Assembly: GCA_016841745.1 (NCBI GenBank)
Contig: JAENYO010000002.1
Coordinates: 310,001 to 374,000 of the forward strand
DNA: 64,000 bases
Source of the DNA: Acetomicrobium hydrogeniformans
GTDB lineage: Bacteria; Synergistota; Synergistia; Synergistales; JAFGMB01
Direction of reading: 5' to 3'
The notes under the pieces: model-generated
Database searches by the model: none
The model's input: only the letters and a program-made list of their open reading frames with translations
Told to the model about the DNA's origin: nothing
Shown here: in pieces, positions 1 to 64,000 of the stretch
Numbering within the stretch: position 1 is the first letter of the stretch
How the letters are laid out: each line of letters begins with the position of its first letter
Made by a program: the position numbers and the translations under genes

Positions 1-56
1 AGCATAGATGAACAAGATCCCTGATGAGGTGGGGCGTAAATTTACATACTATTAAT

Positions 57-100
57 ATTGAATACATACGGTTAAAATCAAGGTCTGACCCCATTTGTTA
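57..100 (-). repeat. Type A dispersed repeat, copy 1 (reverse orientation)
   Basis: Read on the minus strand, this stretch carries GGGGTCAGACCTTG followed by ATTTTAACCGTATGTATTCAAT. That is nearly identical to plus-strand copies near 24715, 29955 and 35137. It lies in the spacer before the first gene. No transposase is visible nearby. The GGGGTCAGACCTTG head resembles REP-like elements mobilised by Y1 (RAYT-type) transposases in other bacteria; that link is inference. Confidence 0.85.
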
Positions 101-180
101 TAATTGGTGTGATACCCTTGATATTGTGTAGCGGGTAAGTTGGATCCGGGATCTCGGTCAGAAAGTGGGAAATCAAAGAA

Positions 181-390
181 ATGAAAGAAATCAGGAAAAA
201 TAAAATAGGACAGGAAGTCAGATATCATCTCGTGGGTTGGTTGCTTTTTATTATATGTGCCATTTTCTTCATTGCCTCAAGTTTGCAGGATCATAATACT
301 TTGATGTTCATAGGTAGTACAGTCTTTTTACTGGCCTGTGTCGCTTTTCTTATCCCGCTGATCTGGCCAGATAAAAACGTAGAGAATTAA
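181..390 (+). CDS. Small two-helix membrane protein of unknown function
   Basis: A 69-residue protein with a basic N-terminus (MKEIRKNKIGQEVRYH), two hydrophobic stretches at about residues 19-34 and 40-62, and a charged C-terminus. The pattern suits an inner-membrane hairpin with both ends in the cytoplasm. The ribosome-binding site before the ATG is weak (AAAGAA). I do not recognise the family. It stands alone, about 90 bases before an unrelated secreted protein. The clean membrane topology supports a real gene, but its short length leaves doubt. Confidence 0.55.
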   Translation: MKEIRKNKIGQEVRYHLVGWLLFIICAIFFIASSLQDHNTLMFIGSTVFLLACVAFLIPLIWPDKNVEN

Positions 391-479
391 AAAATACAGG
401 GTCTGTAAAAAAGAATCAGGATTTTATAAACATAACGTGGATTTACGTAGTAGCCAATAGAAATAAAAATAAGGAGGCA

Positions 480-1157
480 ATGCAATTGCAAAACAGTTTT
501 TCCCGTAGGGTAAGGTCTTTCATAGTAACCCTTTTGGTCGTTTTTTCTGTGTGTATTTGTGGAGCAGCTTTTGCCGAGAATAAAGAATCCCCCCAAATAG
601 ATTCTAATCTGCTTAATTTTCAGAATGGAGAAGGTCCGGTCCGATCTATAAATATCGCAGACTGTACAGATCCGGTCATGAGCGGCGATGTTCAGGTTGG
701 TACAATATTCTGTGTCTGCCAGGGAGTGGCTTTCCGCGTGGCTCAGCTAATGGCGGAGAAGTGGTCGGACGGAGTCTTTCATGTTGACGATGTTCGAGTT
801 GTCACCGGATGGAAGACTGAAGGACCTGAGGACCTTTTTATTCACAGACTGGAAATGTCTCCCGATGAAAAAAAGGGGTTCAGCTATGATAAAAAGGCCC
901 AGGAAGTAACGGATCAGACCCTCGAAGATGCCTGGTACCAGGTGACTATCCTTTCTACCGGCCAGAAATATACCTTTTATGCTACCGAAAAGATCTATGG
1001 AACAGCTGATGATTCCGGCAAAACCATGCTCGATTACCGCAGAGAAGTAGAAGGTGGAGATCCAACCCATAAAGCTGAAATGAAAGCCATGCGAGCCAGT
1101 GCATCAAAGAGGCTTATAACACAACCCTTTGCGGCCGGGTCATTCACGATCAGGTAA
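480..1157 (+). CDS. Secreted protein of unknown function
   Basis: A 225-residue protein with a Sec signal peptide: basic start with two Arg pairs, hydrophobic core, and likely cleavage after the AAFA at residue 32. An AAGGAGG Shine-Dalgarno sequence ends three bases before the ATG. The mature part is mixed and hydrophilic, with four Cys in its first half (DCTDP, FCVCQG) and no further membrane segment, so it is probably periplasmic. I do not recognise the family. The frame stays open after its stop and runs into the OmpA-like frame downstream, so the two may be relics of one locus or simply neighbours. Confidence 0.75.
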   Translation: MQLQNSFSRRVRSFIVTLLVVFSVCICGAAFAENKESPQIDSNLLNFQNGEGPVRSINIADCTDPVMSGDVQVGTIFCVCQGVAFRVAQLMAEKWSDGVFHVDDVRVVTGWKTEGPEDLFIHRLEMSPDEKKGFSYDKKAQEVTDQTLEDAWYQVTILSTGQKYTFYATEKIYGTADDSGKTMLDYRREVEGGDPTHKAEMKAMRASASKRLITQPFAAGSFTIR

Positions 1158-1173
1158 GACATAAAGGAGTCAT

Positions 1174-1296
1174 ATGCTTTCTGCCGATTATTTCAGGCTG
1201 TTCTTCGGGACGGCCTTTTTGTATTTCCGGGATCTGCCTGGAAAAGTAGCATGGGAAAAAAGAGTAGTATTAGAAAATATGTATTCAATTGCTTGA
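1174..1296 (+). other. Short frame with a strong ribosome-binding site, possible lost start of the OmpA-like gene
   Basis: An AAAGGAGT sequence sits four bases before the ATG at 1174. That frame runs only 40 codons and begins with a hydrophobic, signal-like stretch (MLSADYFRLFFGTAFLYF). It overlaps the OmpA-like frame (1251-1646), which lies in another phase, has no good ribosome-binding site and no signal peptide. One reading is that the original gene started at 1174 and a frameshift plus internal loss produced the present arrangement. A free-standing small peptide is the alternative. Confidence 0.35.
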
Positions 1297-1646
1297 AAAC
1301 AAGCCCTGACCCCCAATGGTTCTACGGAATTCATTTTGATTTTCATTCAGATGTTATTAGGGATGAATCCAAGCCAACACTGGATAAGATAGTGGCCATG
1401 CTGCGCTCTGAAAAGGCCATGGAATTGATCATTGAAGGACACACTGATTCCGACGGCGAGGCCAAACATAATCAGGACCTGTCCCGAAGACGGGCAGATT
1501 CGGTTAAAACTTACCTGGTTGCAGCAGGTATTTCTTCTTCCCGGCTCTCGACAGAAGGTTTTGGGGAATCAAAACCAGTTGCCCCGAATACAACCTCTAT
1601 GGGCAAGGCTCAGAACCGTCGTGTGGAGTTGGTGGTTAAAGAATAA
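1251..1646 (+). pseudogene. OmpA-like peptidoglycan-binding domain, probable N-terminally truncated remnant
   Basis: A 131-residue frame that is almost only an OmpA C-terminal domain. It has the FDFHSDVIRDESKPTLDKI entry strand (about 29-47), GHTDSDGE (63-70), LSRRRADSV (77-85), GFGESKP (103-109) and the closing NRRVELVV (122-129). Such domains bind diaminopimelate in peptidoglycan and normally follow a signal peptide and another domain. Here there is no signal peptide and no convincing Shine-Dalgarno before the ATG, and the frame is open upstream to the previous gene's stop at 1157. It looks like the 3' part of a longer exported protein whose beginning has decayed. Domain assignment is firm; pseudogene status is inference. 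Confidence 0.65.
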
Positions 1647-1747
1647 TAAAATAACATGTGGATAAAGTTATTCGGTTATCTATGAAAGATCTGATACATA
1701 ACTGAATAACCACTCCAAAGGAAGGTTTTTGTCTCAGGAAAGAACAG

Positions 1748-1774
1748 AGCCGTTGCCAGGAACCTGCAGCGGCT
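1748..1774. terminator. Stem-loop after the OmpA-like frame
   Basis: Nine-base arms AGCCGTTGC and GCAGCGGCT (one G-U pair) with a nine-base loop, followed on the plus strand by TTTCT. The T-run is weak. It could end plus-strand transcription from 480-1646, or transcription from the minus strand. Confidence 0.5.
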
Positions 1775-1854
1775 TTCTAATGTTTGGGGTCTGGTTTTTC
1801 CCTTCCAGTGTTTCCACGTAGTTTATCTTATCTATTAACTGACCATTTACATGT

Positions 1855-1912
1855 CGTTCCTGTCTTGCAAGCATACCCCTGTAGTACTATCCAGTGCGGA
1901 GAGCATAATGAC
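1855..1912 (+). repeat. Type B dispersed repeat, degenerate copy
   Basis: The block GTAGTACTATCCAGTGCGGA followed by GAGCATAATGACA matches the second half of the type B repeat (compare GTACTATCCAGGGCGTGAAG and CATATTGACA at 14192-14220). Its first half, TCTTGCAAGCATACCCCTG, is eroded. It lies just downstream of the broken HD gene, as do the copies beside the two intact HD genes. The rest of 1647-1967 holds only the stem-loop at 1748. Confidence 0.6.
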
Positions 1913-1967
1913 AGGGAGGTCTCCAAGTTCTTTGGGGTTGAACTTCCTTCTGCTAACCCACTTGTTC

Positions 1968-2306
1968 TTATGTGTTTTCTTTGTTTCCATACATCTTTTC
2001 TATGATCTTCTTTCCTGAAGCTGTTTTGAAATGTTTGTTTACAAAATCCATGGCGGTGTCTTTGTCCACATCATCTTCAGATGCATTGACGAGGAAGTCT
2101 GCTTCCACCAGTATCTGAAAATCCATACCATCAATATGTTCAAAACTGTGATGATGGCCTATGATGAAACAGACTCTGTCAATTATGTCTTCACTAATTT
2201 GTAATGTCCCCAGGATATTTCTGGCTATAGGCGGGCCTTCAATTTCCTGGCATTTCCACGATGAGTTATTATACTTACGCTCGCATTCTTTTATCCATAT
2301 GTCATG
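1968..2306 (-). pseudogene. HD-domain phosphohydrolase gene, 5'-truncated copy
   Basis: The C-terminal two thirds of the HD protein encoded intact at 18329-18817 and 8338-8817. Readable parts are KECERKYNNSSWKCQEIEGP, the IIGHHHSFEHIDGMDF block and SGKKIIEKMYGNKENT. About 200 bases are almost identical to the 18.3-kb copy. Homology stops at about 2306, within HDIxIKECER, and the sequence runs into a CA-rich stretch and a type B repeat. The start codon, ribosome-binding site and the first quarter of the domain are gone. An upstream in-frame extension reaches 2441 but consists of repeat and terminator sequence and is not a real N-terminus. Confidence 0.85.
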
Positions 2307-2327
2307 CACAACACAACACAACAAAGA

Positions 2328-2366
2328 AGCCAGCCTTGCGCACGTGGTTTTGTACAACAAAAAGGT
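2328..2366 (+). repeat. Type B dispersed repeat at the HD-gene breakpoint
   Basis: GCCAGCCTTGCGCACGTGGT followed by TTTGTACAACAAAA resembles the copy at 14476-14513, which has GGCCTTGCGCGTACGGTTTT then GCACAACAAAA. It sits about 20 bases beyond the point where homology of the truncated HD gene ends, so it may be involved in the truncation. Confidence 0.65.
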
Positions 2367-2397
2367 CCCGCTCCAGCCTTTTCCCTCAATAAGAAAA

Positions 2398-2427
2398 AAA
2401 AGGGCGGGGATTTCTCCCCGCCCTTTT
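2398..2427 (-). terminator. Rho-independent terminator of the 2445-4094 gene
   Basis: Perfect GC-rich stem with arms AAAAGGGCGGGGA and TCCCCGCCCTTTT around a four-base loop. In the minus-strand transcript it is followed by a run of U. It lies 18 bases after the stop codon of the Synergist-CTERM gene. Confidence 0.9.
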
Positions 2428-2444
2428 AGTGAACGTTGCATTTT

Positions 2445-4094
2445 TTATTTTTTCAGTAGCATGAACAGCGGAAGAAACAATAATCCAACACCGGGAACAA
2501 ATCCAAGGGCTGAACATCCGCCACCACCACCGGAGGTAGTAGAATCTCCATCTTCCGATTTCATAGTTGCCGCTGTAAGTTTAAGAGGATCTGCAAACTT
2601 GTCATCCAGCTCACCATCGTAGATAACGATGTAATCCCTGCCGTTCACGGTAGCAGAATCGACCATTCCAGGCTCTCCGCCGTTCACGATCAGGAGATTG
2701 ACTGTGAAGAAGAATGTAGGTTCATCATCATCGTCGAACTCTACCCACATGCCAACAGCATCTTCGAACTCGGGATCGTCAAGTTGTATCTCCGCAGTGG
2801 TCCCATCGCTCCATTCTTTGGTGAAGGATATATGTTTTCTGAGTGCATTGATCAATTCGGCTTCTGATGCCTTTTCAGTATCTACTTCTTTCTGGATGAG
2901 AGAAACAAGCTCAGGACTGTAAGTATTGAATTCATCAACATAGACGGCAAATCTCAATCCAAGTGGAAGTGCACTGAGGCCATCCTGTTTGTCGGCAGGA
3001 ACATCAGCGGAGACCTCGACTTTCGCAATATAGTTTCCGGTATCAGCCATGGTGACAAGAGTGTAGTTGCCATCATAAATCTCGCTCCAATCATCATTAC
3101 CTATTACATAAGTTACATCCGGGTCTATATCATCATTGATATCTGCGCTTGAAAGATCGGGGATCAGGCCTGTTGCATTGGGACCATCCTCAAAAGCGCT
3201 TGCCCGCAACCAGGAAAGGGTCAGGGTATCTCCGTTGGTGAAAGGAATTTCAACAGAATTGTTACCCTCCAAGATAATTACACCAGCAAGGGCAGGGTCT
3301 ATCTGTCGCGGATTTGGGACCAAAATAAAGGGAGACCTTCCATCATCATTGAATCCAGGTCCAAAAAGAGGAAAGTCATAAACTTTTACATCATCTGATA
3401 CAATTACGGCCTTATTCCAGAAATTAAGGATTCCTGCTATGAGAGTGTTTTTGGAATCAGTTACCCAAAGACCCAGATCTACCTCTTCATTGAGTGAACT
3501 GAGAGGATCAAAGGTACGGACAGTTTCAATTTTATGAGTACCTTCATCCTTCTCACCAAGAAAGATTTTGAAGGTGGGAGTTTCCTCCACTTTTACCACT
3601 ACATGATTCAGAGATGCAACCTCCAAATCATTGCTGAGAACTAACAGGGAGCCATAAAGGGCTCTGTCTTCCACACCGGAAAAATCCCAGCTGTATGTGG
3701 TGGCAAAGGGGTTTGAAGACTCGAAGTCAGTGCTGAAGACTCCTATTTTAGATTCTTTGAGTTCTCTGTTCCATTGAAGAGTATAGGGATCGGCTGATAC
3801 TGTTCCGTTTATGGAGCCGGATGATTCTGTCGTTCTAATAACAATAAAATCCGGCATTTCCTCACACCACTTAAATTCGTCCGGGTAATCGAAATATAGG
3901 TCGATCTGTGAATCTACTTTCACAGCTGGCTTATAGTAAACAGTTAATTCTAAATCTCTTACCGGGAGTGCATCCGTACTTGTCAATACATCTCCCCAGT
4001 TTTCATACTCGGGAATAAATGCAGATTCTGAAACACCATTCAGAGCGAGAAATACCGCCACCATAATGAACAAGAAAAGCCGCTTACATTTCAT
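2445..4094 (-). CDS. Secreted protein with Synergist-CTERM sorting tail
   Basis: About 549 residues. The ATG at 4094 was chosen because GGAGGGGG lies eight bases upstream; an in-frame ATG at 4112 would lie before that site. A signal peptide (MKCKRLFLFIMVAVFLALNG) is followed by an acidic, beta-rich mature domain with many Asp and Glu residues and no family I can name. The C-terminus is a Gly/Ser run with GGGGGCSALG, a hydrophobic helix and a final LLKK, the Synergist-CTERM plan. In this class the tail is thought to direct processing and surface attachment; the partner enzyme is not in the window. A strong terminator follows the gene. The role is unknown, probably surface-exposed. Confidence 0.85.
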   Translation of the reverse strand: MKCKRLFLFIMVAVFLALNGVSESAFIPEYENWGDVLTSTDALPVRDLELTVYYKPAVKVDSQIDLYFDYPDEFKWCEEMPDFIVIRTTESSGSINGTVSADPYTLQWNRELKESKIGVFSTDFESSNPFATTYSWDFSGVEDRALYGSLLVLSNDLEVASLNHVVVKVEETPTFKIFLGEKDEGTHKIETVRTFDPLSSLNEEVDLGLWVTDSKNTLIAGILNFWNKAVIVSDDVKVYDFPLFGPGFNDDGRSPFILVPNPRQIDPALAGVIILEGNNSVEIPFTNGDTLTLSWLRASAFEDGPNATGLIPDLSSADINDDIDPDVTYVIGNDDWSEIYDGNYTLVTMADTGNYIAKVEVSADVPADKQDGLSALPLGLRFAVYVDEFNTYSPELVSLIQKEVDTEKASEAELINALRKHISFTKEWSDGTTAEIQLDDPEFEDAVGMWVEFDDDDEPTFFFTVNLLIVNGGEPGMVDSATVNGRDYIVIYDGELDDKFADPLKLTAATMKSEDGDSTTSGGGGGCSALGFVPGVGLLFLPLFMLLKK

Positions 4095-4353
4095 AAACAA
4101 AACCCCCTCCATAAGTAGATCCCTTTTACCTTTCGGTGAAAGGCCTACCGAAGATAATATTTGTCTTTCAGAAAAATGGAAGATGAGGGTAAAGAACAGA
4201 GCACGCTATGGCTGAAGAAGAAATATATTCAAGATTTAAATACGTTTACCCGAAAATAATTATCCTTGTTAAGAATACAGGGAAAAAACCCGAAGAGACA
4301 TTGGTGTATACTTTTAGATTACACCAATTTCATAAAACAATTCCAGAATGACT

Positions 4354-4396
4354 GGGGTCAAGCCTTGCATGCACGGTTTTGTAGTGCTGTTTGGGG
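4354..4396 (+). repeat. Type B dispersed repeat
   Basis: GGGGTCAAGCCTTGCATGCA followed by CGGTTTTGTAGTGCTGTTTG. It is one of the best-preserved heads of the type B family, in the spacer between a Synergist-CTERM gene and the exported cyclase. The remaining sequence of 4095-4494 shows no coding capacity that I can support. Confidence 0.85.
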
Positions 4397-4494
4397 AGTT
4401 AGATTTACTTCGAAAAATGGGAGTTGTCTGGAGTACATAAGTTTTTCATCTGCCTTAGAACTTTCTCCTTATTTTCTGGTTTTGAACCAAAATA

Positions 4495-4621
4495 AAAGGA
4501 CCCCGGCGATTTTTCATGTCGGAGTCCTTTATCGGTTTTTGCATGTTTACTTAGGTCTATTTATCTATTCGTAAATTTATTTCCTTGACAGAAAAAGGAG
4601 AGGTTTCATCAGTAACAGGCC
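4495..4621 (-). pseudogene. Relic of a Synergist-CTERM tail with its terminator
   Basis: This block aligns with the end of the Synergist-CTERM gene at 21977-23335 and its terminator (21900-22030). Both share GGAGTCCTTTATCGGTTTTTG, then a similar TTTACT and TCTAxTxATCTATTC spacer. On the minus strand just before a TAA at 4577-4579, the reading is GLLLMKPLLFLSRK, the expected hydrophobic-plus-basic tail. The Cys motif and the body of the gene are missing. It appears to be the surviving 3' end of a lost or copied family member, lying directly after the cyclase gene. The DNA match supports common origin; no function is implied. Confidence 0.6.
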
Positions 4622-4646
4622 CTTGGGATTCAGAGGCCTGCTACTG
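4610..4646 (-). terminator. Stem-loop after the cyclase gene
   Basis: Twelve-base arms (CAGTAACAGGCC and GGCCTGCTACTG, one mismatch) lie 20 bases past the cyclase stop. In the minus transcript the stem is followed by ATGAAACCTCTCCTTTTT, a spaced U-rich tract. It overlaps the relic sorting tail, so it may be a reused fragment. Confidence 0.6.
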
Positions 4647-4665
4647 ATTCGCAGAAAGGTTAGGG

Positions 4666-5490
4666 CTATATGGCAAAGACTCTGGCCGGGAAACCTGATC
4701 CCATGGCAGGCTTGGGGAAGGTGACCACTGAAATGGCCCCATATTCAGGCACATGGTCCAGGTTGGCGAGAAGTTCTATCTGATAGTGGTCCTGGGCAAG
4801 GATGTAGGCCTCACAGGAATAGTCTCCCTTGGATGTGGAGGTCCCTGGGTCGGTATCTGTGGCTTCATGACCTGAAGCTGTAATGCCTGCTTCTTCATAA
4901 AGATATTTCAGGACTTCCATACTCCAACCGGGATAATGGGCAACTCCATTATCATCGCGGTTCTGCATGGCTTTGGCATCGGGCCATCTCTTCGACCAGT
5001 CTGTCCGCATTGCGACAAAGGCCCCTGTGGGAATTGAACCATACTTTTTCTCCCATTTCTTTACATCATCCATTGTTATTGCATAATCGTTATTGGAAGC
5101 CGCCTTTTCATGAACATCCAGCACAACCAGGGGGAGTACCATTTCCTTGACGTCGATCTGGTCTATGGTCCTTAAGCCCTTACTGAAGTGGGCCGGCGGA
5201 TCACAGTGTGTTCCCCACTGCCCTACATGGGTGAATACCTGGGCAAAAAAGCCGTATCCCTTTGATCCTACCCCTTTGTCATACCAATAGATGGTCTCCC
5301 GGGATGCATCAGGAAATCCAGGCCAATGGGGTATTCCCGACTCAAAGGAATGAGTCAGGTCTACATACTGTCTGGATTGAAGCATACTGCACGTATCGTA
5401 AAGGGATGGAGCAGCATGAGACTTCATAGTCAGGACGAAAAGGACAAAGAACAACACCAACACAAATTTCTGCGAGAATCTGGTCTTCAT
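4666..5490 (-). CDS. Exported cyclase-family (kynurenine-formamidase-like) metal hydrolase
   Basis: About 274 residues starting at MKTRFSQKF. This ATG has GGAGGA seven bases upstream; upstream in-frame ATGs overlap that site. It begins with a signal peptide (hydrophobic FVLVLFFVLFVLT, then SHAA), so the enzyme should act outside the cytoplasm. The mature part fits the cyclase family (PF04199): DLTHSFESGIPHWPGF near the N-terminus and the metal-binding HVGQWGTHCDPPAHF motif, then a conserved SGHEATDTDPG region. Characterised relatives hydrolyse N-formylkynurenine or cyclic amides and are mostly cytoplasmic, so secretion is notable. The substrate is unknown. It appears monocistronic with its own terminator. 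Confidence 0.85.
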   Translation of the reverse strand: MKTRFSQKFVLVLFFVLFVLTMKSHAAPSLYDTCSMLQSRQYVDLTHSFESGIPHWPGFPDASRETIYWYDKGVGSKGYGFFAQVFTHVGQWGTHCDPPAHFSKGLRTIDQIDVKEMVLPLVVLDVHEKAASNNDYAITMDDVKKWEKKYGSIPTGAFVAMRTDWSKRWPDAKAMQNRDDNGVAHYPGWSMEVLKYLYEEAGITASGHEATDTDPGTSTSKGDYSCEAYILAQDHYQIELLANLDHVPEYGAISVVTFPKPAMGSGFPARVFAI

Positions 5491-5773
5491 TCGCATCTCC
5501 TCCATTCAATTTGATCCAGCCTCTCTTATCAGGAATCCGAAGTTCAGGAAACATGGATTCTGCTTTGGCCACTTACAACAAGACTTCTCCAGAGATGGGC
5601 AAGACAGACTGTATCGAAATGAGACTAAAAAGAGAACCCCGTAAACCGATATTATACTGGGATAAAGGGCCTGTGAAATTGGGAGAGAACAGGAATGGTA
5701 AGGTATGTTGAATATCTATCATATTATTACGATTAAACTTTCACCGCAATAGAAAGAATAAGCAAATTATGAA

Positions 5774-5824
5774 AATCATCAAGCAATGCCGGGGAATGTT
5801 TCTGTCCGGCATTGTTTGATGATT
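5774..5824. repeat. Long inverted repeat (19-bp arms)
   Basis: AATCATCAAGCAATGCCGG and CCGGCATTGTTTGATGATT pair over 19 bases with one mismatch (G-U in RNA) around a 13-base loop. No gene ends close by on either strand; the nearest minus-strand frame ends at 6076. There is no T-run, so it is not a typical terminator. Confidence 0.75.
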
Positions 5825-5839
5825 ACGATGGTTTTTGAC

Positions 5840-5879
5840 GGAGACTCGAAGAGTCCCAGCGGTTAATCGATTTTAGATT
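5840..5879 (+). repeat. Short dispersed repeat, copy 1 of 2
   Basis: GGAGACTCGAAGAGTCCCAG followed by CGGTTAATCGATTTTAGATT. A second copy at 14426-14466 is nearly identical. It contains a small hairpin (GACTC GAA GAGTC). The second copy is fused to CTGCGGCCCTCTGCG-type intergenic repeat sequence. Confidence 0.75.
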
Positions 5880-6075
5880 CTGGATTAAACCTTTGGAAAT
5901 GCTTATCTTTTGATACTGATGATCAGATCACAACAAACCGTAACAGATCTTCACGGCCTATACGTTACTGCTCGTGTTGTATTCAGTTCTTTTTGATGAT
6001 TAGACCAGGTGCTATACTTTTAAACAATTAAATTCAGCTTATATCTTCTTTACCCACATAATTTATCTTTTCTTT

Positions 6076-6284
6076 CAGCCCTCGCATAAATACAGTTCAT
6101 TCAGTTTTTTTATAAGTTCAAAAAAAGGTGGTGTGTTTCGGTAACTCCTGTCTGCTTTTTCATACGATTTTTCGATGGAAGAATAATCCAAATGGTTGCT
6201 GATCAACGGGTATTCAACATATTGTGTCTTCAGGGTCTCCTGGAAGGATATCACTCTTATATATACCAGGGTTCGAAGAATATC
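6076..6284 (-). pseudogene. Orphan 69-codon frame without a start, likely 3' end of a lost gene
   Basis: The minus strand is open from after a TAG at 6285-6287 to a TGA at 6076-6078 and reads like real protein: a basic hydrophobic start (LVYIRVISFQETLK), then SNHLDYSSIEKSYEKADRSY and a C-terminal FFELIKKLNELYLCEG. It has no ATG and no convincing ribosome-binding site. The amphipathic, Lys/Glu-rich composition is unlike shadow frames. I cannot identify the family. It lies in the promoter region of the next gene on the opposite strand and is probably the tail of a gene whose 5' part was removed. Confidence 0.4.
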
Positions 6285-6320
6285 CTACGATAGATCATTG
6301 TTCTGGAAGGAGGGTTTAAC

Positions 6321-8081
6321 GTGAAAAAAACATTTCTTGTACTTCTCGTTGTTCTGGTTCTGCTGGTTTTTTCGAGCCACTGCTACGCAGAAACTTTCAC
6401 TGTATCAACATCAGCACAATTCCAGATTGCTCTGAATAGTGCAGATCTCAACGGGGAAGGTGACATTATCACTCTTTTACCGGGTACTTACTCTGGAAGT
6501 GATAGCTTTTTTTCCTATGTGCCAAAAAGTGAAGACGAAAACCTTACTATTACAGGATCTGGAGAGGTTATCCTGGATGGAGAAGGTCAGGCGGGACAAA
6601 TTCTGTATATCTCCTCTCCCTGGCAGACGGATATCACACTTCAGGGTCTCACCTTCCGGAATAGTGTCTGTGTTTCCGGGTATGGCGGTGGTGCCGGGGC
6701 AAGTATCCAGATACAAGCGGGAAATATCAATGTGGTTGAATGTTCTTTCAAGAATAATAAGGTTCCGGATTCGTGGGGAGGAGGACTTTATGCCTCTATA
6801 AGTAGTAACGGTACTATCAATATAACAAGCTGTGATTTCACTGGAAACCTGGCAAGCGGTTATGGAGGAGGTTTATTTGCAGAATCAAGAGGTACAGGTG
6901 GAATAAACCTAAAAGATAACTCTTTCTCCGAGAATTCCTGCACAGCACAGGGGCGTGGGGGCGGTGCCTACTTGTCCACAGCTTGTGGCACAATCCTGGT
7001 CACCGGAAATACCTTCTCAGACAATATCTCTTACGATGATGCCGGCGGAATATTTTGCCTTGTAAATGAAGGTAATTTATATTTTGCCGATAACTTACTG
7101 AATGGCAATATTATCGTGCCCGAGGGCCCTTATCAAGGTGGCGGGGCACGGCTGGGTTGTATTTTAGGTGACATGACAGTGGAAAACTGCTCTTTCACAA
7201 ATAATATATGCCAATCATCGGGTGGGGGAATATATTGCCTTGTAATAGAAGGTAATTTATATTTTGCCGATAACTTGCTGGACGGCAATATCGTGTCAGG
7301 TGACTATGAAGGTGGCGGGGCATGGCTGGAAACTTCTAGTGCTGACATGACAGTGGAAAACTGCTCTTTCACCCATAACACTTGTCAATCACATGGTGGG
7401 GGAGTATGTACCTATTTCTACAACGGGGATTTCCTTTTCAGGAATAACCTTGTAGCAGACAATACCTCTATTAAGTCTGGAGGAGGAGCATACCTGCTTT
7501 TCCACATGGATGGGACAAATCCTTTTGACATAATCAACAATACCATCACTGAAAATACCGTTTCCGGAGAAGGGTATTCAGGCGGAGGTCTTTATATCGA
7601 TGGTGGGGCTGATAACGCTGAGTATTCCATCTACAACAACATAATATGGGGCAACTCTGCCTTTGATGGGAATGATATCTATCTAAACGACCGGGGGCAA
7701 CTGAATTCTTTTTCCCTTTACAACAACGACTTTTCCGTTCTTTCCACTGATTTTACAGGAGGAAGTGTGATTTCCAGAGATTTCAACTTTAACGTTGATC
7801 CCGGCTTTGTGTCTGATACAGATTACCATCTCATGGCAGGATCTCCCCTTATCGACGAGGGAGATCCTCTGGCTCCATCCCTTCCAGAAACTGATCTGGA
7901 CGGAAATGCCAGGGTCTCAGGAGCAGAAGTGGACATGGGGGCCTATGAATATGCACCTGCCGGAGATGACGACGACGATGTATCTCAAAAAACTTCTGGC
8001 AGCGGATGTAACGCAGGAGCCTTTGTACCATCCATGCTGCTCCTCCTCGCGCCTCTGTTCATTCTTGCCAGAAAAAAGTAA
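6321..8081 (+). CDS. Secreted right-handed beta-helix protein with Synergist-CTERM tail
   Basis: 586 residues, GTG start at 6321 seven bases after GGAGGG. A signal peptide (KKTFLVLLVVLVLLVFSS) leads into a repetitive parallel beta-helix of the pectate-lyase-like fold: recurring units of 20-25 residues with N-C-x-F and NN(T/S) turns and Gly-rich GGG corners. Two neighbouring units (near 7050-7110 and 7225-7300) are almost identical in DNA (EGNLYFADNLL), showing recent internal duplication. Near the end, GSPLIDEGDP and DMGAYEY match the motif common before choice-of-anchor tails. The protein ends with SGSGCNAGAF, a hydrophobic helix and LARKK. It is probably a surface adhesin or polysaccharide-binding or -cleaving protein; catalytic residues are not evident. 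It is followed by its own terminator. Confidence 0.88.
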   Translation: MKKTFLVLLVVLVLLVFSSHCYAETFTVSTSAQFQIALNSADLNGEGDIITLLPGTYSGSDSFFSYVPKSEDENLTITGSGEVILDGEGQAGQILYISSPWQTDITLQGLTFRNSVCVSGYGGGAGASIQIQAGNINVVECSFKNNKVPDSWGGGLYASISSNGTINITSCDFTGNLASGYGGGLFAESRGTGGINLKDNSFSENSCTAQGRGGGAYLSTACGTILVTGNTFSDNISYDDAGGIFCLVNEGNLYFADNLLNGNIIVPEGPYQGGGARLGCILGDMTVENCSFTNNICQSSGGGIYCLVIEGNLYFADNLLDGNIVSGDYEGGGAWLETSSADMTVENCSFTHNTCQSHGGGVCTYFYNGDFLFRNNLVADNTSIKSGGGAYLLFHMDGTNPFDIINNTITENTVSGEGYSGGGLYIDGGADNAEYSIYNNIIWGNSAFDGNDIYLNDRGQLNSFSLYNNDFSVLSTDFTGGSVISRDFNFNVDPGFVSDTDYHLMAGSPLIDEGDPLAPSLPETDLDGNARVSGAEVDMGAYEYAPAGDDDDDVSQKTSGSGCNAGAFVPSMLLLLAPLFILARKK

Positions 8082-8107
8082 ATTACAATAAAAAACAGCA
8101 ATATTTG

Positions 8108-8140
8108 CAGGGGGCCCTTTGATCAGGCCCCCTGTTTTTT
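8108..8140 (+). terminator. Rho-independent terminator of the beta-helix gene
   Basis: Arms CAGGGGGCC and GGCCCCCTG around a nine-base loop, followed by TTTTTT. It lies 27 bases after the stop codon. Confidence 0.92.
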
Positions 8141-8183
8141 ATTGAACTCGTGGTCAGGCCTTGAATTGCCACTTTTGAAAAAA

Positions 8184-8240
8184 CTCAAGCCTTACTCGCC
8201 CGGTTTTATCGTACTATCCAGGGCGTGGGGAAAATTGACA
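8184..8240 (+). repeat. Type B dispersed repeat beside HD gene 2
   Basis: CTCAAGCCTTACTCGCCCGG followed by TTTTATCGTACTATCCAGGG and CGTGGGGAAAATTGACA. The second half is nearly identical to the copy at 14162-14220. A shorter GTGGTCAGGCCTTGA head precedes it at 8151. It lies about 100 bases beyond the 3' end of the HD gene. Confidence 0.75.
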
Positions 8241-8337
8241 AAAAGAAGTGACTTAAGTTCATCAAATCTTTTATGGTTTTTGTTTTCAATCCAAAATCGT
8301 CAGGGCTTAACCTTGAGTTTTAAGTGTTTTCTTTACG

Positions 8338-8817
8338 TTAATACATTGTTTCAATGATCTTTTTCCCTGAAGCTGTTTTGAAATATCTGTCTACAAAATC
8401 CATAGCAGTATTTTTATCCAGATCCTTTTCTGTTGCATTGACTATGAAGTCTGCTTCTATCAGGACCTGAAAATCCATACCATCAATATATTCAAAACTG
8501 TGATGATGACCTATGATGAAACACACTCTTTCAATTATGTCTTCACTTACCTGTAATTTCCTCAGAATATCCCTTGCCATGGGCGGTCCTTCGGTTTCCT
8601 GGCATTTCCAGGCGGAGGTATTAAACTTGCGTTCGCATTCTTTTATGCCGATGTCATGGAGTATTGCTGTAATAGCTATTATTTCCCCGGTTTCGGGATC
8701 AAGTGATTCCAGTTCGGATATTGCACTGGCGTAACCGTACACCTTTACTGCATGGTCTATTCTCTTTTTGTCATTACCGAATATTTCGATCATTTCCGCT
8801 ATAGGTAATTGAAACAT
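8338..8817 (-). CDS. HD-domain phosphohydrolase, intact copy
   Basis: 159 residues from the ATG at 8817, with GGGGGAAG eight bases upstream; an in-frame ATG at 8886 has no such site. HD-superfamily residues are visible: an N-terminal helix with H25 (KRIDHAVKV), the HDIGIKE metal-binding pair near residue 58, IIGHHHSFEYID in the middle and a conserved Asp in EADFIVN. The family comprises metal-dependent phosphohydrolases; this short cytosolic form usually acts on nucleotides or related small phosphates, and the substrate is not known. Two paralogues lie in the window: an almost full-length one at 18329-18817 and a broken one at 1968-2306. The copies share their upstream DNA and a downstream type B repeat. 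Confidence 0.85.
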   Translation of the reverse strand: MFQLPIAEMIEIFGNDKKRIDHAVKVYGYASAISELESLDPETGEIIAITAILHDIGIKECERKFNTSAWKCQETEGPPMARDILRKLQVSEDIIERVCFIIGHHHSFEYIDGMDFQVLIEADFIVNATEKDLDKNTAMDFVDRYFKTASGKKIIETMY

Positions 8818-9151
8818 GATTACTTCCCCCTTTTTCAATCTATTCTGATTTAGTGTATTTGCGGGGTGTTTAAGTTTCCTGGCCAAACGGTTTTCTACCT
8901 GCCTGTTATCAATTGCAATTGAATATATCTTAAGGCAGGAAGAAAAACAAACTATTTATCTTTGATTCAGTAGTAAAGGGGTTCAATATTTATTAATTTC
9001 TTCTAATTCTAGTTATCCTGTTTTACCCAAATATGATAGGGTATAACTTATATTGCATAGTATATTTCGTTGAAGTTCTGTATAAATTTACAGGAGTAAT
9101 TGAGGTACTTATATAAGATGTCTTGATAAAAGTAGGGGGTAGGGGGATATC
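8818..9151. other. Upstream region of HD gene 2, conserved with HD gene 3, and promoter region of the flavoprotein gene
   Basis: 8830-8970 matches 18840-18990 upstream of the other intact HD gene. Shared blocks include a GATTTRGTGTATTTKCGGGG stretch, CCAAACGKTTTT, CAATTGAATATA and CTTTGATTCAG. The match outside the gene shows that gene and control region were duplicated together. The remainder (8971-9151) is AT-rich and should hold the promoter for the plus-strand gene at 9152, but no box is clear enough to call. Confidence 0.6.
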
Positions 9152-10789
9152 ATGACGAGAGTCACTGATCTAGATGTTCTTATCGTTGGAGGAGGACTTG
9201 CCGGACTTTCAGCAGCCCTTTTGGCTCGGGAAAAGTCTTTGGAAGTAGGTCTTGTGTGCAAAAGTAAGGCCGGAAAGAGCGGGAACACCCTTATCTCTGC
9301 CGGGGTCTTGAGTCTGGCAAGTTATGATGGCGAATACGGAGATGATCCAGGCCTTTTTGAAAAGGATGTTCTTGATTCAGGTGCCGGGATAAATAATGCC
9401 GAACTGGTCAAGGTCTTTGCTGAAGAGTCCTGTTCTGTAATTTCATTTCTCAGGGAACATGGAGTGAATTTCAAGAATATTGACGGCAAACTTCTTGTAA
9501 AACACCCGCCGGGACATTCGATAAACCGATCTTTTCTCGCTGAGTACAAGTCCTATTCCTACTTTAACAGAGGGCTTCCTCTAACTTTACCCCTGCTTGA
9601 GAAGGCTTTGGAGGGAGGAGTAAAGGTCTTTGACGAAACCACTGTTATAAGGCTTTTGACGGACGAAAAAGGTATTGTCGGTGCAGTTGCCCTGGATAAA
9701 AATACGGGTAAAAAACATCTCTTCAGGTCAAACGTGGTAATCCTTGCAGCAGGTGGGGGTGCCGGCTTGTTTGAAAGACATAACAACACTTCCGATGTCT
9801 CCTGCGATTCCTATAAACTGGCGTATGAAGCCGGAGCTGTCCTCAGGGATATGGAAATGGCCCAGTTTCATCCTTCCATGATGTTCGAGCCAATAAAAAT
9901 GATTATTTCCAATCCACTGTTCGGTGCTGGTGCTGTTTTAAAAAACATCGAGGGTGAGGAATTTATGTATCGTTACAGCGAAAAAGGGAACCTGGCTACA
10001 AGGGATGTCATGAGCAGGGCGATCAAGACTGAGATAGATGAAGGGCGTGGGAATCCCGATTATGTGCTCATGGACTGTTCCAAAATTGATCCTGAAGTGC
10101 TTGACAAAAAGTACGAAGAACTTTCACTTATCCTCAAACGGGTTGGTATTGATATAAAGCAGGATGGTCTTCCTATCTGCCATTCAGCCCATTTCTATAT
10201 AGGGGGAGTGGATATAGACTCTCACTGCAAGACATGTGTGGAAGGCCTTCTTGCCTGCGGAGAAGCTGCAGGAGGACTTCACGGGGCTAACAGGCTCCCT
10301 GGGGTAGCTCTGGCAGAAGCGGTTGTCTTTGGCAGGATTGCGGGTAAAACCGCGGCAGATGTCTGTAGAAACAGGACTAACAGGGTAACACTCACAGAAC
10401 CTGAAGATATTATGCCTGCAAGTAGATCCGACGATGGCAGTCTACAGGATCTGGTGAAAGAGCTGCGTTCAGTTATGTGGGAACATGCTTCCATAACAAG
10501 AAATGAAGGATCATTGAGGTGTGCGAAAAAAGAAGTGGAGCGAATAGCAATGCAGAAGGATCTGGCAAGGGTAGAGAATGTCAGAGATATTCTTTGCTAT
10601 CACCAGCTGGAATCAATGATTTCGGAGGCTCGCATGTTGATTGAGGTCAGTGAAAAACGCAAGGAAAGCAGAGGCGCTTTTTTCAGGACTGATCACCCGC
10701 AAAAGGACGAAAGGTTCAGGGGAAACTTTTTTGTGAAAAAGAATGCTGATGGAGAGATGCAGTGTTTCTTCCGTAAGGCAAAATCATAA
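9152..10789 (+). CDS. FAD-dependent fumarate reductase/succinate dehydrogenase-type flavoprotein
   Basis: 545 residues; TAGGGGGATATC precedes the ATG. The N-terminus has the Rossmann FAD motif DVLIVGGGLAGLSAALLA (about 8-25) followed by GKSGNTLISAG. AQFHPSMMF and the C-terminal GGLHGANRLPGVALAEAVVF are typical of the SdhA/FrdA/NadB/AprA superfamily, and the C-terminal helical domain (about 430-520) is present. No iron-sulfur or membrane-anchor subunit lies beside it, so it is probably a soluble dehydrogenase or reductase. The exact substrate cannot be read. A 135-base relic of this gene (residues about 96-140) lies at 13900-14042. The gene stands alone. Confidence 0.85.
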   Translation: MTRVTDLDVLIVGGGLAGLSAALLAREKSLEVGLVCKSKAGKSGNTLISAGVLSLASYDGEYGDDPGLFEKDVLDSGAGINNAELVKVFAEESCSVISFLREHGVNFKNIDGKLLVKHPPGHSINRSFLAEYKSYSYFNRGLPLTLPLLEKALEGGVKVFDETTVIRLLTDEKGIVGAVALDKNTGKKHLFRSNVVILAAGGGAGLFERHNNTSDVSCDSYKLAYEAGAVLRDMEMAQFHPSMMFEPIKMIISNPLFGAGAVLKNIEGEEFMYRYSEKGNLATRDVMSRAIKTEIDEGRGNPDYVLMDCSKIDPEVLDKKYEELSLILKRVGIDIKQDGLPICHSAHFYIGGVDIDSHCKTCVEGLLACGEAAGGLHGANRLPGVALAEAVVFGRIAGKTAADVCRNRTNRVTLTEPEDIMPASRSDDGSLQDLVKELRSVMWEHASITRNEGSLRCAKKEVERIAMQKDLARVENVRDILCYHQLESMISEARMLIEVSEKRKESRGAFFRTDHPQKDERFRGNFFVKKNADGEMQCFFRKAKS

Positions 10790-11092
10790 GACATTGTCAC
10801 ACCGCAAAGTTGCCAAGGCCGCAATGAAAGCATAATACTTTGGCTAACTGAGAAAAATGAGACTATATTTTCCTCGATTTAAACCCATGAACCCTATTTA
10901 CCATGGAGGTAAATCTGAGTGACACGGAGGGAATCATTAAACCTTTTGCTTACTGTGAAAAATGATGAGTCTATTTTTCACGAGAAAATCAACAAAAATA
11001 CCGAAAACATATTTTTACCGCTGAAGATGAAGGGATTAAGAGGAGTATCTCCTAAAGGAACATAAAACCCTTTCCATTTTTCGAAATACAGA
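10790..11092. repeat. Spacer with degenerate ACCGCA/GGAGG repeats and two small palindromes
   Basis: Short phrases such as CACCGCAAAG, CATGGAGGTAAATC, GACACGGAGGG and TTTACCGCTGAAG recall the ACCGCAGAGG-type intergenic repeats of many bacterial genomes. Two hairpins are embedded: 10850-10875 (arms GAGAAAAAT and ATTTTCCTC, one mismatch) and 10955-10981 (arms GTGAAAAAT and ATTTTTCAC, perfect). Similar hairpins occur at 16753 and 16920. No gene is seen. Confidence 0.6.
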
Positions 11093-11120
11093 AAGCCGCT
11101 GTTTTTTAAGGCAACGGCTT
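11093..11120 (-). terminator. Terminator of the Kef-type operon
   Basis: Arms AAGCCGCTG and CAACGGCTT around TTTTTTAAGG. In the minus transcript the stem is followed by TCTGTATTTCG. It lies about 20 bases after the antiporter stop codon. Confidence 0.7.
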
Positions 11121-11141
11121 CGAGTGATTCTCTCCTTGTTT

Positions 11142-13013
11142 TTATGGTACTTTCGGTTGGTGCTGGGGGTTTTCTGCCGTCCAGGCCTTGTCGAGTTCTT
11201 CCAGGTCTGAGTCAAGGTCCATGGACATGAGTTCTTCCAGGTCTGAAGAATGTTTCTGATAGGTGGATATGTAATTCTCTTGATCTTCACGATGTGTTTT
11301 GTATAGTTCGGGCATCATTTCGTGGTCATGCTTCCGGAAAATACGCATCAATCTGTATGCTTCATAGGGATCGATCCCGAGAAGCTTAAGGGTATCCTGG
11401 CCAAGTGCCAGGGCGCTGCCCAGGGTTTCCCTTCTCAAATTAGTTAATCCCAGGTCCATGAGTTCCCAGGCGGAGGAATGATCGAAGGCATTGGCCGCTA
11501 TTTTAAGGTTTGGGTAGTGCTTGGACGCCAGTTCGACCAGCTTTCTTGAAGGTTCAATATCTCCTATGGTTATGACCAGGAGTTCTGCTTCGGCGGCACC
11601 TGCTGCCTCGAGCAGGTCGAGCCGGGTAATATCTCCGTAATACACTTCGAATCCATATTTTCTGAGAACATCCACATTTGCCTCATCATGGTCGATGATA
11701 ACCGGTCTGATGCCTGTAGATATTAGGAAACGGCCCAGATCGGTTCCCAGACGGCCGAATCCTGCAATAATTACCTTATGTCCGCTGCGGTCAATAGTAT
11801 CTGGCTCAAGTCTGTCTTTTTGATCCCCCTGGTCTTTGATACTGATCTTTTCATAGATCAGGAACAGGAGGGGAGCCAGGAACATGGAGATGGCCACTGC
11901 AGAGATAAGGGGTTCTATGATCTGAGCCTGTAATACGCCGTGGGTCCTGGAAAACTGGAAAAGGACAAAGGCGAATTCTCCTCCCTGGGCCAGGGCAACA
12001 GAAAAGAGAGCGCGCTCCCCTTTAGCCTGTTTAAAGAGAAGTCCGGTTATTACTAGAACCAGCCATTTGACAACGATAAGACAGACTGTAAGTCCTGCAA
12101 TGAGAAGGATCTTTTCTCCGATGAGAGTGAAGTTGAGGCTGGCCCCTATGGAGATGAAAAATATTCCCAGTAACAGGCCCTTGAACGGTTCTATGTCACT
12201 TTCAAGTTCATGGCGGTATTCGCTGTCTGCCAGGACAACACCGGCAAGGAAGGTACCCAGGGCAGGGGAAAGGCCGACTGCTGTCATGAGGAGTGATATG
12301 CCCACTACCAGGGCCAGTGCGGCAGCAACAAAGATCTCTCTGATTCGTGTGGCAGCAATGGTTCTGAATATGGGTCTGCTTGCAAACTTTCCAAGAAAGA
12401 AGATAGACAGTATTGCCAGTAATGTAACCATAGCCTGCATATAACCTGGCAGTGAAGTGATATCAAACAGAGCTGACTCAAGATGACCGCCATCATGAAT
12501 AGCAACTGTTGCCAGGAAAGGAAGAAGGGCAAGCATGGGAATGACCGCCAGATCCTGGAAAAGGAGGACCGAAAAAACAGATCTTCCAGGACAGGTGTTC
12601 ATAAGTCCTTTTTCCCGCAGTGTCTGCAGAACAATGGCAGTGGAGGAGAGAGACAGGGTCAGGCCAACAGCTGTTGCCTGCTGCCATGGCAGGAAGATGA
12701 GAGATATTCCTGTAATTGCAACACTTGACAGGAGAACCTGTGTTCCTCCCATTCCCAGTATGGGGGTGCGCATCTGCCAGAGCAGCGAAGGCTTGAGTTC
12801 CAGACCTACAAGGAAAAGCATCATCACTACTCCGAACTCGGTGAAATGCATTACTTCATCTACATGTCCTATGAGAGAAAGACCGAAGGGGCCGATGATG
12901 ATGCCTGCAATAAGGTATCCCAGCACTGAGCCCAGGCCAAATCTTTTAGCAAGAGGCACGGCAATGGATGCAGCTGCAAGGAATATGAAGAGCTGAAGAA
13001 GGAAGCTTTCCAT
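11142..13013 (-). CDS. Kef-type monovalent cation:proton antiporter (CPA2 family) with RCK domain
   Basis: 623 residues. The first about 390 form a 12-13-helix CPA2 exchanger core ([16 protein letters not shown] near residue 35, a conserved SSTAIVLQ segment, [16 protein letters not shown]). A TrkA-N/RCK domain follows from about 410 ([19 protein letters not shown]), which binds NAD(H) or similar. The acidic, Gln-rich tail is variable. The family exports K+ (or Na+) in exchange for protons and is used for protection against electrophiles or for pH control. AGGAGGT lies seven bases before the ATG and inside the end of the flavodoxin-fold gene at 13016, only two bases upstream, which indicates translational coupling. 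The cation is not determined from sequence. Confidence 0.9.
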
Positions 13014-13015
13014 TG

Positions 13016-13624
13016 TTATGACCTCCTGATAGTCGAGTTCAGATCGCTGTTGAGATATTGACCCTGTTGAACTGTTTCTATATCAAGGGTGCCATCTCTT
13101 AAAGCGATGACTGCACGGCGATAGTCTTCTGCGTGACCTGTCACTGTTTCTTCAGGCAGCCCCCTGTGTATGCCTAGAACGGTGAATGGGGGCAACCAGG
13201 TCATTTTGCAGAGCTTTGCTGTAGCCTGATATGGAGACGTCAGTTCTCCGAAAGTAAATCGGTTGAAACCTTCCCTGCTGTATGTGCTGCTGTCACCACC
13301 TGCTGTAATAACATGCAGGGAAAGCTTTCCCTGCAGGGCATTACCCAGTGGCCCGTAGGCCCAGCCATACTCCAGTACCTGGTCGAACCATTCCTTTACA
13401 ATTGCTGGAGAATAGAACCAGTAAAAGGGATACTGAAAAATAATTACATCATGATCTTCACAGAGATGCTGTTCTCTTTTTACGTCGATCAGAAAATCCG
13501 GATAGGCTGCATAAAGATCATTCACGAGAACACCTTCAAGACCTTCAACTGCAGCTCTAAGAGCATTGTTGATCCTTGAACGGGATCTTGCCGGATGTGC
13601 AAAATAAATCAGGATCTTATTCAT
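13016..13624 (-). CDS. Flavodoxin-fold NAD(P)H oxidoreductase, KefF/KefG-like partner of the antiporter
   Basis: About 202 residues from [22 protein letters not shown] precedes this ATG, and an upstream in-frame ATG at 13669 has none. The fold is NAD(P)H:quinone-oxidoreductase type: FAHP phosphate-binding start, [25 protein letters not shown], a VITAGG loop and a C-terminal GHAEDYR. In Escherichia coli such proteins (KefF, KefG) bind to Kef channels and activate them. Here the stop codon is two bases from the antiporter start, so the pair is almost certainly co-expressed and probably forms a complex. Whether glutathione is the signal in this organism is unknown. Confidence 0.88.
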
Positions 13625-13846
13625 GATCTGAAGTCTCCTCTTCAAGGGTGCCTCCGGATGTCCGAACATTGTGGTTCATCAACTTTAACTTCTCCAGAAA
13701 TTCCTGCTGCACCGTATTTCGGCTATTTTTACATATAAAACGTAATGTGGCCGAGCCTTCCATGTTTATTATATATCGATAAGAAATAATGAAACCACTC
13801 CCTTTTTAGATAACGGCTCCAGTGGATCCGGTTATGAGACTGCCAG
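13625..13846. other. Promoter region of the Kef-type operon
   Basis: About 220 bases upstream of the flavodoxin-fold gene. It is AT-rich at 13720-13800 and contains no repeat copy until 13847. No operator is clear. Confidence 0.4.
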
Positions 13847-13880
13847 GATCAAGCCTCGCGCGGGCGGTATTGTAGTGCAA
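13847..13880 (+). repeat. Type B dispersed repeat flanking the flavoprotein relic
   Basis: GGATCAAGCCTCGCGCGGGC followed by GGTATTGTAGTGCAAAG. The head and core are recognisable with several substitutions. It ends about 20 bases before a relic of the 9152 flavoprotein gene. Confidence 0.7.
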
Positions 13881-13899
13881 AGATCTCTCCTCCAGATTC

Positions 13900-14042
13900 T
13901 TAAGGAACATGGAGTAAATTTCAAGAGTATTGACCGCAAACTTCTTGTAAAACACCCGGCGGGACATTCGATAAGCCAATCTTTTCTCGCGGAGTACAGG
14001 TCCTATTCCTACGTTAACAGAGGGCTTCCTCCAATTGACTGA
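13900..14042 (+). pseudogene. Relic of the 9152 flavoprotein gene (internal fragment)
   Basis: About 135 bases match 9455-9590 at close to 90 percent by eye. They still read in frame as LKEHGVNFKSIDRKLLVKHP, then AGHSISQSFLAEYRSYSY and VNRGLP, before a TGA at 14040-14042. The intact gene reads LREHGVNFKNIDGKLLVKHP at the same place. Only an internal piece is present, with no start or catalytic parts. The preserved frame suggests a recent or purifying history, or simply young age. It sits between a type B repeat and a second relic. Confidence 0.85.
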
Positions 14043-14059
14043 GTTTGATCTCCTTTGCT

Positions 14060-14161
14060 AACATAAGCTTTATAACGCTGCCAAATTATCGAAGGGAGAC
14101 GATCATTTTGACACAGGTAAAAAAGGCTGTTTACTTCTTCTGTACCGCCCCCATGGAAAAC
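14060..14161 (+). pseudogene. Relic of the 5' end of the D-aminoacyl-tRNA deacylase gene
   Basis: From a TTG at 14108 the sequence reads LTQVKKAVYFFCTAPMEN, matching the start of the gene at 30378 (MMQQRKAVYFFCIDSMDH). The leader also matches in part (GAGACGATCATTTTGA versus GAGGCGGTTATTTTGA), including the ribosome-binding region. Homology ends exactly where the type B repeat head GGGGTCAAGCC begins at 14162. Because the TTG is conserved while the following ATG is not, it also supports TTG as the start of the intact gene. Confidence 0.8.
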
Positions 14162-14220
14162 GGGGTCAAGCCTTGCACGTGCGGTTTTGTTGTACTATCC
14201 AGGGCGTGAAGCATATTGAC
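14162..14220 (+). repeat. Type B dispersed repeat, best-preserved copy
   Basis: GGGGTCAAGCCTTGCACGTG then CGGTTTTGTTGTACTATCCA then GGGCGTGAAGCATATTGAC, used here as the reference for the family (about 59 bases). It abuts the deacylase relic with no spacer. Confidence 0.9.
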
Positions 14221-14425
14221 AAGTGCAATATTAGAATCAGGTTTTGCAAACACACTTTTGCACAACAAAAATCCTTTATCCGATAAGTTGTTTTCTAAGG
14301 ATTTTGGTTTCAACTCAAAGAAAAAATGCCTTCCTCCGTACTTCCTCCGTGACCTCAGTGGTGAAAAGGTTTTAAAAGTTTTGGTTCTACCCAAAGAAAA
14401 AGGTTCTCCTCTGCGGCCCTCTGCG

Positions 14426-14513
14426 TGGACTCGAAGAGTCCCTGCGGTTAATCGATTTTAGATTTTGTGGAAAATGGGGCAGGCCTTGCGCGTACGGTTT
14501 TGCACAACAAAAT
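14426..14513 (+). repeat. Short repeat copy 2 and a type B copy in tandem
   Basis: 14426-14466 repeats the element at 5840 (GGACTCGAAGAGTCCCTGCG then GTTAATCGATTTTAGATT). 14476-14513 is a type B copy: GGGGCAGGCCTTGCGCGTAC then GGTTTTGCACAACAAAA. Upstream, 14330-14425 holds CCTCCGT and CTCTGCGGCCCTCTGCG phrases of the ACCGCAGAGG-type repeat in reverse orientation. 14514-14882 shows nothing I can support except a 25-codon frame just after the oxidase stop. Confidence 0.7.
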
Positions 14514-14882
14514 GACTCCCTCGATATTTAACTAAAACTTTTAACATAATGTCTTCTGCAAGGGTAGGACGAATGGAGATCAAAGGCTATCTTCGATAGA
14601 TTCCCAGGGCAGGGTAAATTGTTTCCACTGGGAGATACCCATTTCCTGAACCCGTTCATGATTTTTTGAGTAGAACCGGAGAAAGAGTGAACAGTACTGA
14701 TCCTAGAAGAAGATATCCTTCCGATGGTCGACCCTGGATGTTATCTGATACAGATCACCTGGAACGAAGGTCCCTGATCAAGATCACCTCCATTGTTGTT
14801 GCCCTTCAGGTCCAGTTGAAGTCCAGCGGGTGGATCTTTAAGCTGTTTTCGTATCCATTGACCAGTTCTGGGTCATTAAACA

Positions 14883-16382
14883 TTATTCCACAACAAATGA
14901 TCCCATCATTCCCATATCATCGTGTTCGAGAATGTGGCAGTGATAGACGAACTTACCCTTTTTCTGGAACTGGACAAGGACCTTTACAGTTTCATAAGGA
15001 TATACAAGTACTGTATCTTTCCAGCCTCTTTCGTTGATGGGCGGAGCAGATCCGTCCCTTTCGATGACCCGAAACTGTACTCCATGAATATGGAAAGGAT
15101 GGGCCATAGCCCTGGCCATGGGCATTCTTCTTCCGCCCATTCTTCCCATGCCTCTCATCATGTTACCTCCCATTGGACCACCCTGGAACATCTCGTTTCG
15201 TATCTCCCAGATCTCGGTGTCGTTGAGCTTCACCATTTCATCTATACGATCCAGATCAAATTGCCTTCCGTTAATACTTACCATGGGACCCATTCCCGAA
15301 AGGATAAAGGTTCGGTTCCTGACAACTCTGGATGTATCCACGGGTTCGATTTGTGTAAGCTCCCAGGGTATGAAGCTTCTTTTTATCTCTTCATTATTGT
15401 TTACAAGGCAGGCGAGGATCTCGAATTCCCGGGACCTCAAAACAGCCCGGTCTCCATACTGGCTGGTGGAAAAATCGACAAGTATTTCTGCCCTTTCTCC
15501 TGGGGCCAGGGTTAAAACCCTTGTCTGAAAAGGGTTGGACAGAAGTCCCCCATCGGAGGCAATTTGCCAGAATGTGCGGTCGTCCTCGAAGAAAAGGTCA
15601 AAAACTCTTGCGTTGGATCCGTTGATAAGCCTGAAACGTACCATTTCCCTTTCAACTTCGAGGTAGGGATTATAGGTTCCATTCACCACGGGTACATCAC
15701 CCATCATTCCGTGCATTCTATCCATCATGTGAGTCAGATATACCAGTTCGCCATTTCTCGAGAAACGTTTGTCCTGGATCACCATAGGGATATCGTTTTT
15801 TCCGTAATTATCTGGTAAATCGAGGTTCCTGGATATATCATCCTCTACAATGAGTACTCCGGCCAGACCCATATATACCTGCTTTCCTGTACGGCCATGA
15901 GGATGAGGATGGAACCAGAGTGTCGCTGCCGGCTGATCAACCGGGAAAGAGACCTCCCATGTTTCGCCTGGGGCAAAAGTATAGTGGGGACCTCCGTCCT
16001 TATGTCCCTCCACTTCCATTCCGTGCCAGTGGAGAGTTGTGTCTTCATCAAGTTCATTGATAACCTTTGCATGAAGGGTCTGTCCTCTTTCAACCTTTAT
16101 AGTTGGTCCCAGGTAGGATCCGTTGTAACCAAGGGTCTGAGTGGGGTTTCCCGTACCAAAAAAGGAAGTTTTTCCTTTCATCGCCCTGAGGGTTATATCC
16201 ATCGCACTGTTTCCGGGATCTTCATCTTTCATCAAAGGAGGGATCTTCAGGGCATTTTTTTCGCTGATAAATGAAGAAGCATCCCGGGCAAAGGCAGCGG
16301 TTACATCAAGAGAGGGGAGCAGGGCCATCCACGTAATTAATGCCGCAAGTGAAACAACAAACAGTTTTTTTTGCGATATCAT
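14883..16382 (-). CDS. Exported multicopper oxidase (CueO/laccase-like)
   Basis: About 499 residues from MISQKKLF, chosen because GGAGGTG lies seven bases upstream; an in-frame ATG at 16457 lacks a site. It has a signal peptide without twin Arg, then three cupredoxin domains. All four copper-ligand motifs are visible: LHWHGMEV, WFHPHPHG, HPFHIHGVQF and the C-terminal YHCHILEHDDMGMM, whose Cys and flanking His serve the type 1 and trinuclear centres. A Met- and Gly-rich loop (GPMGGNMMRGMGRMGGRRM) recalls the copper-binding insert of CueO. Such enzymes oxidise Cu(I) or phenolics using oxygen, so presence in a probable anaerobe suggests oxygen or copper defence. The Spy-like gene upstream has the same orientation. 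Confidence 0.92.
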   Translation of the reverse strand: MISQKKLFVVSLAALITWMALLPSLDVTAAFARDASSFISEKNALKIPPLMKDEDPGNSAMDITLRAMKGKTSFFGTGNPTQTLGYNGSYLGPTIKVERGQTLHAKVINELDEDTTLHWHGMEVEGHKDGGPHYTFAPGETWEVSFPVDQPAATLWFHPHPHGRTGKQVYMGLAGVLIVEDDISRNLDLPDNYGKNDIPMVIQDKRFSRNGELVYLTHMMDRMHGMMGDVPVVNGTYNPYLEVEREMVRFRLINGSNARVFDLFFEDDRTFWQIASDGGLLSNPFQTRVLTLAPGERAEILVDFSTSQYGDRAVLRSREFEILACLVNNNEEIKRSFIPWELTQIEPVDTSRVVRNRTFILSGMGPMVSINGRQFDLDRIDEMVKLNDTEIWEIRNEMFQGGPMGGNMMRGMGRMGGRRMPMARAMAHPFHIHGVQFRVIERDGSAPPINERGWKDTVLVYPYETVKVLVQFQKKGKFVYHCHILEHDDMGMMGSFVVE

Positions 16383-17212
16383 TAAAAACACCTCCAGATA
16401 ATTACCTGAAACATGCATGTAATACTTGTCTTTTACAAGCTCAAACTCCAGAAGCATTCAACATCGCGGGCTCAGGAAGATCATATTCCTACGAGTCATT
16501 TATTGCAATATCCAATTATAATGGTCAATCGCTATTATAATACTAGTAGTCAAAATATGTTCCAGAGTCTGGGGTTTTATATTTGAGCTGGGAAAATATA
16601 TCAATGGAGGTCAGAGGTGAATTGTCCCATGGCCATTTTACCGCAGGGGCGGGGGGCCGCCGAAACCCACCTGGAAAACACGTGGACGGGCGGACGCTAC
16701 GCGGGAGCGCAGAGGTAAAACATAACACAAGGGAGTACTGAAAAAGGCTACTGTGCAAAATGAGGAGATATTTTGCACGACTTAGGGACAAGTATAAACC
16801 TGGAAACCTGTTCACCTCGGAGGGCACGGAGGAAAAGATCTGAGGGAACGCAAGTCAAAAGAAAAATCAGGACATATTTACCGCAGGGGAATTCAAAAGT
16901 TCTTCTACCCTGGACATCCGAGCAAAATGAAAGTTCATTTTGCTCTTTGGCATTAATATATTCTATCCAGGCTCTTCCGATCCTGTCTTCGAATATTCAT
17001 CATGCCGAAAAATAATATACATATTTTTTCGAATGTCCCGGGTTTTAAGGGCAATTTCTTATAAGAAGCAGGTGTTGCACCTACCTGTAGGGAGATAAAG
17101 AAAGTGATATGATTCGCTGAAGCAAATCCTATCAATTCAATGAAATCAGGAATGGAATGGGATTGCAGGGAAGATGAGACCCAGGAACCTCTTTTGATAA
17201 CTGTAAGAAAAG
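16383..17212. repeat. Long spacer with ACCGCA-type repeats and palindromes
   Basis: 16383-16560 is the promoter region of the oxidase. From about 16620 to 16900 are degenerate phrases (TTTTACCGCAGGGGCGGGG, CACCTCGGAGGGCACGGAGG, ATATTTACCGCAGGGG). Two perfect hairpins occur: 16753-16778 (arms GTGCAAAAT and ATTTTGCAC) and 16920-16945 (arms GAGCAAAATGAA and TTCATTTTGCTC). The combination is like 10790-11090. Minus-strand frames at 16543 and 16953 are low-complexity shadows. No gene is supported. Confidence 0.6.
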
Positions 17213-17250
17213 CAGAGACCGGCGCTTCTGGCTTGAAGTACCGGTCTCTG
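17213..17250 (-). terminator. Terminator of the Spy-like gene
   Basis: Perfect ten-base arms CAGAGACCGG and CCGGTCTCTG around an 18-base loop. The minus transcript continues with CTTTTCTTAC. It is 70 bases past the stop codon. Confidence 0.8.
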
Positions 17251-17321
17251 TATCTATGTGTGTCACTCATAAAAGCAGCCCTGGATATCCGGGCGTACTG
17301 ACAAGAAGAAAAATCACAAGG

Positions 17322-17879
17322 TCAGTTTCTGGGTCCGCCGCCAGGGCCTCCTCTTTGTCCCATCTGGGCAAACATTTCTGCCCTGTTCTGAGCTATCCCG
17401 TCTGCGAGGTCGTCGTCCCACTGGCCGTTTTCAAACATGTCAAACAGGGCCTGATTTTCATTTTTCATCTTGCTGTCGCATGCATCTGGTCCTCCCTGAC
17501 CGCCTCGGGGACCCTGGTTTCCCCTCTGTTCCATGTTCTTTTTAACCTGGACCTTCTGGTCACTTGTCAGGACATTGTTCCATACTTCGAACTCAAGCCT
17601 GAGCATATCCTTGTGATAGGACTGGATCTCGTCCTTGTCTCCGCTCTCCATGAGTTCTCTCATGTCCTTCATTCTGTTTCCCATGATCTCTTCAGATATT
17701 TCCTTTATCTCTGACTTCTGGTCGTTAGTAAGGTTGATTCCTTCCAGTGATCGGGGAAAACCTTCTTCCCCCCGGTTTCCAGGGCCGGGTCTGCCTCCCT
17801 GGGCAAAGCTGGCGGAAATACCTGCCAGAAGAAATGTTGCCAACAGAAATAGTACTGCCACTTTTTTTGTACTGTTCAT
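17322..17879 (-). CDS. Periplasmic Spy/CpxP-family protein
   Basis: 185 residues with a signal peptide ending near SASFA (residue 26). Two LTxxQ-type motifs are present (LTNDQKSEIKEI at about 51-62 and LTSDQKVQVKKNM at about 104-116) in an all-helical middle, flanked by Gly/Arg/Pro-rich ends (GGRPGPGNRG, GQRGGPGGGPRN). In enterobacteria Spy and CpxP are chaperones or stress sensors of the envelope, induced by metals and misfolding. Five phased TTAAG-like units lie about 90 bases upstream (17971-18016). The next gene downstream in the same direction is the multicopper oxidase, after a terminator, so the two are probably a functional neighbourhood rather than one transcript. Confidence 0.85.
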   Translation of the reverse strand: MNSTKKVAVLFLLATFLLAGISASFAQGGRPGPGNRGEEGFPRSLEGINLTNDQKSEIKEISEEIMGNRMKDMRELMESGDKDEIQSYHKDMLRLEFEVWNNVLTSDQKVQVKKNMEQRGNQGPRGGQGGPDACDSKMKNENQALFDMFENGQWDDDLADGIAQNRAEMFAQMGQRGGPGGGPRN

Positions 17880-17970
17880 AGTTGTGATGTCCTCCTGTAT
17901 AGATCATATTCATGGCCTGTACTTACTGGACCATGGATAAAAGTCTACAGAGAAATCTGTTTATTGGGGG

Positions 17971-18016
17971 TTAAGGAATGTTTGGAAATGTTAAGAAGAG
18001 TTAAGAAGAATTAAGG
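17971..18016. promoter_or_regulatory. Five phased 10-bp direct repeats (TTAAG-like), candidate response-regulator operator
   Basis: Starting at 17971, 17981, 17991, 18001 and 18011 are TTAAGG, TTTGGA, TTAAGA, TTAAGA and TTAAGG, exactly ten bases apart, one helical turn. Read toward the Spy-like gene they are CTTAAY units. Phased direct repeats are typical of OmpR/PhoB-type response regulators. The array ends about 92 bases from the start codon. No regulator gene is in the window. Confidence 0.65.
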
Positions 18017-18153
18017 TCTCTGCTGGGGGAGATATTTTTGATTACTGGATCGAAAGCCATGGTTTCAGGTCGCGTCCGATTCGATGAAGACCTGTTTTAC
18101 TTTTGGAGAGGATAAGGGCTGGCACGCAGCAGAAACCCTACCTCACGGGAAAT

Positions 18154-18212
18154 GGGGTAGGGTTTTGCATGCACGGTTGTGTAGTATTATTCATGGAGCT
18201 GAACATACCTTG
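18154..18212 (+). repeat. Type B dispersed repeat beside HD gene 3
   Basis: GGGGTAGGGTTTTGCATGCA then CGGTTGTGTAGTATTATTCA then TGGAGCTGAACATACC. It is preceded by CCCTACC-GGGTAGGG, which can form a small hairpin. It lies about 115 bases beyond the 3' end of HD gene 3. The rest of 18017-18328 shows no gene. Confidence 0.75.
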
Positions 18213-18328
18213 ATAAAAGACGACCCTAAGCTCATTTGGTGTAATATTGACCTTGCTTTTAGTCCAAAATCAAAAATCGCCAATAGTCTATCAGAATAGC
18301 CAGGGTCTAATCCGAAGTCTTTAGGATT

Positions 18329-18817
18329 CTATTGGTTTTCATACATTTTCTTAATGATCTTTTTTCCTGATTCCGTTTTAAAATGTTTATTAACAAAATC
18401 AATAACCGTATTTTTATCCATGTCTTTTTCCGATGCATTGACAATAAAATCTGCTTTCACCAGTATCTGAAAATCCATACCATCAATATGTTCAAAACTG
18501 TGATGATGGCCTATGATGAAACAGACTCTGTCAATTATGTCTTCACTAATTTGTAATGTCCCCAGGATATTTCTGGCTATAGGCGGGCCTTCAATTTCCT
18601 GGCATTTCCACGATGAATTATTATACTTACGCTCGCATTCTTTTATTCCTATATCATGGAGTATTGCTGAAATAGATATGATCTCCCCGGTCCCGGGATC
18701 AACTGCTTCGAGTTCGGCTATGGCATTGGCGTAACCGTAAACCTTCACCGCATGGTCTATTCTCTTTTTGTCATTTTCAAATATTTCGATCATTTCCGCT
18801 ATTGGTAGTGGAAACAT
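18329..18817 (-). CDS. HD-domain phosphohydrolase, intact copy
   Basis: 162 residues starting MFPLPIAEMIEIFEN, with TAGGAAGTAAGC before the ATG. Domain landmarks are the same as in the 8338-8817 copy: H25 in KRIDHAVKV, HDIGIKECERKYNN near residue 58, IIGHHHSFEHIDGMDF and a conserved ADFIVN. It is about 80 percent identical to that copy by eye. In the region of the 1968 pseudogene it is nearly identical at DNA level, so the pseudogene derives from this copy or was converted by it. The predicted activity is metal-dependent phosphate-ester hydrolysis; the substrate is unknown. Confidence 0.85.
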   Translation of the reverse strand: MFPLPIAEMIEIFENDKKRIDHAVKVYGYANAIAELEAVDPGTGEIISISAILHDIGIKECERKYNNSSWKCQEIEGPPIARNILGTLQISEDIIDRVCFIIGHHHSFEHIDGMDFQILVKADFIVNASEKDMDKNTVIDFVNKHFKTESGKKIIKKMYENQ

Positions 18818-19007
18818 GCTTACTTCCTACTTATTCAATCTATTTCAATCTATTTTGATTTGGTGTATTTTCGGGGAGTTTCAGTTTTCTTCACTTTTAC
18901 GCCAAACGTTTTTTCTATCTCTCTTGTATCGATTTCAATTGAATATAGCCCAAGGCAGGAATAAAACAAACTTTTTATCCTTGATTCAGCTCCTCCTGTT
19001 TAAATCG

Positions 19008-19047
19008 AAAGGCCTCTCCCCCAAGTGCAGTGGGGCAGAGGCCTTTT
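19008..19047. terminator. Terminator of the 19070-21454 gene
   Basis: Arms AAAGGCCTCTCCCC and GGGGCAGAGGCCTTTT (one mismatch). It is T-rich on the plus side and is preceded by A-rich sequence, so it can act in both directions. It lies 23 bases after the minus-strand stop. The DNA to its left (18840-18990) is the conserved upstream block of HD gene 3. Confidence 0.85.
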
Positions 19048-19069
19048 CACTTATACTTAAAGGTGGTTC

Positions 19070-21454
19070 TTATCTCTTCCTGAGCATCATGATCAATGGT
19101 ATGAGTATCATCCAGAGAATCATTCTCAGACTGGCAATGCTACATCCACCACCACCTGCACCGGCTGAGGGTTCTGGTTCAAGCACCGGATCTTCAGGGA
19201 TGCCAGGCTCTGATGAAGTATCCCTGTTCAGGATCTCAGGATCCAGGGTGGATGCCATCATGGAGTCCCAAGCCTCTTCTGGAATCTGGGCAAAAACGGA
19301 CCATTTCCCATTAGTTCCCTTTGTCCAGGTTAAAGATATCAGGATCCATTTCGTGCCATCATGCCACCAGAGGTCCGGCCTCTCTTCTCTAAGCCAGGGA
19401 TAGTCTTCCTCATTGAGTGAAGAACTCAAGGAAAGATAGTCGATCTTTTCCGTACCCTCTGGAAGAAGGTAGAAGAAGATACTGTTATCAGACCATTCTG
19501 CACCTTCCTTCAGTAGAGAAGCCACCAATCCTGCTTCTGGTTCTATCATTGTGGCTGAGATCTGCCCATTATATTCTGCAGAACAGGGGGTCAGGCACAG
19601 TTTGTAGGGTATTCCTGTAGCACTTGGATAAAACCCCTCGATTATGGTATCCATGATACGGGGTTCCGGCCCTGAGGGAGGAGGAATGATAGGATCAGTA
19701 ATGATACGAGGATTGATGAGCCAGATCTGGCATCCCTGGAAGGCATTGGCCGTTCCCAGGAATATTCCTTCGGATGTAGAGATCATGGTCCGTCCGCCGT
19801 TGAACTCATCCCCTATAATGTCCATGGATTCGTTAAAGTACCCGAAGATCTCTCCAAAACCACCGTCCTGGGTAATGGGGATCCACTCAGTTCCGTTTTC
19901 CGTGAAGTAGAGGTCGAAACCCCCATGGTTGCTATTTACCAGATCAAAGAAAGTGATTATCCCATTCATAAGTTCCTCGTTCCCTCCCCCCATCATCTGG
20001 GGGATGGCCTCGAACATGCTTCTGGGGTCCACGGTTGAGACATAAAGCCTTCCTTCGTGGACACACCATCTCCACATGTATCTCTGGAAACTGAAGTTGG
20101 GGAAGTATTCACTTATCATAGACAGGGGTGGTAATTGACCGAATACTGAATGGAAGATCTGCATGACCTCGCAACGGGAAGGAGAGGGTGTTTCATACCA
20201 TCCTGCTCTCCAGTTGCCTATCCTGTAATTGAAATCTTTCAAGGGTGAAGACCTTCCTGGGTCACCCACCACCATTTCCCATTTGTCACTGGTGTCTGAC
20301 CTGTATATCTGGGGTGGGGTCCAGTTACAGAGCATGGTAATGAGACCTCCAAGCAGGTCTTCTATCCCACCTCCCGTGAAACCCTGTACCATCATCATCA
20401 TAATGTCATTCCAGTTTGAAAAGGTCCCTATGTACATTTGTCCGTTGAAGATTATGGGGCTTGCCGCAGCGTTTTCATAGTTACCAAGGCCAGCAGGATA
20501 TTTCCCCCCTGCGCTTTTCGTGACCACCTTATGCCAGCCGGGATCACAGGGGTTTTCTCCCTTGAACATCTGGAAACCGTTTATGGGGTCGGCAATGAAA
20601 ACGTAAAGATAACCGTTGAAACTAATCATGTCCCAAACGCCCGACCATCCCGGGAAGTAATCAATATCAGGAAAATCTGCAGGGGATCCCGCCTCTTCCC
20701 AGCCATTCCAGGAATCCATGTTCGAGTGATCCGAGGCCAGTACGTCCTGGGCCAGCGGATCGTCGCTCCTGTAGATATGTACCAGGGTGTTTCCGTAGGG
20801 AATGCCATTGGGATCAACCCCAAGGATATTTGCGCTGTCAGCTCCGACATAGATTCTGGAGTTGTGGATCGTAATCCCTCTAAGACCGGAACCGCTGGTG
20901 TTGGTCATGCGAAAGACTTCTTCCGGTGTAGTGGAACACCCCGTGAAACGCAGTATTCGTGAGTAGGGGCCGGTAAAGAAGGGATAAGATACCACGTAAA
21001 GAGCAGACTCATACACCTCCATGGCCCGATATCCCTTTTCCAGGGTCAGATCCTCACTGCCTACAGTGATCAGGGGAGACTCATAGACTAGTTCCCAGTC
21101 ACCCATGAGGTCCGTTTTGCCCCTCCTGTAGATCTTTCCCCGGTCATCAGACATGGGAGGAAACATTCCCGGAGGAAGTGAAAGGCCGCCTGGTCCTCCC
21201 GGTAGGCCCATGCTCATTTCTGCCATATAGTTTCTTACTGTCCCGACGTATATTTTGTCGTTATATTCTTTTTCACACCATGCATAGCTGTTCTCAGCAT
21301 CATTAACCAGTCCGTCTACTTCCATCGGATTTACAGGAAGGATCTGGTTGCCGCTAACCTTCTGAACGTCATGTACAACATCTGCTCCTGCTGAATAAGG
21401 TAAAAGGGAAAGAGTTAGTAAAAGGAGAAATCCTATCACTGCACTTTTTTTCAT
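19070..21454 (-). CDS. Large secreted protein with Synergist-CTERM tail
   Basis: 794 residues. A signal peptide (KKSAVIGFLLLLTLSLLP, cleavage near SAGA) follows an ATG preceded by GGGGGGGTAGAAACA. The mature part has repeated aromatic- and Gly-rich strands such as LYVVSYPFFTGPYSRILRFTG-like units, IYVGADSAN, MYIGTFSNW and LYVSTVDP, suggesting a multi-bladed beta-propeller reading; I do not recognise a named family. A C-terminal region (about 600-750) contains LPEGTEKIDYLSLSSS. The end is AGAGGGGCSIASL, a hydrophobic helix and MLRKR, the sorting tail. Likely surface-anchored; ligand or activity is unknown. It has its own terminator. Confidence 0.85.
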   Translation of the reverse strand: MKKSAVIGFLLLLTLSLLPYSAGADVVHDVQKVSGNQILPVNPMEVDGLVNDAENSYAWCEKEYNDKIYVGTVRNYMAEMSMGLPGGPGGLSLPPGMFPPMSDDRGKIYRRGKTDLMGDWELVYESPLITVGSEDLTLEKGYRAMEVYESALYVVSYPFFTGPYSRILRFTGCSTTPEEVFRMTNTSGSGLRGITIHNSRIYVGADSANILGVDPNGIPYGNTLVHIYRSDDPLAQDVLASDHSNMDSWNGWEEAGSPADFPDIDYFPGWSGVWDMISFNGYLYVFIADPINGFQMFKGENPCDPGWHKVVTKSAGGKYPAGLGNYENAAASPIIFNGQMYIGTFSNWNDIMMMMVQGFTGGGIEDLLGGLITMLCNWTPPQIYRSDTSDKWEMVVGDPGRSSPLKDFNYRIGNWRAGWYETPSPSRCEVMQIFHSVFGQLPPLSMISEYFPNFSFQRYMWRWCVHEGRLYVSTVDPRSMFEAIPQMMGGGNEELMNGIITFFDLVNSNHGGFDLYFTENGTEWIPITQDGGFGEIFGYFNESMDIIGDEFNGGRTMISTSEGIFLGTANAFQGCQIWLINPRIITDPIIPPPSGPEPRIMDTIIEGFYPSATGIPYKLCLTPCSAEYNGQISATMIEPEAGLVASLLKEGAEWSDNSIFFYLLPEGTEKIDYLSLSSSLNEEDYPWLREERPDLWWHDGTKWILISLTWTKGTNGKWSVFAQIPEEAWDSMMASTLDPEILNRDTSSEPGIPEDPVLEPEPSAGAGGGGCSIASLRMILWMILIPLIMMLRKR

Positions 21455-21899
21455 TTGTTTCTACCCCCCCTTGTTTTTTGGTAATACATCTTTTATTGAC
21501 ATCACATTTGCCGGTTTGAAGGCAAAAAAATGCCCTGCCAACTTTTATAGATATTTCTTTATTTTTTGAATTGAAGGAAAGACGGTCTGATTTTTGACAA
21601 TTAGAAGATTGTTTTGAGGAAATTAAGTACATATAAAAACTGGCGTAATGTCCAGGAGACACTGAAGAGTTATTCATCCTTCTAAGTATTAAGTTGAAGA
21701 AGTATTGTATTAACAATACATCATGAAATAGCATTTGTAAATCAACTAAGTAGGGGTTTGCTAATGAAAGTATATTAGCTTGCTTTCCTGGAATCATTCG
21801 GGCGGTAGAGCTGTGACAATACATGTAGGATATGAGAGGGCCAATCTGAATTTTTGTATGAAGAACCTCAGGTGTTCCGATTCTGGAGTTTCCATCAAA
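21455..21899. other. Spacer between two Synergist-CTERM genes
   Basis: AT-rich, with no repeat copy recognised. A 181-codon minus frame (21369-21914) overlaps the upstream gene's signal region and the terminator and has no protein-like features, so it is not called. The promoter of the 19070-21454 gene should lie at about 21460-21600. Confidence 0.5.
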
Positions 21900-21935
21900 A
21901 AAGGACTCCAGCAATTCTGCAGGCCGGAGTCCTTT
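21900..21935 (-). terminator. Terminator of the 21977-23335 gene
   Basis: Arms AAAGGACTCCAGC and GCCGGAGTCCTTT. The minus transcript continues with TTTTTTGATGG. A diverged copy of this terminator and the preceding tail is at 4495-4621. Confidence 0.88.
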
Positions 21936-21976
21936 ATCGGTTTTTGTCTATTTACTGAGATCTACTGATCTATTCT

Positions 21977-23335
21977 TTACCTGGTTTTCCCTGACAGGAA
22001 CATGAGGGGTATCATCAGGAGCAGGCCTGTCAGAGGCAGGAATGAGATATTGCATCCACCGCCGCTTGAAGTGGCAGGATCATCATCATCCCCGGCCGTT
22101 TCCATTTCAAAGGCTCCGATGTCATAGCCGCTTCCCTGTGGTCTTGTAACTCCGCGCTGGTCTGTATCAGGTGCTCCAATGTCATTTCCTGTATCTATTG
22201 CAGAACTGCCTTCTCCCAGGGCACAGGTCCTGGTGGGGCCGCTGTTATCCTCTAAAGGCTGCAGTATGGGATCTTCCGAGGTGACATATCCCGAAATTAC
22301 GGTACCGGCACCATAATCATTGCTCTGGACGACACAGTAGTCAATAATCGGTGCGCTGGCATGGTTGGATATTTCACCGCCTTCATTATCCCAGAAAATG
22401 CAGTTCGTAACTCCAGGATTGGAACCATTATCGCTATACATTCCACCACCCAGAAATGATGTGTTGGAGGATAAAGTACAGTTCATTACAGTGGGGCTTG
22501 AATTGTAGCCGTTATAAATTCCGCTTCCATAATATGCAGTGTTCGAAGTGAAAGTGCAGTTTGTCACTGTGGGACTGGAATGATCATAGTTGTAGATTCC
22601 GCCGCCATCATTATCATTATTCGCACTGTTATTGCTGAAAGTACAGTTTGTCACTGTGGGACTGGAATACTCATAATTGTGCATTCCACCACCATCATTA
22701 TTGGCACTGTTATCGCTGTAAGTGCAGTTTGTCACGGTGGGGCTGGATAAGTAATTGTACATTCCGCCGCCATCCATCGTTGCAGTGTTCGAAGAGAAAA
22801 TACAGTTCATCACAGTGGGGTTGCAATCCTCGTTGTACATTCCACCGCCAGCAGTTGCAGTGTTCGAGGAGAAGGTGCAGTTGGTCACGGTAAGGTTATC
22901 TGTCCTGTTGAATATTCCACCACCCCCGCCCGCAGAGAGACTATTTCCGCTCACAATTGAAAGGCCTGATATATCCACAGACTCTGCGGTATCGATATAA
23001 AAAACCCTGCAGGTATCGTTACCACTTATAGCAAGCTGTTCTGCCCCGGACCCCTGGATGATCATGGAACTACTTATTTCCAGCTGGGAAGTTGTCAGCA
23101 CTATCGTTCCTGTAAGAAAATCATCAAAAGTAATCTCATCAGCGCCAGGATTGGAATTTGCATTAATAATGGCCTGTCTTAAAGAACCAGCTCCGCTGTC
23201 GTTCGTATTGCTAACTTGAAAAGTCGCGGCATAGCCTGGTATTCCCGAAAAACTGATAAATAAAGCGACTAAAATGATACAAAATCCGGAAAGAAAGGTG
23301 CGTCTGAAAACACTCTTGCTGCGAAAACTCTCCAT
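21977..23335 (-). CDS. Secreted beta-helix protein with choice-of-anchor domain and Synergist-CTERM tail
   Basis: 452 residues; GAGGAGGT lies before the ATG. After a signal peptide (cleavage near GYAA), the N-terminal FQVSNTNDSGAGSLRQAI matches the CSLREA-type start of bacterial surface beta-helix proteins. Residues about 135-330 are seven or more near-identical units of about 25 residues (SPTVTNCTFSNNSANNDGGG is one), coded by near-identical DNA of 70-78 bases, so the repeat number may vary between strains. SSAIDTGNDIGAPDTDQRGV and GYDIGAFE form the choice-of-anchor motif. The protein ends SSGGGCNISF, hydrophobic helix, SGKTR. Probably an adhesin-like surface protein. Confidence 0.9.
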   Translation of the reverse strand: MESFRSKSVFRRTFLSGFCIILVALFISFSGIPGYAATFQVSNTNDSGAGSLRQAIINANSNPGADEITFDDFLTGTIVLTTSQLEISSSMIIQGSGAEQLAISGNDTCRVFYIDTAESVDISGLSIVSGNSLSAGGGGGIFNRTDNLTVTNCTFSSNTATAGGGMYNEDCNPTVMNCIFSSNTATMDGGGMYNYLSSPTVTNCTYSDNSANNDGGGMHNYEYSSPTVTNCTFSNNSANNDNDGGGIYNYDHSSPTVTNCTFTSNTAYYGSGIYNGYNSSPTVMNCTLSSNTSFLGGGMYSDNGSNPGVTNCIFWDNEGGEISNHASAPIIDYCVVQSNDYGAGTVISGYVTSEDPILQPLEDNSGPTRTCALGEGSSAIDTGNDIGAPDTDQRGVTRPQGSGYDIGAFEMETAGDDDDPATSSGGGCNISFLPLTGLLLMIPLMFLSGKTR

Positions 23336-23789
23336 AGAAAAACCTCCTCAAAAGAAATGAAATTGCTTCATCCGATAAAACGACTCTAAGGGCGCTTTGC
23401 CTTTGTCCTGATGATGTATGAAGGAGATTAAACAAAGGTTTCATTCATGCTAGCATCAGTATGTGACATGTCAAGCTGATCCTAGAAGGAGTGGGTCAAT
23501 TATCCAGATAATGTCTTCACCCATCCCTACATCAGACTATTTCCAACCATGACCATGTCTATGGATAGGCCATGGAGAATGATGCAAAAGCGGGGTATTC
23601 TAATGGTTGAACAATTATTGATACCAGGATATGAATGAGGATAATTAAATGCAGGTATTTTAATTCTGCCTTCATCAAGATGATATTTGTGCTTTAATTA
23701 TTCCTTCCAGACAATCTCCTTCAGGCAGAACTGTTTTTACCATTGGAAATGCATATTTCAATTCATTTTTTTCGGGGAGGTTGTTTACC
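23336..23789. other. Divergent promoter region between two secreted-protein genes
   Basis: Upstream DNA for the minus-strand beta-helix gene and the plus-strand delta-60 gene. I see no repeat copy, hairpin or operator that stands out; a small GACATGTC palindrome at about 23465 is isolated. Confidence 0.5.
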
Positions 23790-24701
23790 ATGAAAAGAGG
23801 TATTGAACGTTCTTTGTGCAAATGTTGTTCCATGTTTGTAATTATGTCTCTTTTGTTGTGTTTTGTTTCTCTTGCGGATGCCTACGTATCCCTTGACCCG
23901 ACCTTTGGTAACGTTGGGCTGGTAGTAACTGATATCGCAGGAGATTTCGATGATGTCAATTCGATAACCGTAGACAGTCAGAACCGGATCGTTGCCGCGG
24001 GTTATACCAGGAACGGGACCAATTATGATTTTGCACTCTTTCGATATACCGCAAGTGGAGACCTGGACGATACTTTTGGAGCCGATGGTATCGTAAGTAT
24101 CGATATTTCAGGAAATTTCGATCAGGCTAATTCAGTGGCTATAGATGCTGACGGCAGGATAGTCGCAGCGGGATCTGCCAGAAACAATGATGGATATAGC
24201 TGTTTTGCCCTTGTCCGATACCTCGAAAATGGACAGCCTGACCTGAGTTTCGGAAATGACGGAATAGTGAGCACCGATATACTCTCGAATGACCTCTGTG
24301 AATCATGTGCCATTGACAGCGATGGCCGGATAGTGGTGGCCGGACAGGCTTCTGATATTTACGGTTACTTCGCTGTTGCCCGATACGAGGAAAGCGGGGA
24401 CCTGGACAGCACATTCGGTACCGATGGGATAGTCACTACCGATTTTGGCAGGAAACAGGACCATGCCTATTCATGTGCATTAGACAGCCAGGGGCGTATT
24501 GTAGTGGCCGGAATAGCTGCCAACTCGGAATTCAGATCCGATTTCGGTATCGCCCGTTACCTTGACAACGGAGATCTGGATGGCAGTTTTGGTAATGGAG
24601 GTAAGGTAACAACAGATTTTTCAGATAGCGTCGATTATGGCCATTCATGTGCTATAGACCGTACGGGCAGTATCATCCTTGCCGCCTCCGTTTTTTATTG
24701 A
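23790..24701 (+). CDS. Delta-60-repeat surface protein, truncated at its C-terminus by a type A repeat
   Basis: 303 residues from the ATG at 23790 (GGGGAGG ten bases upstream). After a signal peptide (cleavage near LADA) come five units of about 55-60 residues of the delta-60 repeat (units such as LDSTFGTDGIVTTDFG, then DSQGRIVVAG and ARYLDNGDLDGSFGNGGKV). The sixth unit stops abruptly after SIILAASVFY, at a TGA that lies inside the type A repeat at 24692-24750. No sorting tail is present, although the neighbouring secreted proteins have one. The natural gene was probably longer and the present product is a truncated secreted protein that may be released. Confidence 0.8.
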   Translation: MKRGIERSLCKCCSMFVIMSLLLCFVSLADAYVSLDPTFGNVGLVVTDIAGDFDDVNSITVDSQNRIVAAGYTRNGTNYDFALFRYTASGDLDDTFGADGIVSIDISGNFDQANSVAIDADGRIVAAGSARNNDGYSCFALVRYLENGQPDLSFGNDGIVSTDILSNDLCESCAIDSDGRIVVAGQASDIYGYFAVARYEESGDLDSTFGTDGIVTTDFGRKQDHAYSCALDSQGRIVVAGIAANSEFRSDFGIARYLDNGDLDGSFGNGGKVTTDFSDSVDYGHSCAIDRTGSIILAASVFY

Positions 24702-24750
24702 CATTCTCAATAATGGGGTCAGACCTTGATTTTAACCGTATGTATGCAAT
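24692..24750 (+). repeat. Type A dispersed repeat, copy 2, ending the delta-60 gene
   Basis: TTTTTATTGACATTCTCAAT then AATGGGGTCAGACCTTGATT then TTAACCGTATGTATGCAAT. It is almost identical to 29934-29991 over 58 bases. The leading ATTGACATTCTCAAT can form a small hairpin. It supplies the stop codon of the preceding gene. Confidence 0.92.
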
Positions 24751-24770
24751 GTTATGCATCTTGTCTATTG

Positions 24771-24801
24771 ATTTTACAAAATGTCTATCATTTCGTAAAA
24801 T
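24771..24801. promoter_or_regulatory. Palindrome upstream of the DUF4143 ATPase gene
   Basis: Arms ATTTTACAAAATG and CATTTCGTAAAAT pair with one mismatch around TCTAT. It lies 25 bases before the start codon, where a promoter would be. It could be an operator for self-control or an unrelated binding site. Confidence 0.6.
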
Positions 24802-24825
24802 AGTTTTACAGAATAATAGGAAGTG

Positions 24826-26028
24826 ATGAGATTGTCCACTATAAACGAACTTCTGGAACTTAATGAACTTGCCCGGCAGGACGGGCAGAAATACAGCAGG
24901 AGCAGGCCCTTTCTTCAGATTCTGCTGAAAGAACGGGGAAAACATTTCATCGGAATCGCAGGGCCCCGTGGTGCAGGAAAAACGGTTTTACTGAAACAGC
25001 TTGCTCTTGCGCGAGACAATTCCTTTTATATCTCCCTCGATACATTTCAGGATGGAGATCTCTTTGATCTGATCAGAAGATTGAACAGAGATCTTGGTTT
25101 CAACCTGTTTCTGCTGGACGAGATTCATTTTTACAGGGGATACGATGAACAGCTGAAAAAGATCTATGATTTCCTGAATGTTCGAATAATCTTTACAAGT
25201 TCGGCCTCCCTTTCAATTTTCCAGTCTTCCTATGACCTCTCCAGAAGGGTTCTGATAAAGAAACTGTATCCTTTTTCCTTCCGTGAATATGTATATTTCA
25301 GATCTGGAGAACTTCTGCCGGTTCTTTCCATAAAAAATGTTCTTGAAAAGAACGATCTTGTTCCATATTTGAGGTCAGGCTACCTCTTTGATGAATATCT
25401 GAGAGGAGGGGTTCTTCCCTTTGCTCTGGAAGAGCCGGATCCTCTTTCCCTTCTGAAGAACATTGTGAGAAAGGTAATATCCAGAGATATTCCCCTGATA
25501 GCAGGTATCAGGTTAGATGAAACAGACCTCCTTGAAAAAACTTTGTCCTTCATAGGCCGGTCATCAGTTGATGGTATAAACTATTCAAGCCTTTCGAAGA
25601 ATCTTGGTATAACGAAGTATAAGGCTGCTCAGTATATGGATCTTCTGGAAAAGGCCTTCATTATTCACCAGATCTTTCCAAAAGGGACGAATGTCCTGAA
25701 GGAACCAAAGGTCCTTATGGCCCTACCTTATCGACTGCTTTACAGGGATTGGGAGGACTGTCTAGGCGGAGTGAGGGAGGATTTTTTTGCAGGGATGATG
25801 ATATCTGCTGATATTCCTTTCCATTATCTGAAAAACAGACGAGGTGCCAAAACTCCGGATTATCTTGTTCCAGTAAACGGTGGCGATCTGATCATTGAAA
25901 TCGGAGGCAAGGGGAAGGGTTACAGTCAGTTTAAGGGAATAGAAGGTGTTAAAAAGCTTGTATTCAGTCACTCCAACGAACTTGAAGGACTCAAAAGACC
26001 CCTCTTCTGCCTGGGATATATGAACTGA
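24826..26028 (+). CDS. AAA ATPase with DUF4143-type C-terminus
   Basis: About 400 residues. Possible starts are a GTG at 24823, ATG at 24826 and TTG at 24832; AGGAA ends at 24822, so the TTG has the best spacing. Walker A is GPRGAGKTVLLKQLA (about 47-61) and Walker B is NLFLLDEIHFYRGYD (about 95-109), as in the AAA_14 family. The middle contains a winged-helix-like stretch (YSSLSKNLGITKYKAAQYM). The C-terminus has TPDYLVPVNGGDLIIEIGGKGKG, resembling the PD-(D/E)XK-like end of DUF4143 proteins. These are widespread in anaerobes and have no agreed role. It is monocistronic, next to a type A repeat. Confidence 0.85.
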   Translation: MRLSTINELLELNELARQDGQKYSRSRPFLQILLKERGKHFIGIAGPRGAGKTVLLKQLALARDNSFYISLDTFQDGDLFDLIRRLNRDLGFNLFLLDEIHFYRGYDEQLKKIYDFLNVRIIFTSSASLSIFQSSYDLSRRVLIKKLYPFSFREYVYFRSGELLPVLSIKNVLEKNDLVPYLRSGYLFDEYLRGGVLPFALEEPDPLSLLKNIVRKVISRDIPLIAGIRLDETDLLEKTLSFIGRSSVDGINYSSLSKNLGITKYKAAQYMDLLEKAFIIHQIFPKGTNVLKEPKVLMALPYRLLYRDWEDCLGGVREDFFAGMMISADIPFHYLKNRRGAKTPDYLVPVNGGDLIIEIGGKGKGYSQFKGIEGVKKLVFSHSNELEGLKRPLFCLGYMN

Positions 26029-26192
26029 ATTCCATTGTTCCCAGACCGACTAATATAGATTTCCCTGCTGAAGAGATACTTCGTAGACTCTTCTTCTTTG
26101 TTTCAGCATTCTGTCAAATAAGAATTGCAAGTTGTTTCCTCATTAAATTCATCCGCAGATGCCTGCGGTATCCCAAGTCGGAGGTGATACCA

Positions 26193-27746
26193 ATGATAAA
26201 GAAAAACAGAAGTTTATCTTTTCGATTGGCGGCGTTGGCTGTCCCGTTGCTCTTGATATGCCTTTTTATCAATTCCTCACAGGCATTTGCCACGGACTTC
26301 ATGCATGTTCCTGATGGGTCTGAACTTGAAGAGATCCTGGAGAAATTTGAGACCCTGGTTGAAAAGACCCGCCAGGAATTCGGTATACCGGGTATGGCAG
26401 TTGCCATCGCTCAGGGTGACGAGGTCATTTATTCAAAAGGTTTTGGTGTACGGAAGGCTGGAGGGGATAAACCCGTGAGTCCTGATACTGTATTCCAGAT
26501 AGGGTCTACCTCCAAGGCCTTTACTGCAGCCTTGGTCGCGACCCTTGTGGATGAGGGAGCCGTGGGATGGAAGGATACTGTAGTGACCCATCTCCCGGAA
26601 TTCGCCATGGCTGACCCCTGGGTGACCGGAGCTTTTCAGGTCCGGGACCTTATGGCCCAACACAGCGGAATGAAGCCCTACGCATGGGACATTATTTCCC
26701 TGTTCGGTTATGGCAGAGAATATATAGTACGGTCTACGGCGTATATCGAGCCTGTCTACAGTTTTCGGTCCGAGTTCTCCTATGTGAACAACCTGTGGTT
26801 GACGGCGGCTGCCCTGGTCGAGGAAAAGACGGGTAAAAGCTGGGAGCAGAATCTACAGGAGAGAATCCTGGATCCTCTAGGGATGAAGAACACCACTTAT
26901 TCGAAGAAAGCCCTGCTCAGTTCGCCCGAGGCGGTAAGCCCGCACATCTTCAAGAACGATGAGGTTGTCCCTCTCAAAGGGAGCTGGCCCTTTTTTGACT
27001 GGCCATACATTTACGGTCCTGCAGGTGGTATCAATTCGACGGTTCTGGACATGGCAAAGTGGGTTCGGTTTCAGCTTGGCGACGGCAGCTTCGAGGGAAA
27101 GAAGATCCTTTCTTCCCAAAACCTGGAATATCCCCACCATCCCCAGACTCCAATGGATCCAAAAGACTCCTACTGCATGGGCTGGGTCAAGTCGGATTAC
27201 AGGCCCTATCCTCTCATCTGGCACAATGGCGAGACAACAGGCTGCAAGACCCTTGTTATGCTAGTGCCGCAGCTTGAGTTGGGGATGGTCATTCTGTCCA
27301 ACCTTGGAACCCTTGCTCCCGAAGCATTGGGACGTTCCTTTGTTGATATGTACTGCGGAAATACTCCAGAGGAGGACTATCTTTTAAAGACCCTGGAGGG
27401 CTGGAACCTATCAAAGGAAAAAGCAGGTAAGAAGGAAGGGACTGAGCCTGCCTATGTGCCCGATGATTGTTCCATGTACGAGGGTCTGTACGAGAGTGAC
27501 TTCTTTGGAAAGGGCAGTATCCTTCTGGATAAAGGATTCCTCTGGCTGCAGGTTGGTCCCCTGGGCAGGCGTCTGAGACTTGATCCCTTGAAACAGGATC
27601 TCTTTGCCTGCGATGCGGAGGACTTGGGACTGGCCGGAATGGTGCGGTTCGAGCATACCTCTGAGGGACAGATCTCAGGTTTTAATATGACTGATGAAGA
27701 TGGAGACCCTGTAAGCCGTTTCGTAAGAAACAATACTGATCAATAA
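26193..27746 (+). CDS. Exported serine hydrolase of the beta-lactamase/transpeptidase superfamily
   Basis: 517 residues from the ATG at 26193, six bases after GGAGGTG. A signal peptide (cleavage near SQAFA) is followed by a PF00144 domain. S105-T-S-K108 (FQIGSTSKAF) is the nucleophile motif, YVNN is the second motif and HNGETTG the third. A C-terminal extension from about 410 (SMYEGLYESDFFGKGSILL) resembles the DUF3471-type lipocalin-like tail. Such proteins hydrolyse or transfer D-amino-acid peptides or esters in the periplasm. A second paralogous gene follows 96 bases downstream in the same direction, suggesting co-expression. The substrate is not known, and resistance to beta-lactams cannot be inferred. 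Confidence 0.88.
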   Translation: MIKKNRSLSFRLAALAVPLLLICLFINSSQAFATDFMHVPDGSELEEILEKFETLVEKTRQEFGIPGMAVAIAQGDEVIYSKGFGVRKAGGDKPVSPDTVFQIGSTSKAFTAALVATLVDEGAVGWKDTVVTHLPEFAMADPWVTGAFQVRDLMAQHSGMKPYAWDIISLFGYGREYIVRSTAYIEPVYSFRSEFSYVNNLWLTAAALVEEKTGKSWEQNLQERILDPLGMKNTTYSKKALLSSPEAVSPHIFKNDEVVPLKGSWPFFDWPYIYGPAGGINSTVLDMAKWVRFQLGDGSFEGKKILSSQNLEYPHHPQTPMDPKDSYCMGWVKSDYRPYPLIWHNGETTGCKTLVMLVPQLELGMVILSNLGTLAPEALGRSFVDMYCGNTPEEDYLLKTLEGWNLSKEKAGKKEGTEPAYVPDDCSMYEGLYESDFFGKGSILLDKGFLWLQVGPLGRRLRLDPLKQDLFACDAEDLGLAGMVRFEHTSEGQISGFNMTDEDGDPVSRFVRNNTDQ

Positions 27747-27842
27747 AGCTAAGGCAATGTATTGTACGCAAGTTCCACAACAGAGTCCCATGGTCTAAGG
27801 TATTTGGTAGAGGTTGCCGGTTCAATGTGAAGGAGTGAAACT

Positions 27843-29864
27843 ATGCGGAATTTCAACAGATATGTTGTTCTTGTTCCAGTTCTTATTGCGCTTCTGTTTA
27901 TGCCACCATGGTACGGTGAGGCCCTGGAATTCGGGGGGAATTATCCTCAAACTATCTCCACGGCCCGGGAGGTTCTCTGGAAGGCCATATCATCAGGAGT
28001 GAACTCCGCCACAGTTGCTGTAATGGATGGAGGGAATATCGTCTATTCAGAGTGTTTCGGTCCGGCTGACCGGGTAGAGAACAGACTGGTGGATGCCAAT
28101 ACCCGTTTCAACATAGGTTCCACGAGCAAAATGTTCGTTGCAGTCGGGATTTTGCTGCTTGTTGACGAAGGCAAGCTCGATCTCGACGATCCGGTGGTAA
28201 AACATATTCCGGAATTTACCATGCCTGACGAGCGCTACAGGGATATAACAGTTAGAATGCTCTTCAACCACTCGTCCGGTTTACCGGGAACAACATTCCT
28301 GTTCGGTGAAGATCCGGGCAGGGATCTCTATATGCTTCTCCTGGATAATCTCAAGGAGACTTATCTGAAGCATGATCCCGGAGCCATGAGCATTTACTGC
28401 AATGACGGTTTTACCCTTGCGGAAATGATCGTGGAACGCCTTTCGGGACAAAAATATATGGACTTTCTCGCGGAAAAGATTTTCAAGCCTCTGGGAATGA
28501 AGAATACGGGGCCCAGTATAGGTGAAATGGGCGGAAATGTTGCGGAGTACTATGATCCCGGGAATGGAAAGAAATATCCCCTGGAAACGGTGCTGGTCCA
28601 TGCTGCAGGAGGGCTCTCCTCAACACCGGAGGACCTCTGCCGTTTCGGTGACAGTATGGCTCCAGGCGGGAATAATATTCTTTCCAGGGTTTCCCTGGAA
28701 GAATTACTGAAAGAACAGCCTACAACTTCGGTGGGTTGGTTCAAGGGGGATGCCCTTTATAATTCATTCGGTTGGGAACATGCATGGTTGCCTTATTACA
28801 GGGACAGAGGATACCAGGTCCTGGGTAAGGGAGGTAATACGGTGTATTATTCCACCGGATTACAGATACTGCCGTCTGAGAGAATCGCTGTTGCTGTAAT
28901 AATTTCAGGGCAGGCCAGCGGAGAAGGTCTGACCAGTCCCATTCTGGATGCCCTTATGGAGGATAAGGGACTTTTTGACAGGGAAGCACAGGTAGTTGCA
29001 AAACCGGTGAAGCCTCAATCTATTCCCCCCGAGATGTTTCCCTTTGCGGGCTATTATGCCGATGATATGACAGCTGTGCAGTTTGTCTTTGATCAGGAGA
29101 AGCAGACCCTTAACATCTATCCCATACTGCCCTGCCCTGCTGAAGGGAATGGAGAGAGGGTACCTGCGCTGGTTTTGACCTATAACAACGGCTATTTCCA
29201 CAACTTTGAGAGAAAGATGCGCTGCTATTTTCTCAAGGAAAAGGGAAATACCTTTCTTGTAGTAGAGAAGATCCCTGTCTATGGCAGCGATGTCTGGATC
29301 TTTCAGAAACTTGAAGAGATCCAAGACCCAGTGAAACTTTCAGTTGAAATGGATGGAGCCACCTGGCTCGCGAGAAATATGCCTGCCCTGACTATGGTAG
29401 ATGAGGATCCTTTTCTGGTCAGATCTTCTTTGAACCCTGACATCCCGGGATATCTTTCCTTTTGCGGAGTGATGAAGATAGATGAGCCTGCCTACGCAAG
29501 CATTGCAGCGACAGCCTTCCGCGATCAAAGAGATCTGCGACTTTTCCGTAAAAACGGAGAGATCCGTGTGAGGACGGGGCTGTTTGTCTTCTCAGAGGAG
29601 AATGTGGCGGCAACAGTCAAAGACGGTAAGAACAGAATCATCATCGGTGCTGAGGGAGAGAATGAATGGATGAGGGTGTTGTCTAAATCTATTCTTTCAT
29701 TCGAAAAACCGCAGAATGGGCGGGTTCTGGTAATGACGGCCCGGAAAGGCGTACCAATGCTTTTCGACAGCGATGTTGATAGCGGAGAAATATACGCGCC
29801 CGCGGGCAGCTTTGTCTTCCTCGCCGGGTTTCCGGGGGATGTTTTCGAGGTAACGGCGCGGTAA
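27843..29864 (+). CDS. Exported serine hydrolase of the beta-lactamase/transpeptidase superfamily, longer paralogue
   Basis: 673 residues; AAGGAG precedes the ATG by eight bases. A signal peptide (cleavage near YGEA) leads into a PF00144 domain with S93-T-S-K96 (FNIGSTSKMF), YCNDGF and a GKGGNT block at the third motif position. From about residue 390 a long C-terminal region (PEMFPFAGYYADDMTA onward) forms beta-rich domains, more than in the upstream paralogue. The genes share order and spacing but differ much in the C-terminal half, so they likely act on different substrates. Location is periplasmic or surface. Confidence 0.85.
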   Translation: MRNFNRYVVLVPVLIALLFMPPWYGEALEFGGNYPQTISTAREVLWKAISSGVNSATVAVMDGGNIVYSECFGPADRVENRLVDANTRFNIGSTSKMFVAVGILLLVDEGKLDLDDPVVKHIPEFTMPDERYRDITVRMLFNHSSGLPGTTFLFGEDPGRDLYMLLLDNLKETYLKHDPGAMSIYCNDGFTLAEMIVERLSGQKYMDFLAEKIFKPLGMKNTGPSIGEMGGNVAEYYDPGNGKKYPLETVLVHAAGGLSSTPEDLCRFGDSMAPGGNNILSRVSLEELLKEQPTTSVGWFKGDALYNSFGWEHAWLPYYRDRGYQVLGKGGNTVYYSTGLQILPSERIAVAVIISGQASGEGLTSPILDALMEDKGLFDREAQVVAKPVKPQSIPPEMFPFAGYYADDMTAVQFVFDQEKQTLNIYPILPCPAEGNGERVPALVLTYNNGYFHNFERKMRCYFLKEKGNTFLVVEKIPVYGSDVWIFQKLEEIQDPVKLSVEMDGATWLARNMPALTMVDEDPFLVRSSLNPDIPGYLSFCGVMKIDEPAYASIAATAFRDQRDLRLFRKNGEIRVRTGLFVFSEENVAATVKDGKNRIIIGAEGENEWMRVLSKSILSFEKPQNGRVLVMTARKGVPMLFDSDVDSGEIYAPAGSFVFLAGFPGDVFEVTAR

Positions 29865-29933
29865 AATGGTTTGAAAGAAACCTGGGTGCATCTTTGCCGA
29901 ATGTATAGGGCGGTATAATGCCTCCCCATCTCT

Positions 29934-29991
29934 TTTTATTGACATTTTCAATAATGGGATCAGACCTTGATTTTAACCGTATGTATGCAAT
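29934..29991 (+). repeat. Type A dispersed repeat, copy 3
   Basis: TTTTTATTGACATTTTCAAT then AATGGGATCAGACCTTGATT then TTAACCGTATGTATGCAAT. It begins 70 bases after the serine hydrolase stop and is followed 45 bases later by a relic of the patatin gene. Confidence 0.92.
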
Positions 29992-30035
29992 AACAGTTGT
30001 ACTTTCCGTTTTTAGAGTATGCTTCTTTGTAATTG

Positions 30036-30134
30036 CTGCAGACAGAGCAAGCAGATATTCTCATAGAACCGGATCTCTCATCTTTCAATTTGGTGGATAT
30101 CGACCAGGTGGATGATCTAATCAAAAAGGGCTAA
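30036..30134 (+). pseudogene. Relic of the 3' end of the patatin-like gene
   Basis: CTGCAGACAGAGCAAGCAGA and the next 80 bases match 37971-38070 at about 90 percent. In frame it reads LQTEQADILIEPDLSSF, then NLVDIDQVDDLIKKG and a TAA at 30132-30134. Only the last about 33 codons are present. The DNA between the type A repeat and this relic does not match the gene. Confidence 0.85.
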
Positions 30135-30247
30135 CAGGAGGCAAAGAAAGCATTGTATAAAAACAGTGATACTGAAGGGCAATTCTGACCTCCTGCAATA
30201 GCCGGTTTTTAAATTCTTCAGTTCCCGATAACTCCAGGTTTTAAATC

Positions 30248-30278
30248 AGGCCCGGAACAACTCAGTTACCCTGGGCCT
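30248..30278. terminator. Weak stem-loop
   Basis: Six-base arms AGGCCC and GGGCCT around an 18-base loop, then CTCTTATT. It could terminate transcription from the serine hydrolase genes 380 bases upstream. The call is weak. Confidence 0.35.
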
Positions 30279-30377
30279 CTTATTCAATTCTTTATTTCTG
30301 TGAATTGACTATGCTTACTATGCTTTGTTACCATACATCTTGTAACGTGGGCATATCCACTATAGGAGGCGGTTATT

Positions 30378-31325
30378 TTGATGCAACAAAGAAAGGCAGT
30401 TTATTTCTTCTGTATTGACTCCATGGACCACGTGGGGGGCAACGTCCTTTCTGCAGTTTCAGAAAATCATCCCATGGAAGAGACAGATATCGTTGTAGAT
30501 GGGGAAACAGTGCTGAAATATGAAGACGAGAAAGGGAATAGCTTCTTTTTTGTCTCGACCCGCAAGCCTGTCAGCCATGACTACGTTCACTACCTGCCGA
30601 TCCTTAACCGTCACTTTTCAAACTTCGACGTGGCCGGAATCGTTACATGGCATGAGGGCCAGAATGCTCCTGACGCCATCCTGACCGTACATACCACCGG
30701 AGATGTGGACTCGGGCAATTTCGGTCCGGCTTCACCCGAGTATATGAGAAATATCCTTCTCTCAATGGAAAGGAACAGGATAGAAGCGGGGCTGGATAAT
30801 TATAGTGTCACCACGGAAGCAACTCACTGGTCCGGGATGGTCTATGAAGGAGGCACCCCGGCAATGATATCCCAGTATCCCGTAACCATGCTCGACATAG
30901 AGATCGGAAGTACTCCTGTTTGCTGGTCCAATAAAAAAGCAGCAGGAGTGCTTGCTCGATCCCTGACCTTCGTTTTTGAGAGCGACGGGCTCAGGGTCAG
31001 GAACCTGTTATGTGCCGGAGGGGTCCATTTTGAAACAGGCTTTGCAAGTGCAGTCTTCACTACATGGGGTGATTCCGCTTTCGGGATCTCCCACATCCTT
31101 GCCAACCAGTGGCTCGTTACGGGGGGTTATGACAGGGAAGATGGGTTGTCGAGACTGAGGGCCTGTGTAAGCAGCATCCATGGAGGAATAGAAGGGATTG
31201 CCTTCCACGACAACCTCAAGGGAGTCTATAAAGATCAGCTGCGTACTCTGGCTGAAGAACTGGGAATTCCTGTTTTCAAGCACAAAAAATTGCGGAAACC
31301 GGACAGTATTTCCTGGCGCAACTGA
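30378..31325 (+). CDS. DTD2/GEK1-type D-aminoacyl-tRNA deacylase (PF04414-like)
   Basis: 315 residues. AGGAGG lies eight bases before the TTG at 30378 and eleven before an ATG at 30381; the relic at 14108 keeps the TTG but not the ATG, so TTG is preferred. Family marks are ILTVHTTGDV, TTEATHWSGMVYEGG, PVTMLDIEIGSTPVCW and LLCAGGVHFETGFASAVF, the His-containing motifs of archaeal DtdA and plant GEK1. The family frees tRNA from D-amino acids and, in plants, from aldehyde-modified aminoacyl adducts. Bacteria generally use the unrelated DTD1, so this gene may have come by transfer. It appears monocistronic. Confidence 0.8.
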   Translation: MMQQRKAVYFFCIDSMDHVGGNVLSAVSENHPMEETDIVVDGETVLKYEDEKGNSFFFVSTRKPVSHDYVHYLPILNRHFSNFDVAGIVTWHEGQNAPDAILTVHTTGDVDSGNFGPASPEYMRNILLSMERNRIEAGLDNYSVTTEATHWSGMVYEGGTPAMISQYPVTMLDIEIGSTPVCWSNKKAAGVLARSLTFVFESDGLRVRNLLCAGGVHFETGFASAVFTTWGDSAFGISHILANQWLVTGGYDREDGLSRLRACVSSIHGGIEGIAFHDNLKGVYKDQLRTLAEELGIPVFKHKKLRKPDSISWRN

Positions 31326-31363
31326 GAATAAGGGTTTATATCCGCAAATGCCGCAGCGGCCAA

Positions 31364-31396
31364 GGGCAAGCCTTGTACGAGCAGTTTGCTCAGTAA
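31364..31396 (+). repeat. Type B dispersed repeat, short degenerate copy
   Basis: GGGCAAGCCTTGTACGAGCA then GTTTGCTCAGTAA. Only the head is recognisable. It lies in the spacer between convergent genes. Confidence 0.5.
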
Positions 31397-31463
31397 AAAT
31401 TATATCCTTTGCAGGGACGTAATCCTTCTGGTCTTTGTGCTATGTTTCCCGAAAATAAAGCAG

Positions 31464-31817
31464 CTATTCCGGGGATATGGGACGGTTATTCTTTCCCCAC
31501 TCGCACATCTGTTCCATAAGAGGAATAAGAGAAAGTCCTTTGGAAGTCAGGGAATATTCAACCTTAGGAGGGACTTGGGGATATTCCTGTCTTGACACAA
31601 GTCCGCATGATTCCATTTCTTTCAATGCTGAACTCAAAACTTTGTAGGAGATCCTTCCCATCATTCGATGCAGTTCATTGAACCTCATCACATTTCCGTT
31701 CTGGGCAATGCAATACAGGATAATCATCTTATGTTTTCCGCCTATAAGGGAGAGTGTATAGCCAAAGCCGGTGTCATGTATCGAAGCCCCTGAGGGTATA
31801 CAGTCTTTATTTACCAT
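31464..31817 (-). CDS. HxlR-family winged-helix transcriptional regulator
   Basis: 117 residues with GGAGGTG before the ATG. The HxlR pattern is present: a Cys near the N-terminus (C6, possible redox or thiol sensor), LIGGKHKMIILYCIAQNG, MRFNELHRMMGRISYKVLSS recognition helix and the beta-hairpin wing ending VEYSLTSKG. HxlR regulators respond to thiol stress, aldehydes or metabolites and usually control an adjacent gene. The divergent dihydrodipicolinate-reductase-like gene at 31990 is about 170 bases away and is the obvious candidate target. No clear palindromic operator was seen between them. Confidence 0.88.
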   Translation of the reverse strand: MVNKDCIPSGASIHDTGFGYTLSLIGGKHKMIILYCIAQNGNVMRFNELHRMMGRISYKVLSSALKEMESCGLVSRQEYPQVPPKVEYSLTSKGLSLIPLMEQMCEWGKNNRPISPE

Positions 31818-31989
31818 TGAACACTCACCTCCTGGTAAGTATCTAACAATAAAGTGCGTTCTTGAAAGGATTTCCCTATCTGTGTAAGCTGTATTTAAAA
31901 TAAACGAAGCCGGATATATGTCAAGTTATGTCTGCTTCAGTTACATATCCATTCATATGACACGCTAAATAAACAGGGAGGGATAAGCT

Positions 31990-32784
31990 ATGATAAAAGT
32001 TTTTGTAGCAGGATCATCGGGTAATGTGGGCAGCACTATTGTCAGGACCATACAGAAAACAGAAGGTTTTGAACTTGTAGGAGGCTGGTGTAAAGATGCT
32101 GGCCAGGATCTGGGAACCCTTGCCGGCATAGAACCACTTGGACTTCTTGTCGCAACCAGCCTGGAAGAAGGGCTTGGTGAATCGAAGCCTGATGTGGTGA
32201 TCGACTTTACTGCCACAACTGTCCTGGAGGGCAGTTTGAAAACCTATCTTAAGCATGAACTTAATGTGGTGATTGGAACTACTGGTCTTACGGATGAACA
32301 GATCGAACCATTCAAAAAAGAAGTAGAGGTAAAAGGTCTCAGGTGGGCTATTGTCCCTAATTTCGGTCTTGGAATCAGCCTGGTCTCTGAATTTATCAAA
32401 AAGGCAAGACAGTTCTATCCCTTTGTTACCATAACAGACCAGCATCCTAACACAATGGCTAATGCTCCCAGTGGAACTGCTGGAGCTCTTGCGGATGTTG
32501 CTTCCGCTGGCGATATGGGTGAAGTAGCAAGTACAGAGAGCTATCCTGGAGTTCTCGGTGGAAAGATATCCAATGTGCAGGTCTTTTCTCAACGTCTTCC
32601 GTGGCCTGGTCCATATTCTGGACACGAGATCACCCTTGCACGTCAGGACGAGATAATCAAGATCTCGGTACAGGACCATACAAGCGATATTTACATGGAT
32701 GGTGTATTTCTTACTGCCAGGAAGATTTCTGAATTTCCTGCAGGTTCTCTCATCAGAAGTCTTGCAGAGGTCATGAACAAATAA
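31990..32784 (+). CDS. Dihydrodipicolinate-reductase-like oxidoreductase without the catalytic Lys
   Basis: 264 residues; GGAGGGATAAGCT precedes the ATG. It has an N-terminal Rossmann domain (VFVAGSSGNVG, residues 5-14), the DVVIDFTATT and VVIGTTGLTDEQ loops and a C-terminal DapB domain with NAPSGTA. At the active site the proton donors of DapB are H-x-x-x-K-x-D; here they are H152, M156 and N158 (QHPNTMANAPSGTA). The missing Lys and Asp make true dihydrodipicolinate reductase activity unlikely and point to a different substrate. A paralogue with the same changes lies at 39381. A divergent HxlR regulator may control the gene. A terminator follows. Confidence 0.85.
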   Translation: MIKVFVAGSSGNVGSTIVRTIQKTEGFELVGGWCKDAGQDLGTLAGIEPLGLLVATSLEEGLGESKPDVVIDFTATTVLEGSLKTYLKHELNVVIGTTGLTDEQIEPFKKEVEVKGLRWAIVPNFGLGISLVSEFIKKARQFYPFVTITDQHPNTMANAPSGTAGALADVASAGDMGEVASTESYPGVLGGKISNVQVFSQRLPWPGPYSGHEITLARQDEIIKISVQDHTSDIYMDGVFLTARKISEFPAGSLIRSLAEVMNK

Positions 32785-32849
32785 ACAAATTCTACCTTAA
32801 TATAGCGCGAAATCCCGTTTAAGGGTAATTCACTGTCAGTTATAAGAAG

Positions 32850-32885
32850 TAAAAAGTCACCTTAAAATTCGCAGGTGGCTTTTTA
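32850..32885 (+). terminator. Terminator after the 31990 gene
   Basis: Arms TAAAAAGTCACC and GGTGGCTTTTTA (one mismatch), T-rich on the plus strand and A-rich before, so possibly usable by the convergent gene at 32937 as well. Confidence 0.8.
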
Positions 32886-32936
32886 CGATTTCCCAGGCGA
32901 TTTCACAAGCCCGAGCAATTATTATTTTAGAGAAGG

Positions 32937-33767
32937 TTATCTTATCTCAAATTCAATTACGCCGAGTTTGCCGAAATCGGCCTTATACAGTCCGGGCTTA
33001 CCGGGGATCATGTTTCCCAGGGCACCGGTAAGGAGAACGTCTCCGGGTTTTATTGTCCAACCTTTGGATACCATGGTATCTACCAGCCACATTACTGCTT
33101 CCCATTGTGATCCCATGGCATCGGAACCCTTTCCTTCGTTGACGGTTTCCCCATTTCTTGTGAGGACTACATTAACTGCATCAAGATCCATTGCCTTGTT
33201 CTTTTTATTTCCCACGATGAACTGGGTAGCCGAGACATTGGCCGCGATGAGGTCTACTCCCTTAAGGGCTTTAAGATCGGCGAAGTTAAGATCGGGCAGT
33301 TCAATGGCGGGAAGAACTGCTCCGATGTGGCTTTTAAGATCCTCCACGTAGCATATCCTTTGGTTTATTGCCCTTTTAACGTAGAAGGCGATCTCGGTCT
33401 CTATCATGGGTCTGGCGAATGCTTCTGAAAGTATAAGAGGCGAGCCTGATTTTTTGCCCGAACGGTAGAGGACTCCTGCAACCGATTCACTGACCCTGAA
33501 TTTTTCCCGGGCTCCCGGAGTGGTAAGCCCTGCCTTGTAACCCGCAATCGAATCGCCATCCAGGCGCATTGTTACATATTTTTTCTGAATCTCGTAGGCC
33601 TGAGAGATATCAAGCCTGGAATCGGTTTGTGAAAGAAGTGGAAGAAGTTCATTATTCATGTGTGCCTCTACAAGGAGCCGTGCCATATCATCGGTGGAAG
33701 ACCATGCCGTGACCGAAAGCATTACCATGAGGAGAAGAGCCATTACGGGGATATATCTTTTTCTCAT
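32937..33767 (-). CDS. Exported 2-keto-4-pentenoate hydratase-like protein (FAH superfamily)
   Basis: 276 residues from MRKRYIPVM; GGAGG lies eight bases upstream, and an in-frame ATG at 33782 precedes that site. A signal peptide (MALLLMVMLSVTAWSS) is present. The mature part fits MhpD/4-oxalocrotonate-decarboxylase-like enzymes: ISQAYEIQKKYV near the N-terminus, YKAGLTTPGAREKF, the Glu-rich metal site RPMIETEIAFYV, then LPAIELPDLNF and GDVLLTGALGNMIP. Relatives are cytoplasmic enzymes of meta-cleavage pathways, so secretion is unusual. Metal ligands are retained, suggesting it is active in the periplasm. It is monocistronic. Confidence 0.85.
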   Translation of the reverse strand: MRKRYIPVMALLLMVMLSVTAWSSTDDMARLLVEAHMNNELLPLLSQTDSRLDISQAYEIQKKYVTMRLDGDSIAGYKAGLTTPGAREKFRVSESVAGVLYRSGKKSGSPLILSEAFARPMIETEIAFYVKRAINQRICYVEDLKSHIGAVLPAIELPDLNFADLKALKGVDLIAANVSATQFIVGNKKNKAMDLDAVNVVLTRNGETVNEGKGSDAMGSQWEAVMWLVDTMVSKGWTIKPGDVLLTGALGNMIPGKPGLYKADFGKLGVIEFEIR

Positions 33768-33934
33768 TTTTTCAACCTCCATTAAAATGATCTACATGAA
33801 CACGCTACCTTAATATAGTATCACCATGAAGAACAAGCAACAACGGGATATATGATCCAGATCACGACAATGGGGTCTACTATTGAAATCATTGATAAGG
33901 GAAGCCCCAAAAGCTCTGAAAAAGATATAAGATA

Positions 33935-33979
33935 AATAAGAGACGGAGGTACGGCTAAGCCGTACCTCCGTCTCTTATT
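33935..33979. repeat. Perfect 45-bp palindrome
   Basis: Twenty-two-base arms AATAAGAGACGGAGGTACGG+CT and their exact complement surround a single A. It lies between the divergent ends of two genes: the minus-strand gene at 34146 ends 166 bases to its right and the 32937 gene starts 168 bases to its left. It could be a distant terminator of the 34146 gene, but the length and perfection are exceptional. The rest of 33768-34145 shows no gene. Confidence 0.9.
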
Positions 33980-34145
33980 ATTGTCAGTTCCATGGAGTAA
34001 AATATATTTTGATAAAAGGATTGTACTAAGCTCACCTGATTTATTCCAGATATTCTGTCCTTGATATAATCCCACGTATCAGGTTCCAGTTTAAATTACC
34101 TTTTTGATATCCTGGCCGCATCACTTTAAAGTAAGGACAGCTCTT

Positions 34146-35027
34146 TCAATATAGTGATTCAGGGGGAAGTTTTACAGGTATCTGCAGAATTATCTTCTGT
34201 TTTTTTCCATCTCTTTCAATGATCGTATCGATCTTTTTGCCCAGATTTTCCTGGATCACAAGTTTGAAAAACTCGATCGATTCATCGGGTCCCATTACCT
34301 TCCCGGCAGCCGAAACAATACGGTCACCTGGTTTTAGACCGAGGGAAGAAGCGACGCTTCCTTGGTAAACTACCATTAGGTAGAAGGGGTTTGTGGACCT
34401 GGTCTGCACTCCAAGCCTGAATCTTGACGGGCGGGAGCTGATCCCAAGGAAATATGTCAAGCCAGCAGGGATGGTTTTCTTAAATGTTGCAGATTGTTGA
34501 TAGAGTGTTATAGTCTGTTCACGTTTTGAGCTGATAGTATCCTCGACCAGATTGCGTAAAGCTATGGAACGTTTCTGTAAGTCGGCACACTGGGCCGTGA
34601 AAGCTTTTGCCTGCTGTCCGGTTACGATAGCCTTGATGAAATACTCGCCGGCACTCACTTCCTGGTTCCCAGCGTCGATAGCTGTGCTGATCAGGTCCTT
34701 CCTGAGGGAGTCTTCCGTTGTAACAGCAGCTATTTTGCTGATTGCCTGCTTCAGTTTCATTTGGTAGTTGTACACATCCTGGGGAACACCGTCTAAATAT
34801 CCATTACCGTTTGTCTTAGCGTCAGCCCATGCCAATATCACGACGTGTTCGTTAAGCATGATAAGATAATTCCCAAGCGCGGAATCTTCTGGTACCTGGG
34901 TTTGTGCGTTTTCTGCAGCCTTTTGTGGCAGAGGCTGCATGGCTGCCCATAGGGGGTTTGAAAAAAATATGGATAACAGTGTAACTGTAAAGAGAGCAGT
35001 GATAGCATTCTTCCTGGTTCTGGTCAT
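34146..35027 (-). CDS. Exported PDZ-domain protein
   Basis: About 293 residues from MTRTRKNAI; GTGAGGAAATA precedes this ATG. A signal peptide is cleaved near LWAA. Residues about 40-170 are helical and Gln/Lys-rich with no named family. From about 195 comes a PDZ domain (FRLGVQTRS, VVYQGSVASSLGLKPGDRIV, then FKLVIQENLGKKIDTIIERD). No protease domain is fused, so it probably acts as an adaptor or scaffold in the periplasm. The gene stands alone with a type A repeat upstream. Confidence 0.8.
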   Translation of the reverse strand: MTRTRKNAITALFTVTLLSIFFSNPLWAAMQPLPQKAAENAQTQVPEDSALGNYLIMLNEHVVILAWADAKTNGNGYLDGVPQDVYNYQMKLKQAISKIAAVTTEDSLRKDLISTAIDAGNQEVSAGEYFIKAIVTGQQAKAFTAQCADLQKRSIALRNLVEDTISSKREQTITLYQQSATFKKTIPAGLTYFLGISSRPSRFRLGVQTRSTNPFYLMVVYQGSVASSLGLKPGDRIVSAAGKVMGPDESIEFFKLVIQENLGKKIDTIIERDGKKQKIILQIPVKLPPESLY

Positions 35028-35130
35028 TATTTCCTCACCATCCATTCAGAGATAGGCAGTTTAATGACATACCCAAATTTATTATAAGATAAAATTCACG
35101 TTATAGCTTTTCAAAAGTGAAAAAAGGTCA

Positions 35131-35173
35131 CAATAATGGGGTCAGATCTTGATTTTAACCGTATGTATGCAAT
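35131..35173 (+). repeat. Type A dispersed repeat, copy 4
   Basis: CAATAATGGGGTCAGATCTT then GATTTTAACCGTATGTATGC then AAT. It ends at the first base of the stop codon of the DUF985 cupin gene, so the repeat inserted right at the end of that gene. The left part (TTTTTATTGACATT) found in copies 2 and 3 is absent. Confidence 0.9.
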
Positions 35174-35664
35174 TAGTGATGTCCTTGTAAACCAGTTTCA
35201 GGCTTTTGTGAAAGATCCACCAGACTGATCAATTCAGGATAATTCTCTATTACATGTTTTCCTATTCTTTCATCCGGATCCATCAATTCAAAATCTGAAT
35301 ACGCAAAACCAGGTGCCACTGAACATCCCACAAGCACCTTACTGGCTAAAGGCACTGCTGCCTGCCACGATCCTGCCTTGACGACGTGGCAATATTCTCT
35401 CTTTGAGGGAGACAGTTCAACCCTATCCATCTCTTCTTTCTGTTCATCCCACAGGTACAGAACCAGTCCCTTACCCTCATAAAGATTCCAAACCTCATCA
35501 CTTTCAACTTTGTGGAACCTGCTTACCTCATCTTTCTCAAGAGAAAAATAAATATGGGTTAAAGCACGCCTTTTCCTTGAACCTTCCGTGACTTTCGTAT
35601 CAGACCGATAAACCTGTTTGAACCTGCCACCCTCGGGGTGTTCAATTAATTCATGATCCTGCAT
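35173..35664 (-). CDS. DUF985 cupin-family protein
   Basis: 163 residues of the Cupin_5 (DUF985, PF06172) type: LIEHPEGGRFKQVYRS near the N-terminus, LTHIYFSLEKDEVSRFHKVESDEVWNLYEG with the metal or ligand His and Glu, and CSVAPGFAYSDFELMD. The fold is a cytosolic beta-barrel; no activity is firmly established. The C-terminal residues LQGHH are coded right up to a type A repeat, so the end of the protein may have been altered by the insertion. The ribosome-binding site is weak. Confidence 0.85.
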   Translation of the reverse strand: MQDHELIEHPEGGRFKQVYRSDTKVTEGSRKRRALTHIYFSLEKDEVSRFHKVESDEVWNLYEGKGLVLYLWDEQKEEMDRVELSPSKREYCHVVKAGSWQAAVPLASKVLVGCSVAPGFAYSDFELMDPDERIGKHVIENYPELISLVDLSQKPETGLQGHH

Positions 35665-35866
35665 TATATATCATCTCGATCCCTGATTTGTATTTTTTAA
35701 TATGTTTTGAATCCAAAAATGAAAATAACAAACCTGGCCAGGAAGTCAACCGCCTTTTATTTAATAAATAAAAGGAATAAAATTATAATGTTAAAGTGAT
35801 AGAGCGTTATATGGAGCTTGAAAAAAATTTATCGAACCTGAACGCCAGAAGCAGGAGGGTAGCGTA

Positions 35867-37252
35867 ATGAAGATAGTGGTGCTACATGGAAGCCCAAAGG
35901 GAGAAGTAAGTGTTACCATGCAGTATGTGAGATATCTGCAACAGGAGTTCCCTCAGCATGAGTTTGTATCCTTTCCGGTTGCGCAGCGGATAAAGCTCCT
36001 TGAAAAAGATCCCGATCTCTTTGAGGAAATTATCGATCAGGTTCGGAGGGCTGACGGGATTATCTGGTCCTTTCCTCTTTATGTAATGACGGTGTGTTCC
36101 CAGTATCAGAGATTTATGGAACTCATCCATGAAAGATATTCAGAAGACGCTTTTGCAGGAAAATATTGTGTATCACTATCCACTTCCATTCATTTCTATG
36201 ATCACACAGCTCATAACTATATAAGGGCCATTGCGGAAGATATGGGGATGATATTTGTTTCTTGTTTTTCAGCTGAAATGCAGGATCTGCTTAAAGAAGA
36301 AAAACGTTCAGAGCTTGTTTCTTTCGGAGAGATGTTCTTTCGTGCAATCGAAGAAAAGAGATCCTTCCCCAGGGCTTTTGATCCGGTCAGATCTTCCGCA
36401 TTTATCTATGAACCCACACCAAGTCAGGAGAAGATATCCCTTAGAGGTAAAAAGGCAGTTATCCTTCATGATATTAAGGAAGGGGATAACAATCTTGAGA
36501 ATATGATCCACTATCTTACGAATTCCATTGAAGGAGACATCGAGGTCTGTAACCTCAATGAAGTGGATATCAGGGGAGGGTGTCTCGGGTGTTGTAAATG
36601 CGGATATGACAATACCTGTGCCTGGGAGGGAAAGGATAGTTTTGTCGATCTTTATAACAATATTCTAATGAAAGCAGATATTCTGTTCTTTGCCGGTACA
36701 CTTCGACAGAGATATTTTTCTTCCCGATGGAAGATATTCTATGACCGGTCCTTCTTCAAGACCCATCAACCCTGGTTTAAAGGCCAACAGCTGGGTTACC
36801 TTATTTCAGGCCCCTTAAGGCAGAATGAGAATCTCCGTGAGATCATCCTGGCTTATTCAGAGGTCTTTGAGGCTAAACTGGCCGGAATTGTAACCGATGA
36901 GTGCAATACTTCGGAAGAACTTGACCTTCTTATAAGTGATCTGGCAGACCGGACTGTTACGGACAGTGTAAAGGGAAGCAGAGCCCCTAAAACTTTTCGA
37001 GGTGTAGGAGGTATGAAGGTCTTCAGGGATGCCATGTGGGGAAAACTGCGTTTTGTTTTTCAGGCTGACCACCGGTATTACAAAAAGCATGGGGTCTATG
37101 ACTTTCCACAATATGACTGGAAAGTGAGGGTTTTAAATACTTTTGTTACGCCCCTGGTGCATATCCCGGCAGTTAGAAAAATAATCTTTACTGATATTTC
37201 CCATCACATGATCCGGCCATATCAGAAACTGTTCAAGGACAAGAAAAAGTAA
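35867..37252 (+). CDS. Tandem flavodoxin-fold (NADPH-dependent FMN reductase-like) protein
   Basis: 461 residues; GCAGGAGGGTAGCGTA precedes the ATG. It contains two flavodoxin-like domains in one chain. The first (about 1-170) starts MKIVVLHGSPKGEVSVTMQY with the FMN-phosphate loop and PLYVMTVCSQYQRFME. The second (about 195-400) starts KKAVILHDIKEGDNN and has a Cys cluster (GGCLGCCKCGYDNTCAW) like iron-sulfur flavoproteins. Two complete domains in one protein are uncommon; one may have lost flavin binding. The final 60 residues are basic. It may reduce electron acceptors or transfer electrons within the cell. It lies upstream of the patatin gene. Confidence 0.82.
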   Translation: MKIVVLHGSPKGEVSVTMQYVRYLQQEFPQHEFVSFPVAQRIKLLEKDPDLFEEIIDQVRRADGIIWSFPLYVMTVCSQYQRFMELIHERYSEDAFAGKYCVSLSTSIHFYDHTAHNYIRAIAEDMGMIFVSCFSAEMQDLLKEEKRSELVSFGEMFFRAIEEKRSFPRAFDPVRSSAFIYEPTPSQEKISLRGKKAVILHDIKEGDNNLENMIHYLTNSIEGDIEVCNLNEVDIRGGCLGCCKCGYDNTCAWEGKDSFVDLYNNILMKADILFFAGTLRQRYFSSRWKIFYDRSFFKTHQPWFKGQQLGYLISGPLRQNENLREIILAYSEVFEAKLAGIVTDECNTSEELDLLISDLADRTVTDSVKGSRAPKTFRGVGGMKVFRDAMWGKLRFVFQADHRYYKKHGVYDFPQYDWKVRVLNTFVTPLVHIPAVRKIIFTDISHHMIRPYQKLFKDKKK

Positions 37253-37335
37253 AATGGCTGCAGAGGCCGCAGGAGAGAATGAATGGTCTGGCCAGTGGCC
37301 AATGATAAAACAATTGATATGAAGAGGGATGTAGC

Positions 37336-38104
37336 ATGAACAGGTTAGGTGAAAACATAAAGGTCGGTCTTGCCCTGGGAGGCGGTGCTGTTCTTGGTGC
37401 TGCTCATATAGGAGTTTTAAATGCACTCGAAGAGTATGGTATTTCTGTAAATTATGTTGCAGGGACTAGCATTGGTGCGCTGATCGCAGCCTTTTTAGCC
37501 TTTGGCAAGGGATGGCAAGAAATTACCGAGATAGTAAAAGACCTGAACTGGCTGGATATTTCGGGGATATCCCTTTCACAGTTTGGTTTACTCTCCAACA
37601 AAAAACTGGGCAGACTGATAATAGAAAATCTGGGAGACGTTAATTTTAATGAAGCTTTTATCCCGATCGCCATGGTGGCGATGGACATTTCGACAGGAGA
37701 AAAGATTGTGCTGAAAAAGGGGAGTTTGGCAGCAGCTATTATGGCGAGTACCTGCATTCCGGATATCTTCGTACCTGTTGAGATAAATGGGAAACTTCTT
37801 GTTGACGGGGGTATTGTTGAAAACGTTCCGGTAACTACGCTGAAAGATATGGGGGCCGATATGATCATCGGTGTTGATCTGAATGCTAAACATACCCATA
37901 AAAAAACCTCGGAACATCGTTGAAGTATTATTGAGATCCTTTGATTTTACATTGAAGACCGCTACCAAGCTGCAGACAGAGCAGGCAGATATTCTCATAG
38001 AACCGGATCTCTCATCTTTCAATATGGTGGATATCGACCAGATGGATGATCTGATCGATAAGGGGTACCAGGAAGCGAGTCTAGTATTGCATCAGATAAG
38101 ATGA
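37336..38104 (+). pseudogene. Patatin-like phospholipase gene with a frameshift in an A7 run
   Basis: Frame 1 (37336-37923) gives 195 residues with the patatin fold: LALGGGAVLGAAHIGVL oxyanion hole, AGTSIGALIAAF with the catalytic Ser, and DGGIVENVPV with the catalytic Asp. It ends 20 bases after a run of seven A at 37900-37906. The next frame (from 37883) continues the family's C-terminus: KKPRNIVEVLLRSFDFTLKT through DLIDKGYQEASLVLHQIR. Deleting one A joins the two into about 255 residues. The short form keeps the catalytic dyad, so it may still work; slippage in the A7 run could also yield the full form. A copy of the C-terminal part lies at 30036-30134. Confidence 0.8.
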
Positions 38105-38265
38105 AGCCCAAAATGATCACGTTTTGCGTGAGCGTTTCTCTAGTGCTATATTGAGATTTCTGCTTCTGCTTTTATATAAAAGCCCTGGATGCATCATATA
38201 TAATTAACAGGTCTGCAGATTCATTAAATTCAGATGTGAATTTCCGGAGGAGGGATCAGGTTTTC

Positions 38266-39252
38266 ATGGGTGTTTCACAAAACGAGTTAAGGGTCTCCAT
38301 CATTCAGCATCCGCCAGTTTATATGAATCTGGAGGCAAGTATTGATAAGGCGTCCACCCTCATAGGGAAAGCATCTTCAGCGGGATCCAGGGTAATCGTA
38401 TTTCCGGAAACCTGGCTGCCTGGCTACCCCGTATGGCTTGACAGCTCTCCCCATGTTGCCCTTTGGGGAAATGAACCCACTAAAAAACTCTACAGAGCCC
38501 TGGTAAATAATTCACTGACCATACCGGGGCCCTATTTCGAAAGGTTAATGAAGATAGCGGGAGATAACAAGGTCTACGTTGTTATGGGATGTCACGAACT
38601 GGTTGGCAATACGCTCTTTAACACCATGCTTTATTTAAAGCCAGATGGCGAGACTTACTCCCTGCACAGGAAACTTATGCCCACCTTCACAGAAAAACTC
38701 ATATGGGGAATGGCTGATGGAAGCACTCTTTCTGCTGTTGAAACCGAGTTTGGAAATATGGGGGGATTGATATGCTGGGAACACTGGATGCCCTTTGGCA
38801 GGGCAGCCATGCATGAACAGAAGGAAGTATTACATATAGCCCAATGGCCTGCAGTCAAGGATCTCCATCAGTTGGCAAGCCGTCATTATGCTTTTGAAGG
38901 ACAGTGCTTTGTGGCTGCAGCGGGTACAGTTTTAACGAAAAAGGATGTTCTCAGCGGTTTTGATTCCCTTAAAGATCCTGATCCCTGTGCAAGGGAGGTC
39001 CTTGCAGCAATTGAAGGAGAAGAGGATGAAATGCTCCAGAATGGCGGAAGTTCATTCATCAGGCCGGATTCCAATTATGTAACAGAGCCTCTTTTTGAGA
39101 AATGTGAAATCATCACAGCTTCGCTGGATCTCCAGGAGATAGTGGAAGGGCACCTTCTCATGGATACAGCCGGCCATTATTCAAGACCGGACATTTTTGA
39201 GCTGAAAGTAAACACAAAAGCACAGAAGAATATATGTTCAACCCATAATTAG
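38266..39252 (+). CDS. Nitrilase-family carbon-nitrogen hydrolase
   Basis: 328 residues from the ATG at 38266; GGAGGAGGGA is ten bases upstream, while the in-frame GTG at 38236 has no site. The catalytic triad is visible: Glu in VFPETWLPGYP, Lys in HRKLMPTF and Cys in GGLICWEHWMPF. The CWEHWMP context is that of true nitrilases (branch 1), which convert organic nitriles to acids and ammonia, rather than amidases. The C-terminus (GHYSRPDIFELKV) also fits. It is a cytosolic oligomeric enzyme; the natural substrate is unknown. It is convergent with the 39381 gene across a shared terminator. Confidence 0.88.
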   Translation: MGVSQNELRVSIIQHPPVYMNLEASIDKASTLIGKASSAGSRVIVFPETWLPGYPVWLDSSPHVALWGNEPTKKLYRALVNNSLTIPGPYFERLMKIAGDNKVYVVMGCHELVGNTLFNTMLYLKPDGETYSLHRKLMPTFTEKLIWGMADGSTLSAVETEFGNMGGLICWEHWMPFGRAAMHEQKEVLHIAQWPAVKDLHQLASRHYAFEGQCFVAAAGTVLTKKDVLSGFDSLKDPDPCAREVLAAIEGEEDEMLQNGGSSFIRPDSNYVTEPLFEKCEIITASLDLQEIVEGHLLMDTAGHYSRPDIFELKVNTKAQKNICSTHN

Positions 39253-39332
39253 AAAATATTTTCTCAGGGGAAATCCCGGTGAAGCTCGAGAAAACGTAAA
39301 AGCTGAGACAGGTGGTAAAGCTGATATTTAAA

Positions 39333-39370
39333 ATAAGAGCAGGAGTCTTTTCACTGACTCCTGCTCTTAT
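39333..39370. terminator. Bidirectional terminator
   Basis: Perfect 15-base arms ATAAGAGCAGGAGTC and GACTCCTGCTCTTAT around an eight-base loop, between convergent genes ending at 39252 and 39381. Confidence 0.88.
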
Positions 39371-39380
39371 AGTGGTTGCT

Positions 39381-40190
39381 TTATTCGAGGATGGTATTTT
39401 GCAGATCTGACAGGGTTGTTATGATGGTTCCAGGAGGGAATTTTCCTATGGAATCCGCCGCCAGAAAAATTCCCGGGAGATACACTTCGCTTGAAAAGTC
39501 CTGTACATTGATCCTGATGATCTCGTCGGTCCGGCCAAGGGTTATCTCATGTTCCGAGTAAGGACCGGGATAGGGCATCCTCTGGGAAAGTATCTGAACC
39601 CTGCCTGCACTTCCTCCAAGGACATGGGGGAGAACTTCCCTGCTTTTGACATTACCGGAGTTCCCATTGGCGGCGGCTTCTGCAATGGACATGGCAGTCC
39701 CGCTGGGAGCATTGGCCATTTGTGAGTGATGACGGTCGATGACGCTTACATAGGGGTAATAGGTGCTCACTTTCTTGAGGAAGTCCATAACGAAGTTCAT
39801 TCCCAGCCCGAAGTTGGAGATGATCGCCCACCTTGTCCCTGCCTCTTTTGCAAGTGTACGAACTTCATCCATCATTTCATCGTCAAAACCGGTAGTCCCT
39901 ATTACTGCATTGATCCTGTTCTTAGCGTATATCCTCATGTTATCCATGATGATCCTGGCGGAAGTGAAGTCAATGACCATATCAGGTTTTAACTGGTCCA
40001 TGGCATATTCCAGGTCTGAAGTACAACACATCCCTATGGGTTCCAGTCCTGCTGCAGCAGCGATATCCTGGCCGGTACCGGAACAGAAACCGCCCGCAAG
40101 GTGGTATTTCTCACTTTTTATTATGGCCCTGGCTATGCAGCTTCCCACATTTCCTGTGACACCTGAAACGAAGATCTTCATTTTATCCAT
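39381..40190 (-). CDS. Dihydrodipicolinate-reductase-like oxidoreductase without the catalytic Lys, second paralogue
   Basis: 269 residues; AGGAGGTTTTGTA precedes the ATG. It has a Rossmann start (IFVSGVTGNVG), DMVIDFTSAR, AVIGTTGFDDE and NFGLGMNFVMDFL, then NAPSGTA. At the proton-donor motif it reads RHHSQMANAPSGTA, with H154 kept but Met 158 in place of Lys and Asn 160 in place of Asp. It shares these exchanges and general length with the 31990 gene, about 45-50 percent identical by eye. The pair probably form a distinct family rather than lysine-biosynthesis DapB. It is transcribed alone. Confidence 0.85.
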   Translation of the reverse strand: MDKMKIFVSGVTGNVGSCIARAIIKSEKYHLAGGFCSGTGQDIAAAAGLEPIGMCCTSDLEYAMDQLKPDMVIDFTSARIIMDNMRIYAKNRINAVIGTTGFDDEMMDEVRTLAKEAGTRWAIISNFGLGMNFVMDFLKKVSTYYPYVSVIDRHHSQMANAPSGTAMSIAEAAANGNSGNVKSREVLPHVLGGSAGRVQILSQRMPYPGPYSEHEITLGRTDEIIRINVQDFSSEVYLPGIFLAADSIGKFPPGTIITTLSDLQNTILE

Positions 40191-40430
40191 TACAAAACCT
40201 CCTTAGAGTTAAAGACTGCATGTACTTCTTTAATTATTCTATCAGTTTCTGAAATATATTTTCCATGAAGAGGATCGATGTGATGGAATGAAAGGTAAAT
40301 CAGAGTATAAGGTCTTGAGTCAACTTTCTTTATGTTAAATTACAGCAGGGCCATCCCTGATGCCCCTGAAGGAGAGTTAAAGGAAAGAAAAATGGGAAAT
40401 ATACGGGAATACTGGCCAAGAAGATCATCA
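40191..40430. other. Spacer upstream of the second DapB-like gene
   Basis: Holds the promoter region of the minus-strand gene. No repeat copy is recognised. It continues into the palindrome at 40431-40473, then about 185 bases of leader for the 40658 gene. Confidence 0.4.
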
Positions 40431-40473
40431 GTTATTCTGTCAATGATAATCGTTATTAACTTGACAGAATAAC
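40431..40473. promoter_or_regulatory. Nested palindrome with a Fur-like core
   Basis: Perfect outer arms GTTATTCTGTCAA and TTGACAGAATAAC surround TGATAATCGTTATTA, which matches the 7-1-7 Fur site plan (TGATAAT N ATTATCA) at 12 of 14 positions. It lies 185 bases before the start of the metallo-beta-lactamase gene. The TTGACA on the right arm could serve as a -35 box. Iron control of this operon is inference. Confidence 0.5.
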
Positions 40474-40657
40474 CCGGGGAGTGTGAAAATGAATTTCATA
40501 AGACAATAGGTTCTTAGTGTAGCCCGCTGTCACTTCAGAATAATGATACTATATGCCGATTTCGCTCTGCGGGATAGTTGTTTTCCAGAATAAACTGAAT
40601 ATGGAGCTGCAGGTGAACCGGTGATCCATGCTTTAGATACACCCGGGAGGTGTTAAT

Positions 40658-41485
40658 ATGCTCAGGATTACTACGCTGGTTGAAAATACAGCGGGGGAGC
40701 ACCACGCACTTAAAAACGAACACGGTATCTCCTTCTACATCGAAAAGGACGACCATAAGCTGTTGTTCGATACGGGGCAGTCCGATGCCTTCCTCAGAAA
40801 TGCCACCCAGATGGGAATAGATCTTTCGGATCTTGAATATGTTGTTATAAGCCACGGTCACTACGATCATTCAGGCGGATTCCGCCATATTGCTGCTCAA
40901 TCCAGTTCTTTCAGGTTGAGGGTCGGCCGGGGTTTTTTTGACGAAAAATATGCTCTCCGTAACGGCGCCTATGATTTTCTAGGCAACAATTTCGATGAAA
41001 CCTTTCTAAGAGACCATCGTATTTCCTGGGCTTACTCAACCAGAAAGGTTGAGGAAATTCTTCCAGGTGTCTTCATCCTTTCATGTTTTTCCCGTTTCCA
41101 GGATGATGAAAAGGTCAATTCCAGATTTCTGATCCGTAAGGATGGCAAGTTCGTACAGGACAACTTTGATGATGAGATACTCCTTGCCATTGAAACTTCC
41201 AGGGGATTGGCAGTTCTGCTAGGATGTTCCCATCCTGGGATGCGGAACATGCTGGACACCGTAAAAAAACGTCTTGGAAAGCCAATTTATGCGGTGCTTG
41301 GTGGGACCCACCTGGTGGAGTCAAAGGGAGGCAGCCTGGAAAAATCCCTGGAGTATCTTCATGACCCCGAAACCTGTATTGTAGGAGTATCCCACTGTAC
41401 CGGAGAGGAGGCGATGTCCTTTCTGAAGGAGACGAACGAAAGGTTCCTCCATAATATAACAGGCACTTCACTGTTCCTGGAGTAG
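40658..41485 (+). CDS. Metallo-beta-lactamase-fold hydrolase (dihydropterin-phosphate synthase-like group)
   Basis: 275 residues; GGGAGGTGTTAAT precedes the ATG. The metal motif SHGHYDHSGG (about 65-74) is followed by further ligands in LLGCSHPGMRNML and GVSHCTGEEAM and by GGTHLVES. This arrangement is that of the archaeal methanopterin-related dihydropterin synthase-like subgroup, and also of some quinolone-type signal hydrolases, so the true reaction is uncertain. It is the first gene before the TRAP transporter, 80 bases from the binding-protein start, suggesting a joint operon. Cytosolic. Confidence 0.85.
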   Translation: MLRITTLVENTAGEHHALKNEHGISFYIEKDDHKLLFDTGQSDAFLRNATQMGIDLSDLEYVVISHGHYDHSGGFRHIAAQSSSFRLRVGRGFFDEKYALRNGAYDFLGNNFDETFLRDHRISWAYSTRKVEEILPGVFILSCFSRFQDDEKVNSRFLIRKDGKFVQDNFDDEILLAIETSRGLAVLLGCSHPGMRNMLDTVKKRLGKPIYAVLGGTHLVESKGGSLEKSLEYLHDPETCIVGVSHCTGEEAMSFLKETNERFLHNITGTSLFLE

Positions 41486-41565
41486 ATTTACCGGTTTCAC
41501 AGGAGCGTGCAGATATGTGTTTCTGCGTGTTTCCTGAGAGACACAATAAAAAGGGGGGTTTAACG

Positions 41566-42621
41566 ATGAAGGCGTTCAGAAATGTGTTTCTAGTGTTACT
41601 TGTTTCTGTTTTTGTTTTAGGGGCAATGATGCCAGGCCAGTTTGCGGATGCTGCAGATGCTCCAAAGAAGATAGTGTGGAAATCTTCAGGTCATGGTCCT
41701 GCTTCTGATCCTTCCCAGATCTTCCATGACGACTGCTGCAAGGCCATTACCAAGGCTTCCGGCGGGCGTATGGAGATAAAGCCCTTTGTTGGAGGCTCAA
41801 TAGTACCTGCCTACAAGGAGCTTGATGCTGTTAACGAAGGAGCTCTGCAGATGTGTTACACCTGCCCTATGTACAACCTTGACAAGTGGCCAGCGGCCGG
41901 GCTTATAAGCTCAAGACCTGGAGCACTTGCCGGAGAGGCCCTTCGTACATGGTTCAACTATGGCGGCGGTGCAGATCTGATGAACAAGATGATGGGCGGG
42001 TACGATGCCCTTACCTTCCCCGGAGCACTCTCACCTCTTCCGGAAGAGGTATTCTTCCACTCAAAGAAGAAACTCGAAACCCTGGATGATCTCAAGTCCC
42101 TCAAGGCCCGTTGCATGGGCGACGGCGGGGAGATCCTGAAGAGAATGGGTGCTGCCACTGTAATTATTCCTGGCGGAGAGCTTTATGAGGCCATGAAGAG
42201 GGGAACCATAGATGCATTTGAATATTCAACCCTTGCATCCAACTGGAACATGCATTTCAACGAAGTTGCCAAGTACGTTTACATTTCTCCCGCCCGGGCA
42301 CCCAGCGACCCCCAGGTATTTTTCGTGAGTAAATCCGCCTGGGAGGCTCTTCCCGATGATCTCAAGCTTCTGGTCCAGACTACAGTAGACAGGTTCACCC
42401 AGGCCCAACACGAATATCTGGTCTACGAATCCATCAAGGCTGTTGACAAGTTCAGGGAAGCTGGTTGCGAGGTGCTGAAGGTTCCCAAGGAGATCGAAGA
42501 TGCTCTGATACTTGAGGCGGACAAGTTCTATGAGGAAAAATCTGCGAAAGAGGGTCCGATTTTCGGTGAGATTTATTCCTCAATGAAAGAATACGGAGAA
42601 GCCTACAGATCCGTTAAATAA
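41566..42621 (+). CDS. dctP: TRAP transporter solute-binding protein (DctP family)
   Basis: About 351 residues from MKAFRNVFLVLLVSVFVLG; AAGGGGGG is eight bases upstream, and an in-frame upstream ATG at 41515 is not signal-like. A signal peptide ends near GQFADAA. The mature part fits the DctP/TakP fold: KIVWKSSGHGP first strand, PFVGGSIVPAYKELDAVNEG, LKARCMGDGGEILKRMGA with the conserved Arg for substrate carboxylate, and the hinge GTIDAFEYSTLASNW. It captures organic or keto acids in the periplasm for the DctQM permease encoded next. The substrate is not identifiable. Confidence 0.92.
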   Translation: MKAFRNVFLVLLVSVFVLGAMMPGQFADAADAPKKIVWKSSGHGPASDPSQIFHDDCCKAITKASGGRMEIKPFVGGSIVPAYKELDAVNEGALQMCYTCPMYNLDKWPAAGLISSRPGALAGEALRTWFNYGGGADLMNKMMGGYDALTFPGALSPLPEEVFFHSKKKLETLDDLKSLKARCMGDGGEILKRMGAATVIIPGGELYEAMKRGTIDAFEYSTLASNWNMHFNEVAKYVYISPARAPSDPQVFFVSKSAWEALPDDLKLLVQTTVDRFTQAQHEYLVYESIKAVDKFREAGCEVLKVPKEIEDALILEADKFYEEKSAKEGPIFGEIYSSMKEYGEAYRSVK

Positions 42622-42653
42622 CAGCGGAAGCAATCTGGCTCAAGGAGAAAAAC

Positions 42654-43172
42654 ATGTCTGGCTTAAAACGCACACTTGGAATAATTGATTCGATCAGCGA
42701 ATTATCCGGTTCTGTGGGGAAATGGTTCGCCCTTCTCCTTGTGCTTGCAGGAACTTATGAAACTGTTGCCCGGCACTTTTTCAACGCTCCCACTATCTGG
42801 GCTTATGATGTTCTCTGTATGTCCGGAGGCACCCTTTATTTACTGGGTGCCTCCTACGACTATCTGCACGATGCCCACACGCGGGTGGATCTTTTCTTCA
42901 ACATGCTTTCACCGCGGAAAAAGGCGTTTATGAACGTCATATGTTCACTCCTGTTCTTCTTCCCGCTCATGGTGATCATGTTCAAGCTTGCCTTTACGTG
43001 GGCTGTCCGGGCATGGAAGATCCATGAAGTCTTCTTTAATAGTTTCTGGTACCCGCCGGCAGGTCCCTACCGAACAATTTTCGCGATTGGTCTTTTCCTG
43101 CTGATCCTCCAGGGTACAGCCAATTTTATCCGGGATCTCTATTTTTTGATAAGGGGTGAGACTCTTGATTGA
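42654..43172 (+). CDS. dctQ: TRAP transporter small membrane subunit (DctQ)
   Basis: 172 residues with four membrane helices (about 22-40, 55-75, 92-112 and 135-155). It contains the family motif near TYETVARHFFNAPTIWAYDV. It couples with DctM to form the permease. GGAGAAAAAC precedes the ATG. It overlaps the next gene by a few bases, a common arrangement in this operon type. Confidence 0.9.
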   Translation: MSGLKRTLGIIDSISELSGSVGKWFALLLVLAGTYETVARHFFNAPTIWAYDVLCMSGGTLYLLGASYDYLHDAHTRVDLFFNMLSPRKKAFMNVICSLLFFFPLMVIMFKLAFTWAVRAWKIHEVFFNSFWYPPAGPYRTIFAIGLFLLILQGTANFIRDLYFLIRGETLD

Positions 43173-44508
43173 ACTTAGCGCTGAGCTTGTTACTATCTTA
43201 ATGCTGGGTGGAGTCCTGGTCCTTGTCATGACGGGGTTTCCCATCGCTTTTGTGATCGGGAGCGTCGCTTTCTTTGTGGGCCTTCTGGTGTTTGGCCCAA
43301 CCACTACATTTCACATCCTTTACAGCAGGTTTTACGGTCTTTCGCTGAATTATCCATATCTGGCGGTTCCGTTATTCACCTTCATGGGGGTCATATTACA
43401 ACATTCGGGTGTTACAAAAGACCTTTACGAGTGCCTTTACGAAGCACTGGGAAGGCTGCGGGGAGGATTAGCTGTAGTAACGATAATTTTTGGTACTATC
43501 CTTGCTGCCTGTCTGGGTGTAATAGCCGCATCGGTGACCATCCTGACCCTTATTGCCCTATCCCCAATGATTACCCGAGGTTATGATAAAGCCCTGGCTT
43601 CGGGCTCCATAGTTGCGGCAGGGACTCTCGGTATACTTATCCCGCCGAGTATCATGCTTGTGGTGTATGCCCCTCAGGCGGGGCTTTCCATAGGCCAGAT
43701 GTTCATGGGTGCTGTTTTCCCCGGTCTCCTTCTTTCAGGGTTCTACATTACCTACGTCATTATTCGGTGTGCCCTGAACCCGGCCATAGGACCGGCTATT
43801 CCGGAAGAGCAGATCACTCCCTTTTCTTCCAAAAAACTAATCAGACTTCTTGTATCCCTCGTTCCGCCCCTGCTCCTTATAGTGGCAGTTCTGGGAACCA
43901 TATTTGCGGGTATTGCTCCGCCAACAGAGGCAGCGGCGATCGGGTGTTCTGCGGCGATACTCCTGGCAATAGGTTACAGGAAATTCACCTGGGATCTGAT
44001 CCGGGAGGCATCTCTCCAAACCATGAAAGTAAGTGCCTTTGTTGTTATGATCGCAGCATTGTGCTACGCATATGTGGGGATCTTCATGAGTGCCGGAGCG
44101 GGGGATGTGGTCGCTGATTTTATCCTCTCCGTTCCCGGAGGCAGATGGATGTCCTTTTTTGTGATCATGGCCATAGTGTTCATGCTCGGTATGTTCATCG
44201 AATGGATAGGGATCGTCTTCATAGTCGTTCCCATCTTTTCTCCCATTATCCTAGCTCTGGGGTTTGATCCCCTCTGGGCGGGGATGATGGTGTGTATCAA
44301 CCTGCAGATGGCCTTCCAGACCCCTCCCATGGCGATGTCCATATTTGTCCTTAAGGGGACCGCCCCTCCGGAGCTTGGTGTTACCATAGGGGACATCATA
44401 AAGGGTGTTATTCCTTTCATCCTGATCATTATGGTCGTTCTTACACTTTGCGCCATATTCCCCGGGATAATCACCTGGCTGCCGGCAAAAATGATAGGGA
44501 CCTTCTAA
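43165..44508 (+). CDS. dctM: TRAP transporter large membrane subunit (DctM)
   Basis: About 447 residues with eleven or twelve membrane helices. AAGGGG fits a TTG start at 43165 with eight-base spacing; a GTG at 43156 overlaps the site itself. Family motifs include MTGFPIAFVIG, YPYLAVPLFTFMG, GTLGILIPPSIMLVVYA and IAPPTEAAAIG, as well as the last PPMAMSIFVLKG. It catalyses sodium- or proton-driven import of the substrate delivered by DctP. A strong terminator closes the operon. Confidence 0.92.
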   Translation: MIELSAELVTILMLGGVLVLVMTGFPIAFVIGSVAFFVGLLVFGPTTTFHILYSRFYGLSLNYPYLAVPLFTFMGVILQHSGVTKDLYECLYEALGRLRGGLAVVTIIFGTILAACLGVIAASVTILTLIALSPMITRGYDKALASGSIVAAGTLGILIPPSIMLVVYAPQAGLSIGQMFMGAVFPGLLLSGFYITYVIIRCALNPAIGPAIPEEQITPFSSKKLIRLLVSLVPPLLLIVAVLGTIFAGIAPPTEAAAIGCSAAILLAIGYRKFTWDLIREASLQTMKVSAFVVMIAALCYAYVGIFMSAGAGDVVADFILSVPGGRWMSFFVIMAIVFMLGMFIEWIGIVFIVVPIFSPIILALGFDPLWAGMMVCINLQMAFQTPPMAMSIFVLKGTAPPELGVTIGDIIKGVIPFILIIMVVLTLCAIFPGIITWLPAKMIGTF

Positions 44509-44544
44509 AGAGAAGGATTTTTTTGAAAGGTGCAATATAATCTC

Positions 44545-44587
44545 AAGATCAGGGCGCTCCAGGGTATTGCAGGAGCGCCCTGATCTT
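44545..44587. terminator. Bidirectional terminator after the TRAP operon
   Basis: Perfect 16-base arms AAGATCAGGGCGCTCC and its complement around an 11-base loop, followed by TTTTTTT on the plus strand. It also lies 43 bases after the stop of the minus-strand gene at 44630. Confidence 0.92.
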
Positions 44588-44629
44588 TTTTTATCAAAAA
44601 TGAACATCCTGCCTAAAAGAAAGATGGTC

Positions 44630-45064
44630 CTATGAAAAAAGGTTCTTAAGGGCCAGCAATCCCTCCAGGAAAACAGCCTTTCCGACAGTTTCGACAAGGA
44701 CTTCTTCATTTTCTGGCGCCGTATCGAATTCGGCAGACCATATGGCCAGGGTAGTATCTTTTTCTGTGACAGGTATGAGAGATAAAACGGCGTGATAATT
44801 GGCAAGAGCCATGCCGGACTTGAGAATGGTGTAGTCACATCGGTAATTTACATCATCCAGAGCCAGAAGCTGTTCCCTTATGTTGTCTCCGTTCACAAGG
44901 TAAAAATTGCGTATACAGCCCACAGAATCAGCGGGTCTGTTCTCCTCGATCTCGCTTTTTGCTATTGCTGGGTGCCAGTTTGGAAGGCCGTTGAAATCCC
45001 TTACCACATCCCAGACTTGTTCAATCGGGGCACAGATAACTGCGCTTTCAAAAACCTTTGCCAT
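44630..45064 (-). CDS. SRPBCC-family (polyketide cyclase/START-like) protein
   Basis: 144 residues, AGGAGGGATCTCG before the ATG. FESAVICAPIEQVWDVVRDF followed by LPNWHPAIAKSEI is the typical start of the Bet v 1-like SRPBCC fold, and the terminal helix (LVETVGKAVFLEGL) is present. The fold forms a hydrophobic pocket; no reaction can be assigned. Cytosolic, monocistronic. Confidence 0.82.
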   Translation of the reverse strand: MAKVFESAVICAPIEQVWDVVRDFNGLPNWHPAIAKSEIEENRPADSVGCIRNFYLVNGDNIREQLLALDDVNYRCDYTILKSGMALANYHAVLSLIPVTEKDTTLAIWSAEFDTAPENEEVLVETVGKAVFLEGLLALKNLFS

Positions 45065-45276
45065 CGAGATCCCTCCTGAAGTTTAAAATACTATCTAATT
45101 TATCTTATCATTAACTTAAAGAACAGTCATAATTCTGATAAGGTGGTGTAATATGTAGTTTAACAGGCTTTATCTGGAACAAAACCAATTTCCTCCCTGA
45201 TTCAATGATGTATGCCTCTTAAACTGAGCGGAAGGATTCCCTAATCCGGGGATAGAGAAAGAAAGAGGATAGGGTC

Positions 45277-45855
45277 ATGAAAGGACATGTAAGAAAATTT
45301 AATCTGATCGCTCCCATCTATCAGTTTTTCTTTAAATTTCAGGTTCTTTACTATTCAGAGATAATAAGAAAATATTTACCGGAATTAACTTCAGAAAGAG
45401 AGGAATGTCTCCTCGATCTGGGTAGCGGTACCGGGGCATTTGCTTTCAGCTGGCAGAAAGCAGGGTTTAAAGTCCTTGCTGCAGATGCCGCCCCTGGTAT
45501 GATCAGGCAATGTTTAAAAAACGGTCTTGACTGCATTGAACTGGATATTCTTGAGAGACTGCCCTTTGCAGATAACAGTTTTAAGATCGTTACTGCTGCA
45601 TACCTTGCCCATGGTCTTACAAAGGCAGATAGGGAGATCTTGTACAGAGAATCATCCAGAGTGGCGGAAAAACTGGTTGTCTTTCATGATTTCAGTGCCA
45701 GATCAAACCTGTTCATTTCATTTATTGAGAGCCTTGAGGGGAGTTTTTACAAAGAATTTATCAATGCAGCACCCTATGAGATGGAGATCTATTTTCAGAA
45801 TGTCCGAGTGATCCCTGTCAACCCCTGGCATAACTGGTATATCTGTGAACCGTGA
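45277..45855 (+). CDS. Class I SAM-dependent methyltransferase
   Basis: 192 residues, GAGGATAGGGTC before the ATG. Motif I is LLDLGSGTGAFAF (about 47-59), with motif II AADAAPGMI and post-motif LPFADNSFKIVTAAYLAHGL. The N-terminus (FNLIAPIYQFFFKF) resembles ubiquinone/menaquinone-type methyltransferases, but the core is short. The substrate is unknown. It stands alone. Confidence 0.85.
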   Translation: MKGHVRKFNLIAPIYQFFFKFQVLYYSEIIRKYLPELTSEREECLLDLGSGTGAFAFSWQKAGFKVLAADAAPGMIRQCLKNGLDCIELDILERLPFADNSFKIVTAAYLAHGLTKADREILYRESSRVAEKLVVFHDFSARSNLFISFIESLEGSFYKEFINAAPYEMEIYFQNVRVIPVNPWHNWYICEP

Positions 45856-45973
45856 ACTTTACAGATAATACTCAGGTTCGTGGTCTGTCTTTTTTTTACC
45901 TATGCAGTTTGCAGCATCCATGTTTCCTATATATAATGACACTCAATTTCAGAGAGAAGGAGAATGAAAATTA

Positions 45974-46648
45974 ATGAGTACACAGGAGAGTGGATTTCGC
46001 CCATTATCAGGATACCAGGAGTATTCTCTGGATGAAATGAAGGAACGTTCACGTCTTTTCTATGAGAATATGAAACGCCGAAGGTCTGTTCGTCACTTTT
46101 CCGACCGGTCTGTACCAGTGGAAGTTATTGAAAATTGTCTGCTGACGGCAGCAACAGCCCCAAGTGGGGCTAATATGCAGCCCTGGCATTTTGTGGCAGT
46201 TTCAGACAAAGCAATGAAAAAACAGATACGGGATGCTTCCGAGAAGGTTGAGCGGGAGTTTTACAGGAAACAGGCCGAACAGGCATGGGGTAAGGCTTTG
46301 GAACATCTGGGAACTAATGCGCAGAAACCATTTCTGGAAACTGCTCCTTACCTGATCGCTATTTTTGCCCAACCCTATGGAATTTCTCCTGAGGGTGAAA
46401 AAATACCTCATTATTATGTAACACAGTCGGTGGGACTTGCCACAGGTATGCTTATTTCAGCTGTACATAACGCAGGGCTGGTTTCTTTGACTTATACTCC
46501 AGGCGATACCAGGTTTCTGAATGATATGCTCTCCCGTCCGCCCCACGAACAGCCCTTTATGATCCTTGTTGTCGGTTATCCGGCAGAAGATACGGAAGTG
46601 CCAATTATTGTGAAGAAGAAACTGCAAGAAACCGCTAACTTTATTTAA
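45974..46648 (+). CDS. Nitroreductase-family flavoprotein resembling iodotyrosine deiodinase
   Basis: 224 residues. AAGGAGA lies twelve bases before the ATG. The FMN-binding nitroreductase pattern is RRRSVRHFSDRSVPVE near residue 36, then TAATAPSGANMQPWHFV, VSDKAMKKQIRDASEKVERE, QKPFLETAPYLIAIF and a C-terminal VGYPAEDTEVP. The lid region and the GANMQPWHF/ETAPYLI motifs are those of the IYD subgroup, whose members reductively dehalogenate halotyrosines. Halogenated substrate is inference. It is likely a cytosolic homodimer. Confidence 0.85.
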   Translation: MSTQESGFRPLSGYQEYSLDEMKERSRLFYENMKRRRSVRHFSDRSVPVEVIENCLLTAATAPSGANMQPWHFVAVSDKAMKKQIRDASEKVEREFYRKQAEQAWGKALEHLGTNAQKPFLETAPYLIAIFAQPYGISPEGEKIPHYYVTQSVGLATGMLISAVHNAGLVSLTYTPGDTRFLNDMLSRPPHEQPFMILVVGYPAEDTEVPIIVKKKLQETANFI

Positions 46649-46724
46649 TTTTCCCATTCGGTTTTTTGTCATCTCCCTGGTTTTATAGATAAGAATGCGA
46701 GGATAATATGAAAAATAAATTATC

Positions 46725-46760
46725 AGAGCCGGGCAGATAACTGACCCGGCTCTTTCCTTT
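46725..46760 (+). terminator. Terminator after the nitroreductase gene
   Basis: Arms AGAGCCGGG and CCCGGCTCT around an eleven-base loop, followed by TTCCTTTTTTTT. It lies 77 bases after the stop. Confidence 0.85.
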
Positions 46761-46830
46761 TTTTTGAGGGGTTAACAGTTTTTTAGTGGCTGTAATATAA
46801 TGCAGATAACCCTTTTTAAGGAGTAAGATC

Positions 46831-47169
46831 ATGGATCTTGATGCTTTTCGTAAAAAAGCCAACACCATTGTTGAAGATCTGCCCGGGGATCTTTTTAAAC
46901 AGCTTAATGGAGGGATCCTTGTTCTTGAGGAGAAAAAAGAAGAGGGTGACTGCCTGGTCATGGGGGAGTATATCGAGGATTCCGCCATGGGTAAAAGAAT
47001 TCTTCTTTACTACGGTTCCTTTGCAGAGGACCTGGAAGGTGCGTCTGTTGAGGAATGGGTCGAGGAAATAGAGGATACCATACTTCATGAACTCCGTCAT
47101 CACATCGAATCCCTGGCCGGGGTGGATTATCTTTCCGATGAAGAAATGGATGGAAATGATCTTTTGTAA
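46831..47169 (+). CDS. Small metallopeptidase-family (minimal zincin) protein
   Basis: 112 residues; AAGGAGTAAGATC precedes the ATG. The key feature is a zinc motif near residue 92, ILHELRHHIESLAGVD, an HExxHH form, preceded by SVEEWVEEIEDT. It fits PF06262 (DUF1025) proteins, minimal zincins without a signal peptide, thought to be cytosolic. The acidic end is typical. The physiological substrate is unknown. It is followed after 76 bases by a GNAT gene in the same direction, possibly co-transcribed. Confidence 0.82.
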   Translation: MDLDAFRKKANTIVEDLPGDLFKQLNGGILVLEEKKEEGDCLVMGEYIEDSAMGKRILLYYGSFAEDLEGASVEEWVEEIEDTILHELRHHIESLAGVDYLSDEEMDGNDLL

Positions 47170-47245
47170 TATATTGTGCCTGAAGCTGGAATGAAAGACA
47201 ACCAGCATTTGAGTGTAATGGTATGTGTATCAGGGAGGGTGAAGT

Positions 47246-47734
47246 ATGGGAATATCTGGTAAAGAACGTTCTGACAAGAATATTGAAATAATTGACTATG
47301 AAGAGAGATACCATGAAGAAATGAAAAGATTATCATACGAATGGCTCGAGAAGTATGACCTATGGGAACCCGAGGATGACAGGATAATCGATAATGCCAG
47401 GGAGTTGATACTTGGAAAGGGTGGATTTATCTTTTTTGCCAGGTTTGAGGATGAAATAGTGGGGACCGTATCTCTGATCAAATGTGATGAAACCACTTTC
47501 GAGCTTGCCAAGCTGGCAGTAACAGCAAAATACCAGGGGTTAAAAATAGGAAGCAAACTAATGGGAAAATGTATTTCCAGGGCTCGGGAATCGGGTGCGG
47601 ATAAATTGATCCTCTGCACTAATCATCGACTCACCTCGGCCATTGCCTTATATGGGAAATCTGGTTTCATCGAGGTGGATTCTGGAGATATCAAGTATCA
47701 GGAAGCTGATATAAAAATGGAGCTTATGCTCTGA
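47246..47734 (+). CDS. GNAT-family N-acetyltransferase
   Basis: 162 residues; GGGAGGGTGAAGT precedes the ATG. The acetyl-CoA site is visible in LAKLAVTAKYQGLKIGSKLM (motif A with the Q-x-x-G-x-G/S variant), followed by KCISRARESGADKLILCT and the YGKSGFIEVD end. The acceptor may be a small amine, an antibiotic or a protein N-terminus. It ends at a long perfect terminator. Confidence 0.85.
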   Translation: MGISGKERSDKNIEIIDYEERYHEEMKRLSYEWLEKYDLWEPEDDRIIDNARELILGKGGFIFFARFEDEIVGTVSLIKCDETTFELAKLAVTAKYQGLKIGSKLMGKCISRARESGADKLILCTNHRLTSAIALYGKSGFIEVDSGDIKYQEADIKMELML

Positions 47735-47753
47735 CCCTTCCTCCGTCCCAGAA

Positions 47754-47808
47754 CAACAGAGAGCGGAGTCCTGCCTTTGACACAAAGGCAGGACTCCGCT
47801 CTCTGTTG
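47754..47808. terminator. Long perfect bidirectional terminator
   Basis: Twenty-five-base perfect arms starting CAACAGAGAGCGGAGTCCTG around a five-base loop GACAC. It sits between convergent genes that end at 47734 and 47814. Confidence 0.88.
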
Positions 47809-47813
47809 TGAGA

Positions 47814-48629
47814 TCATTTCCAGGTTATATCAACTCTGTTCCGTCTGGGAATCGTCCTGGCAGGGTATTTTGCATAACCGAATGCCATGGAGTATCCCAG
47901 TTCGTAGCCTTCAGGTATTTTCAGATCCTCCAGTATGGAAGGATCGTTAGTCACGGCCATTTTAACCAGTCCCAGCCAGCATGTGCCGATCCCGTAGGAT
48001 TGAGAAAGTATTTCGAACCAGGAAAGGGCTATGGTTGAATCGGTCTGGGCCAGTATATTATCCGAAGGAACTATGGAGAGGATCATCTGCGGAGCTTTAC
48101 GGGTTATCAGGTCTGTCCCTTCCTTAAAGGATCTGGAAGCAGTACCGAAGAAAGAGGCGTAGGGATTCTCCTTGTCCGCCTCAGCTGCATGGCCCATCCA
48201 GGCGGCCACTCTGGCTCCAATATTCTGGACCTTTTCAGGACCATTCAGTATTATCCACCTCACCGGCTGTCGGTTACTTCCGGAGGGAGCATAACGGACA
48301 GTGTCCATTATCTCCTCCAGTTTCTCTGGTTCTACAAGTTTTTCCTGGAAAAGCCTTGTAGTCCTTCTGGCATATAGATGATCCTTGAGTTGCGCCGGAG
48401 TGAGTATGGAGATCCTGCCGTTCCTCAGGACAGAGTATTCTCCGTCATAGTCTGACGAGACTGCACCTGTTGGGCAGAACACCTCACAGTGACCGCATTT
48501 TCTGCAGGTAGTAAAGGATCCTTCCTCAATAAAAGGAACCTTGTCTTCTTCCTGAATGATTATTCCTACAGGGCACACCTGTGCACATATATTGCATCTC
48601 GTACATTTATCATTGCTGAAATTTATCAT
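47814..48629 (-). CDS. Nitroreductase with an N-terminal 2[4Fe-4S] ferredoxin domain
   Basis: 271 residues, AGGAGAATAGTTCAA before the ATG. Residues about 8-56 hold two cluster motifs, CTRCNICAQVCPVG and CRKCGHCEVFCPTG. A nitroreductase domain follows (YARRTTRLFQEKLV, VRYAPSGSNRQPVRWI, GTCWLGLVKMAV). This fused form is common in anaerobes and lets ferredoxin feed electrons to the flavin. The substrate is unknown. The enoyl-CoA hydratase-like gene is just upstream (68 bases), so the two may be one transcript. Confidence 0.9.
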   Translation of the reverse strand: MINFSNDKCTRCNICAQVCPVGIIIQEEDKVPFIEEGSFTTCRKCGHCEVFCPTGAVSSDYDGEYSVLRNGRISILTPAQLKDHLYARRTTRLFQEKLVEPEKLEEIMDTVRYAPSGSNRQPVRWIILNGPEKVQNIGARVAAWMGHAAEADKENPYASFFGTASRSFKEGTDLITRKAPQMILSIVPSDNILAQTDSTIALSWFEILSQSYGIGTCWLGLVKMAVTNDPSILEDLKIPEGYELGYSMAFGYAKYPARTIPRRNRVDITWK

Positions 48630-48697
48630 TTGAACTATTCTCCTTTATCTCTCTTTGTTCGGGTTTAAATATCCTCAAACATGGGTGATGAAATATA

Positions 48698-49477
48698 CTA
48701 TCTTTCCTTCCACTCCGGTTTGCGTTTCTCAAGAAAGGCTGCCACACCTTCTTTTGCGTCTTCAGTTGTACATAGCCTTGCAAATACTTCGTTCATATAA
48801 GCGAACTGTTTTTCGTAATCCATATCCTCAGAGGTGTAGAATGCCTGTTTGGCCATCTGAACCGCTATGGGGCTCTTGTGAGCCAGGGTTGTGGCCCAGG
48901 TCTTTGTCTCTTCATCCAGTTGATCCAGAGGGACAACCCTGTTTATCAGTCCAAGGGAGAGGGCTTCCGGTGCGGATATGAGATCACCGTAGAGGAGCAT
49001 TTCCAGGGCTTTCTTTCGTCCTACAGATCTGGCAACGGCAACCACCGGTCCTACACAGTTAAGACCCACTTTTATGGCGGTCAGGCCCATTCGGGCATCT
49101 TCAGAAACAATGGCGAGATCTGCTGCAGCTACCAGGCCCATTCCGTTTGCGGCAGCCACACCATGGACCTGGGCTATTACGGGTGTTTTCATTTTAGATA
49201 TGGTGATAAAGGGTCTCTCCATTTTTTCAACCCATTCCCGGTACTCCATGGCGCTCTTGCCGGAAAGTTCCTTAACGTCGATACCGGCGCAGAAAACCTT
49301 TCCTGATCCTCTGACTATAATGACACGAACATCTCTGTCCAGATCAAACTCCTGAAGGGCATTGTCCAGTTCCCGAGCCATCTGGCCGTCGAAGGTATTG
49401 AGGCTTTCTGGCCTGTTGAGTGTTACCCTGGCAACATGATCTTCCAGTGTTTCCATGATCACTTTTTCATAATTCAT
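48698..49477 (-). CDS. Enoyl-CoA hydratase/isomerase-family protein
   Basis: 259 residues from MNYEKVIMETLEDH; GGGGAGG is seven bases upstream of this ATG, while the frame's first ATG at 49522 has none. The crotonase pattern is VTLNRPESLNTFDGQM near the N-terminus, KVFCAGIDVKELS and GVAAANGMGLVAAADLAIV (oxyanion loops), then GLTAIKVGLNCVGP. The catalytic Glu pair of true hydratases is not clear: the second motif has a Gly/Leu-Asn context, so isomerase or decarboxylase activity is possible. Cytosolic. Confidence 0.85.
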   Translation of the reverse strand: MNYEKVIMETLEDHVARVTLNRPESLNTFDGQMARELDNALQEFDLDRDVRVIIVRGSGKVFCAGIDVKELSGKSAMEYREWVEKMERPFITISKMKTPVIAQVHGVAAANGMGLVAAADLAIVSEDARMGLTAIKVGLNCVGPVVAVARSVGRKKALEMLLYGDLISAPEALSLGLINRVVPLDQLDEETKTWATTLAHKSPIAVQMAKQAFYTSEDMDYEKQFAYMNEVFARLCTTEDAKEGVAAFLEKRKPEWKER

Positions 49478-49702
49478 TCCGGAACCTCCCCTGTCTTTAC
49501 AATAGTTATACTGAATACTCACCTGATCTGAAGGACCTTTCCTGAAAGATCCTTCAAGGAAGTTTTTCCATTCAGTCTCTATTGTAAATGCATCCGCACT
49601 ACCTTGCCAGGATGGTATATTAATTCCAGGGGGATAAAATGGTAGATAAACTCTTGAAATAAAATATTCACAGGATTTCGACAGGAATAGGAGGCAACAG
49701 AA

Positions 49703-50197
49703 ATGGATATGGTTTCCGGGTTAACTCTCAAAGTATGTTCTGTTGAAGATGTTCCTTTACTTCTGGAGATGATAAAGGATTTCGCAGATTTTCTGGGCAG
49801 GGGAGATACTGTAAAGGCTACTGAGGAAGAATTAAGGGAGAATCTTTTTGGAGAAAGGAGATATGCCGAGGCGATAATGAGTTATCTAAATGGAGAACCG
49901 GCCGGTTTTGCCATCTTTTTCCATAATTTTTCGACATTTCTCGGATGTCCGGGACTCTATCTTGAAGACCTGTATGTAAAACCTGAAATGAGAGGTAAGG
50001 GCATAGGAAAGACCATGCTCAAATATCTTGCGAGAGTTGCCGAGGAGAGAAATTGCGGCCGTCTCGACTGGTGTAGTATTACCTGGAATACTTCGGCCAA
50101 TGCTTTTTATCAGTCCATCGGTGCAGAAGTGCTCGAGGAAATAAGGATCAACAGGCTTGAAGGAGAAGCCCTGAAGGGTCTTGCAAGGTTAGTATAG
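49703..50197 (+). CDS. GNAT-family N-acetyltransferase
   Basis: 164 residues; AGGAGGCAACAGAA lies before the ATG. LEDLYVKPEMRGKGIGKTML is the acetyl-CoA-binding motif (R-G-x-G-x-G), followed by LARVAEERNCGRLDWCSI and AFYQSIGAEVL. The layout is that of diamine or small-amine acetyltransferases. It stands alone with a free-standing promoter. Confidence 0.87.
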   Translation: MDMVSGLTLKVCSVEDVPLLLEMIKDFADFLGRGDTVKATEEELRENLFGERRYAEAIMSYLNGEPAGFAIFFHNFSTFLGCPGLYLEDLYVKPEMRGKGIGKTMLKYLARVAEERNCGRLDWCSITWNTSANAFYQSIGAEVLEEIRINRLEGEALKGLARLV

Positions 50198-50354
50198 TTC
50201 TCATACAGTTTTCACATTAGAGTGGAGATGCAGCTTCCTTCGGAGGGATTTACAAGCTCCTTTCCTTCCATATGAATTTATTAGATCGTTTACATGATTA
50301 CATGTAAGAATCTCAAGGGTTATTTATATATGTACATTTTTGGAGGTTGTGAAG

Positions 50355-51425
50355 ATGCTCCTTGAACAACTAGGTTTTGATGATTTCTTTGAATCCAACT
50401 CTGAACACAGAGATGAGCAACCCTTCGTCCCTGCTCGGATAATTGCAGTAAACAAGGATCAATTTGTCATCAGCAATGGAGAGAAGGAAATGAAAGCGGA
50501 ACTTTCTGGCAGATTCAGGTTCAATGTTGAGAATTCCCTGGATTTTCCAACGGTGGGAGATTGGGTAAATACCCAGATCTTTAATGAGGATCTTGCAATA
50601 ATTCAGGAGCTTTTTCCAAGAAAAAGTCTGCTTAAAAGGAAAGTTGCCGGAAAAAGAATAGACTACCAGCTTATTGGAGCAAATATCGACACGGCTTTTG
50701 TAGTCCAGTCTCTTGATGAGAACTACAATCCCCGCCGTCTGGAACGTTACATTGTTGCTGTTAATGAAGGGAAGATCACTCCAGTGGTGCTTTTCAGCAA
50801 GAGCGATCTTCTGACCGATCTTCAAATTGAAGAACGAATGGAAGAGATAAGAATCCTGATGCCAGATCTTAAGACCTTTCAGTTCAGCAACCTGAGCGGA
50901 GATGGATTGAAAGAGATCAGAGAACTTATGATTTCAGGCAGGACATATTGTCTGCTGGGTTCTTCCGGAGTAGGAAAGACCTCTTTGATCAACTGCCTTG
51001 TTGGGGAGGACAAATTTGAGATCCGCGAAGTTCGAGATAAGGATCATAAAGGAAAACATACTACGACAAGAAGACAGCTGATAATGCTGAGCAGTGGAGC
51101 AATGCTTATAGATACCCCGGGAATGAGGGAGTTCGCTTCAATTGGTGGGCAAGATGGAATAAGCGGTACTTTTGGAGAGATATCTGAACTTGCCCTTGAA
51201 TGCAGATTCAAGGACTGTACACATATCATGGAAAAGGGATGTGCTGTTCTGGCGGCTCTGGAAGAAGGCACTCTTTCACAGGAGCGATACGAAAATTATC
51301 TCAAGATCAGAAGGGAAGCCGCCCGGAATGAGATGTCATACTATGAAAAGCGCCGAAAGGATAAAGAATTTGGCAAAATATGCAAGTCGGTGATGAAAAC
51401 AAAGGACAAGGGCTCAAAGAGATAA
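50355..51425 (+). CDS. rsgA: Small ribosomal subunit biogenesis GTPase RsgA
   Basis: About 356 residues from the ATG at 50355, nine bases after GGAGG (a TTG at 50340 overlaps that site). The order is that of the circularly permuted GTPase: an OB-fold start (ARIIAVNKDQFVISNG), G4-like FSKSDL, then G1 GSSGVGKTSLINCL, G3 DTPGMREF and the C-terminal zinc knuckle with CRFKDCTHIMEKGCAV. RsgA matures the 30S subunit. It is a housekeeping gene. It is convergent with a LysE-type gene 18 bases downstream. Confidence 0.95.
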   Translation: MLLEQLGFDDFFESNSEHRDEQPFVPARIIAVNKDQFVISNGEKEMKAELSGRFRFNVENSLDFPTVGDWVNTQIFNEDLAIIQELFPRKSLLKRKVAGKRIDYQLIGANIDTAFVVQSLDENYNPRRLERYIVAVNEGKITPVVLFSKSDLLTDLQIEERMEEIRILMPDLKTFQFSNLSGDGLKEIRELMISGRTYCLLGSSGVGKTSLINCLVGEDKFEIREVRDKDHKGKHTTTRRQLIMLSSGAMLIDTPGMREFASIGGQDGISGTFGEISELALECRFKDCTHIMEKGCAVLAALEEGTLSQERYENYLKIRREAARNEMSYYEKRRKDKEFGKICKSVMKTKDKGSKR

Positions 51426-51443
51426 TAACAAATAGTATTGTCA

Positions 51444-52049
51444 CTATCCCTTTATCAGGAGAAGGCTTATGGCAGTATAGACAAGAAGCAGACTTAGAAA
51501 GATATTTATATATTTCTTGAGCCTGGGGCTTGTTATGTAAAGTTTGAGTGCCGTTCCGAAGAATGTCCAGATAGAGAGGGTAAAGAAGGCTGCCACTGTA
51601 ATACCTGCCGTCCAGATCAGAAGAAGAGCCGGTCTGGTCGTGATAGAGCTCAAAAATGCGCTGTAAAGGGTAATTCCGTAGAAAATAAGTTTGGGATTCA
51701 GGAACTGGAGTAGTACTCCCCTTCCGAAGCCAAGCCTTGTTACTTTCTTTCCATCTTCGAAGGAATAGCTGGTTTTATAGGTAAGCCAGGCAAGCCAGAG
51801 AATGTAAAGACATCCTGCCCACCTTACCCATGATGAAAGGGAGGGTAAAATATTCAGGACCGCAGCAGACATGCTCCCGCAGAAGAGCATTATTCCGAAA
51901 AAACCTGTGAGGATACCTGAGATGAATGGCAGTGTCTTTCCATAACCGAAGACCAGTCCCATGGAAGCACAGGCTATGTTACTCGGGCCAGGAGTAATGG
52001 ATGCTACTCCTATGAAGATAATTGCAGACAAGATCTCTGGATTCGACAT
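51444..52049 (-). CDS. LysE/RhtB-family amino-acid exporter
   Basis: 201 residues with six predicted helices: IFIGVASITPGPSNIACASM at the start is the family's signature, followed by FISGILTGFFGIMLFCG and FLNPKLIFYGITLY. It exports amino acids or related metabolites. No convincing ribosome-binding site precedes the ATG. The substrate is not readable. Confidence 0.88.
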   Translation of the reverse strand: MSNPEILSAIIFIGVASITPGPSNIACASMGLVFGYGKTLPFISGILTGFFGIMLFCGSMSAAVLNILPSLSSWVRWAGCLYILWLAWLTYKTSYSFEDGKKVTRLGFGRGVLLQFLNPKLIFYGITLYSAFLSSITTRPALLLIWTAGITVAAFFTLSIWTFFGTALKLYITSPRLKKYINIFLSLLLVYTAISLLLIKG

Positions 52050-52263
52050 AATAGAATTCTACAGCATTTTAACAGCTTGGTTCAATGGTCAGTATTTCCC
52101 TTTTCCCGCTCGGGAAGGATCGTTTCCGTACTTTAAATCTCTTGTTGAAATAAAAGTTGACTCTCTTCATACCCCGTACTACACTAGTTCTCGTGTGTAT
52201 TTTTATACGGGTACCGGTATACAAGGAAACGGTGCAGTTATTTTGAAAGGAGTTGATGCAGTA

Positions 52264-52836
52264 ATGCCTCAGGCCATTGAGATTCGGTGGCATGGACGAG
52301 GGGGTCAGGGAGCCAAGTCAGGTTCGGCCATTCTCTCCGAGGTGTTGTTCGAGGCCGGAAAGTTCGTCCAGTCATTTCCGGAATACGGAGCAGAGCGCCA
52401 GGGAGCTCCCATGAAGGCCTACAACAGGGTATCCGATCAGCCTATCCGCAAGCGCTGCGGAGTACAGAACCCTAACGTGGTGGCAGTAATTGACCCGACC
52501 CTTCTCGATGCAGCCCGTCCAACCGATGGATGCGATGAGAATACGGTCTATCTTATCAACACTCCCATGTCACCAACCGAGATTAAGAAAAAGCTTGACC
52601 TGCCCGATGCAGTCAAGGTCATAACCATTGATGCGACCAAGATCACCCTGGAGGAGTTCGGTCAGAACCGTCCCAACGCTCCCATGCTTGGAACCTTTGC
52701 CCAGATCTTTACGGAGGTTCCCATCCAGGCATTTGTGGATCACTTCTCACATAAGATGGCTAAATTGCCAGAGAAGATCCTTTCTGCCAATCTCCGGGCT
52801 ATCCGGAGGGGTTACGAGGAGGTGCAGATCGGATGA
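52264..52836 (+). CDS. porG: 2-oxoacid:ferredoxin oxidoreductase gamma subunit
   Basis: 190 residues starting MPQAIEIRWHGRGGQGAKSG, from an ATG at 52264 with AAAGGAG upstream; the open frame reaches back to 51961 but that part overlaps the opposite LysE gene and is not protein-like. The family marks are RWHGRGGQGAKSGSAIL and EYGAERQGAPMKAYNR. It is the first of four overlapping or closely spaced genes (gamma, delta, alpha, beta) that together form the anaerobic 2-oxoacid decarboxylase, likely pyruvate but a branched-chain keto acid is possible. Confidence 0.92.
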   Translation: MPQAIEIRWHGRGGQGAKSGSAILSEVLFEAGKFVQSFPEYGAERQGAPMKAYNRVSDQPIRKRCGVQNPNVVAVIDPTLLDAARPTDGCDENTVYLINTPMSPTEIKKKLDLPDAVKVITIDATKITLEEFGQNRPNAPMLGTFAQIFTEVPIQAFVDHFSHKMAKLPEKILSANLRAIRRGYEEVQIG

Positions 52837-53159
52837 GCGACTGCAAAAACTGGAAAGAAATGAAAGATGTGGGCAAGCCGAAAAAATGGCAGGATGTTCC
52901 CATGGGGGGCATCGCCTACGGAGCTTCAGCCGAGAATGTAGAGACAGGCCAGTGGAGAAGCATTCGTCCCGTATGGAATGAAGAGGAGTGCATCTCGTGC
53001 ATGCTCTGCTGGGTACAGTGCCCGGACCGTTCCATCACTACCGATGAGAACGGCAAGGTGACGGGTATCGACTACTTCTACTGCAAGGGCTGCGGTATAT
53101 GTGCCCACGTATGCCCCAAAAAGGCGATAGAGATGCGGCCAGAGGCCGACTTCGCGTAG
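52833..53159 (+). CDS. porD: 2-oxoacid:ferredoxin oxidoreductase delta subunit (2[4Fe-4S] ferredoxin)
   Basis: 108 residues; ATG overlaps the gamma stop (ATGA). Two cluster motifs, CISCMLCWVQCPDRS and CKGCGICAHVCPKKA, carry electrons from the catalytic core to ferredoxin. The N-terminal extension (WKEMKDVGKPKKWQDVPMG) is characteristic of delta subunits. The next gene starts 17 bases after the stop. Confidence 0.94.
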   Translation: MSDCKNWKEMKDVGKPKKWQDVPMGGIAYGASAENVETGQWRSIRPVWNEEECISCMLCWVQCPDRSITTDENGKVTGIDYFYCKGCGICAHVCPKKAIEMRPEADFA

Positions 53160-53175
53160 AAGGGAGCAAAAGAAG

Positions 53176-54342
53176 ATGCCACGTAAAGAAATTACATCAG
53201 GAAACTGGGCTTTTGCTGAAGCAATGCGCCAGATCGATCCGGACGTTGTAGCAGCATATCCCATAACTCCTTCGACAGATATAATAATGAAATTCGCTGA
53301 ATTTGTGGCTAACGGCAAAGTTGAAACCAACTTTGTAACCGTAGAGAGTGAACACTCCGCCATCACTGCCTGCGTAACTGCTTCAGCGGCCGGTGCCCGT
53401 GTAATGACTGCTTCCAGTGCGAATGGAGTAGCCCTAATGCACGAGATATTCCCCATCGCAGGCTGTTTCAGGACCCCCATCGTTTTCGGTCTGGTCAACA
53501 GGAGTGTGGGTGCTCCTATAAACATTCACTGTGACCACAGCGACAGCATGGGCCAGCGCGATCTGGGATGGATCCACCTCTACTGCGAAGATGCCCAGGA
53601 AGCCTATGATTCCGCCATTATGGCAGTCAGACTGAGTGAGAACAATGATGTCCTTACTCCCGTATTTGTCTGCCAGGACGGTTTCATCACCAGCCATGGT
53701 TTTGAACCCGTTGAATATCTTGACGATGAGACAGTCAAGAACTTTGTAGGCGAAAGGGAGCCCCTCAATTCGCTCCTTGATGTTGATAATCCTGTATCTT
53801 ACGGATCCTTCGCCATGTCTGAGTATTACTTTGAGATCAAACGTCAGCAGATCGAAGCCAATAAAAAGGCCCTAGAGCTCTACGATGGAATAGCAAAGGA
53901 ATATGAGGCAGTCTCGGGCCGTTATTATCCTATGATCGACTGCTACAGGACGGAGGATGCTGACCATGTCATCGTCATAATGTCTTCGGCATCCGGAGCG
54001 GTCAAGGATGTAGTGGATGAAATGCGGGATAAGGGTCACAAGGTTGGCTGCCTGAGGATCCGCATGTTCCGTCCCTTCCCCAAAGAAGCAGTTGCAGCTG
54101 CACTAAAGGGTAAAAAGGCTGTTGCAGTCCTTGACAGATGCCTTAGCTTAGGCGGGACCGCACCACTTGTTGCGGAGGTAAGGAGTGCCCTTTACGCTTC
54201 CGGCGAAATGATCCCGACCAACAGCTGTATCTACGGCCTTGGCGGAAGAGATTTCTTCCCCCAGTATGCCGAGGACATCTTTATGGACCTCATAAATGGC
54301 AAGATCTCGCCCGAAGAGCGCTACATCGGCCTTCTTGAATAG
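53176..54342 (+). CDS. porA: 2-oxoacid:ferredoxin oxidoreductase alpha subunit
   Basis: 388 residues with GGGAGCAAAAGAAG upstream. The N-terminal domain has GNWAFAEAMRQIDPDVVAAYP and TPSTDIIMKFAEF with TVESEHSAITACVTASAAGARV, the pyruvate-domain motifs, then the second domain (YRTEDADHVIVIMSSASG). The sequence agrees with PorA-type rather than VorA or IorA, but substrate choice is not proven. Co-transcribed with beta. Confidence 0.93.
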   Translation: MPRKEITSGNWAFAEAMRQIDPDVVAAYPITPSTDIIMKFAEFVANGKVETNFVTVESEHSAITACVTASAAGARVMTASSANGVALMHEIFPIAGCFRTPIVFGLVNRSVGAPINIHCDHSDSMGQRDLGWIHLYCEDAQEAYDSAIMAVRLSENNDVLTPVFVCQDGFITSHGFEPVEYLDDETVKNFVGEREPLNSLLDVDNPVSYGSFAMSEYYFEIKRQQIEANKKALELYDGIAKEYEAVSGRYYPMIDCYRTEDADHVIVIMSSASGAVKDVVDEMRDKGHKVGCLRIRMFRPFPKEAVAAALKGKKAVAVLDRCLSLGGTAPLVAEVRSALYASGEMIPTNSCIYGLGGRDFFPQYAEDIFMDLINGKISPEERYIGLLE

Positions 54343-54355
54343 GGAGGTAATGAAG

Positions 54356-55300
54356 ATGAGTATAAAGATCAAAGATGTTGTGAACAAAAAAAGTCCCATG
54401 ACGCAGGGACACCGCATGTGTCCCGGCTGTGGAGCCCCTACGGCAGTCCACCAGGGACTCATGGGTGTAGATTTCCCCCTGGTGGTGGTAAACGCCACCG
54501 GATGCCTTGAGGTTTCTACAACTGTATATCCCTTCAGCGCCTGGCGTGTGCCATGGATCCATACCGCTTTTGAAAATGCCGGTGCCGGAGTTTCCGGAGT
54601 AGAGGCAGCTTACCAGGCATTGAAGAAAAAAGGTAAGATAGATAAGGATATCAAGTTCGTTGCCTTTGGTGGCGACGGCGGAACTTACGACATAGGCCTT
54701 CAGTCCCTTTCCGGAGCTCTTGAGAGAGGTCATGATTTTACCTACATATGCTACAACAACCAGGGATATATGAATACTGGAGCTCAGCGAAGCAGTGCTA
54801 CCCCGAGGGGAGCAAATGCTACCACAACTCCGGCGGGCAGTGTCATCCCTGGAAAACTGCAGAAACCCAAGGATCTGACGAGCATCGCCGCAGCACACCA
54901 TATACCTTATGTAGCCCAGACGACCCTCTATAACCACATGGATGTAGCCAACAAGATAAAAAGAGCTATAGAAACACCGGGACCAGCATTTGTTAACATT
55001 CTGGTTCCCTGCGTTCTCTTCTGGAGGATCGACCCGGCTCTTCAGGGAGAAATATGCAAAAAAGCAGCAGATACCCGATTCTGGCCCATCTATGAAGTTA
55101 TTGACGGAGAATGGAAGCTTTCCTATAAGCCCAAAAAACGTGTACCAGTTGAAGAATTTTTGAAACCCCAGGGACGCTATTCTCACTTCTTCAAGGGAGA
55201 TAAATCCAAGGCCCTTCTTGAGCAGGCTCAGGCCGATATCGAGAATGAATGGAAGTACATTCTTGGCCGTTGCGGTGATACCTGGGAGCCTCAGGATTAG
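54356..55300 (+). CDS. porB: 2-oxoacid:ferredoxin oxidoreductase beta subunit
   Basis: About 314 residues from MSIKIKDVVNKK; GGGAGG is eight bases upstream, and an upstream frame to 54296 overlaps porA. Thiamine diphosphate and iron-sulfur residues are visible: HRMCPGCGAPTAVHQG, GDGGTYDIGLQ, NNQGYMNTGAQRS, and a further Cys in the LVPCVLFWR loop. It carries TPP and a cluster and completes the enzyme. A terminator follows the operon. Confidence 0.93.
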   Translation: MSIKIKDVVNKKSPMTQGHRMCPGCGAPTAVHQGLMGVDFPLVVVNATGCLEVSTTVYPFSAWRVPWIHTAFENAGAGVSGVEAAYQALKKKGKIDKDIKFVAFGGDGGTYDIGLQSLSGALERGHDFTYICYNNQGYMNTGAQRSSATPRGANATTTPAGSVIPGKLQKPKDLTSIAAAHHIPYVAQTTLYNHMDVANKIKRAIETPGPAFVNILVPCVLFWRIDPALQGEICKKAADTRFWPIYEVIDGEWKLSYKPKKRVPVEEFLKPQGRYSHFFKGDKSKALLEQAQADIENEWKYILGRCGDTWEPQD

Positions 55301-55330
55301 CATTTAGTATTAAAGAACATATAAATACAC

Positions 55331-55370
55331 AGAAAGCCGGATCTCTTCCTGAGGATCCGGCTTTCTTTTT
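55331..55370 (+). terminator. Terminator of the 2-oxoacid oxidoreductase operon
   Basis: Perfect 13-base arms AGAAAGCCGGATC and GATCCGGCTTTCT around a ten-base loop, followed by TTTTTTCC. It lies about 30 bases after the porB stop. Confidence 0.93.
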
Positions 55371-55517
55371 TCCTGTTGCATGAAAATAATTCGCATGCTC
55401 CCTTTTGCCTTTTTAAGCAAGATCATGTTGTGTCTGGGAGATTTGTTTAAGGTTATTAGAATGGAAAAGTTATCCATTTGGTTGTTATGAATAATCTTGT
55501 TTGTGCCTTTTCTGTTT

Positions 55518-56831
55518 TTAAAGTGGTTCTGTTCCTGTTGTGTCTTTTGTCCCAAAACTTAGAAGCTTGAACCTGTTTTCCAGATCCTGGCGGTCTCTCT
55601 CCTGTGGTAATCCAAGGCCAGCGCTATTGATCATTTCTGCATGCCGCCAGAGGGATTGTTTCTGTTCTATGGTTTTGACGTGGGTCATTATCCTCTGTAA
55701 AGATTCCATCATGTGAATCAGAACATATACGTCTGATGAGGCTTGTTGCCTGATCTGATGGAATGAAGCATCACAAAAACTGCCGAAGGTTGGCTGATCT
55801 AGAATGAGTCGTAGATTTCCTTCCTTGTCGTGATGGTAAATCTCGGGTTGTTCCCGATCAGCTAAAAGACAGAGAGCTTCAGCTAGCCGATCTAAACAGG
55901 TACATGCAGTAAAGGGGTCATTGATACCAGGAGAAAGAGCTCGGACAGCTATTTCGACGATCTCGATCATTACGAATTCTACATCCTGAGTTGCTGTGCG
56001 ATTGTCGCCAAAAATAAAACATTGCTCAATATTTGAAAGTAATTCTCCGGGTAGATCAGTTATGTGAACCTTGGCCAAAGGTTCTTTCTGAATGATAAAT
56101 TGTCCTGGCCTGTGAAGTGTCGTTATAACCATGTCATGTTCTGATGCCAGACCGATAAGGGAAGGAACATCAACAGCCTGGATGTATCCGGATCTGGTAG
56201 AAAGAATGGGTATTTGTATATCGGATGTTTCCGGTTTTACTGAGGTTTCCTTTTTATCTTCTGTAATCTCGGGGTAGGTACGCTGAATCAGGTACTTCAG
56301 TTCCTGGGATACGCTGAGAATTACATTTGGAGCCTGGATATTTCTGGCGACATGGTGTATGAAGTAAATCAGGACGAAAAGAGCAGCGCAAGTCATCAGA
56401 AATCCACCTAAAATAGTAAAGTTAGGTATCCCTACTGATTCCTGAAGTCGACCCAGCACGAATAGTGCTGTCAAGTTGTAGAAGACAGTAGAAGAAAATA
56501 CACCTATCAGTATCTGGTTGCTTCTGTCGCGTACGTAAGTTCTTAAAAGTCTTGGACCAAGCTGGGAGGCTGCAAGGGTCAGAACTACAACAGTGCTCGA
56601 GAAGACGATGCTTAATGCCGTTACCAGAGCACTTATAAGAACTGCCAGGACTGAACGCATAGAGTTCAAACTGCCAGATCCGGTTTCGGGAAGGATAAAA
56701 CCGACCCTCTGGTCCAGTTGTAACAGAAATAGGCAGGCCAGGATCGCCATCATGGATATGGTGGCTGGCAGAAACCAGAAATTGCTGTGAAAGGCATCCC
56801 ATTTATTCTGAAACCAGGTGCTTGTCTTCAT
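55518..56831 (-). CDS. DUF2254 membrane protein
   Basis: 437 residues. The first about 160 hold four membrane helices (LPATISMMAILACLFLL, SVLAVLISALVTALSIVFSSTV, LIGVFSSTVFYNLTALFVL and FLMTCAALFVLIYFIHHV). The soluble rest starts SVSQELKYLIQRTYPEIT. The pattern is DUF2254; no activity is agreed. Its ATG overlaps the stop of the P-type ATPase gene by the ATGA arrangement, so it is in the same operon and translationally coupled; a role with the pump is plausible. No terminator is clear after it. Confidence 0.85.
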   Translation of the reverse strand: MKTSTWFQNKWDAFHSNFWFLPATISMMAILACLFLLQLDQRVGFILPETGSGSLNSMRSVLAVLISALVTALSIVFSSTVVVLTLAASQLGPRLLRTYVRDRSNQILIGVFSSTVFYNLTALFVLGRLQESVGIPNFTILGGFLMTCAALFVLIYFIHHVARNIQAPNVILSVSQELKYLIQRTYPEITEDKKETSVKPETSDIQIPILSTRSGYIQAVDVPSLIGLASEHDMVITTLHRPGQFIIQKEPLAKVHITDLPGELLSNIEQCFIFGDNRTATQDVEFVMIEIVEIAVRALSPGINDPFTACTCLDRLAEALCLLADREQPEIYHHDKEGNLRLILDQPTFGSFCDASFHQIRQQASSDVYVLIHMMESLQRIMTHVKTIEQKQSLWRHAEMINSAGLGLPQERDRQDLENRFKLLSFGTKDTTGTEPL

Positions 56832-59596
56832 GATCTCACTGTACCCCTTGTATCATTTCTTCTCTTGAGATATTTCATTAACTCGAAAGTTCCCAGGAAT
56901 ATACCTCCAGCGCCAACAACGTACATGAAGTCCTTTATGGAAGGAGGCGCAAAATAAAGGAATGACCTTATAAAGGGGACATTGGTCCCGATATACACCA
57001 TGAATATGGAAAAAAGAACGGAACCGAAAAGAATCCTGTTGCTGAAGAAATTGCGGCTGAAGATGGTGTCCAGCTCAGAACGTCTGGAAAATATATTGAC
57101 GAACTGACAGTAGGCCACTGTAAGGTATGTCAATGTAGTTGCCTTTGCGAAATTGATGGTTTCCATTGCATCAGTGGAAATGGTTATTCCTGTCCGGGAC
57201 ATGAAAAGTCCGAAGTTAACAAAGGCAAGGATGCCAATAAGGGTTCCAAGTAATACCACCTCCAGAGAACTGGAAAGATTCATTATATGGGCGCTGAGAT
57301 CCCTTGGAGGTTCCTGCATGATCCCTTCGGTAGGAGGATCAAATGTCAGAAAGGTGAGGGGCATAACTTCGGCCAGAAGGTCTATGGCAAGTATCTGGAT
57401 GGCCAGGATGGGAATTGCCCAATCCCATAGAGCGACTCCCAGAAGTCCCAGCAGGACTATCACAAGCTCTGCCACGTTGGTGGTCATCGAAGCAATGACT
57501 GTCTTTTTCAGGTTATTGTAGATGGTCCGGCCTTCCCTTACCGCTTCAACGAGAGTGGGGAAGCTGTCATCCAGAAGGATTAGCTCTGCTGCTTCCTTGG
57601 CTACATCCGTTCCTGTTATTCCCATAGCTACACCTATGGCTGCGCGTTTGAGGGCTGGAGCGTCATTGACTCCGTCTCCTGTTACGGCAACAATTTCTCC
57701 CTGGGCCTGAAGCAGCTTGACTATCCGCAGCTTGTCTTCTGGTGCTACCCTGGAGAAAATGACGGAATCGGTGGCTAAGAGAACCCCTGTCAGTTTTGCG
57801 TCGTCCATTTTTTCCATTTCCGCTCCTGTAAATACGGGAGGTTCTCCTTCCCGGGACAGGCCTATCTGTTTTCCCACGGCCTGGGCTGTTATGGCGTGAT
57901 CTCCTGTCATGATAATTATCCGTATGTGAGCATCATGACAGCTTGCCACCGCTTCCTTAACACCTTCCTTGGGAGGGTCGATCATACAAATGAGACCCAG
58001 GAAGACAACATCCTTCTCTGCTTCTTCCATGGTGTAGTCCTTTCCATTTGCTTCAAGTGGACGGAAGGCTATGGCCAGAACCCTCAGGGCTTTTTTTGAA
58101 TAGTTTTCATTCAGGTTTCGGATAGATTTTTTATCTTCTTCTGTTATTGGAAGGATCTTGCCATTCCTATAGATGGATTTGCTGATGGCGAGGACGCTGT
58201 CGGTTGCTCCTTTAAGGGCCAGTTCCTGGCGGTTTTCAAACTGCCTTACGGAACTCATGAGTTTTCGTTCTGAATCAAAGGGGAATTCCTTCAGTTCCGG
58301 GTTTTCTTCGTCTTCACTGGGACTCCTGGTACCTATCTTTGTGGAAAGGGTTATCAGGGCTGCTTCGGTGGGATCCCCGATGGGGTACCAACCCGGGTGT
58401 TCCTCGTCTGCAGCATGGATCTCTGCATTAGATGCCATGGTGGCAGCATCCATCATTATTTCAATCTCATCTATCTGTTCCGGTGTAAGGGAGTTCCCAT
58501 TTTCATCGAGGATATCACCTTCAGGGGCATAACCTATTCCGCTAATCTTATATTCCTTTCCATCGAACCAGAGGTTTGTGACCGTCATTTCATTTTTGGT
58601 AAGGGTACCGGTTTTATCAGTGCATATAACCGTTGTTGAGCCCAAAGTTTCGACGGAAGGAAGGTTCTTGACGACAGCTTTACGGTCGGCGAGCCTTTTG
58701 CTTGTTGCTGAAAGGGCTACCGTGACCTGGGCTGGCAGAGCCTGAGGTACTGCTGCGACAGCGACACCAAGGGCATAGACCATGCTCATGAAGAAACTGA
58801 AACCCTGCCATAATGCTATTCCAAAAAGAGCTATACTGATCACAATAACAATGCTGGTGAGCCATTTAGCTAGAATTCCAAGTTCCTGCTGCAGGGGAGA
58901 TCTTACTGCCGTTGTTTCCGAGGTCATGCTTGCTATTTTGCCCATTTCGGTGTTCATACCGGTTTCCACCACAAGACCGAGGGCTGTTCCCGTGGCGACG
59001 GTGGTTCCCATATAGGCTATGTTTTCCCGGTCAGCAAGCACGCATTCTTCCAGAATGATCTTGCTTGTCTTTTCCTGGGATGTGGATTCTCCGGTGAGGG
59101 AAAACTCGTTTGCCCTGAAATTGAAAGCTTCCTGTATCCTGGTGTCTGCTGGTATTTTATCCCCGGGTTCCAACATTATAATGTCTCCCGGAACAAGAAG
59201 GTCCTGTGAAATCTGCTGAAGCTCTCCGTTAACCCTTATCTTTGCAGGTGACTGTATAAGTTTCTGAAGGCTCTCGAGGATCTTTCCGGCTTTGTACTCC
59301 TGAGTAAATCCTATTATGGCATTAACTAAAACGATGATCAGCATTACAGTTGCATCCCGATAGCTTCCTATGAAGAATGAAATAATGCCTGCTGCAATAA
59401 GGACCATAACCAGAAGGTCCTTGAACTGCATAAGGAAGATCAACCACTTGGGAACGGTTATATCCGTCGTGATCTGGTTTGCCCCATATGTTTTCCGACG
59501 CTTATCTGCCTCCTCCCGGGGGAAGCCCTTTTCAGTCGAGCCCAGAGATTCCAGTGCATCCCTTGCATGCATTCGATAATATTCTTTCTTATCCAT
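56828..59596 (-). CDS. P-type cation-transporting ATPase (P2-like) with an unusual ion-binding site
   Basis: 922 residues from MDKKEYYRMHARDALESL; GGGAGG lies seven bases before this ATG and an upstream ATG at 59638 lacks a site. The order is the N-terminal cation-ATPase domain, A-domain with LTGESTSQEK, phosphorylation site D327 (ICTDKTGTLTKNE), MTGDHAITA, TGDGVNDAPALKRAAIGVAM and a C-terminal six-helix block. In transmembrane helix 4 PQALPAQ (284-290) replaces the usual PE(G/A)LP, and in helix 6 IDLLAEVMP replaces the usual VNLVTDGLP. Calcium pumps have acidic residues there, so the cation may differ. It is coupled to a DUF2254 gene. Confidence 0.9.
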   Translation of the reverse strand: MDKKEYYRMHARDALESLGSTEKGFPREEADKRRKTYGANQITTDITVPKWLIFLMQFKDLLVMVLIAAGIISFFIGSYRDATVMLIIVLVNAIIGFTQEYKAGKILESLQKLIQSPAKIRVNGELQQISQDLLVPGDIIMLEPGDKIPADTRIQEAFNFRANEFSLTGESTSQEKTSKIILEECVLADRENIAYMGTTVATGTALGLVVETGMNTEMGKIASMTSETTAVRSPLQQELGILAKWLTSIVIVISIALFGIALWQGFSFFMSMVYALGVAVAAVPQALPAQVTVALSATSKRLADRKAVVKNLPSVETLGSTTVICTDKTGTLTKNEMTVTNLWFDGKEYKISGIGYAPEGDILDENGNSLTPEQIDEIEIMMDAATMASNAEIHAADEEHPGWYPIGDPTEAALITLSTKIGTRSPSEDEENPELKEFPFDSERKLMSSVRQFENRQELALKGATDSVLAISKSIYRNGKILPITEEDKKSIRNLNENYSKKALRVLAIAFRPLEANGKDYTMEEAEKDVVFLGLICMIDPPKEGVKEAVASCHDAHIRIIIMTGDHAITAQAVGKQIGLSREGEPPVFTGAEMEKMDDAKLTGVLLATDSVIFSRVAPEDKLRIVKLLQAQGEIVAVTGDGVNDAPALKRAAIGVAMGITGTDVAKEAAELILLDDSFPTLVEAVREGRTIYNNLKKTVIASMTTNVAELVIVLLGLLGVALWDWAIPILAIQILAIDLLAEVMPLTFLTFDPPTEGIMQEPPRDLSAHIMNLSSSLEVVLLGTLIGILAFVNFGLFMSRTGITISTDAMETINFAKATTLTYLTVAYCQFVNIFSRRSELDTIFSRNFFSNRILFGSVLFSIFMVYIGTNVPFIRSFLYFAPPSIKDFMYVVGAGGIFLGTFELMKYLKRRNDTRGTVRS

Positions 59597-59765
59597 CTCT
59601 ATCCTCCCCAGGTTCCACAAAATCTGTCTGATATTCAATCTGGTAAAGCTTTAAAAGTGTTCTTATTCTAACCATAGGTGTTGGACTTATCAAGAAAAGT
59701 TTCTTGTATGTCAGATAGATCTCTAGAATTGGCAACTGGAGATCAGTTGGGGAGTAGTGATAAAA

Positions 59766-59798
59766 AAGAGGGACCATCCCGCAGGGATGGTCCCTTTA
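59766..59798 (-). terminator. Terminator of the rhodanese gene
   Basis: Perfect twelve-base arms AGGGACCATCCC and GGGATGGTCCCT around GCA. The minus transcript continues with CTTTTTTATC. It lies 35 bases after the stop codon. Confidence 0.9.
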
Positions 59799-59833
59799 AC
59801 AGCTTTTCCTTCCAGGAAAAGTAATTATAAGCC

Positions 59834-60226
59834 TCAGGAAGAGCAGCCAGCCTGGATGGGCAGGTGAGCTTTATTACAGGACATGCCTCCCTTCAGAGAG
59901 CATGCATTAAAACCAAGGATCCTCATTATCCCAACAAGCTGGCCTGCTGTCTGGCCGGAATAGCAGATAGGGATGACCTTACAGTCTTTGGGTATATCGT
60001 CAAGAAATTCTCCTACCTCTGCCCAGGGTATATTTACAGCGCCTTCAATATGACCTTCCTGAAAATCTTCGGGTTTTCTGATGTCAAGAAGATAAAGATC
60101 TTCTTCTCCCTTTTTCATTTCTTCTTCCAGCTGCTCACATGTGATCAGGTTATTGCAGCCGTTCTTGAGATCTTCAAAGTAACTTTCTACAGCTTTGCCT
60201 AACGATGGTTCCATAACTGTCTGCAT
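59834..60226 (-). CDS. Rhodanese-domain protein
   Basis: 130 residues; GGGAGGTTAAGTAAT precedes the ATG. A single rhodanese domain follows a short helical N-terminus: LYLLDIRKPEDFQEGHIEGA (substrate-side loop), GAVNIPW and the active-site loop ICYSGQTAGQ with the catalytic Cys and a small six-residue loop of sulfur-transferase size. It likely transfers sulfur to cyanide or thiols in the cytosol; no partner gene is adjacent. Two palindromes upstream (60261 and 60296) may control it. Confidence 0.88.
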   Translation of the reverse strand: MQTVMEPSLGKAVESYFEDLKNGCNNLITCEQLEEEMKKGEEDLYLLDIRKPEDFQEGHIEGAVNIPWAEVGEFLDDIPKDCKVIPICYSGQTAGQLVGIMRILGFNACSLKGGMSCNKAHLPIQAGCSS

Positions 60227-60260
60227 ATTACTTAACCTCCCTGGTTAACTGGTTTGTCGA

Positions 60261-60312
60261 AATATTGATAATATTTTCACTTTAGGTAAGTAGTGATATT
60301 GATAATCAATAT
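60261..60312. promoter_or_regulatory. Two palindromes sharing ATATTGATAAT upstream of the rhodanese gene
   Basis: 60261-60275 is AATATTGATAATATT (arms AATATT) and 60296-60312 is ATATTGATAATCAATAT, a perfect 17-bp palindrome around a central A. Their centres are 36 bases apart. They lie 35-86 bases before the start codon, where a promoter and operator would be. The half-site resembles TTGAT-type motifs but not the spaced FNR site. The rest of 60227-60558 holds only the terminator at 60438. Confidence 0.5.
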
Positions 60313-60437
60313 TTACAACAAAGGGAATCTCCTGTCAAGCCATATTTAACACTATATACACCTGGCGGTATGCGAATCTATTCAAAGAGCTGAATAGCAT
60401 TCTTACGGGTATGGATATGGTGTTTTTGGGAAAAATA

Positions 60438-60474
60438 CATGAGAGGAGCGGTTAAGGAGTCCACTCCTCTCATG
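60438..60474 (-). terminator. Terminator of the alanine-dehydrogenase-like gene
   Basis: Arms CATGAGAGGAG and CTCCTCTCATG around a 15-base loop. In the minus transcript the stem is followed by TATTTTTCCC. It lies about 85 bases past the stop codon. Confidence 0.75.
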
Positions 60475-60558
60475 ATGATCAGGGCAAATTAGCTTGAATA
60501 GTTTTCGATATTTCAGTAGTAGTTCTGGCATCTTTTTTCTGGTTCAAGGTTTCTGATT

Positions 60559-61674
60559 TCAGGAATGAGCTCTGAAATATTTCAGGGTACTTCTTGCCAG
60601 GGCTCTTTCAAATGGGAAATCACTCTTATCTGAAATGTTTGAGGGATCCCTTTCAAGGAGTATTTTGAGAAAGGGCATTAGCTGACTTTCGTAGCGTTTC
60701 ATGCATCTTTCCGGGTCAAAACCGGGCCATGCATTGCAGCTTACACATAATCTCCTGTTGGTCGTATCCACACAAGGAGGGATCTCATCATAAAGGGGGT
60801 CATTCTCCTCTATGACATATCTTTCCATGGTTCCATAAGGGACCCCCTCAAAGGCCTTGACGGAAGGAGGATCAGCTTTTGTGTCATATGGATCCGCAGT
60901 AATGTCCAGTATTATTGAATGTTTTGGAAGGTATCCGAGCATGGTGTTCGGCAGGATTATTTTTGAGCCATCCCTTCTTCCTGACGCATCCACGAGGATA
61001 TCCGTCATTGTGAGTAGCGTTGCCATTCTCTTTTTATCCCTTACAACAGATCGTGGGAATGCCGTTATCAGCATCCCCGGTAAACCTTTTTCCAGGAATT
61101 CCGCGTCACTTAATTTCTGAAATGCCCTTATGGCTGTCTGTCCTACTGGTCCACAGCCAATAAGGGATACTCTGAGAAGTTCCCTTAATGGCGAGTAAAA
61201 ATGGGGATGCTTCTTTTTCAGTTCATCCATGGCCACTTTTACTGCAGAAAAGGATGTTCCTTTAAAAAATACAAAGAGCCTGTTCCCCTCGTCATCCTTT
61301 AGAGCATCCATGGAGTAAGTCTTTATTCCTGTCTCTTCGATCACCCTGTTTCGGACAGGCCTTGTTTCGTAGTGAAGCATGGAAAAGAGGGTGGATCCCT
61401 TTCTCATCCTGTGGATCACATCTTCTTCTGGTGTCCTTATAACGATGACAGTGTCTTTCTTGTAAAGTTCCTCCAATGAATCAAGGAAGACAAGTTTCGG
61501 ATTACGGGCCAGGTAATCCTTCTCCCTATAGCCCATACCGCTACCGTATCCCCGTTCCACAAAGATCTTGACATCGGACATACGACCGATCTTTCCAAAA
61601 AGGGTAGGCAGGAAATCCCTTTTTTCAGCTTCTTCTTTATGCATTCTGGGAAAAGCGAGGGAACGAATTCTCAC
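60559..61674 (-). CDS. Alanine dehydrogenase/PNT-family oxidoreductase
   Basis: 371 residues with a GTG start at 61674, nine bases after AAGGAG. The N-terminal AlaDh_PNT-type domain has EEAEKRDFLPTLFGKIGRMS and VKIFVERGYGSGMGY, and the substrate-site VIVIRTPEEDVIH. The NAD(P)-binding domain is RVSLIGCGPVGQTAIRAFQ (about 178-196) with LTMTDILVDASGRRDG. The sequence is more divergent than usual alanine dehydrogenases, so lysine- or other amino-acid dehydrogenase activity is possible. It is divergent from the thioesterase gene. Confidence 0.82.
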   Translation of the reverse strand: MRIRSLAFPRMHKEEAEKRDFLPTLFGKIGRMSDVKIFVERGYGSGMGYREKDYLARNPKLVFLDSLEELYKKDTVIVIRTPEEDVIHRMRKGSTLFSMLHYETRPVRNRVIEETGIKTYSMDALKDDEGNRLFVFFKGTSFSAVKVAMDELKKKHPHFYSPLRELLRVSLIGCGPVGQTAIRAFQKLSDAEFLEKGLPGMLITAFPRSVVRDKKRMATLLTMTDILVDASGRRDGSKIILPNTMLGYLPKHSIILDITADPYDTKADPPSVKAFEGVPYGTMERYVIEENDPLYDEIPPCVDTTNRRLCVSCNAWPGFDPERCMKRYESQLMPFLKILLERDPSNISDKSDFPFERALARSTLKYFRAHS

Positions 61675-61761
61675 TCCACATCTCTCCTTTTCTGAATATT
61701 GCTATCTGAATAGATCAGCTTTATTGACTTATGGCCTGTTTGTAAGACTGAATACACTTTT

Positions 61762-61806
61762 AAATAGTGTAAATGGTGTAGAAAATATTTTTCATGAACA
61801 CTATTT
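61762..61806. promoter_or_regulatory. Inverted repeat in the divergent promoter region
   Basis: AAATAGTGT (61762-61770) and ACACTATTT (61798-61806) are perfect complements 27 bases apart, in the spacer between the divergent dehydrogenase and thioesterase genes. Half-sites TACAC and GTGTA also occur just left of it. It could be an operator common to both genes. The rest of 61675-62022 shows no gene. Confidence 0.4.
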
Positions 61807-62022
61807 TATGGTATGTAAAAAAAAGTGGGAGAGAGTAAAACTCTATAATGAACAATTCTAACATATCTGATCTGGTCTGTTTTTCTGGACAGCTTATGGG
61901 GTGGATATATAATGATCCTGGTTTTGCAGGTCCCTTATGACGCAGGTCTCGACAACAGGGGGCTGCAGGTTGAAAGTGTATGGAAATTCTAATGAAATTG
62001 CTAGAGTTTTTTCTATCAGGAT

Positions 62023-62796
62023 ATGGAGAACCCAGACATGACGGATATGTTGATAAAAGAATTCCCGGTAAGGATATACGAGGTTGGGAAGGATGGAACA
62101 TTATCGTTTCCGGGACTTATGAATCTTTTTCAGGATGCGGCAACGGATCATGCCTGCATCCTGGGAGTGGGACTTCCACAAATTATCCCAAGAGAAATGA
62201 GCTGGTTCATAACAAGATGCCATTTGAAAATTATCCGGTACCCGGAATATGGAGATATTCTGAAGATAAGGACCTGGCCAAAAGGACGCAAAAGGGTCTT
62301 CGCCTATCGAGATCTTGAACTGAGCCTGGGAAATGAAATTATCGGGATAGGAAGCAGTGTATGGTGCCTCATAGACCTGAAAACCAAGAAGGCCCTGTCT
62401 CCTTCAATGGTCCTGCCAGCCTTTGCCGAGAGAGATGAGGATGCCCTTAAATCGGATTTTCCTTCCATTCCGCTGATAGGAACCTGTGATAGAGAGCTTG
62501 AATTTTATCCTCGCAGATCTGAAATAGACCTCAATCAGCACGTAAATAACGTAGCCTACATGAATTGGGCCCTTGAAACAATTCCAGAAGGTTTAACTGA
62601 TGGATATATTCCCACAGAAGTACAGATCTTTTTCAAAAAGGAAGCCAGAAGAGGGGACAGGATCCTGTCGAAGGTAAACATATTAAAGGGGAAAGATGTA
62701 CTTGAAACTATTCATCTCCTGGTTAATGAAAGCATGGATACAGAAGTTTTCAGACAGAAGATCAGGTGGACCAGGGATAGTCACAGGCAGATATGA
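62023..62796 (+). CDS. Acyl-ACP thioesterase (FatA/FatB family)
   Basis: 257 residues; alternative ATG at 62038 (GGAG nine bases before) may be the true start. Two hot-dog domains are visible: FPVRIYEVGKDGTLSFPGL, then QDAATDHACILGVG and WFITRCHLKIIRYP in the first; the second starts RSEIDLNQHVNNVAYMNW, holding the conserved Asn-His pair of the family. It releases fatty acids from acyl carrier protein. No signal peptide. It is convergent with the PHP phosphatase gene, 12 bases apart. Confidence 0.88.
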   Translation: MENPDMTDMLIKEFPVRIYEVGKDGTLSFPGLMNLFQDAATDHACILGVGLPQIIPREMSWFITRCHLKIIRYPEYGDILKIRTWPKGRKRVFAYRDLELSLGNEIIGIGSSVWCLIDLKTKKALSPSMVLPAFAERDEDALKSDFPSIPLIGTCDRELEFYPRRSEIDLNQHVNNVAYMNWALETIPEGLTDGYIPTEVQIFFKKEARRGDRILSKVNILKGKDVLETIHLLVNESMDTEVFRQKIRWTRDSHRQI

Positions 62797-62808
62797 GGTA
62801 ATGTGTTT

Positions 62809-63654
62809 TCAGTCACCAGCCAGATGAACCCGAAGTCTGGCAAGGGGATAAAACAGAGGTTCTTTTTTCCTGAATCCACAGATGTATCTGAAACCAAGGT
62901 TCTCTAGAAGTTCCCCTGCCCTGTCCAGATCTTTTCCAATATCTTCTGCCCTGTGAGCATCCGAGCCAAGGGTGATGATTTCTCCACCCAGTTCCCGGTA
63001 TCGGGAGAGGATGATGCTGTCAGGATGGGCATGTCCCAGGCCATACCTGTAGCCGGAGCTATTAACCTCCAGTCCTGTACCTTTTTCAACAGCCAGCCTG
63101 AGTATCTCATCGATAAGGTCCATGTGAAGGTTGTAATCGAGTTCGCAATGGTCTTTCCCGTAATGGTTCTTACCGTACCGTTTTATGAAGTCCATATGTC
63201 CAATTACTGAAAAACCGTCAAAAATTTTAAGATTCTCATAGAGGGACTGAAAATATATTCTATGGGCCTCATCCTTCTGTTTTCCGTCAAAATAGGTTTC
63301 GTCGAAGAAGTCCCCTCTGTCAGCGCAATGAATTGAGGCTATTATAAAATCCAGATGGGGATCGGACAGCACATGATCAAGGTCTTGGGCAAGATGCTGC
63401 TGTAATCCCAGTTCAAGACCTGTCAGGATAGATAGTTTTCCTTCCCATTCCTTCCTGTAAGTTTCAAGTATCTGAAAATAGCTGGGCAGGTCTATATCAA
63501 ATATTACACGTTCACTTGGGAAATCGGGGTCAAGATGGTCTGTGAGGGCTATTTCCTGAAGTCCCAGATCGAAGGCATGCTGGAATATCACATTAAGGGA
63601 TTCCCCCGAATCTCCTGAAAAAGAACTGTGTACGTGGTAATCAGCTTTGAACAT
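62809..63654 (-). CDS. PHP-domain histidinol-phosphatase-type phosphoesterase
   Basis: 281 residues; AGGAGGGCGAAC precedes the ATG. PHP metal motifs are visible: YHVHSSFSGD near residue 6, ALTDHLDPD, TGLELGLQQ, IIASIHCAD, FSVIGHMDFIKRYG and ITLGSDAHRAEDIG. This layout is that of HisK-type histidinol-phosphatase (PHP family). No histidine genes lie next to it, so a general phosphoesterase is also possible. Confidence 0.87.
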   Translation of the reverse strand: MFKADYHVHSSFSGDSGESLNVIFQHAFDLGLQEIALTDHLDPDFPSERVIFDIDLPSYFQILETYRKEWEGKLSILTGLELGLQQHLAQDLDHVLSDPHLDFIIASIHCADRGDFFDETYFDGKQKDEAHRIYFQSLYENLKIFDGFSVIGHMDFIKRYGKNHYGKDHCELDYNLHMDLIDEILRLAVEKGTGLEVNSSGYRYGLGHAHPDSIILSRYRELGGEIITLGSDAHRAEDIGKDLDRAGELLENLGFRYICGFRKKEPLFYPLARLRVHLAGD

Positions 63655-63774
63655 GTTCGCCCTCCTTATTGACAGACCGATTGTAACAGAACTTGATTCC
63701 CGGAATGTTACCAGAGAGTGTTGGAAAAGTAAAATATAAGAGTTAGTGGAGAGGCAGGATCTTCTGAAGGATGG

Positions 63775-63810
63775 AAAGAAGGGAGTGTCGGGTTCAGCAC
63801 TCCCTTCTTT
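63775..63810 (-). terminator. Terminator of the ridA gene
   Basis: Arms AAAGAAGGGAGTG and CACTCCCTTCTTT around a ten-base loop, perfect over 13 bases. The minus transcript continues with CCATCCTTCAG. It lies 17 bases after the stop codon. Confidence 0.85.
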
Positions 63811-63826
63811 TAACTTACAGTACCGG

Positions 63827-64000
63827 TTAGCCTTTGTAAGCGATAACTTCGATCTCTACAAGGGCTCCAAGGGGAAGGGCGGCAACCTGGACGAAGGATC
63901 TTGCGGGGGGCTCGGAAGTGAAATAAGAGGCATAAACTTCGTTGACGGCCTTGAAATCATTCATGTCTGCTGCAAAAACCGTCGCCTTGATGATGTTCGT
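63827..64000 (-). CDS. ridA: RidA/YjgF-family protein, 3' part only
   Basis: The window ends inside this gene. The visible 57 residues ([20 protein letters not shown], then [20 protein letters not shown] and [17 protein letters not shown]) are the C-terminal half of RidA, including the Arg of PPARSFVQV that binds the substrate carboxylate, and the closing [10 protein letters not shown]. RidA hydrolyses reactive enamine/imine intermediates to 2-ketoacids and ammonia. The start codon lies beyond the window. Confidence 0.93.

Follow-up and report, generated by a model that had tools for sequence, protein, structure and literature searches.

The window, that is, the whole stretch of DNA that was analysed (64,000 nucleotides, C8:310001–374000), belongs to a genome of 3.04 Mb in 15 contigs. 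The site under study is a 1.2-kb gap (13670–14882) between a Flavodoxin_2 gene (13016–13669, minus strand) and a multicopper oxidase gene (14883–16457, minus strand); short remnants of at least two formerly whole gene copies lie in this gap, beside transposon-end repeats (Table 1). Elsewhere in the window, the protein encoded at 6321–8081 has a Synerg-CTERM match above the cut-off, which suggests that the genome belongs to the Synergistota.

Table 1 Features at the site, their relatives in the window, and Y1 transposase genes of the genome. Positions without prefix are window positions; C4, contig of the same genome; G001, nearest relative (same family, other genus).
Feature	Position	Strand	Evidence or remark
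Type B repeat 1	13846..13880	+	nhmmer E 2.3e-7; degenerate, starts GGATCAAGCCTCGCGCGGGCGG
Internal fragment of fumarate-reductase-like flavoprotein gene	13897..14034	+	91% nucleotide identity, codons ~98–144 of 9152 homologue
Leader and first ~15–18 codons of PF04414 D-aminoacyl-tRNA deacylase gene, body missing	14033..14155	+	68% to 30303–30425
Type B repeat 2	14162..14197	+	nhmmer; head adjoins deacylase fragment
Degenerate fourth type B copy	14237..14270	+	91% over 34 bp to G001:C115:8186–8153
Short dispersed repeats	14328..14467		CTTCCTCCGTG... and GACTCGAAGAGTCCC...GATTTTAGATT
Type B repeat 3	14476..14510	+	nhmmer E 7e-8
Intact flavoprotein gene, nearest relative of fragment	9152..10789	+	FAD_binding_2 and Succ_DH_flav_C, Pfam E 3e-62
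Intact deacylase gene, cousin (not parent) of fragment	30378..31325	+	Pfam E 1e-26
5′-truncated HD-domain gene copy	1968..2306	-	90% over 327 bp to 18332–18658
Patatin-like gene 3′ fragment	30035..30142	+	92% over 108 bp to 37969–38076
Y1_Tnp (HuH) gene	C4:87063-87386		PF01797 E 2.8e-13
Y1_Tnp (HuH) gene	C4:155993-156274		PF01797 E 1.6e-10

Repeats and junctions at the site

The type B repeats, the short repeat and the pieces of a flavoprotein and a deacylase gene that the original prediction had placed here were all recovered. The three type B copies at 13846, 14162 and 14476 gave nhmmer E values of 2e-7 to 9e-10 (search within the window), and for a type B pattern of 28 bases, allowing up to 3 mismatches, the chance expectation in the window is 0. 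The likeness of type B repeat 2 to the copy at 8185 continues to 14222. The fourth copy, which scores weakly against the profile and had been overlooked, corresponds to the one lying downstream of the sister genus's intact deacylase gene. Within the short-repeat region, 14428–14467 is 95% identical to 5843–5882 and is one among many genome-wide copies; the region is also 92% identical to C14:85390–85449. Dense arrays of short dispersed repeats of the CTCCGTG type, with many overlapping copies, were seen at C3:54788–81877 (L133, L134).

The fragments had been described as joined by repeats. A type B head does come 0–7 bp after the deacylase fragment, but the flavoprotein and deacylase pieces have no repeat between them: they abut directly and have about two bases in common. 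A Pfam search of 13670–14882 in three of the six frames (E 1) gave no match; the two known scraps, which lie in those frames, were missed too, so that the search is an insensitive test for hidden genes.

Flavoprotein and deacylase fragments

The flavoprotein fragment aligns without gaps to 9447–9584 (126 of 138 bases identical, E 6e-52), and by tblastn it reaches left to 13884, 4 bp off the type B core. The 12 differing bases make 10 nonsynonymous and 3 synonymous codon changes (one edge base counted). Compared with orthologues of other genera, the fragment no longer has one Pro and one Arg that all of them share, and it retains one Lys and one Arg that are altered in 9152. On this pattern of substitutions, the fragment is a true duplicate, drifting without constraint. 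The retained ancestral residues, lost in 9152, rule out a recent copy of the present-day gene and indicate that the fragment split off before 9152 reached its present form.

The deacylase fragment (14033–14165) matches 30303–30435 with 68% identity over 133 bp (E 2e-8), and matches an intact deacylase gene of the sister genus (G001:C115) with 80% identity over 70 bp. Over a 66-bp overlap, it shares 48 of 66 bases with the 30378 gene and likewise 48 of 66 with the G001 gene, and those two share 43 of 66 with each other. Being equidistant from both homologues, the fragment represents a third, old lineage; a copy of 30378 is ruled out. Changes in its best-conserved codons (KAVYFFC) are synonymous, so that the gene was probably functional in the past; its leader is its own. 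Of the two parents that had been named, 4 kb and 16 kb away, the first stands as the nearest relative of the flavoprotein piece, but the second is only a cousin of the deacylase piece. An ancestral flavoprotein–deacylase operon was also considered and was rejected, as no flavoprotein lies within about 1.5 kb at any of the 15 deacylase loci tested.

In the sister genus, the order is intact deacylase gene (L046:8490–9470, minus strand), truncated GNAT-like frame, type B repeat, and CTCCGTG repeat. The window site keeps the order deacylase, type B, CTCCGTG repeat, minus the gene body; on either side of the two sites there is no synteny between the G001 deacylase neighbourhood and the window. At L046:7779–8438, the start of the GNAT-like gene (Pfam E 0.06, a weak call) runs directly into the type B head, possibly a second example of truncation at a repeat head.

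Relation of the repeats to Y1 transposases

A genome-wide search for the Y1 family found two genes in this genome (Table 1); one has a type A head and the other a type C head. A head of the GGGGTCAG type lies 60–110 bp upstream of four of four Y1 genes, two here and two in G001. GGGGTCAG fits the GGGGWSAS motif; type B has a GGGGTCAG..CTTG head, and its best-copy consensus is GGGGTCARGCCTTGC. The Y1 proteins match HTH_28 at residues 245–283 (E 0.0024) and 242–280 (E 4e-5), under the gathering score, and the C4:87063 protein scores 76.5 bits against the REP-associated transposase model NF047646, close to and below its cut-off of 80. By their heads and their association with these genes, the repeats are solo or degenerate ends in terminal-repeat families of Y1 (TIRYT) transposases.

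A search for a transposase with matching ends had been proposed, and for type A one exists: inverted copies at C4:85584 (plus strand) and C4:87469 (minus strand) bound a 1886-bp element with a Y1 gene and two passenger ORFs. For type B, no transposase gene was found between inverted copies in this genome. In the sister genus, the Y1 gene at G001:C186 is preceded by a type-B-like head; an inverted partner for that head was not found. The type B copies detected number about fifteen in all, more than half of them in this window, and the copies scored in the sampled stretches run in a single direction per contig, not as inverted pairs around pieces. The exact type B core had 0 matches in 84,980 species genomes, among which near relatives may be missing, and the exact type A core had no match in viral contigs. 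On C8 (window 1–35200 together with C8:290001–310000), type A copies are all on the minus strand up to window position 92 and all on the plus strand from 24715; GC skew in 4-kb bins around that change of orientation gave no clear sign switch.

Other gene fragments and local duplications

Seventeen stretches of 20 kb around repeats were sampled (404 kb including the window), and local duplications of at least 100 bp, 1.5–30 kb apart, were counted; the C3 arrays of short repeats and a single repetitive gene were excluded from the count. All 16 of the 16 duplications were in direct orientation, not all of them being independent.

Several other scraps were seen. The truncated HD-domain copy, which has full relatives at 8338–8886 and 18329–18817, has one end 26 bp away from a degenerate type B repeat at 2332. 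The patatin-like fragment starts 43 bp after a type A repeat (29956–29992). On C14, a 155-bp unit, which starts at a type B head and is duplicated (C14:287124/291788), is followed by the 3′ end of an ornithine cyclodeaminase gene together with ~200 bp from downstream of that gene. The patatin-like gene itself (37336–37923) has an apparent frameshift (region 37880–37923) at a seven-A run, and the C-terminal part is encoded in a different frame as far as about 38092; an error of assembly or a young pseudogene may account for this. A 1088-bp tandem duplication of 99.9% identity lies at C14:281098–283595 (L148), beside an IS3-like integrase-core ORF.

The distances of fragment ends from repeats were taken from small, hand-compiled lists, which cover scraps with relatives inside the sampled stretches. 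Inside the window, four of five ends lie within 50 bp of a repeat against 7.7% expected (nominal p 2e-4), a post hoc figure because the window was picked for the pattern; three of the five lie within 30 bp. Outside the window, none of seven ends lies within 50 bp and one of seven within 110 bp. An excess of ends at repeats thus reaches significance in the window alone, where the question arose, and is absent elsewhere. The expectation that the coincidence of repeats and fragment boundaries would extend beyond the window was therefore not borne out in this small sample, and the result comes near the independent scatter that the original prediction had named as speaking against it.

Origin of the fragments

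We consider it likely that the fragments arose by local direct duplication and then by piecemeal deletion, with ends that here often fall at transposon-end repeats, and that no new copying machine is involved. Gene segments would have been duplicated locally in direct orientation, a step borne out by the duplications counted above, or would have been present as old divergent homologues; the redundant copies would then have lost most of their length through short illegitimate deletions, several of which appear to end at or beside solo or degenerate Y1 (TIRYT) ends carried by the intergenic DNA. Removal of the gene bodies by deletion is what we infer, and the repeats may attract the breakpoints, through nicking by the transposase or through recombination between direct copies; alternatively, ends may lie near repeats simply because repeats fill much of the intergenic DNA. 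For the deacylase gene, one deletion would suffice, from codon ~15–18 to the type B head, with GGGG possibly as the shared bases. The flavoprotein scrap would be what is left, under drift, of a separate duplicate; as both its ends are gone, two events are needed.

The deletion is a reconstruction and was not seen directly, because a close strain that still has the complete locus was not found. Pre-deletion states are seen: intact HD genes have type B repeats beside them on the 3′ side (at 8185 and 18154), and a degenerate, weakly scored type B match lies at 31364, beyond the stop of the intact deacylase gene. The second option of the original prediction, recombination between repeats, stays plausible, as does deletion at them. 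The site can be read as a record of duplication, then deletion, and it ties type B, a repeat family whose exact core had no match in the other genomes searched, to TIRYT elements.

A process that copies gene pieces beside repeats had been the first proposal, and we now hold it to be highly improbable that an element or its transposase captured short segments of neighbouring genes next to its ends. Capture would fit the pieces of 108–338 bp that lie beside repeats with relatives 4–16 kb off (flavoprotein, patatin, ornithine cyclodeaminase), and the two passenger ORFs of the type A element would fit it as well; yet the pieces are always oriented like their relatives, come with leaders or 3′ flanks of their own, and are of very different ages (9% against about 27–32% divergence), the type B copies around them are direct and not inverted, and the window holds no parent of the deacylase piece. 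From random copying and insertion of pieces, inverted copies would be expected, and all those counted are direct. The separate lineage of the deacylase piece, the undeleted arrangement in G001 and the single direction of type B on each contig also count against the copying proposal. Plain pseudogene decay, in which the repeats merely share the intergenic DNA and have no role, is a weaker form of the preferred reading and, to our mind, a possible but somewhat doubtful one. It had been argued that decay of whole genes could not give such clean joins; this was contradicted by equally clean truncations at C14:285251 and C14:293991, where the nearest repeat is more than 500 bp away. Together with a further clean truncation of this kind at C14:141647–141793, they speak for plain decay. 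The 50-bp surroundings of repeats make up 5–8% of the non-genic DNA, which also suits plain decay, but the share of window ends close to repeats, counted after the fact, does not.

Duplication and deletion could also be read in a stronger form, in which the Y1 transposase nicks GGGGTCAG ends and makes adjacent deletions, repeat heads and tails being fixed truncation boundaries. That the repeats are transposase ends, the three window ends within 30 bp of them, the sister-genus GNAT-like start running into a type B head, and the type-B-headed unit followed by the ornithine cyclodeaminase scrap are all in its favour; however, fragment ends outside the window show no enrichment at repeats (none of seven within 50 bp), ends fall on head and tail sides alike, no transposase gene bounded by type B was found in this genome, and the GNAT-like frame has weak Pfam support. 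We regard this form as unlikely. That a Y1 (TIRYT) transposase deletes adjacently or captures gene pieces at GGGGTCAG ends, and that solo ends actively shape gene loss in this lineage, is in our estimate decidedly unlikely. Should Y1 repeat ends prove to coincide with the limits of deletions, gene erosion outside the well-studied REP genomes would have a driver that can be measured.

Comparison with known systems

The closest known elements are TIRtrons, whose terminal inverted repeats carry GGGGWSAS in the consulted part of Di Nocera et al. (2013, PMC3733652), and TIRYT subclass 2.1, with the motif GGGG[AT][CG]A[CG] in the consulted part of PMC6006769. As far as these parts go, the likeness covers the Y1 HuH gene, flanking inverted repeats starting with GGGGTCAG, and solo and clustered copies scattered through intergenic DNA (PMC3733652, PMC6006769); the C-terminal helix-turn-helix domain of subclass 2.1 may have a counterpart in the weak HTH_28 matches. 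Unlike those elements, type B here is without a transposase partner in this genome; the consulted parts of both papers make no mention of gene scraps at such repeats. A literature search found no study tying these transposases to gene fragments.

The small intergenic repeats of REP/BIME with RAYTs (e.g. in Escherichia and Pseudomonas) are similarly linked to a Y1 transposase; in contrast to them, the present repeats showed no GTAG-tagged hairpin on inspection by eye, and they number tens of copies, not hundreds. Helitrons and ISCR elements are gene-capture systems and offer the comparison for a copying of gene pieces. With ordinary pseudogene erosion after tandem duplication, the site shares direct copies, unconstrained substitutions and the loss of most of the gene, and differs in that several window scraps end within 50 bp of transposon-end repeats. 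The site is best read as a clear, modest instance of known genome plasticity, namely duplication, and deletion at transposon-end repeats.

Follow-up and report, generated by a model that had tools for sequence, protein, structure and literature searches.

The closest described relatives of the proteins analysed here are the dihydrodipicolinate reductases (DapB; TIGR00036, PF01113 plus PF05173). Their 'DAP box' is given as ELHHxxKxDAPSGTA in an excerpt of one source, with a His, Lys, Asp, Ser, Gly and Thr as substrate-binding residues (PMC10714930). A second group comprises the native amine dehydrogenases (AmDH), including 2,4-diaminopentanoate dehydrogenase (NF040740; structures 6g1m and 6iau), which have a related two-domain fold and carry out the type of reaction proposed below, NAD(P)H-dependent C=N reduction; a catalytic Glu at position P3 is described as a feature of native AmDHs in an excerpt of PMC11164908. 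The third, ProC (1-pyrroline-5-carboxylate reductase, TIGR00112), belongs to a different protein family and resembles the present proteins in the proposed reaction only. According to passages of PMC9044972, C. difficile converts hydroxyproline to proline by means of HypD and the proC-encoded P5C reductase, and proC adjoins hypD in some clostridia.

Two genes with the DapB fold lie in the window, i.e. the whole stretch of 64,000 nt that was analysed. Gene A (31990-32784, plus strand, a 264-aa ORF) and gene B (39381-40190, minus strand, a 269-aa ORF) are separated by 6.6 kb and are paralogues of what we refer to as the M-x-N clade, their products being 48% identical. Both ORFs, their spacing of about 7 kb and an HxlR regulator divergent from one of them had been reported in an earlier note, and all were borne out. 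Both proteins scored above the Pfam cut-offs for DapB_N and DapB_C. They also narrowly exceeded the cut-off of 122 bits for TIGR00036, the NCBI dapB equivalog (A, 128.9 bits; B, 130.4 bits). This model was unable to separate the M-x-N clade from DapB and would label A/B-type proteins as lysine-pathway enzymes. Neither A nor B matched TIGR00112 in an NCBIfam scan. The HxlR/MarR-type regulator (31464-31817, minus strand; PF01638, 95.5 bits; RrpA model, 128 bits, below that model's cut-off of 185) is divergent from A across a gap of 172 bp and might possibly control it. A metallo-beta-lactamase-fold hydrolase (40658-41485, plus strand; PF00753, 44.7 bits) is divergent from B, and at another locus (L166) an MBL-like protein, assigned by eye and without an NCBIfam match, is encoded just upstream of the homologue; a link of this hydrolase to B is conceivable. 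Promoter-like sites near A were no more frequent than in shuffled sequence, and no Rfam matches or tRNA genes were found in the 64,000 nt.

The altered DAP box of A reads TDQHPNTMANAPSGTA (residues 150-164, D-Q-H-P-N-T-M-A-N-A-P-S-G-T-A; 32437-32481, plus strand) and that of B IDRHHSQMANAPSGTA (residues 152-166, D-R-H-H-S-Q-M-A-N-A-P-S-G-T-A; 39693-39737, minus strand). In E. coli numbering, H152, M156 and N158 of A correspond to H159, K163 and D165. The earlier note had claimed that Lys is replaced by Met and Asp by Asn in both proteins with the DapB fold and APSGTA being kept. This was confirmed, and it understated the change: A, B and the clade have a D-x-H-x3-M-x-N-APSGTA box instead of E-x-HH-x-x-K-x-D-APSGTA, and the exchanges of E157, H235 and R240, the lack of conservation of the second His and a set of new invariant residues had been missed. 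Met and Asn were present in 36 of 36 proteins picked by similarity alone (34 loci plus A and B) and in 14 of 14 additional loci, for which the search pattern was open at those positions; in a fifteenth additional locus, L302, both were found and the His was absent.

For a comparison by position, 53 clade rows (36 picked by similarity alone and 17 by the M/N pattern; two of the 53 partial) were aligned with 65 K-type rows, which have the canonical Lys and Asp and of which a few are repeats of one gene. Residue numbers were mapped onto E. coli DapB, and alignment was the sole basis for locating the pocket. His159, Lys163 and Asp165 are invariant in the K-type rows because these were picked with an H...K.D pattern. 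Within the clade, K163 is replaced by Met and D165 by Asn in all 53 rows, E157 by Asp in 51 of 53, and H160, the second His of the HH pair, is not conserved. Outside the DAP box, H235, a His in 65/65 K-type rows, is V, I or L in 53/53 clade rows (V in A and B), and R240, an Arg in 65/65 K-type rows, is Ser in 53/53 clade rows, A and B included; in A the replacing residues are V227 and S232 (32668-32685, plus strand). The position of E38 is mostly Cys in the clade (46/51) and mostly Asp or Glu in the K-type rows (53 of the 62 filled), an exchange that, read from the sequence, may bear on cofactor use. Shared with DapB are the domain order, the glycine-rich nucleotide loop (GxxGxxG), the GTTG segment with T103-T104-G105, N128, the PSGT(A) loop and H159, which is retained in 53/53 clade rows, 17 of them selected with His in the search pattern. 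New invariants specific to the clade include R118, S210, R218 and S232, and in a separate clade alignment R118, H212, R218, E221 and S232 were present in 19 of 19 rows. Among the DapB positions discussed, we take K163, H159 and R240 to be catalytic or carboxylate contacts in the E. coli enzyme. The change is thus a coordinated rebuilding of the pocket and more than the loss of two residues, and it makes the clade a clean natural case of such rebuilding in a reductase, with the changed positions listed above. With the DapB features that touch the substrate absent, A and B should be classed as a DapB-fold family of their own.

The loss of residues linked to catalysis or substrate would also fit non-catalytic proteins that sense NAD(P)H or a ligand or that partner another protein, as would the unconserved neighbourhoods described below. 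An extra M-x-N copy, L302 (8004-8783, minus strand, genome G179), has kept Met and Asn and lost both the catalytic His and Asn124. We nevertheless regard a sensor or partner role as improbable for the clade, because its pocket residues, including the new ones found in all 19 rows, are invariant clade-wide and H159 is kept in every aligned row.

A maximum-likelihood tree computed from 116 rows placed the M-x-N proteins on one side of a branch with a support of 100/100 and a length of 1.36, apart from DapB. A and B fell into different subclades of 24 rows (98/95) and 6 rows (99/93); given this and their identity of 48%, they do not stem from a recent tandem duplication. A single copy, L290, was found in another genus of the family; B is 70% identical to it and A only 48%, so that A may be the later arrival. 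Between A and five relatives of 66-77% identity, pN was 0.14-0.20 with pS saturated. The clade is under strong purifying selection and hence not in decay. Taken together with the clade-wide, coordinated change of the active site, this lends good support to the earlier suggestion that the shared change reflects another class of substrate and not random decay.

Carriers of the family amount to 48 of 185 Synergistota genomes and 23 of 62 genera. Multiple copies occur in three genomes, G000 and G170 with two each and G179 with three. A broader collection of genome contigs was scanned with A-type peptides, and among the best 80 of 136 relatives 16 with a readable motif were M-x-N, 15 of them under a Synergistota label and the other from a Bacillota MAG (L010). 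A further hit within these 80, L023, carries a Balneolia label but covers only 64 residues and does not include the motif. Within the collection of papers searched, none joined dihydrodipicolinate reductase and Synergistetes, and among the matches listed (8 of 81 in one case) none bore on a pyrroline or imine reductase of the DapB type; neither result implies absence in print.

An AlphaFold2 model of A, based on a 37-sequence alignment, had a mean pLDDT of 93.2. Its best PDB match was M. tuberculosis DapB with NADPH and PDC (1c3v; Z 28.6, 1.9 Å over 239 residues), and amine dehydrogenases scored lower (6g1m, Z 20.4). In both Foldseek and VIA-align, DapB came first and AmDH next. The hosts come from a lineage that ferments amino acids, which, along with the related fold, would suit amine dehydrogenases or reductive aminases that act on open-chain keto compounds and ammonia in the manner of 2,4-diaminopentanoate dehydrogenase. 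That enzyme had also been put forward earlier for comparison, and the likeness held for the fold but not for the sequence: NF040740 reached 24.9 bits for A (cut-off 400), gave no match for B and matched, weakly, one of 19 clade members, the similarity being negligible outside the N-terminal nucleotide-binding part. In addition, A/B-type proteins are about 70 residues shorter than the NF040740 model and retain the His-PSGTA site of DapB, and a Pfam scan of A and B at E 0.001 gave no AmDH-type C-terminal domain. An amine dehydrogenase function thus appears very unlikely.

We propose instead that A and B are re-purposed DapB-fold, NAD(P)H-dependent cyclic-imine reductases with a different, probably monocarboxylic, substrate, a reading that we consider slightly better than an even bet. 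As in DapB, the His would serve as acid while NAD(P)H donates a hydride to a cyclic imine. The catalytic His is preserved, and so are the fold, the GTTG and PSGTA loops and the glycine-rich nucleotide motif. The residues with which DapB binds or protonates its dicarboxylic substrate (K163, D165, E157, H160, H235 and R240) are replaced throughout the clade, and new conserved charged residues appear. The substrate would then lack the two-carboxylate arrangement of that of DapB and might be a ring imine with one carboxylate that arises when amino acids are broken down; 1-pyrroline-5-carboxylate, 1-pyrroline-2-carboxylate and 1-piperideine-2-carboxylate are examples. The clade thereby offers a small set of substrates from hydroxyproline and proline fermentation that can be tested.

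The earlier note had held that the absence of any other dapB alongside an intact lysine pathway would speak against a different substrate. In the genome of the window, a canonical dapB (C10:68119-68649) lies beside dapA (C10:68766-69611), and that contig also carries lysA and dapF, so that this situation does not apply. Pairing of dapB with dapA is usual in Synergistota; the canonical gene adjoins dapA, whereas A and B do not. The M-x-N enzymes would accordingly not be needed for lysine synthesis in this organism.

Pathway genes were counted in 149 of the 185 Synergistota genomes, comprising 35 carriers and 114 non-carriers. A K-type DapB with the canonical Lys and Asp was found in 5/35 carriers, and 30/35 had no other DapB_C-domain protein, compared to a DapB_C protein in 90/114 non-carriers. 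At a cut-off of E 1e-60, dapA was detected in 11/35 carriers and 95/114 others, six of the eleven positive carriers having only a weaker match of 207-235 bits. The corresponding numbers were 14/35 and 102/114 for lysA and 31/35 (one of them, G059, with a weak match only) and 97/114 for dapF, and dapL as a route to diaminopimelate was above cut-off in 0/149 genomes. One might argue from the passed TIGR00036 cut-off, the missing second DapB and the retained dapF that A/B-type proteins are true HTPA/dihydrodipicolinate reductases whose active site is unusual, and that they stand in for DapB in genomes without an ordinary one. However, dapA is absent at that cut-off in 24/35 carriers and lysA is missing in 21/35, making a role in a DapA-dependent pathway unlikely there, and the genome of the window has kept its canonical dapB-dapA pair. 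Moreover, the Lys, Asp and Arg240 positions are altered throughout the clade. Within family f2, a second DapB was missing in 14/17 carriers and 11/18 non-carriers, which is not significant (p 0.26), and the contrast in lysine genes between carriers and non-carriers is largely one between families. The M-x-N family does not track the DapA-dependent pathway, and we judge a genuine DapB function to be unlikely. With 30/35 carriers lacking another DapB and 24/35 lacking dapA, automated predictions of lysine prototrophy could go wrong in such genomes.

Two observations from these counts may be noted separately. Whereas dapF is kept in 31/35 carriers, dapA was found in only 11. One of the five K-type cases is atypical: L217 (1413-2282, genome G136) encodes an extra DapB-family protein with DYHSRDKPDAPSGTA, located not near dapA but in the vicinity of genes resembling an Asp/Glu racemase and a GntR regulator (both by eye), possibly representing another divergent DapB type.

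For the proposed cyclic-imine reductases, we favour 1-pyrroline-5-carboxylate, as formed by the hydroxyproline dehydratase HypD, as the single best substrate candidate, a tentative choice that may well be wrong. HypD was present in 32/35 carriers and 32/114 non-carriers (Fisher 1.3e-11), in 19/19 carrier genera and 14/34 others (1.2e-5), and, within family f2, in 17/17 carriers and 11/18 non-carriers (0.008). The three carriers without HypD, G059, G099 and G106, are 94, 87 and 91% complete. The correlation follows lineage, those of dapA, dapB and lysA being about equally strong with opposite sign; the HypD association is therefore confounded by phylogeny, and lineage explains much of it. Clustering of HypD loci displayed HypD in 51 of 56 loci, the five carrier loci marked 'noHYPD' resulting from simple gene calling. 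ProC was not seen beside HypD in the clustered loci, a weak negative as four reference loci may be without ProC frames.

At one locus, L148 in genome G134, the M-x-N gene lies 109 bp upstream of, and on the same strand as, a gene for a HypD-like glycyl radical enzyme (8908-11313; 1072.6 bits, just under the cut-off of 1100). Next come a permease-like gene and one for a HypD-type activase (376 bits against a cut-off of 425), and a divergent gene of the proline racemase/epimerase family adjoins. This arrangement occurs in 1/35 carriers only, the other neighbourhoods being unrelated. G134 has two HypD-type enzymes, and the one encoded next to the DapB-like gene may have a different cyclic amino acid as its substrate.

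Replacement of ProC, judged by complementary occurrence, was considered and rejected, as strong ProC matches were found in 19/32 HypD-positive carriers and 16/32 HypD-positive non-carriers.

Beyond small lineages, no neighbour was common across genera at the loci surveyed (34, 11 named and 14 further loci), i.e. there was no conserved operon. For a tally of neighbours, 7 near-duplicate loci were removed and, of 101 ORFs within two genes, 19 were dropped by eye as likely antisense or spurious, leaving 82 neighbours from 27 loci. Pfam matches included EamA (5), Amidohydro_1 (4), SNF (3) and Amidohydro_3 (2), with no common family. The amidohydrolase matches, of which the two types may fall on the same proteins, would suit another ring or imine unrelated to proline, for example from the catabolism of N-acyl, cyclic-amide or hydantoin-type amino acids. 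By eye, these matches were placed in L156, L161, L163 and L164 and an amidohydrolase-like gene was recognized upstream in L008, and two nearby genes in the window encode nitrilase-like and hydratase-like proteins. However, such neighbours were found in two to three lineages only, and since the same tally contains five EamA and three SNF transporter matches, no neighbour family stands out. A substrate of this kind therefore seems to us a rather poor prospect. Returning to the reductases of cyclic imines from proline metabolism, we can only infer the substrate, given the lineage-confounded HypD association, the unconserved neighbourhoods and the non-complementary ProC. That DapB-fold pyrroline-carboxylate reductases of Synergistota take the HypD product to proline, replacing ProC or working beside it, is accordingly a speculative suggestion, with perhaps one chance in several of being right.

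Several other genes near A and B deserve mention. A D-aminoacyl-tRNA deacylase (30378-31325, plus strand; PF04414, 93.8 bits) with a TTG start is encoded in this Synergistota genome; the DTD2/GEK1 type to which PF04414 corresponds is mainly archaeal and plant. The 2-keto-4-pentenoate hydratase-like protein at 32937-33782 (minus strand) has, by eye, a signal-peptide-like start, which is unusual for a cytosolic enzyme family. Finally, two neighbouring genes in tandem at 26184-29864 (plus strand) encode large proteins with a serine beta-lactamase fold (PF00144).
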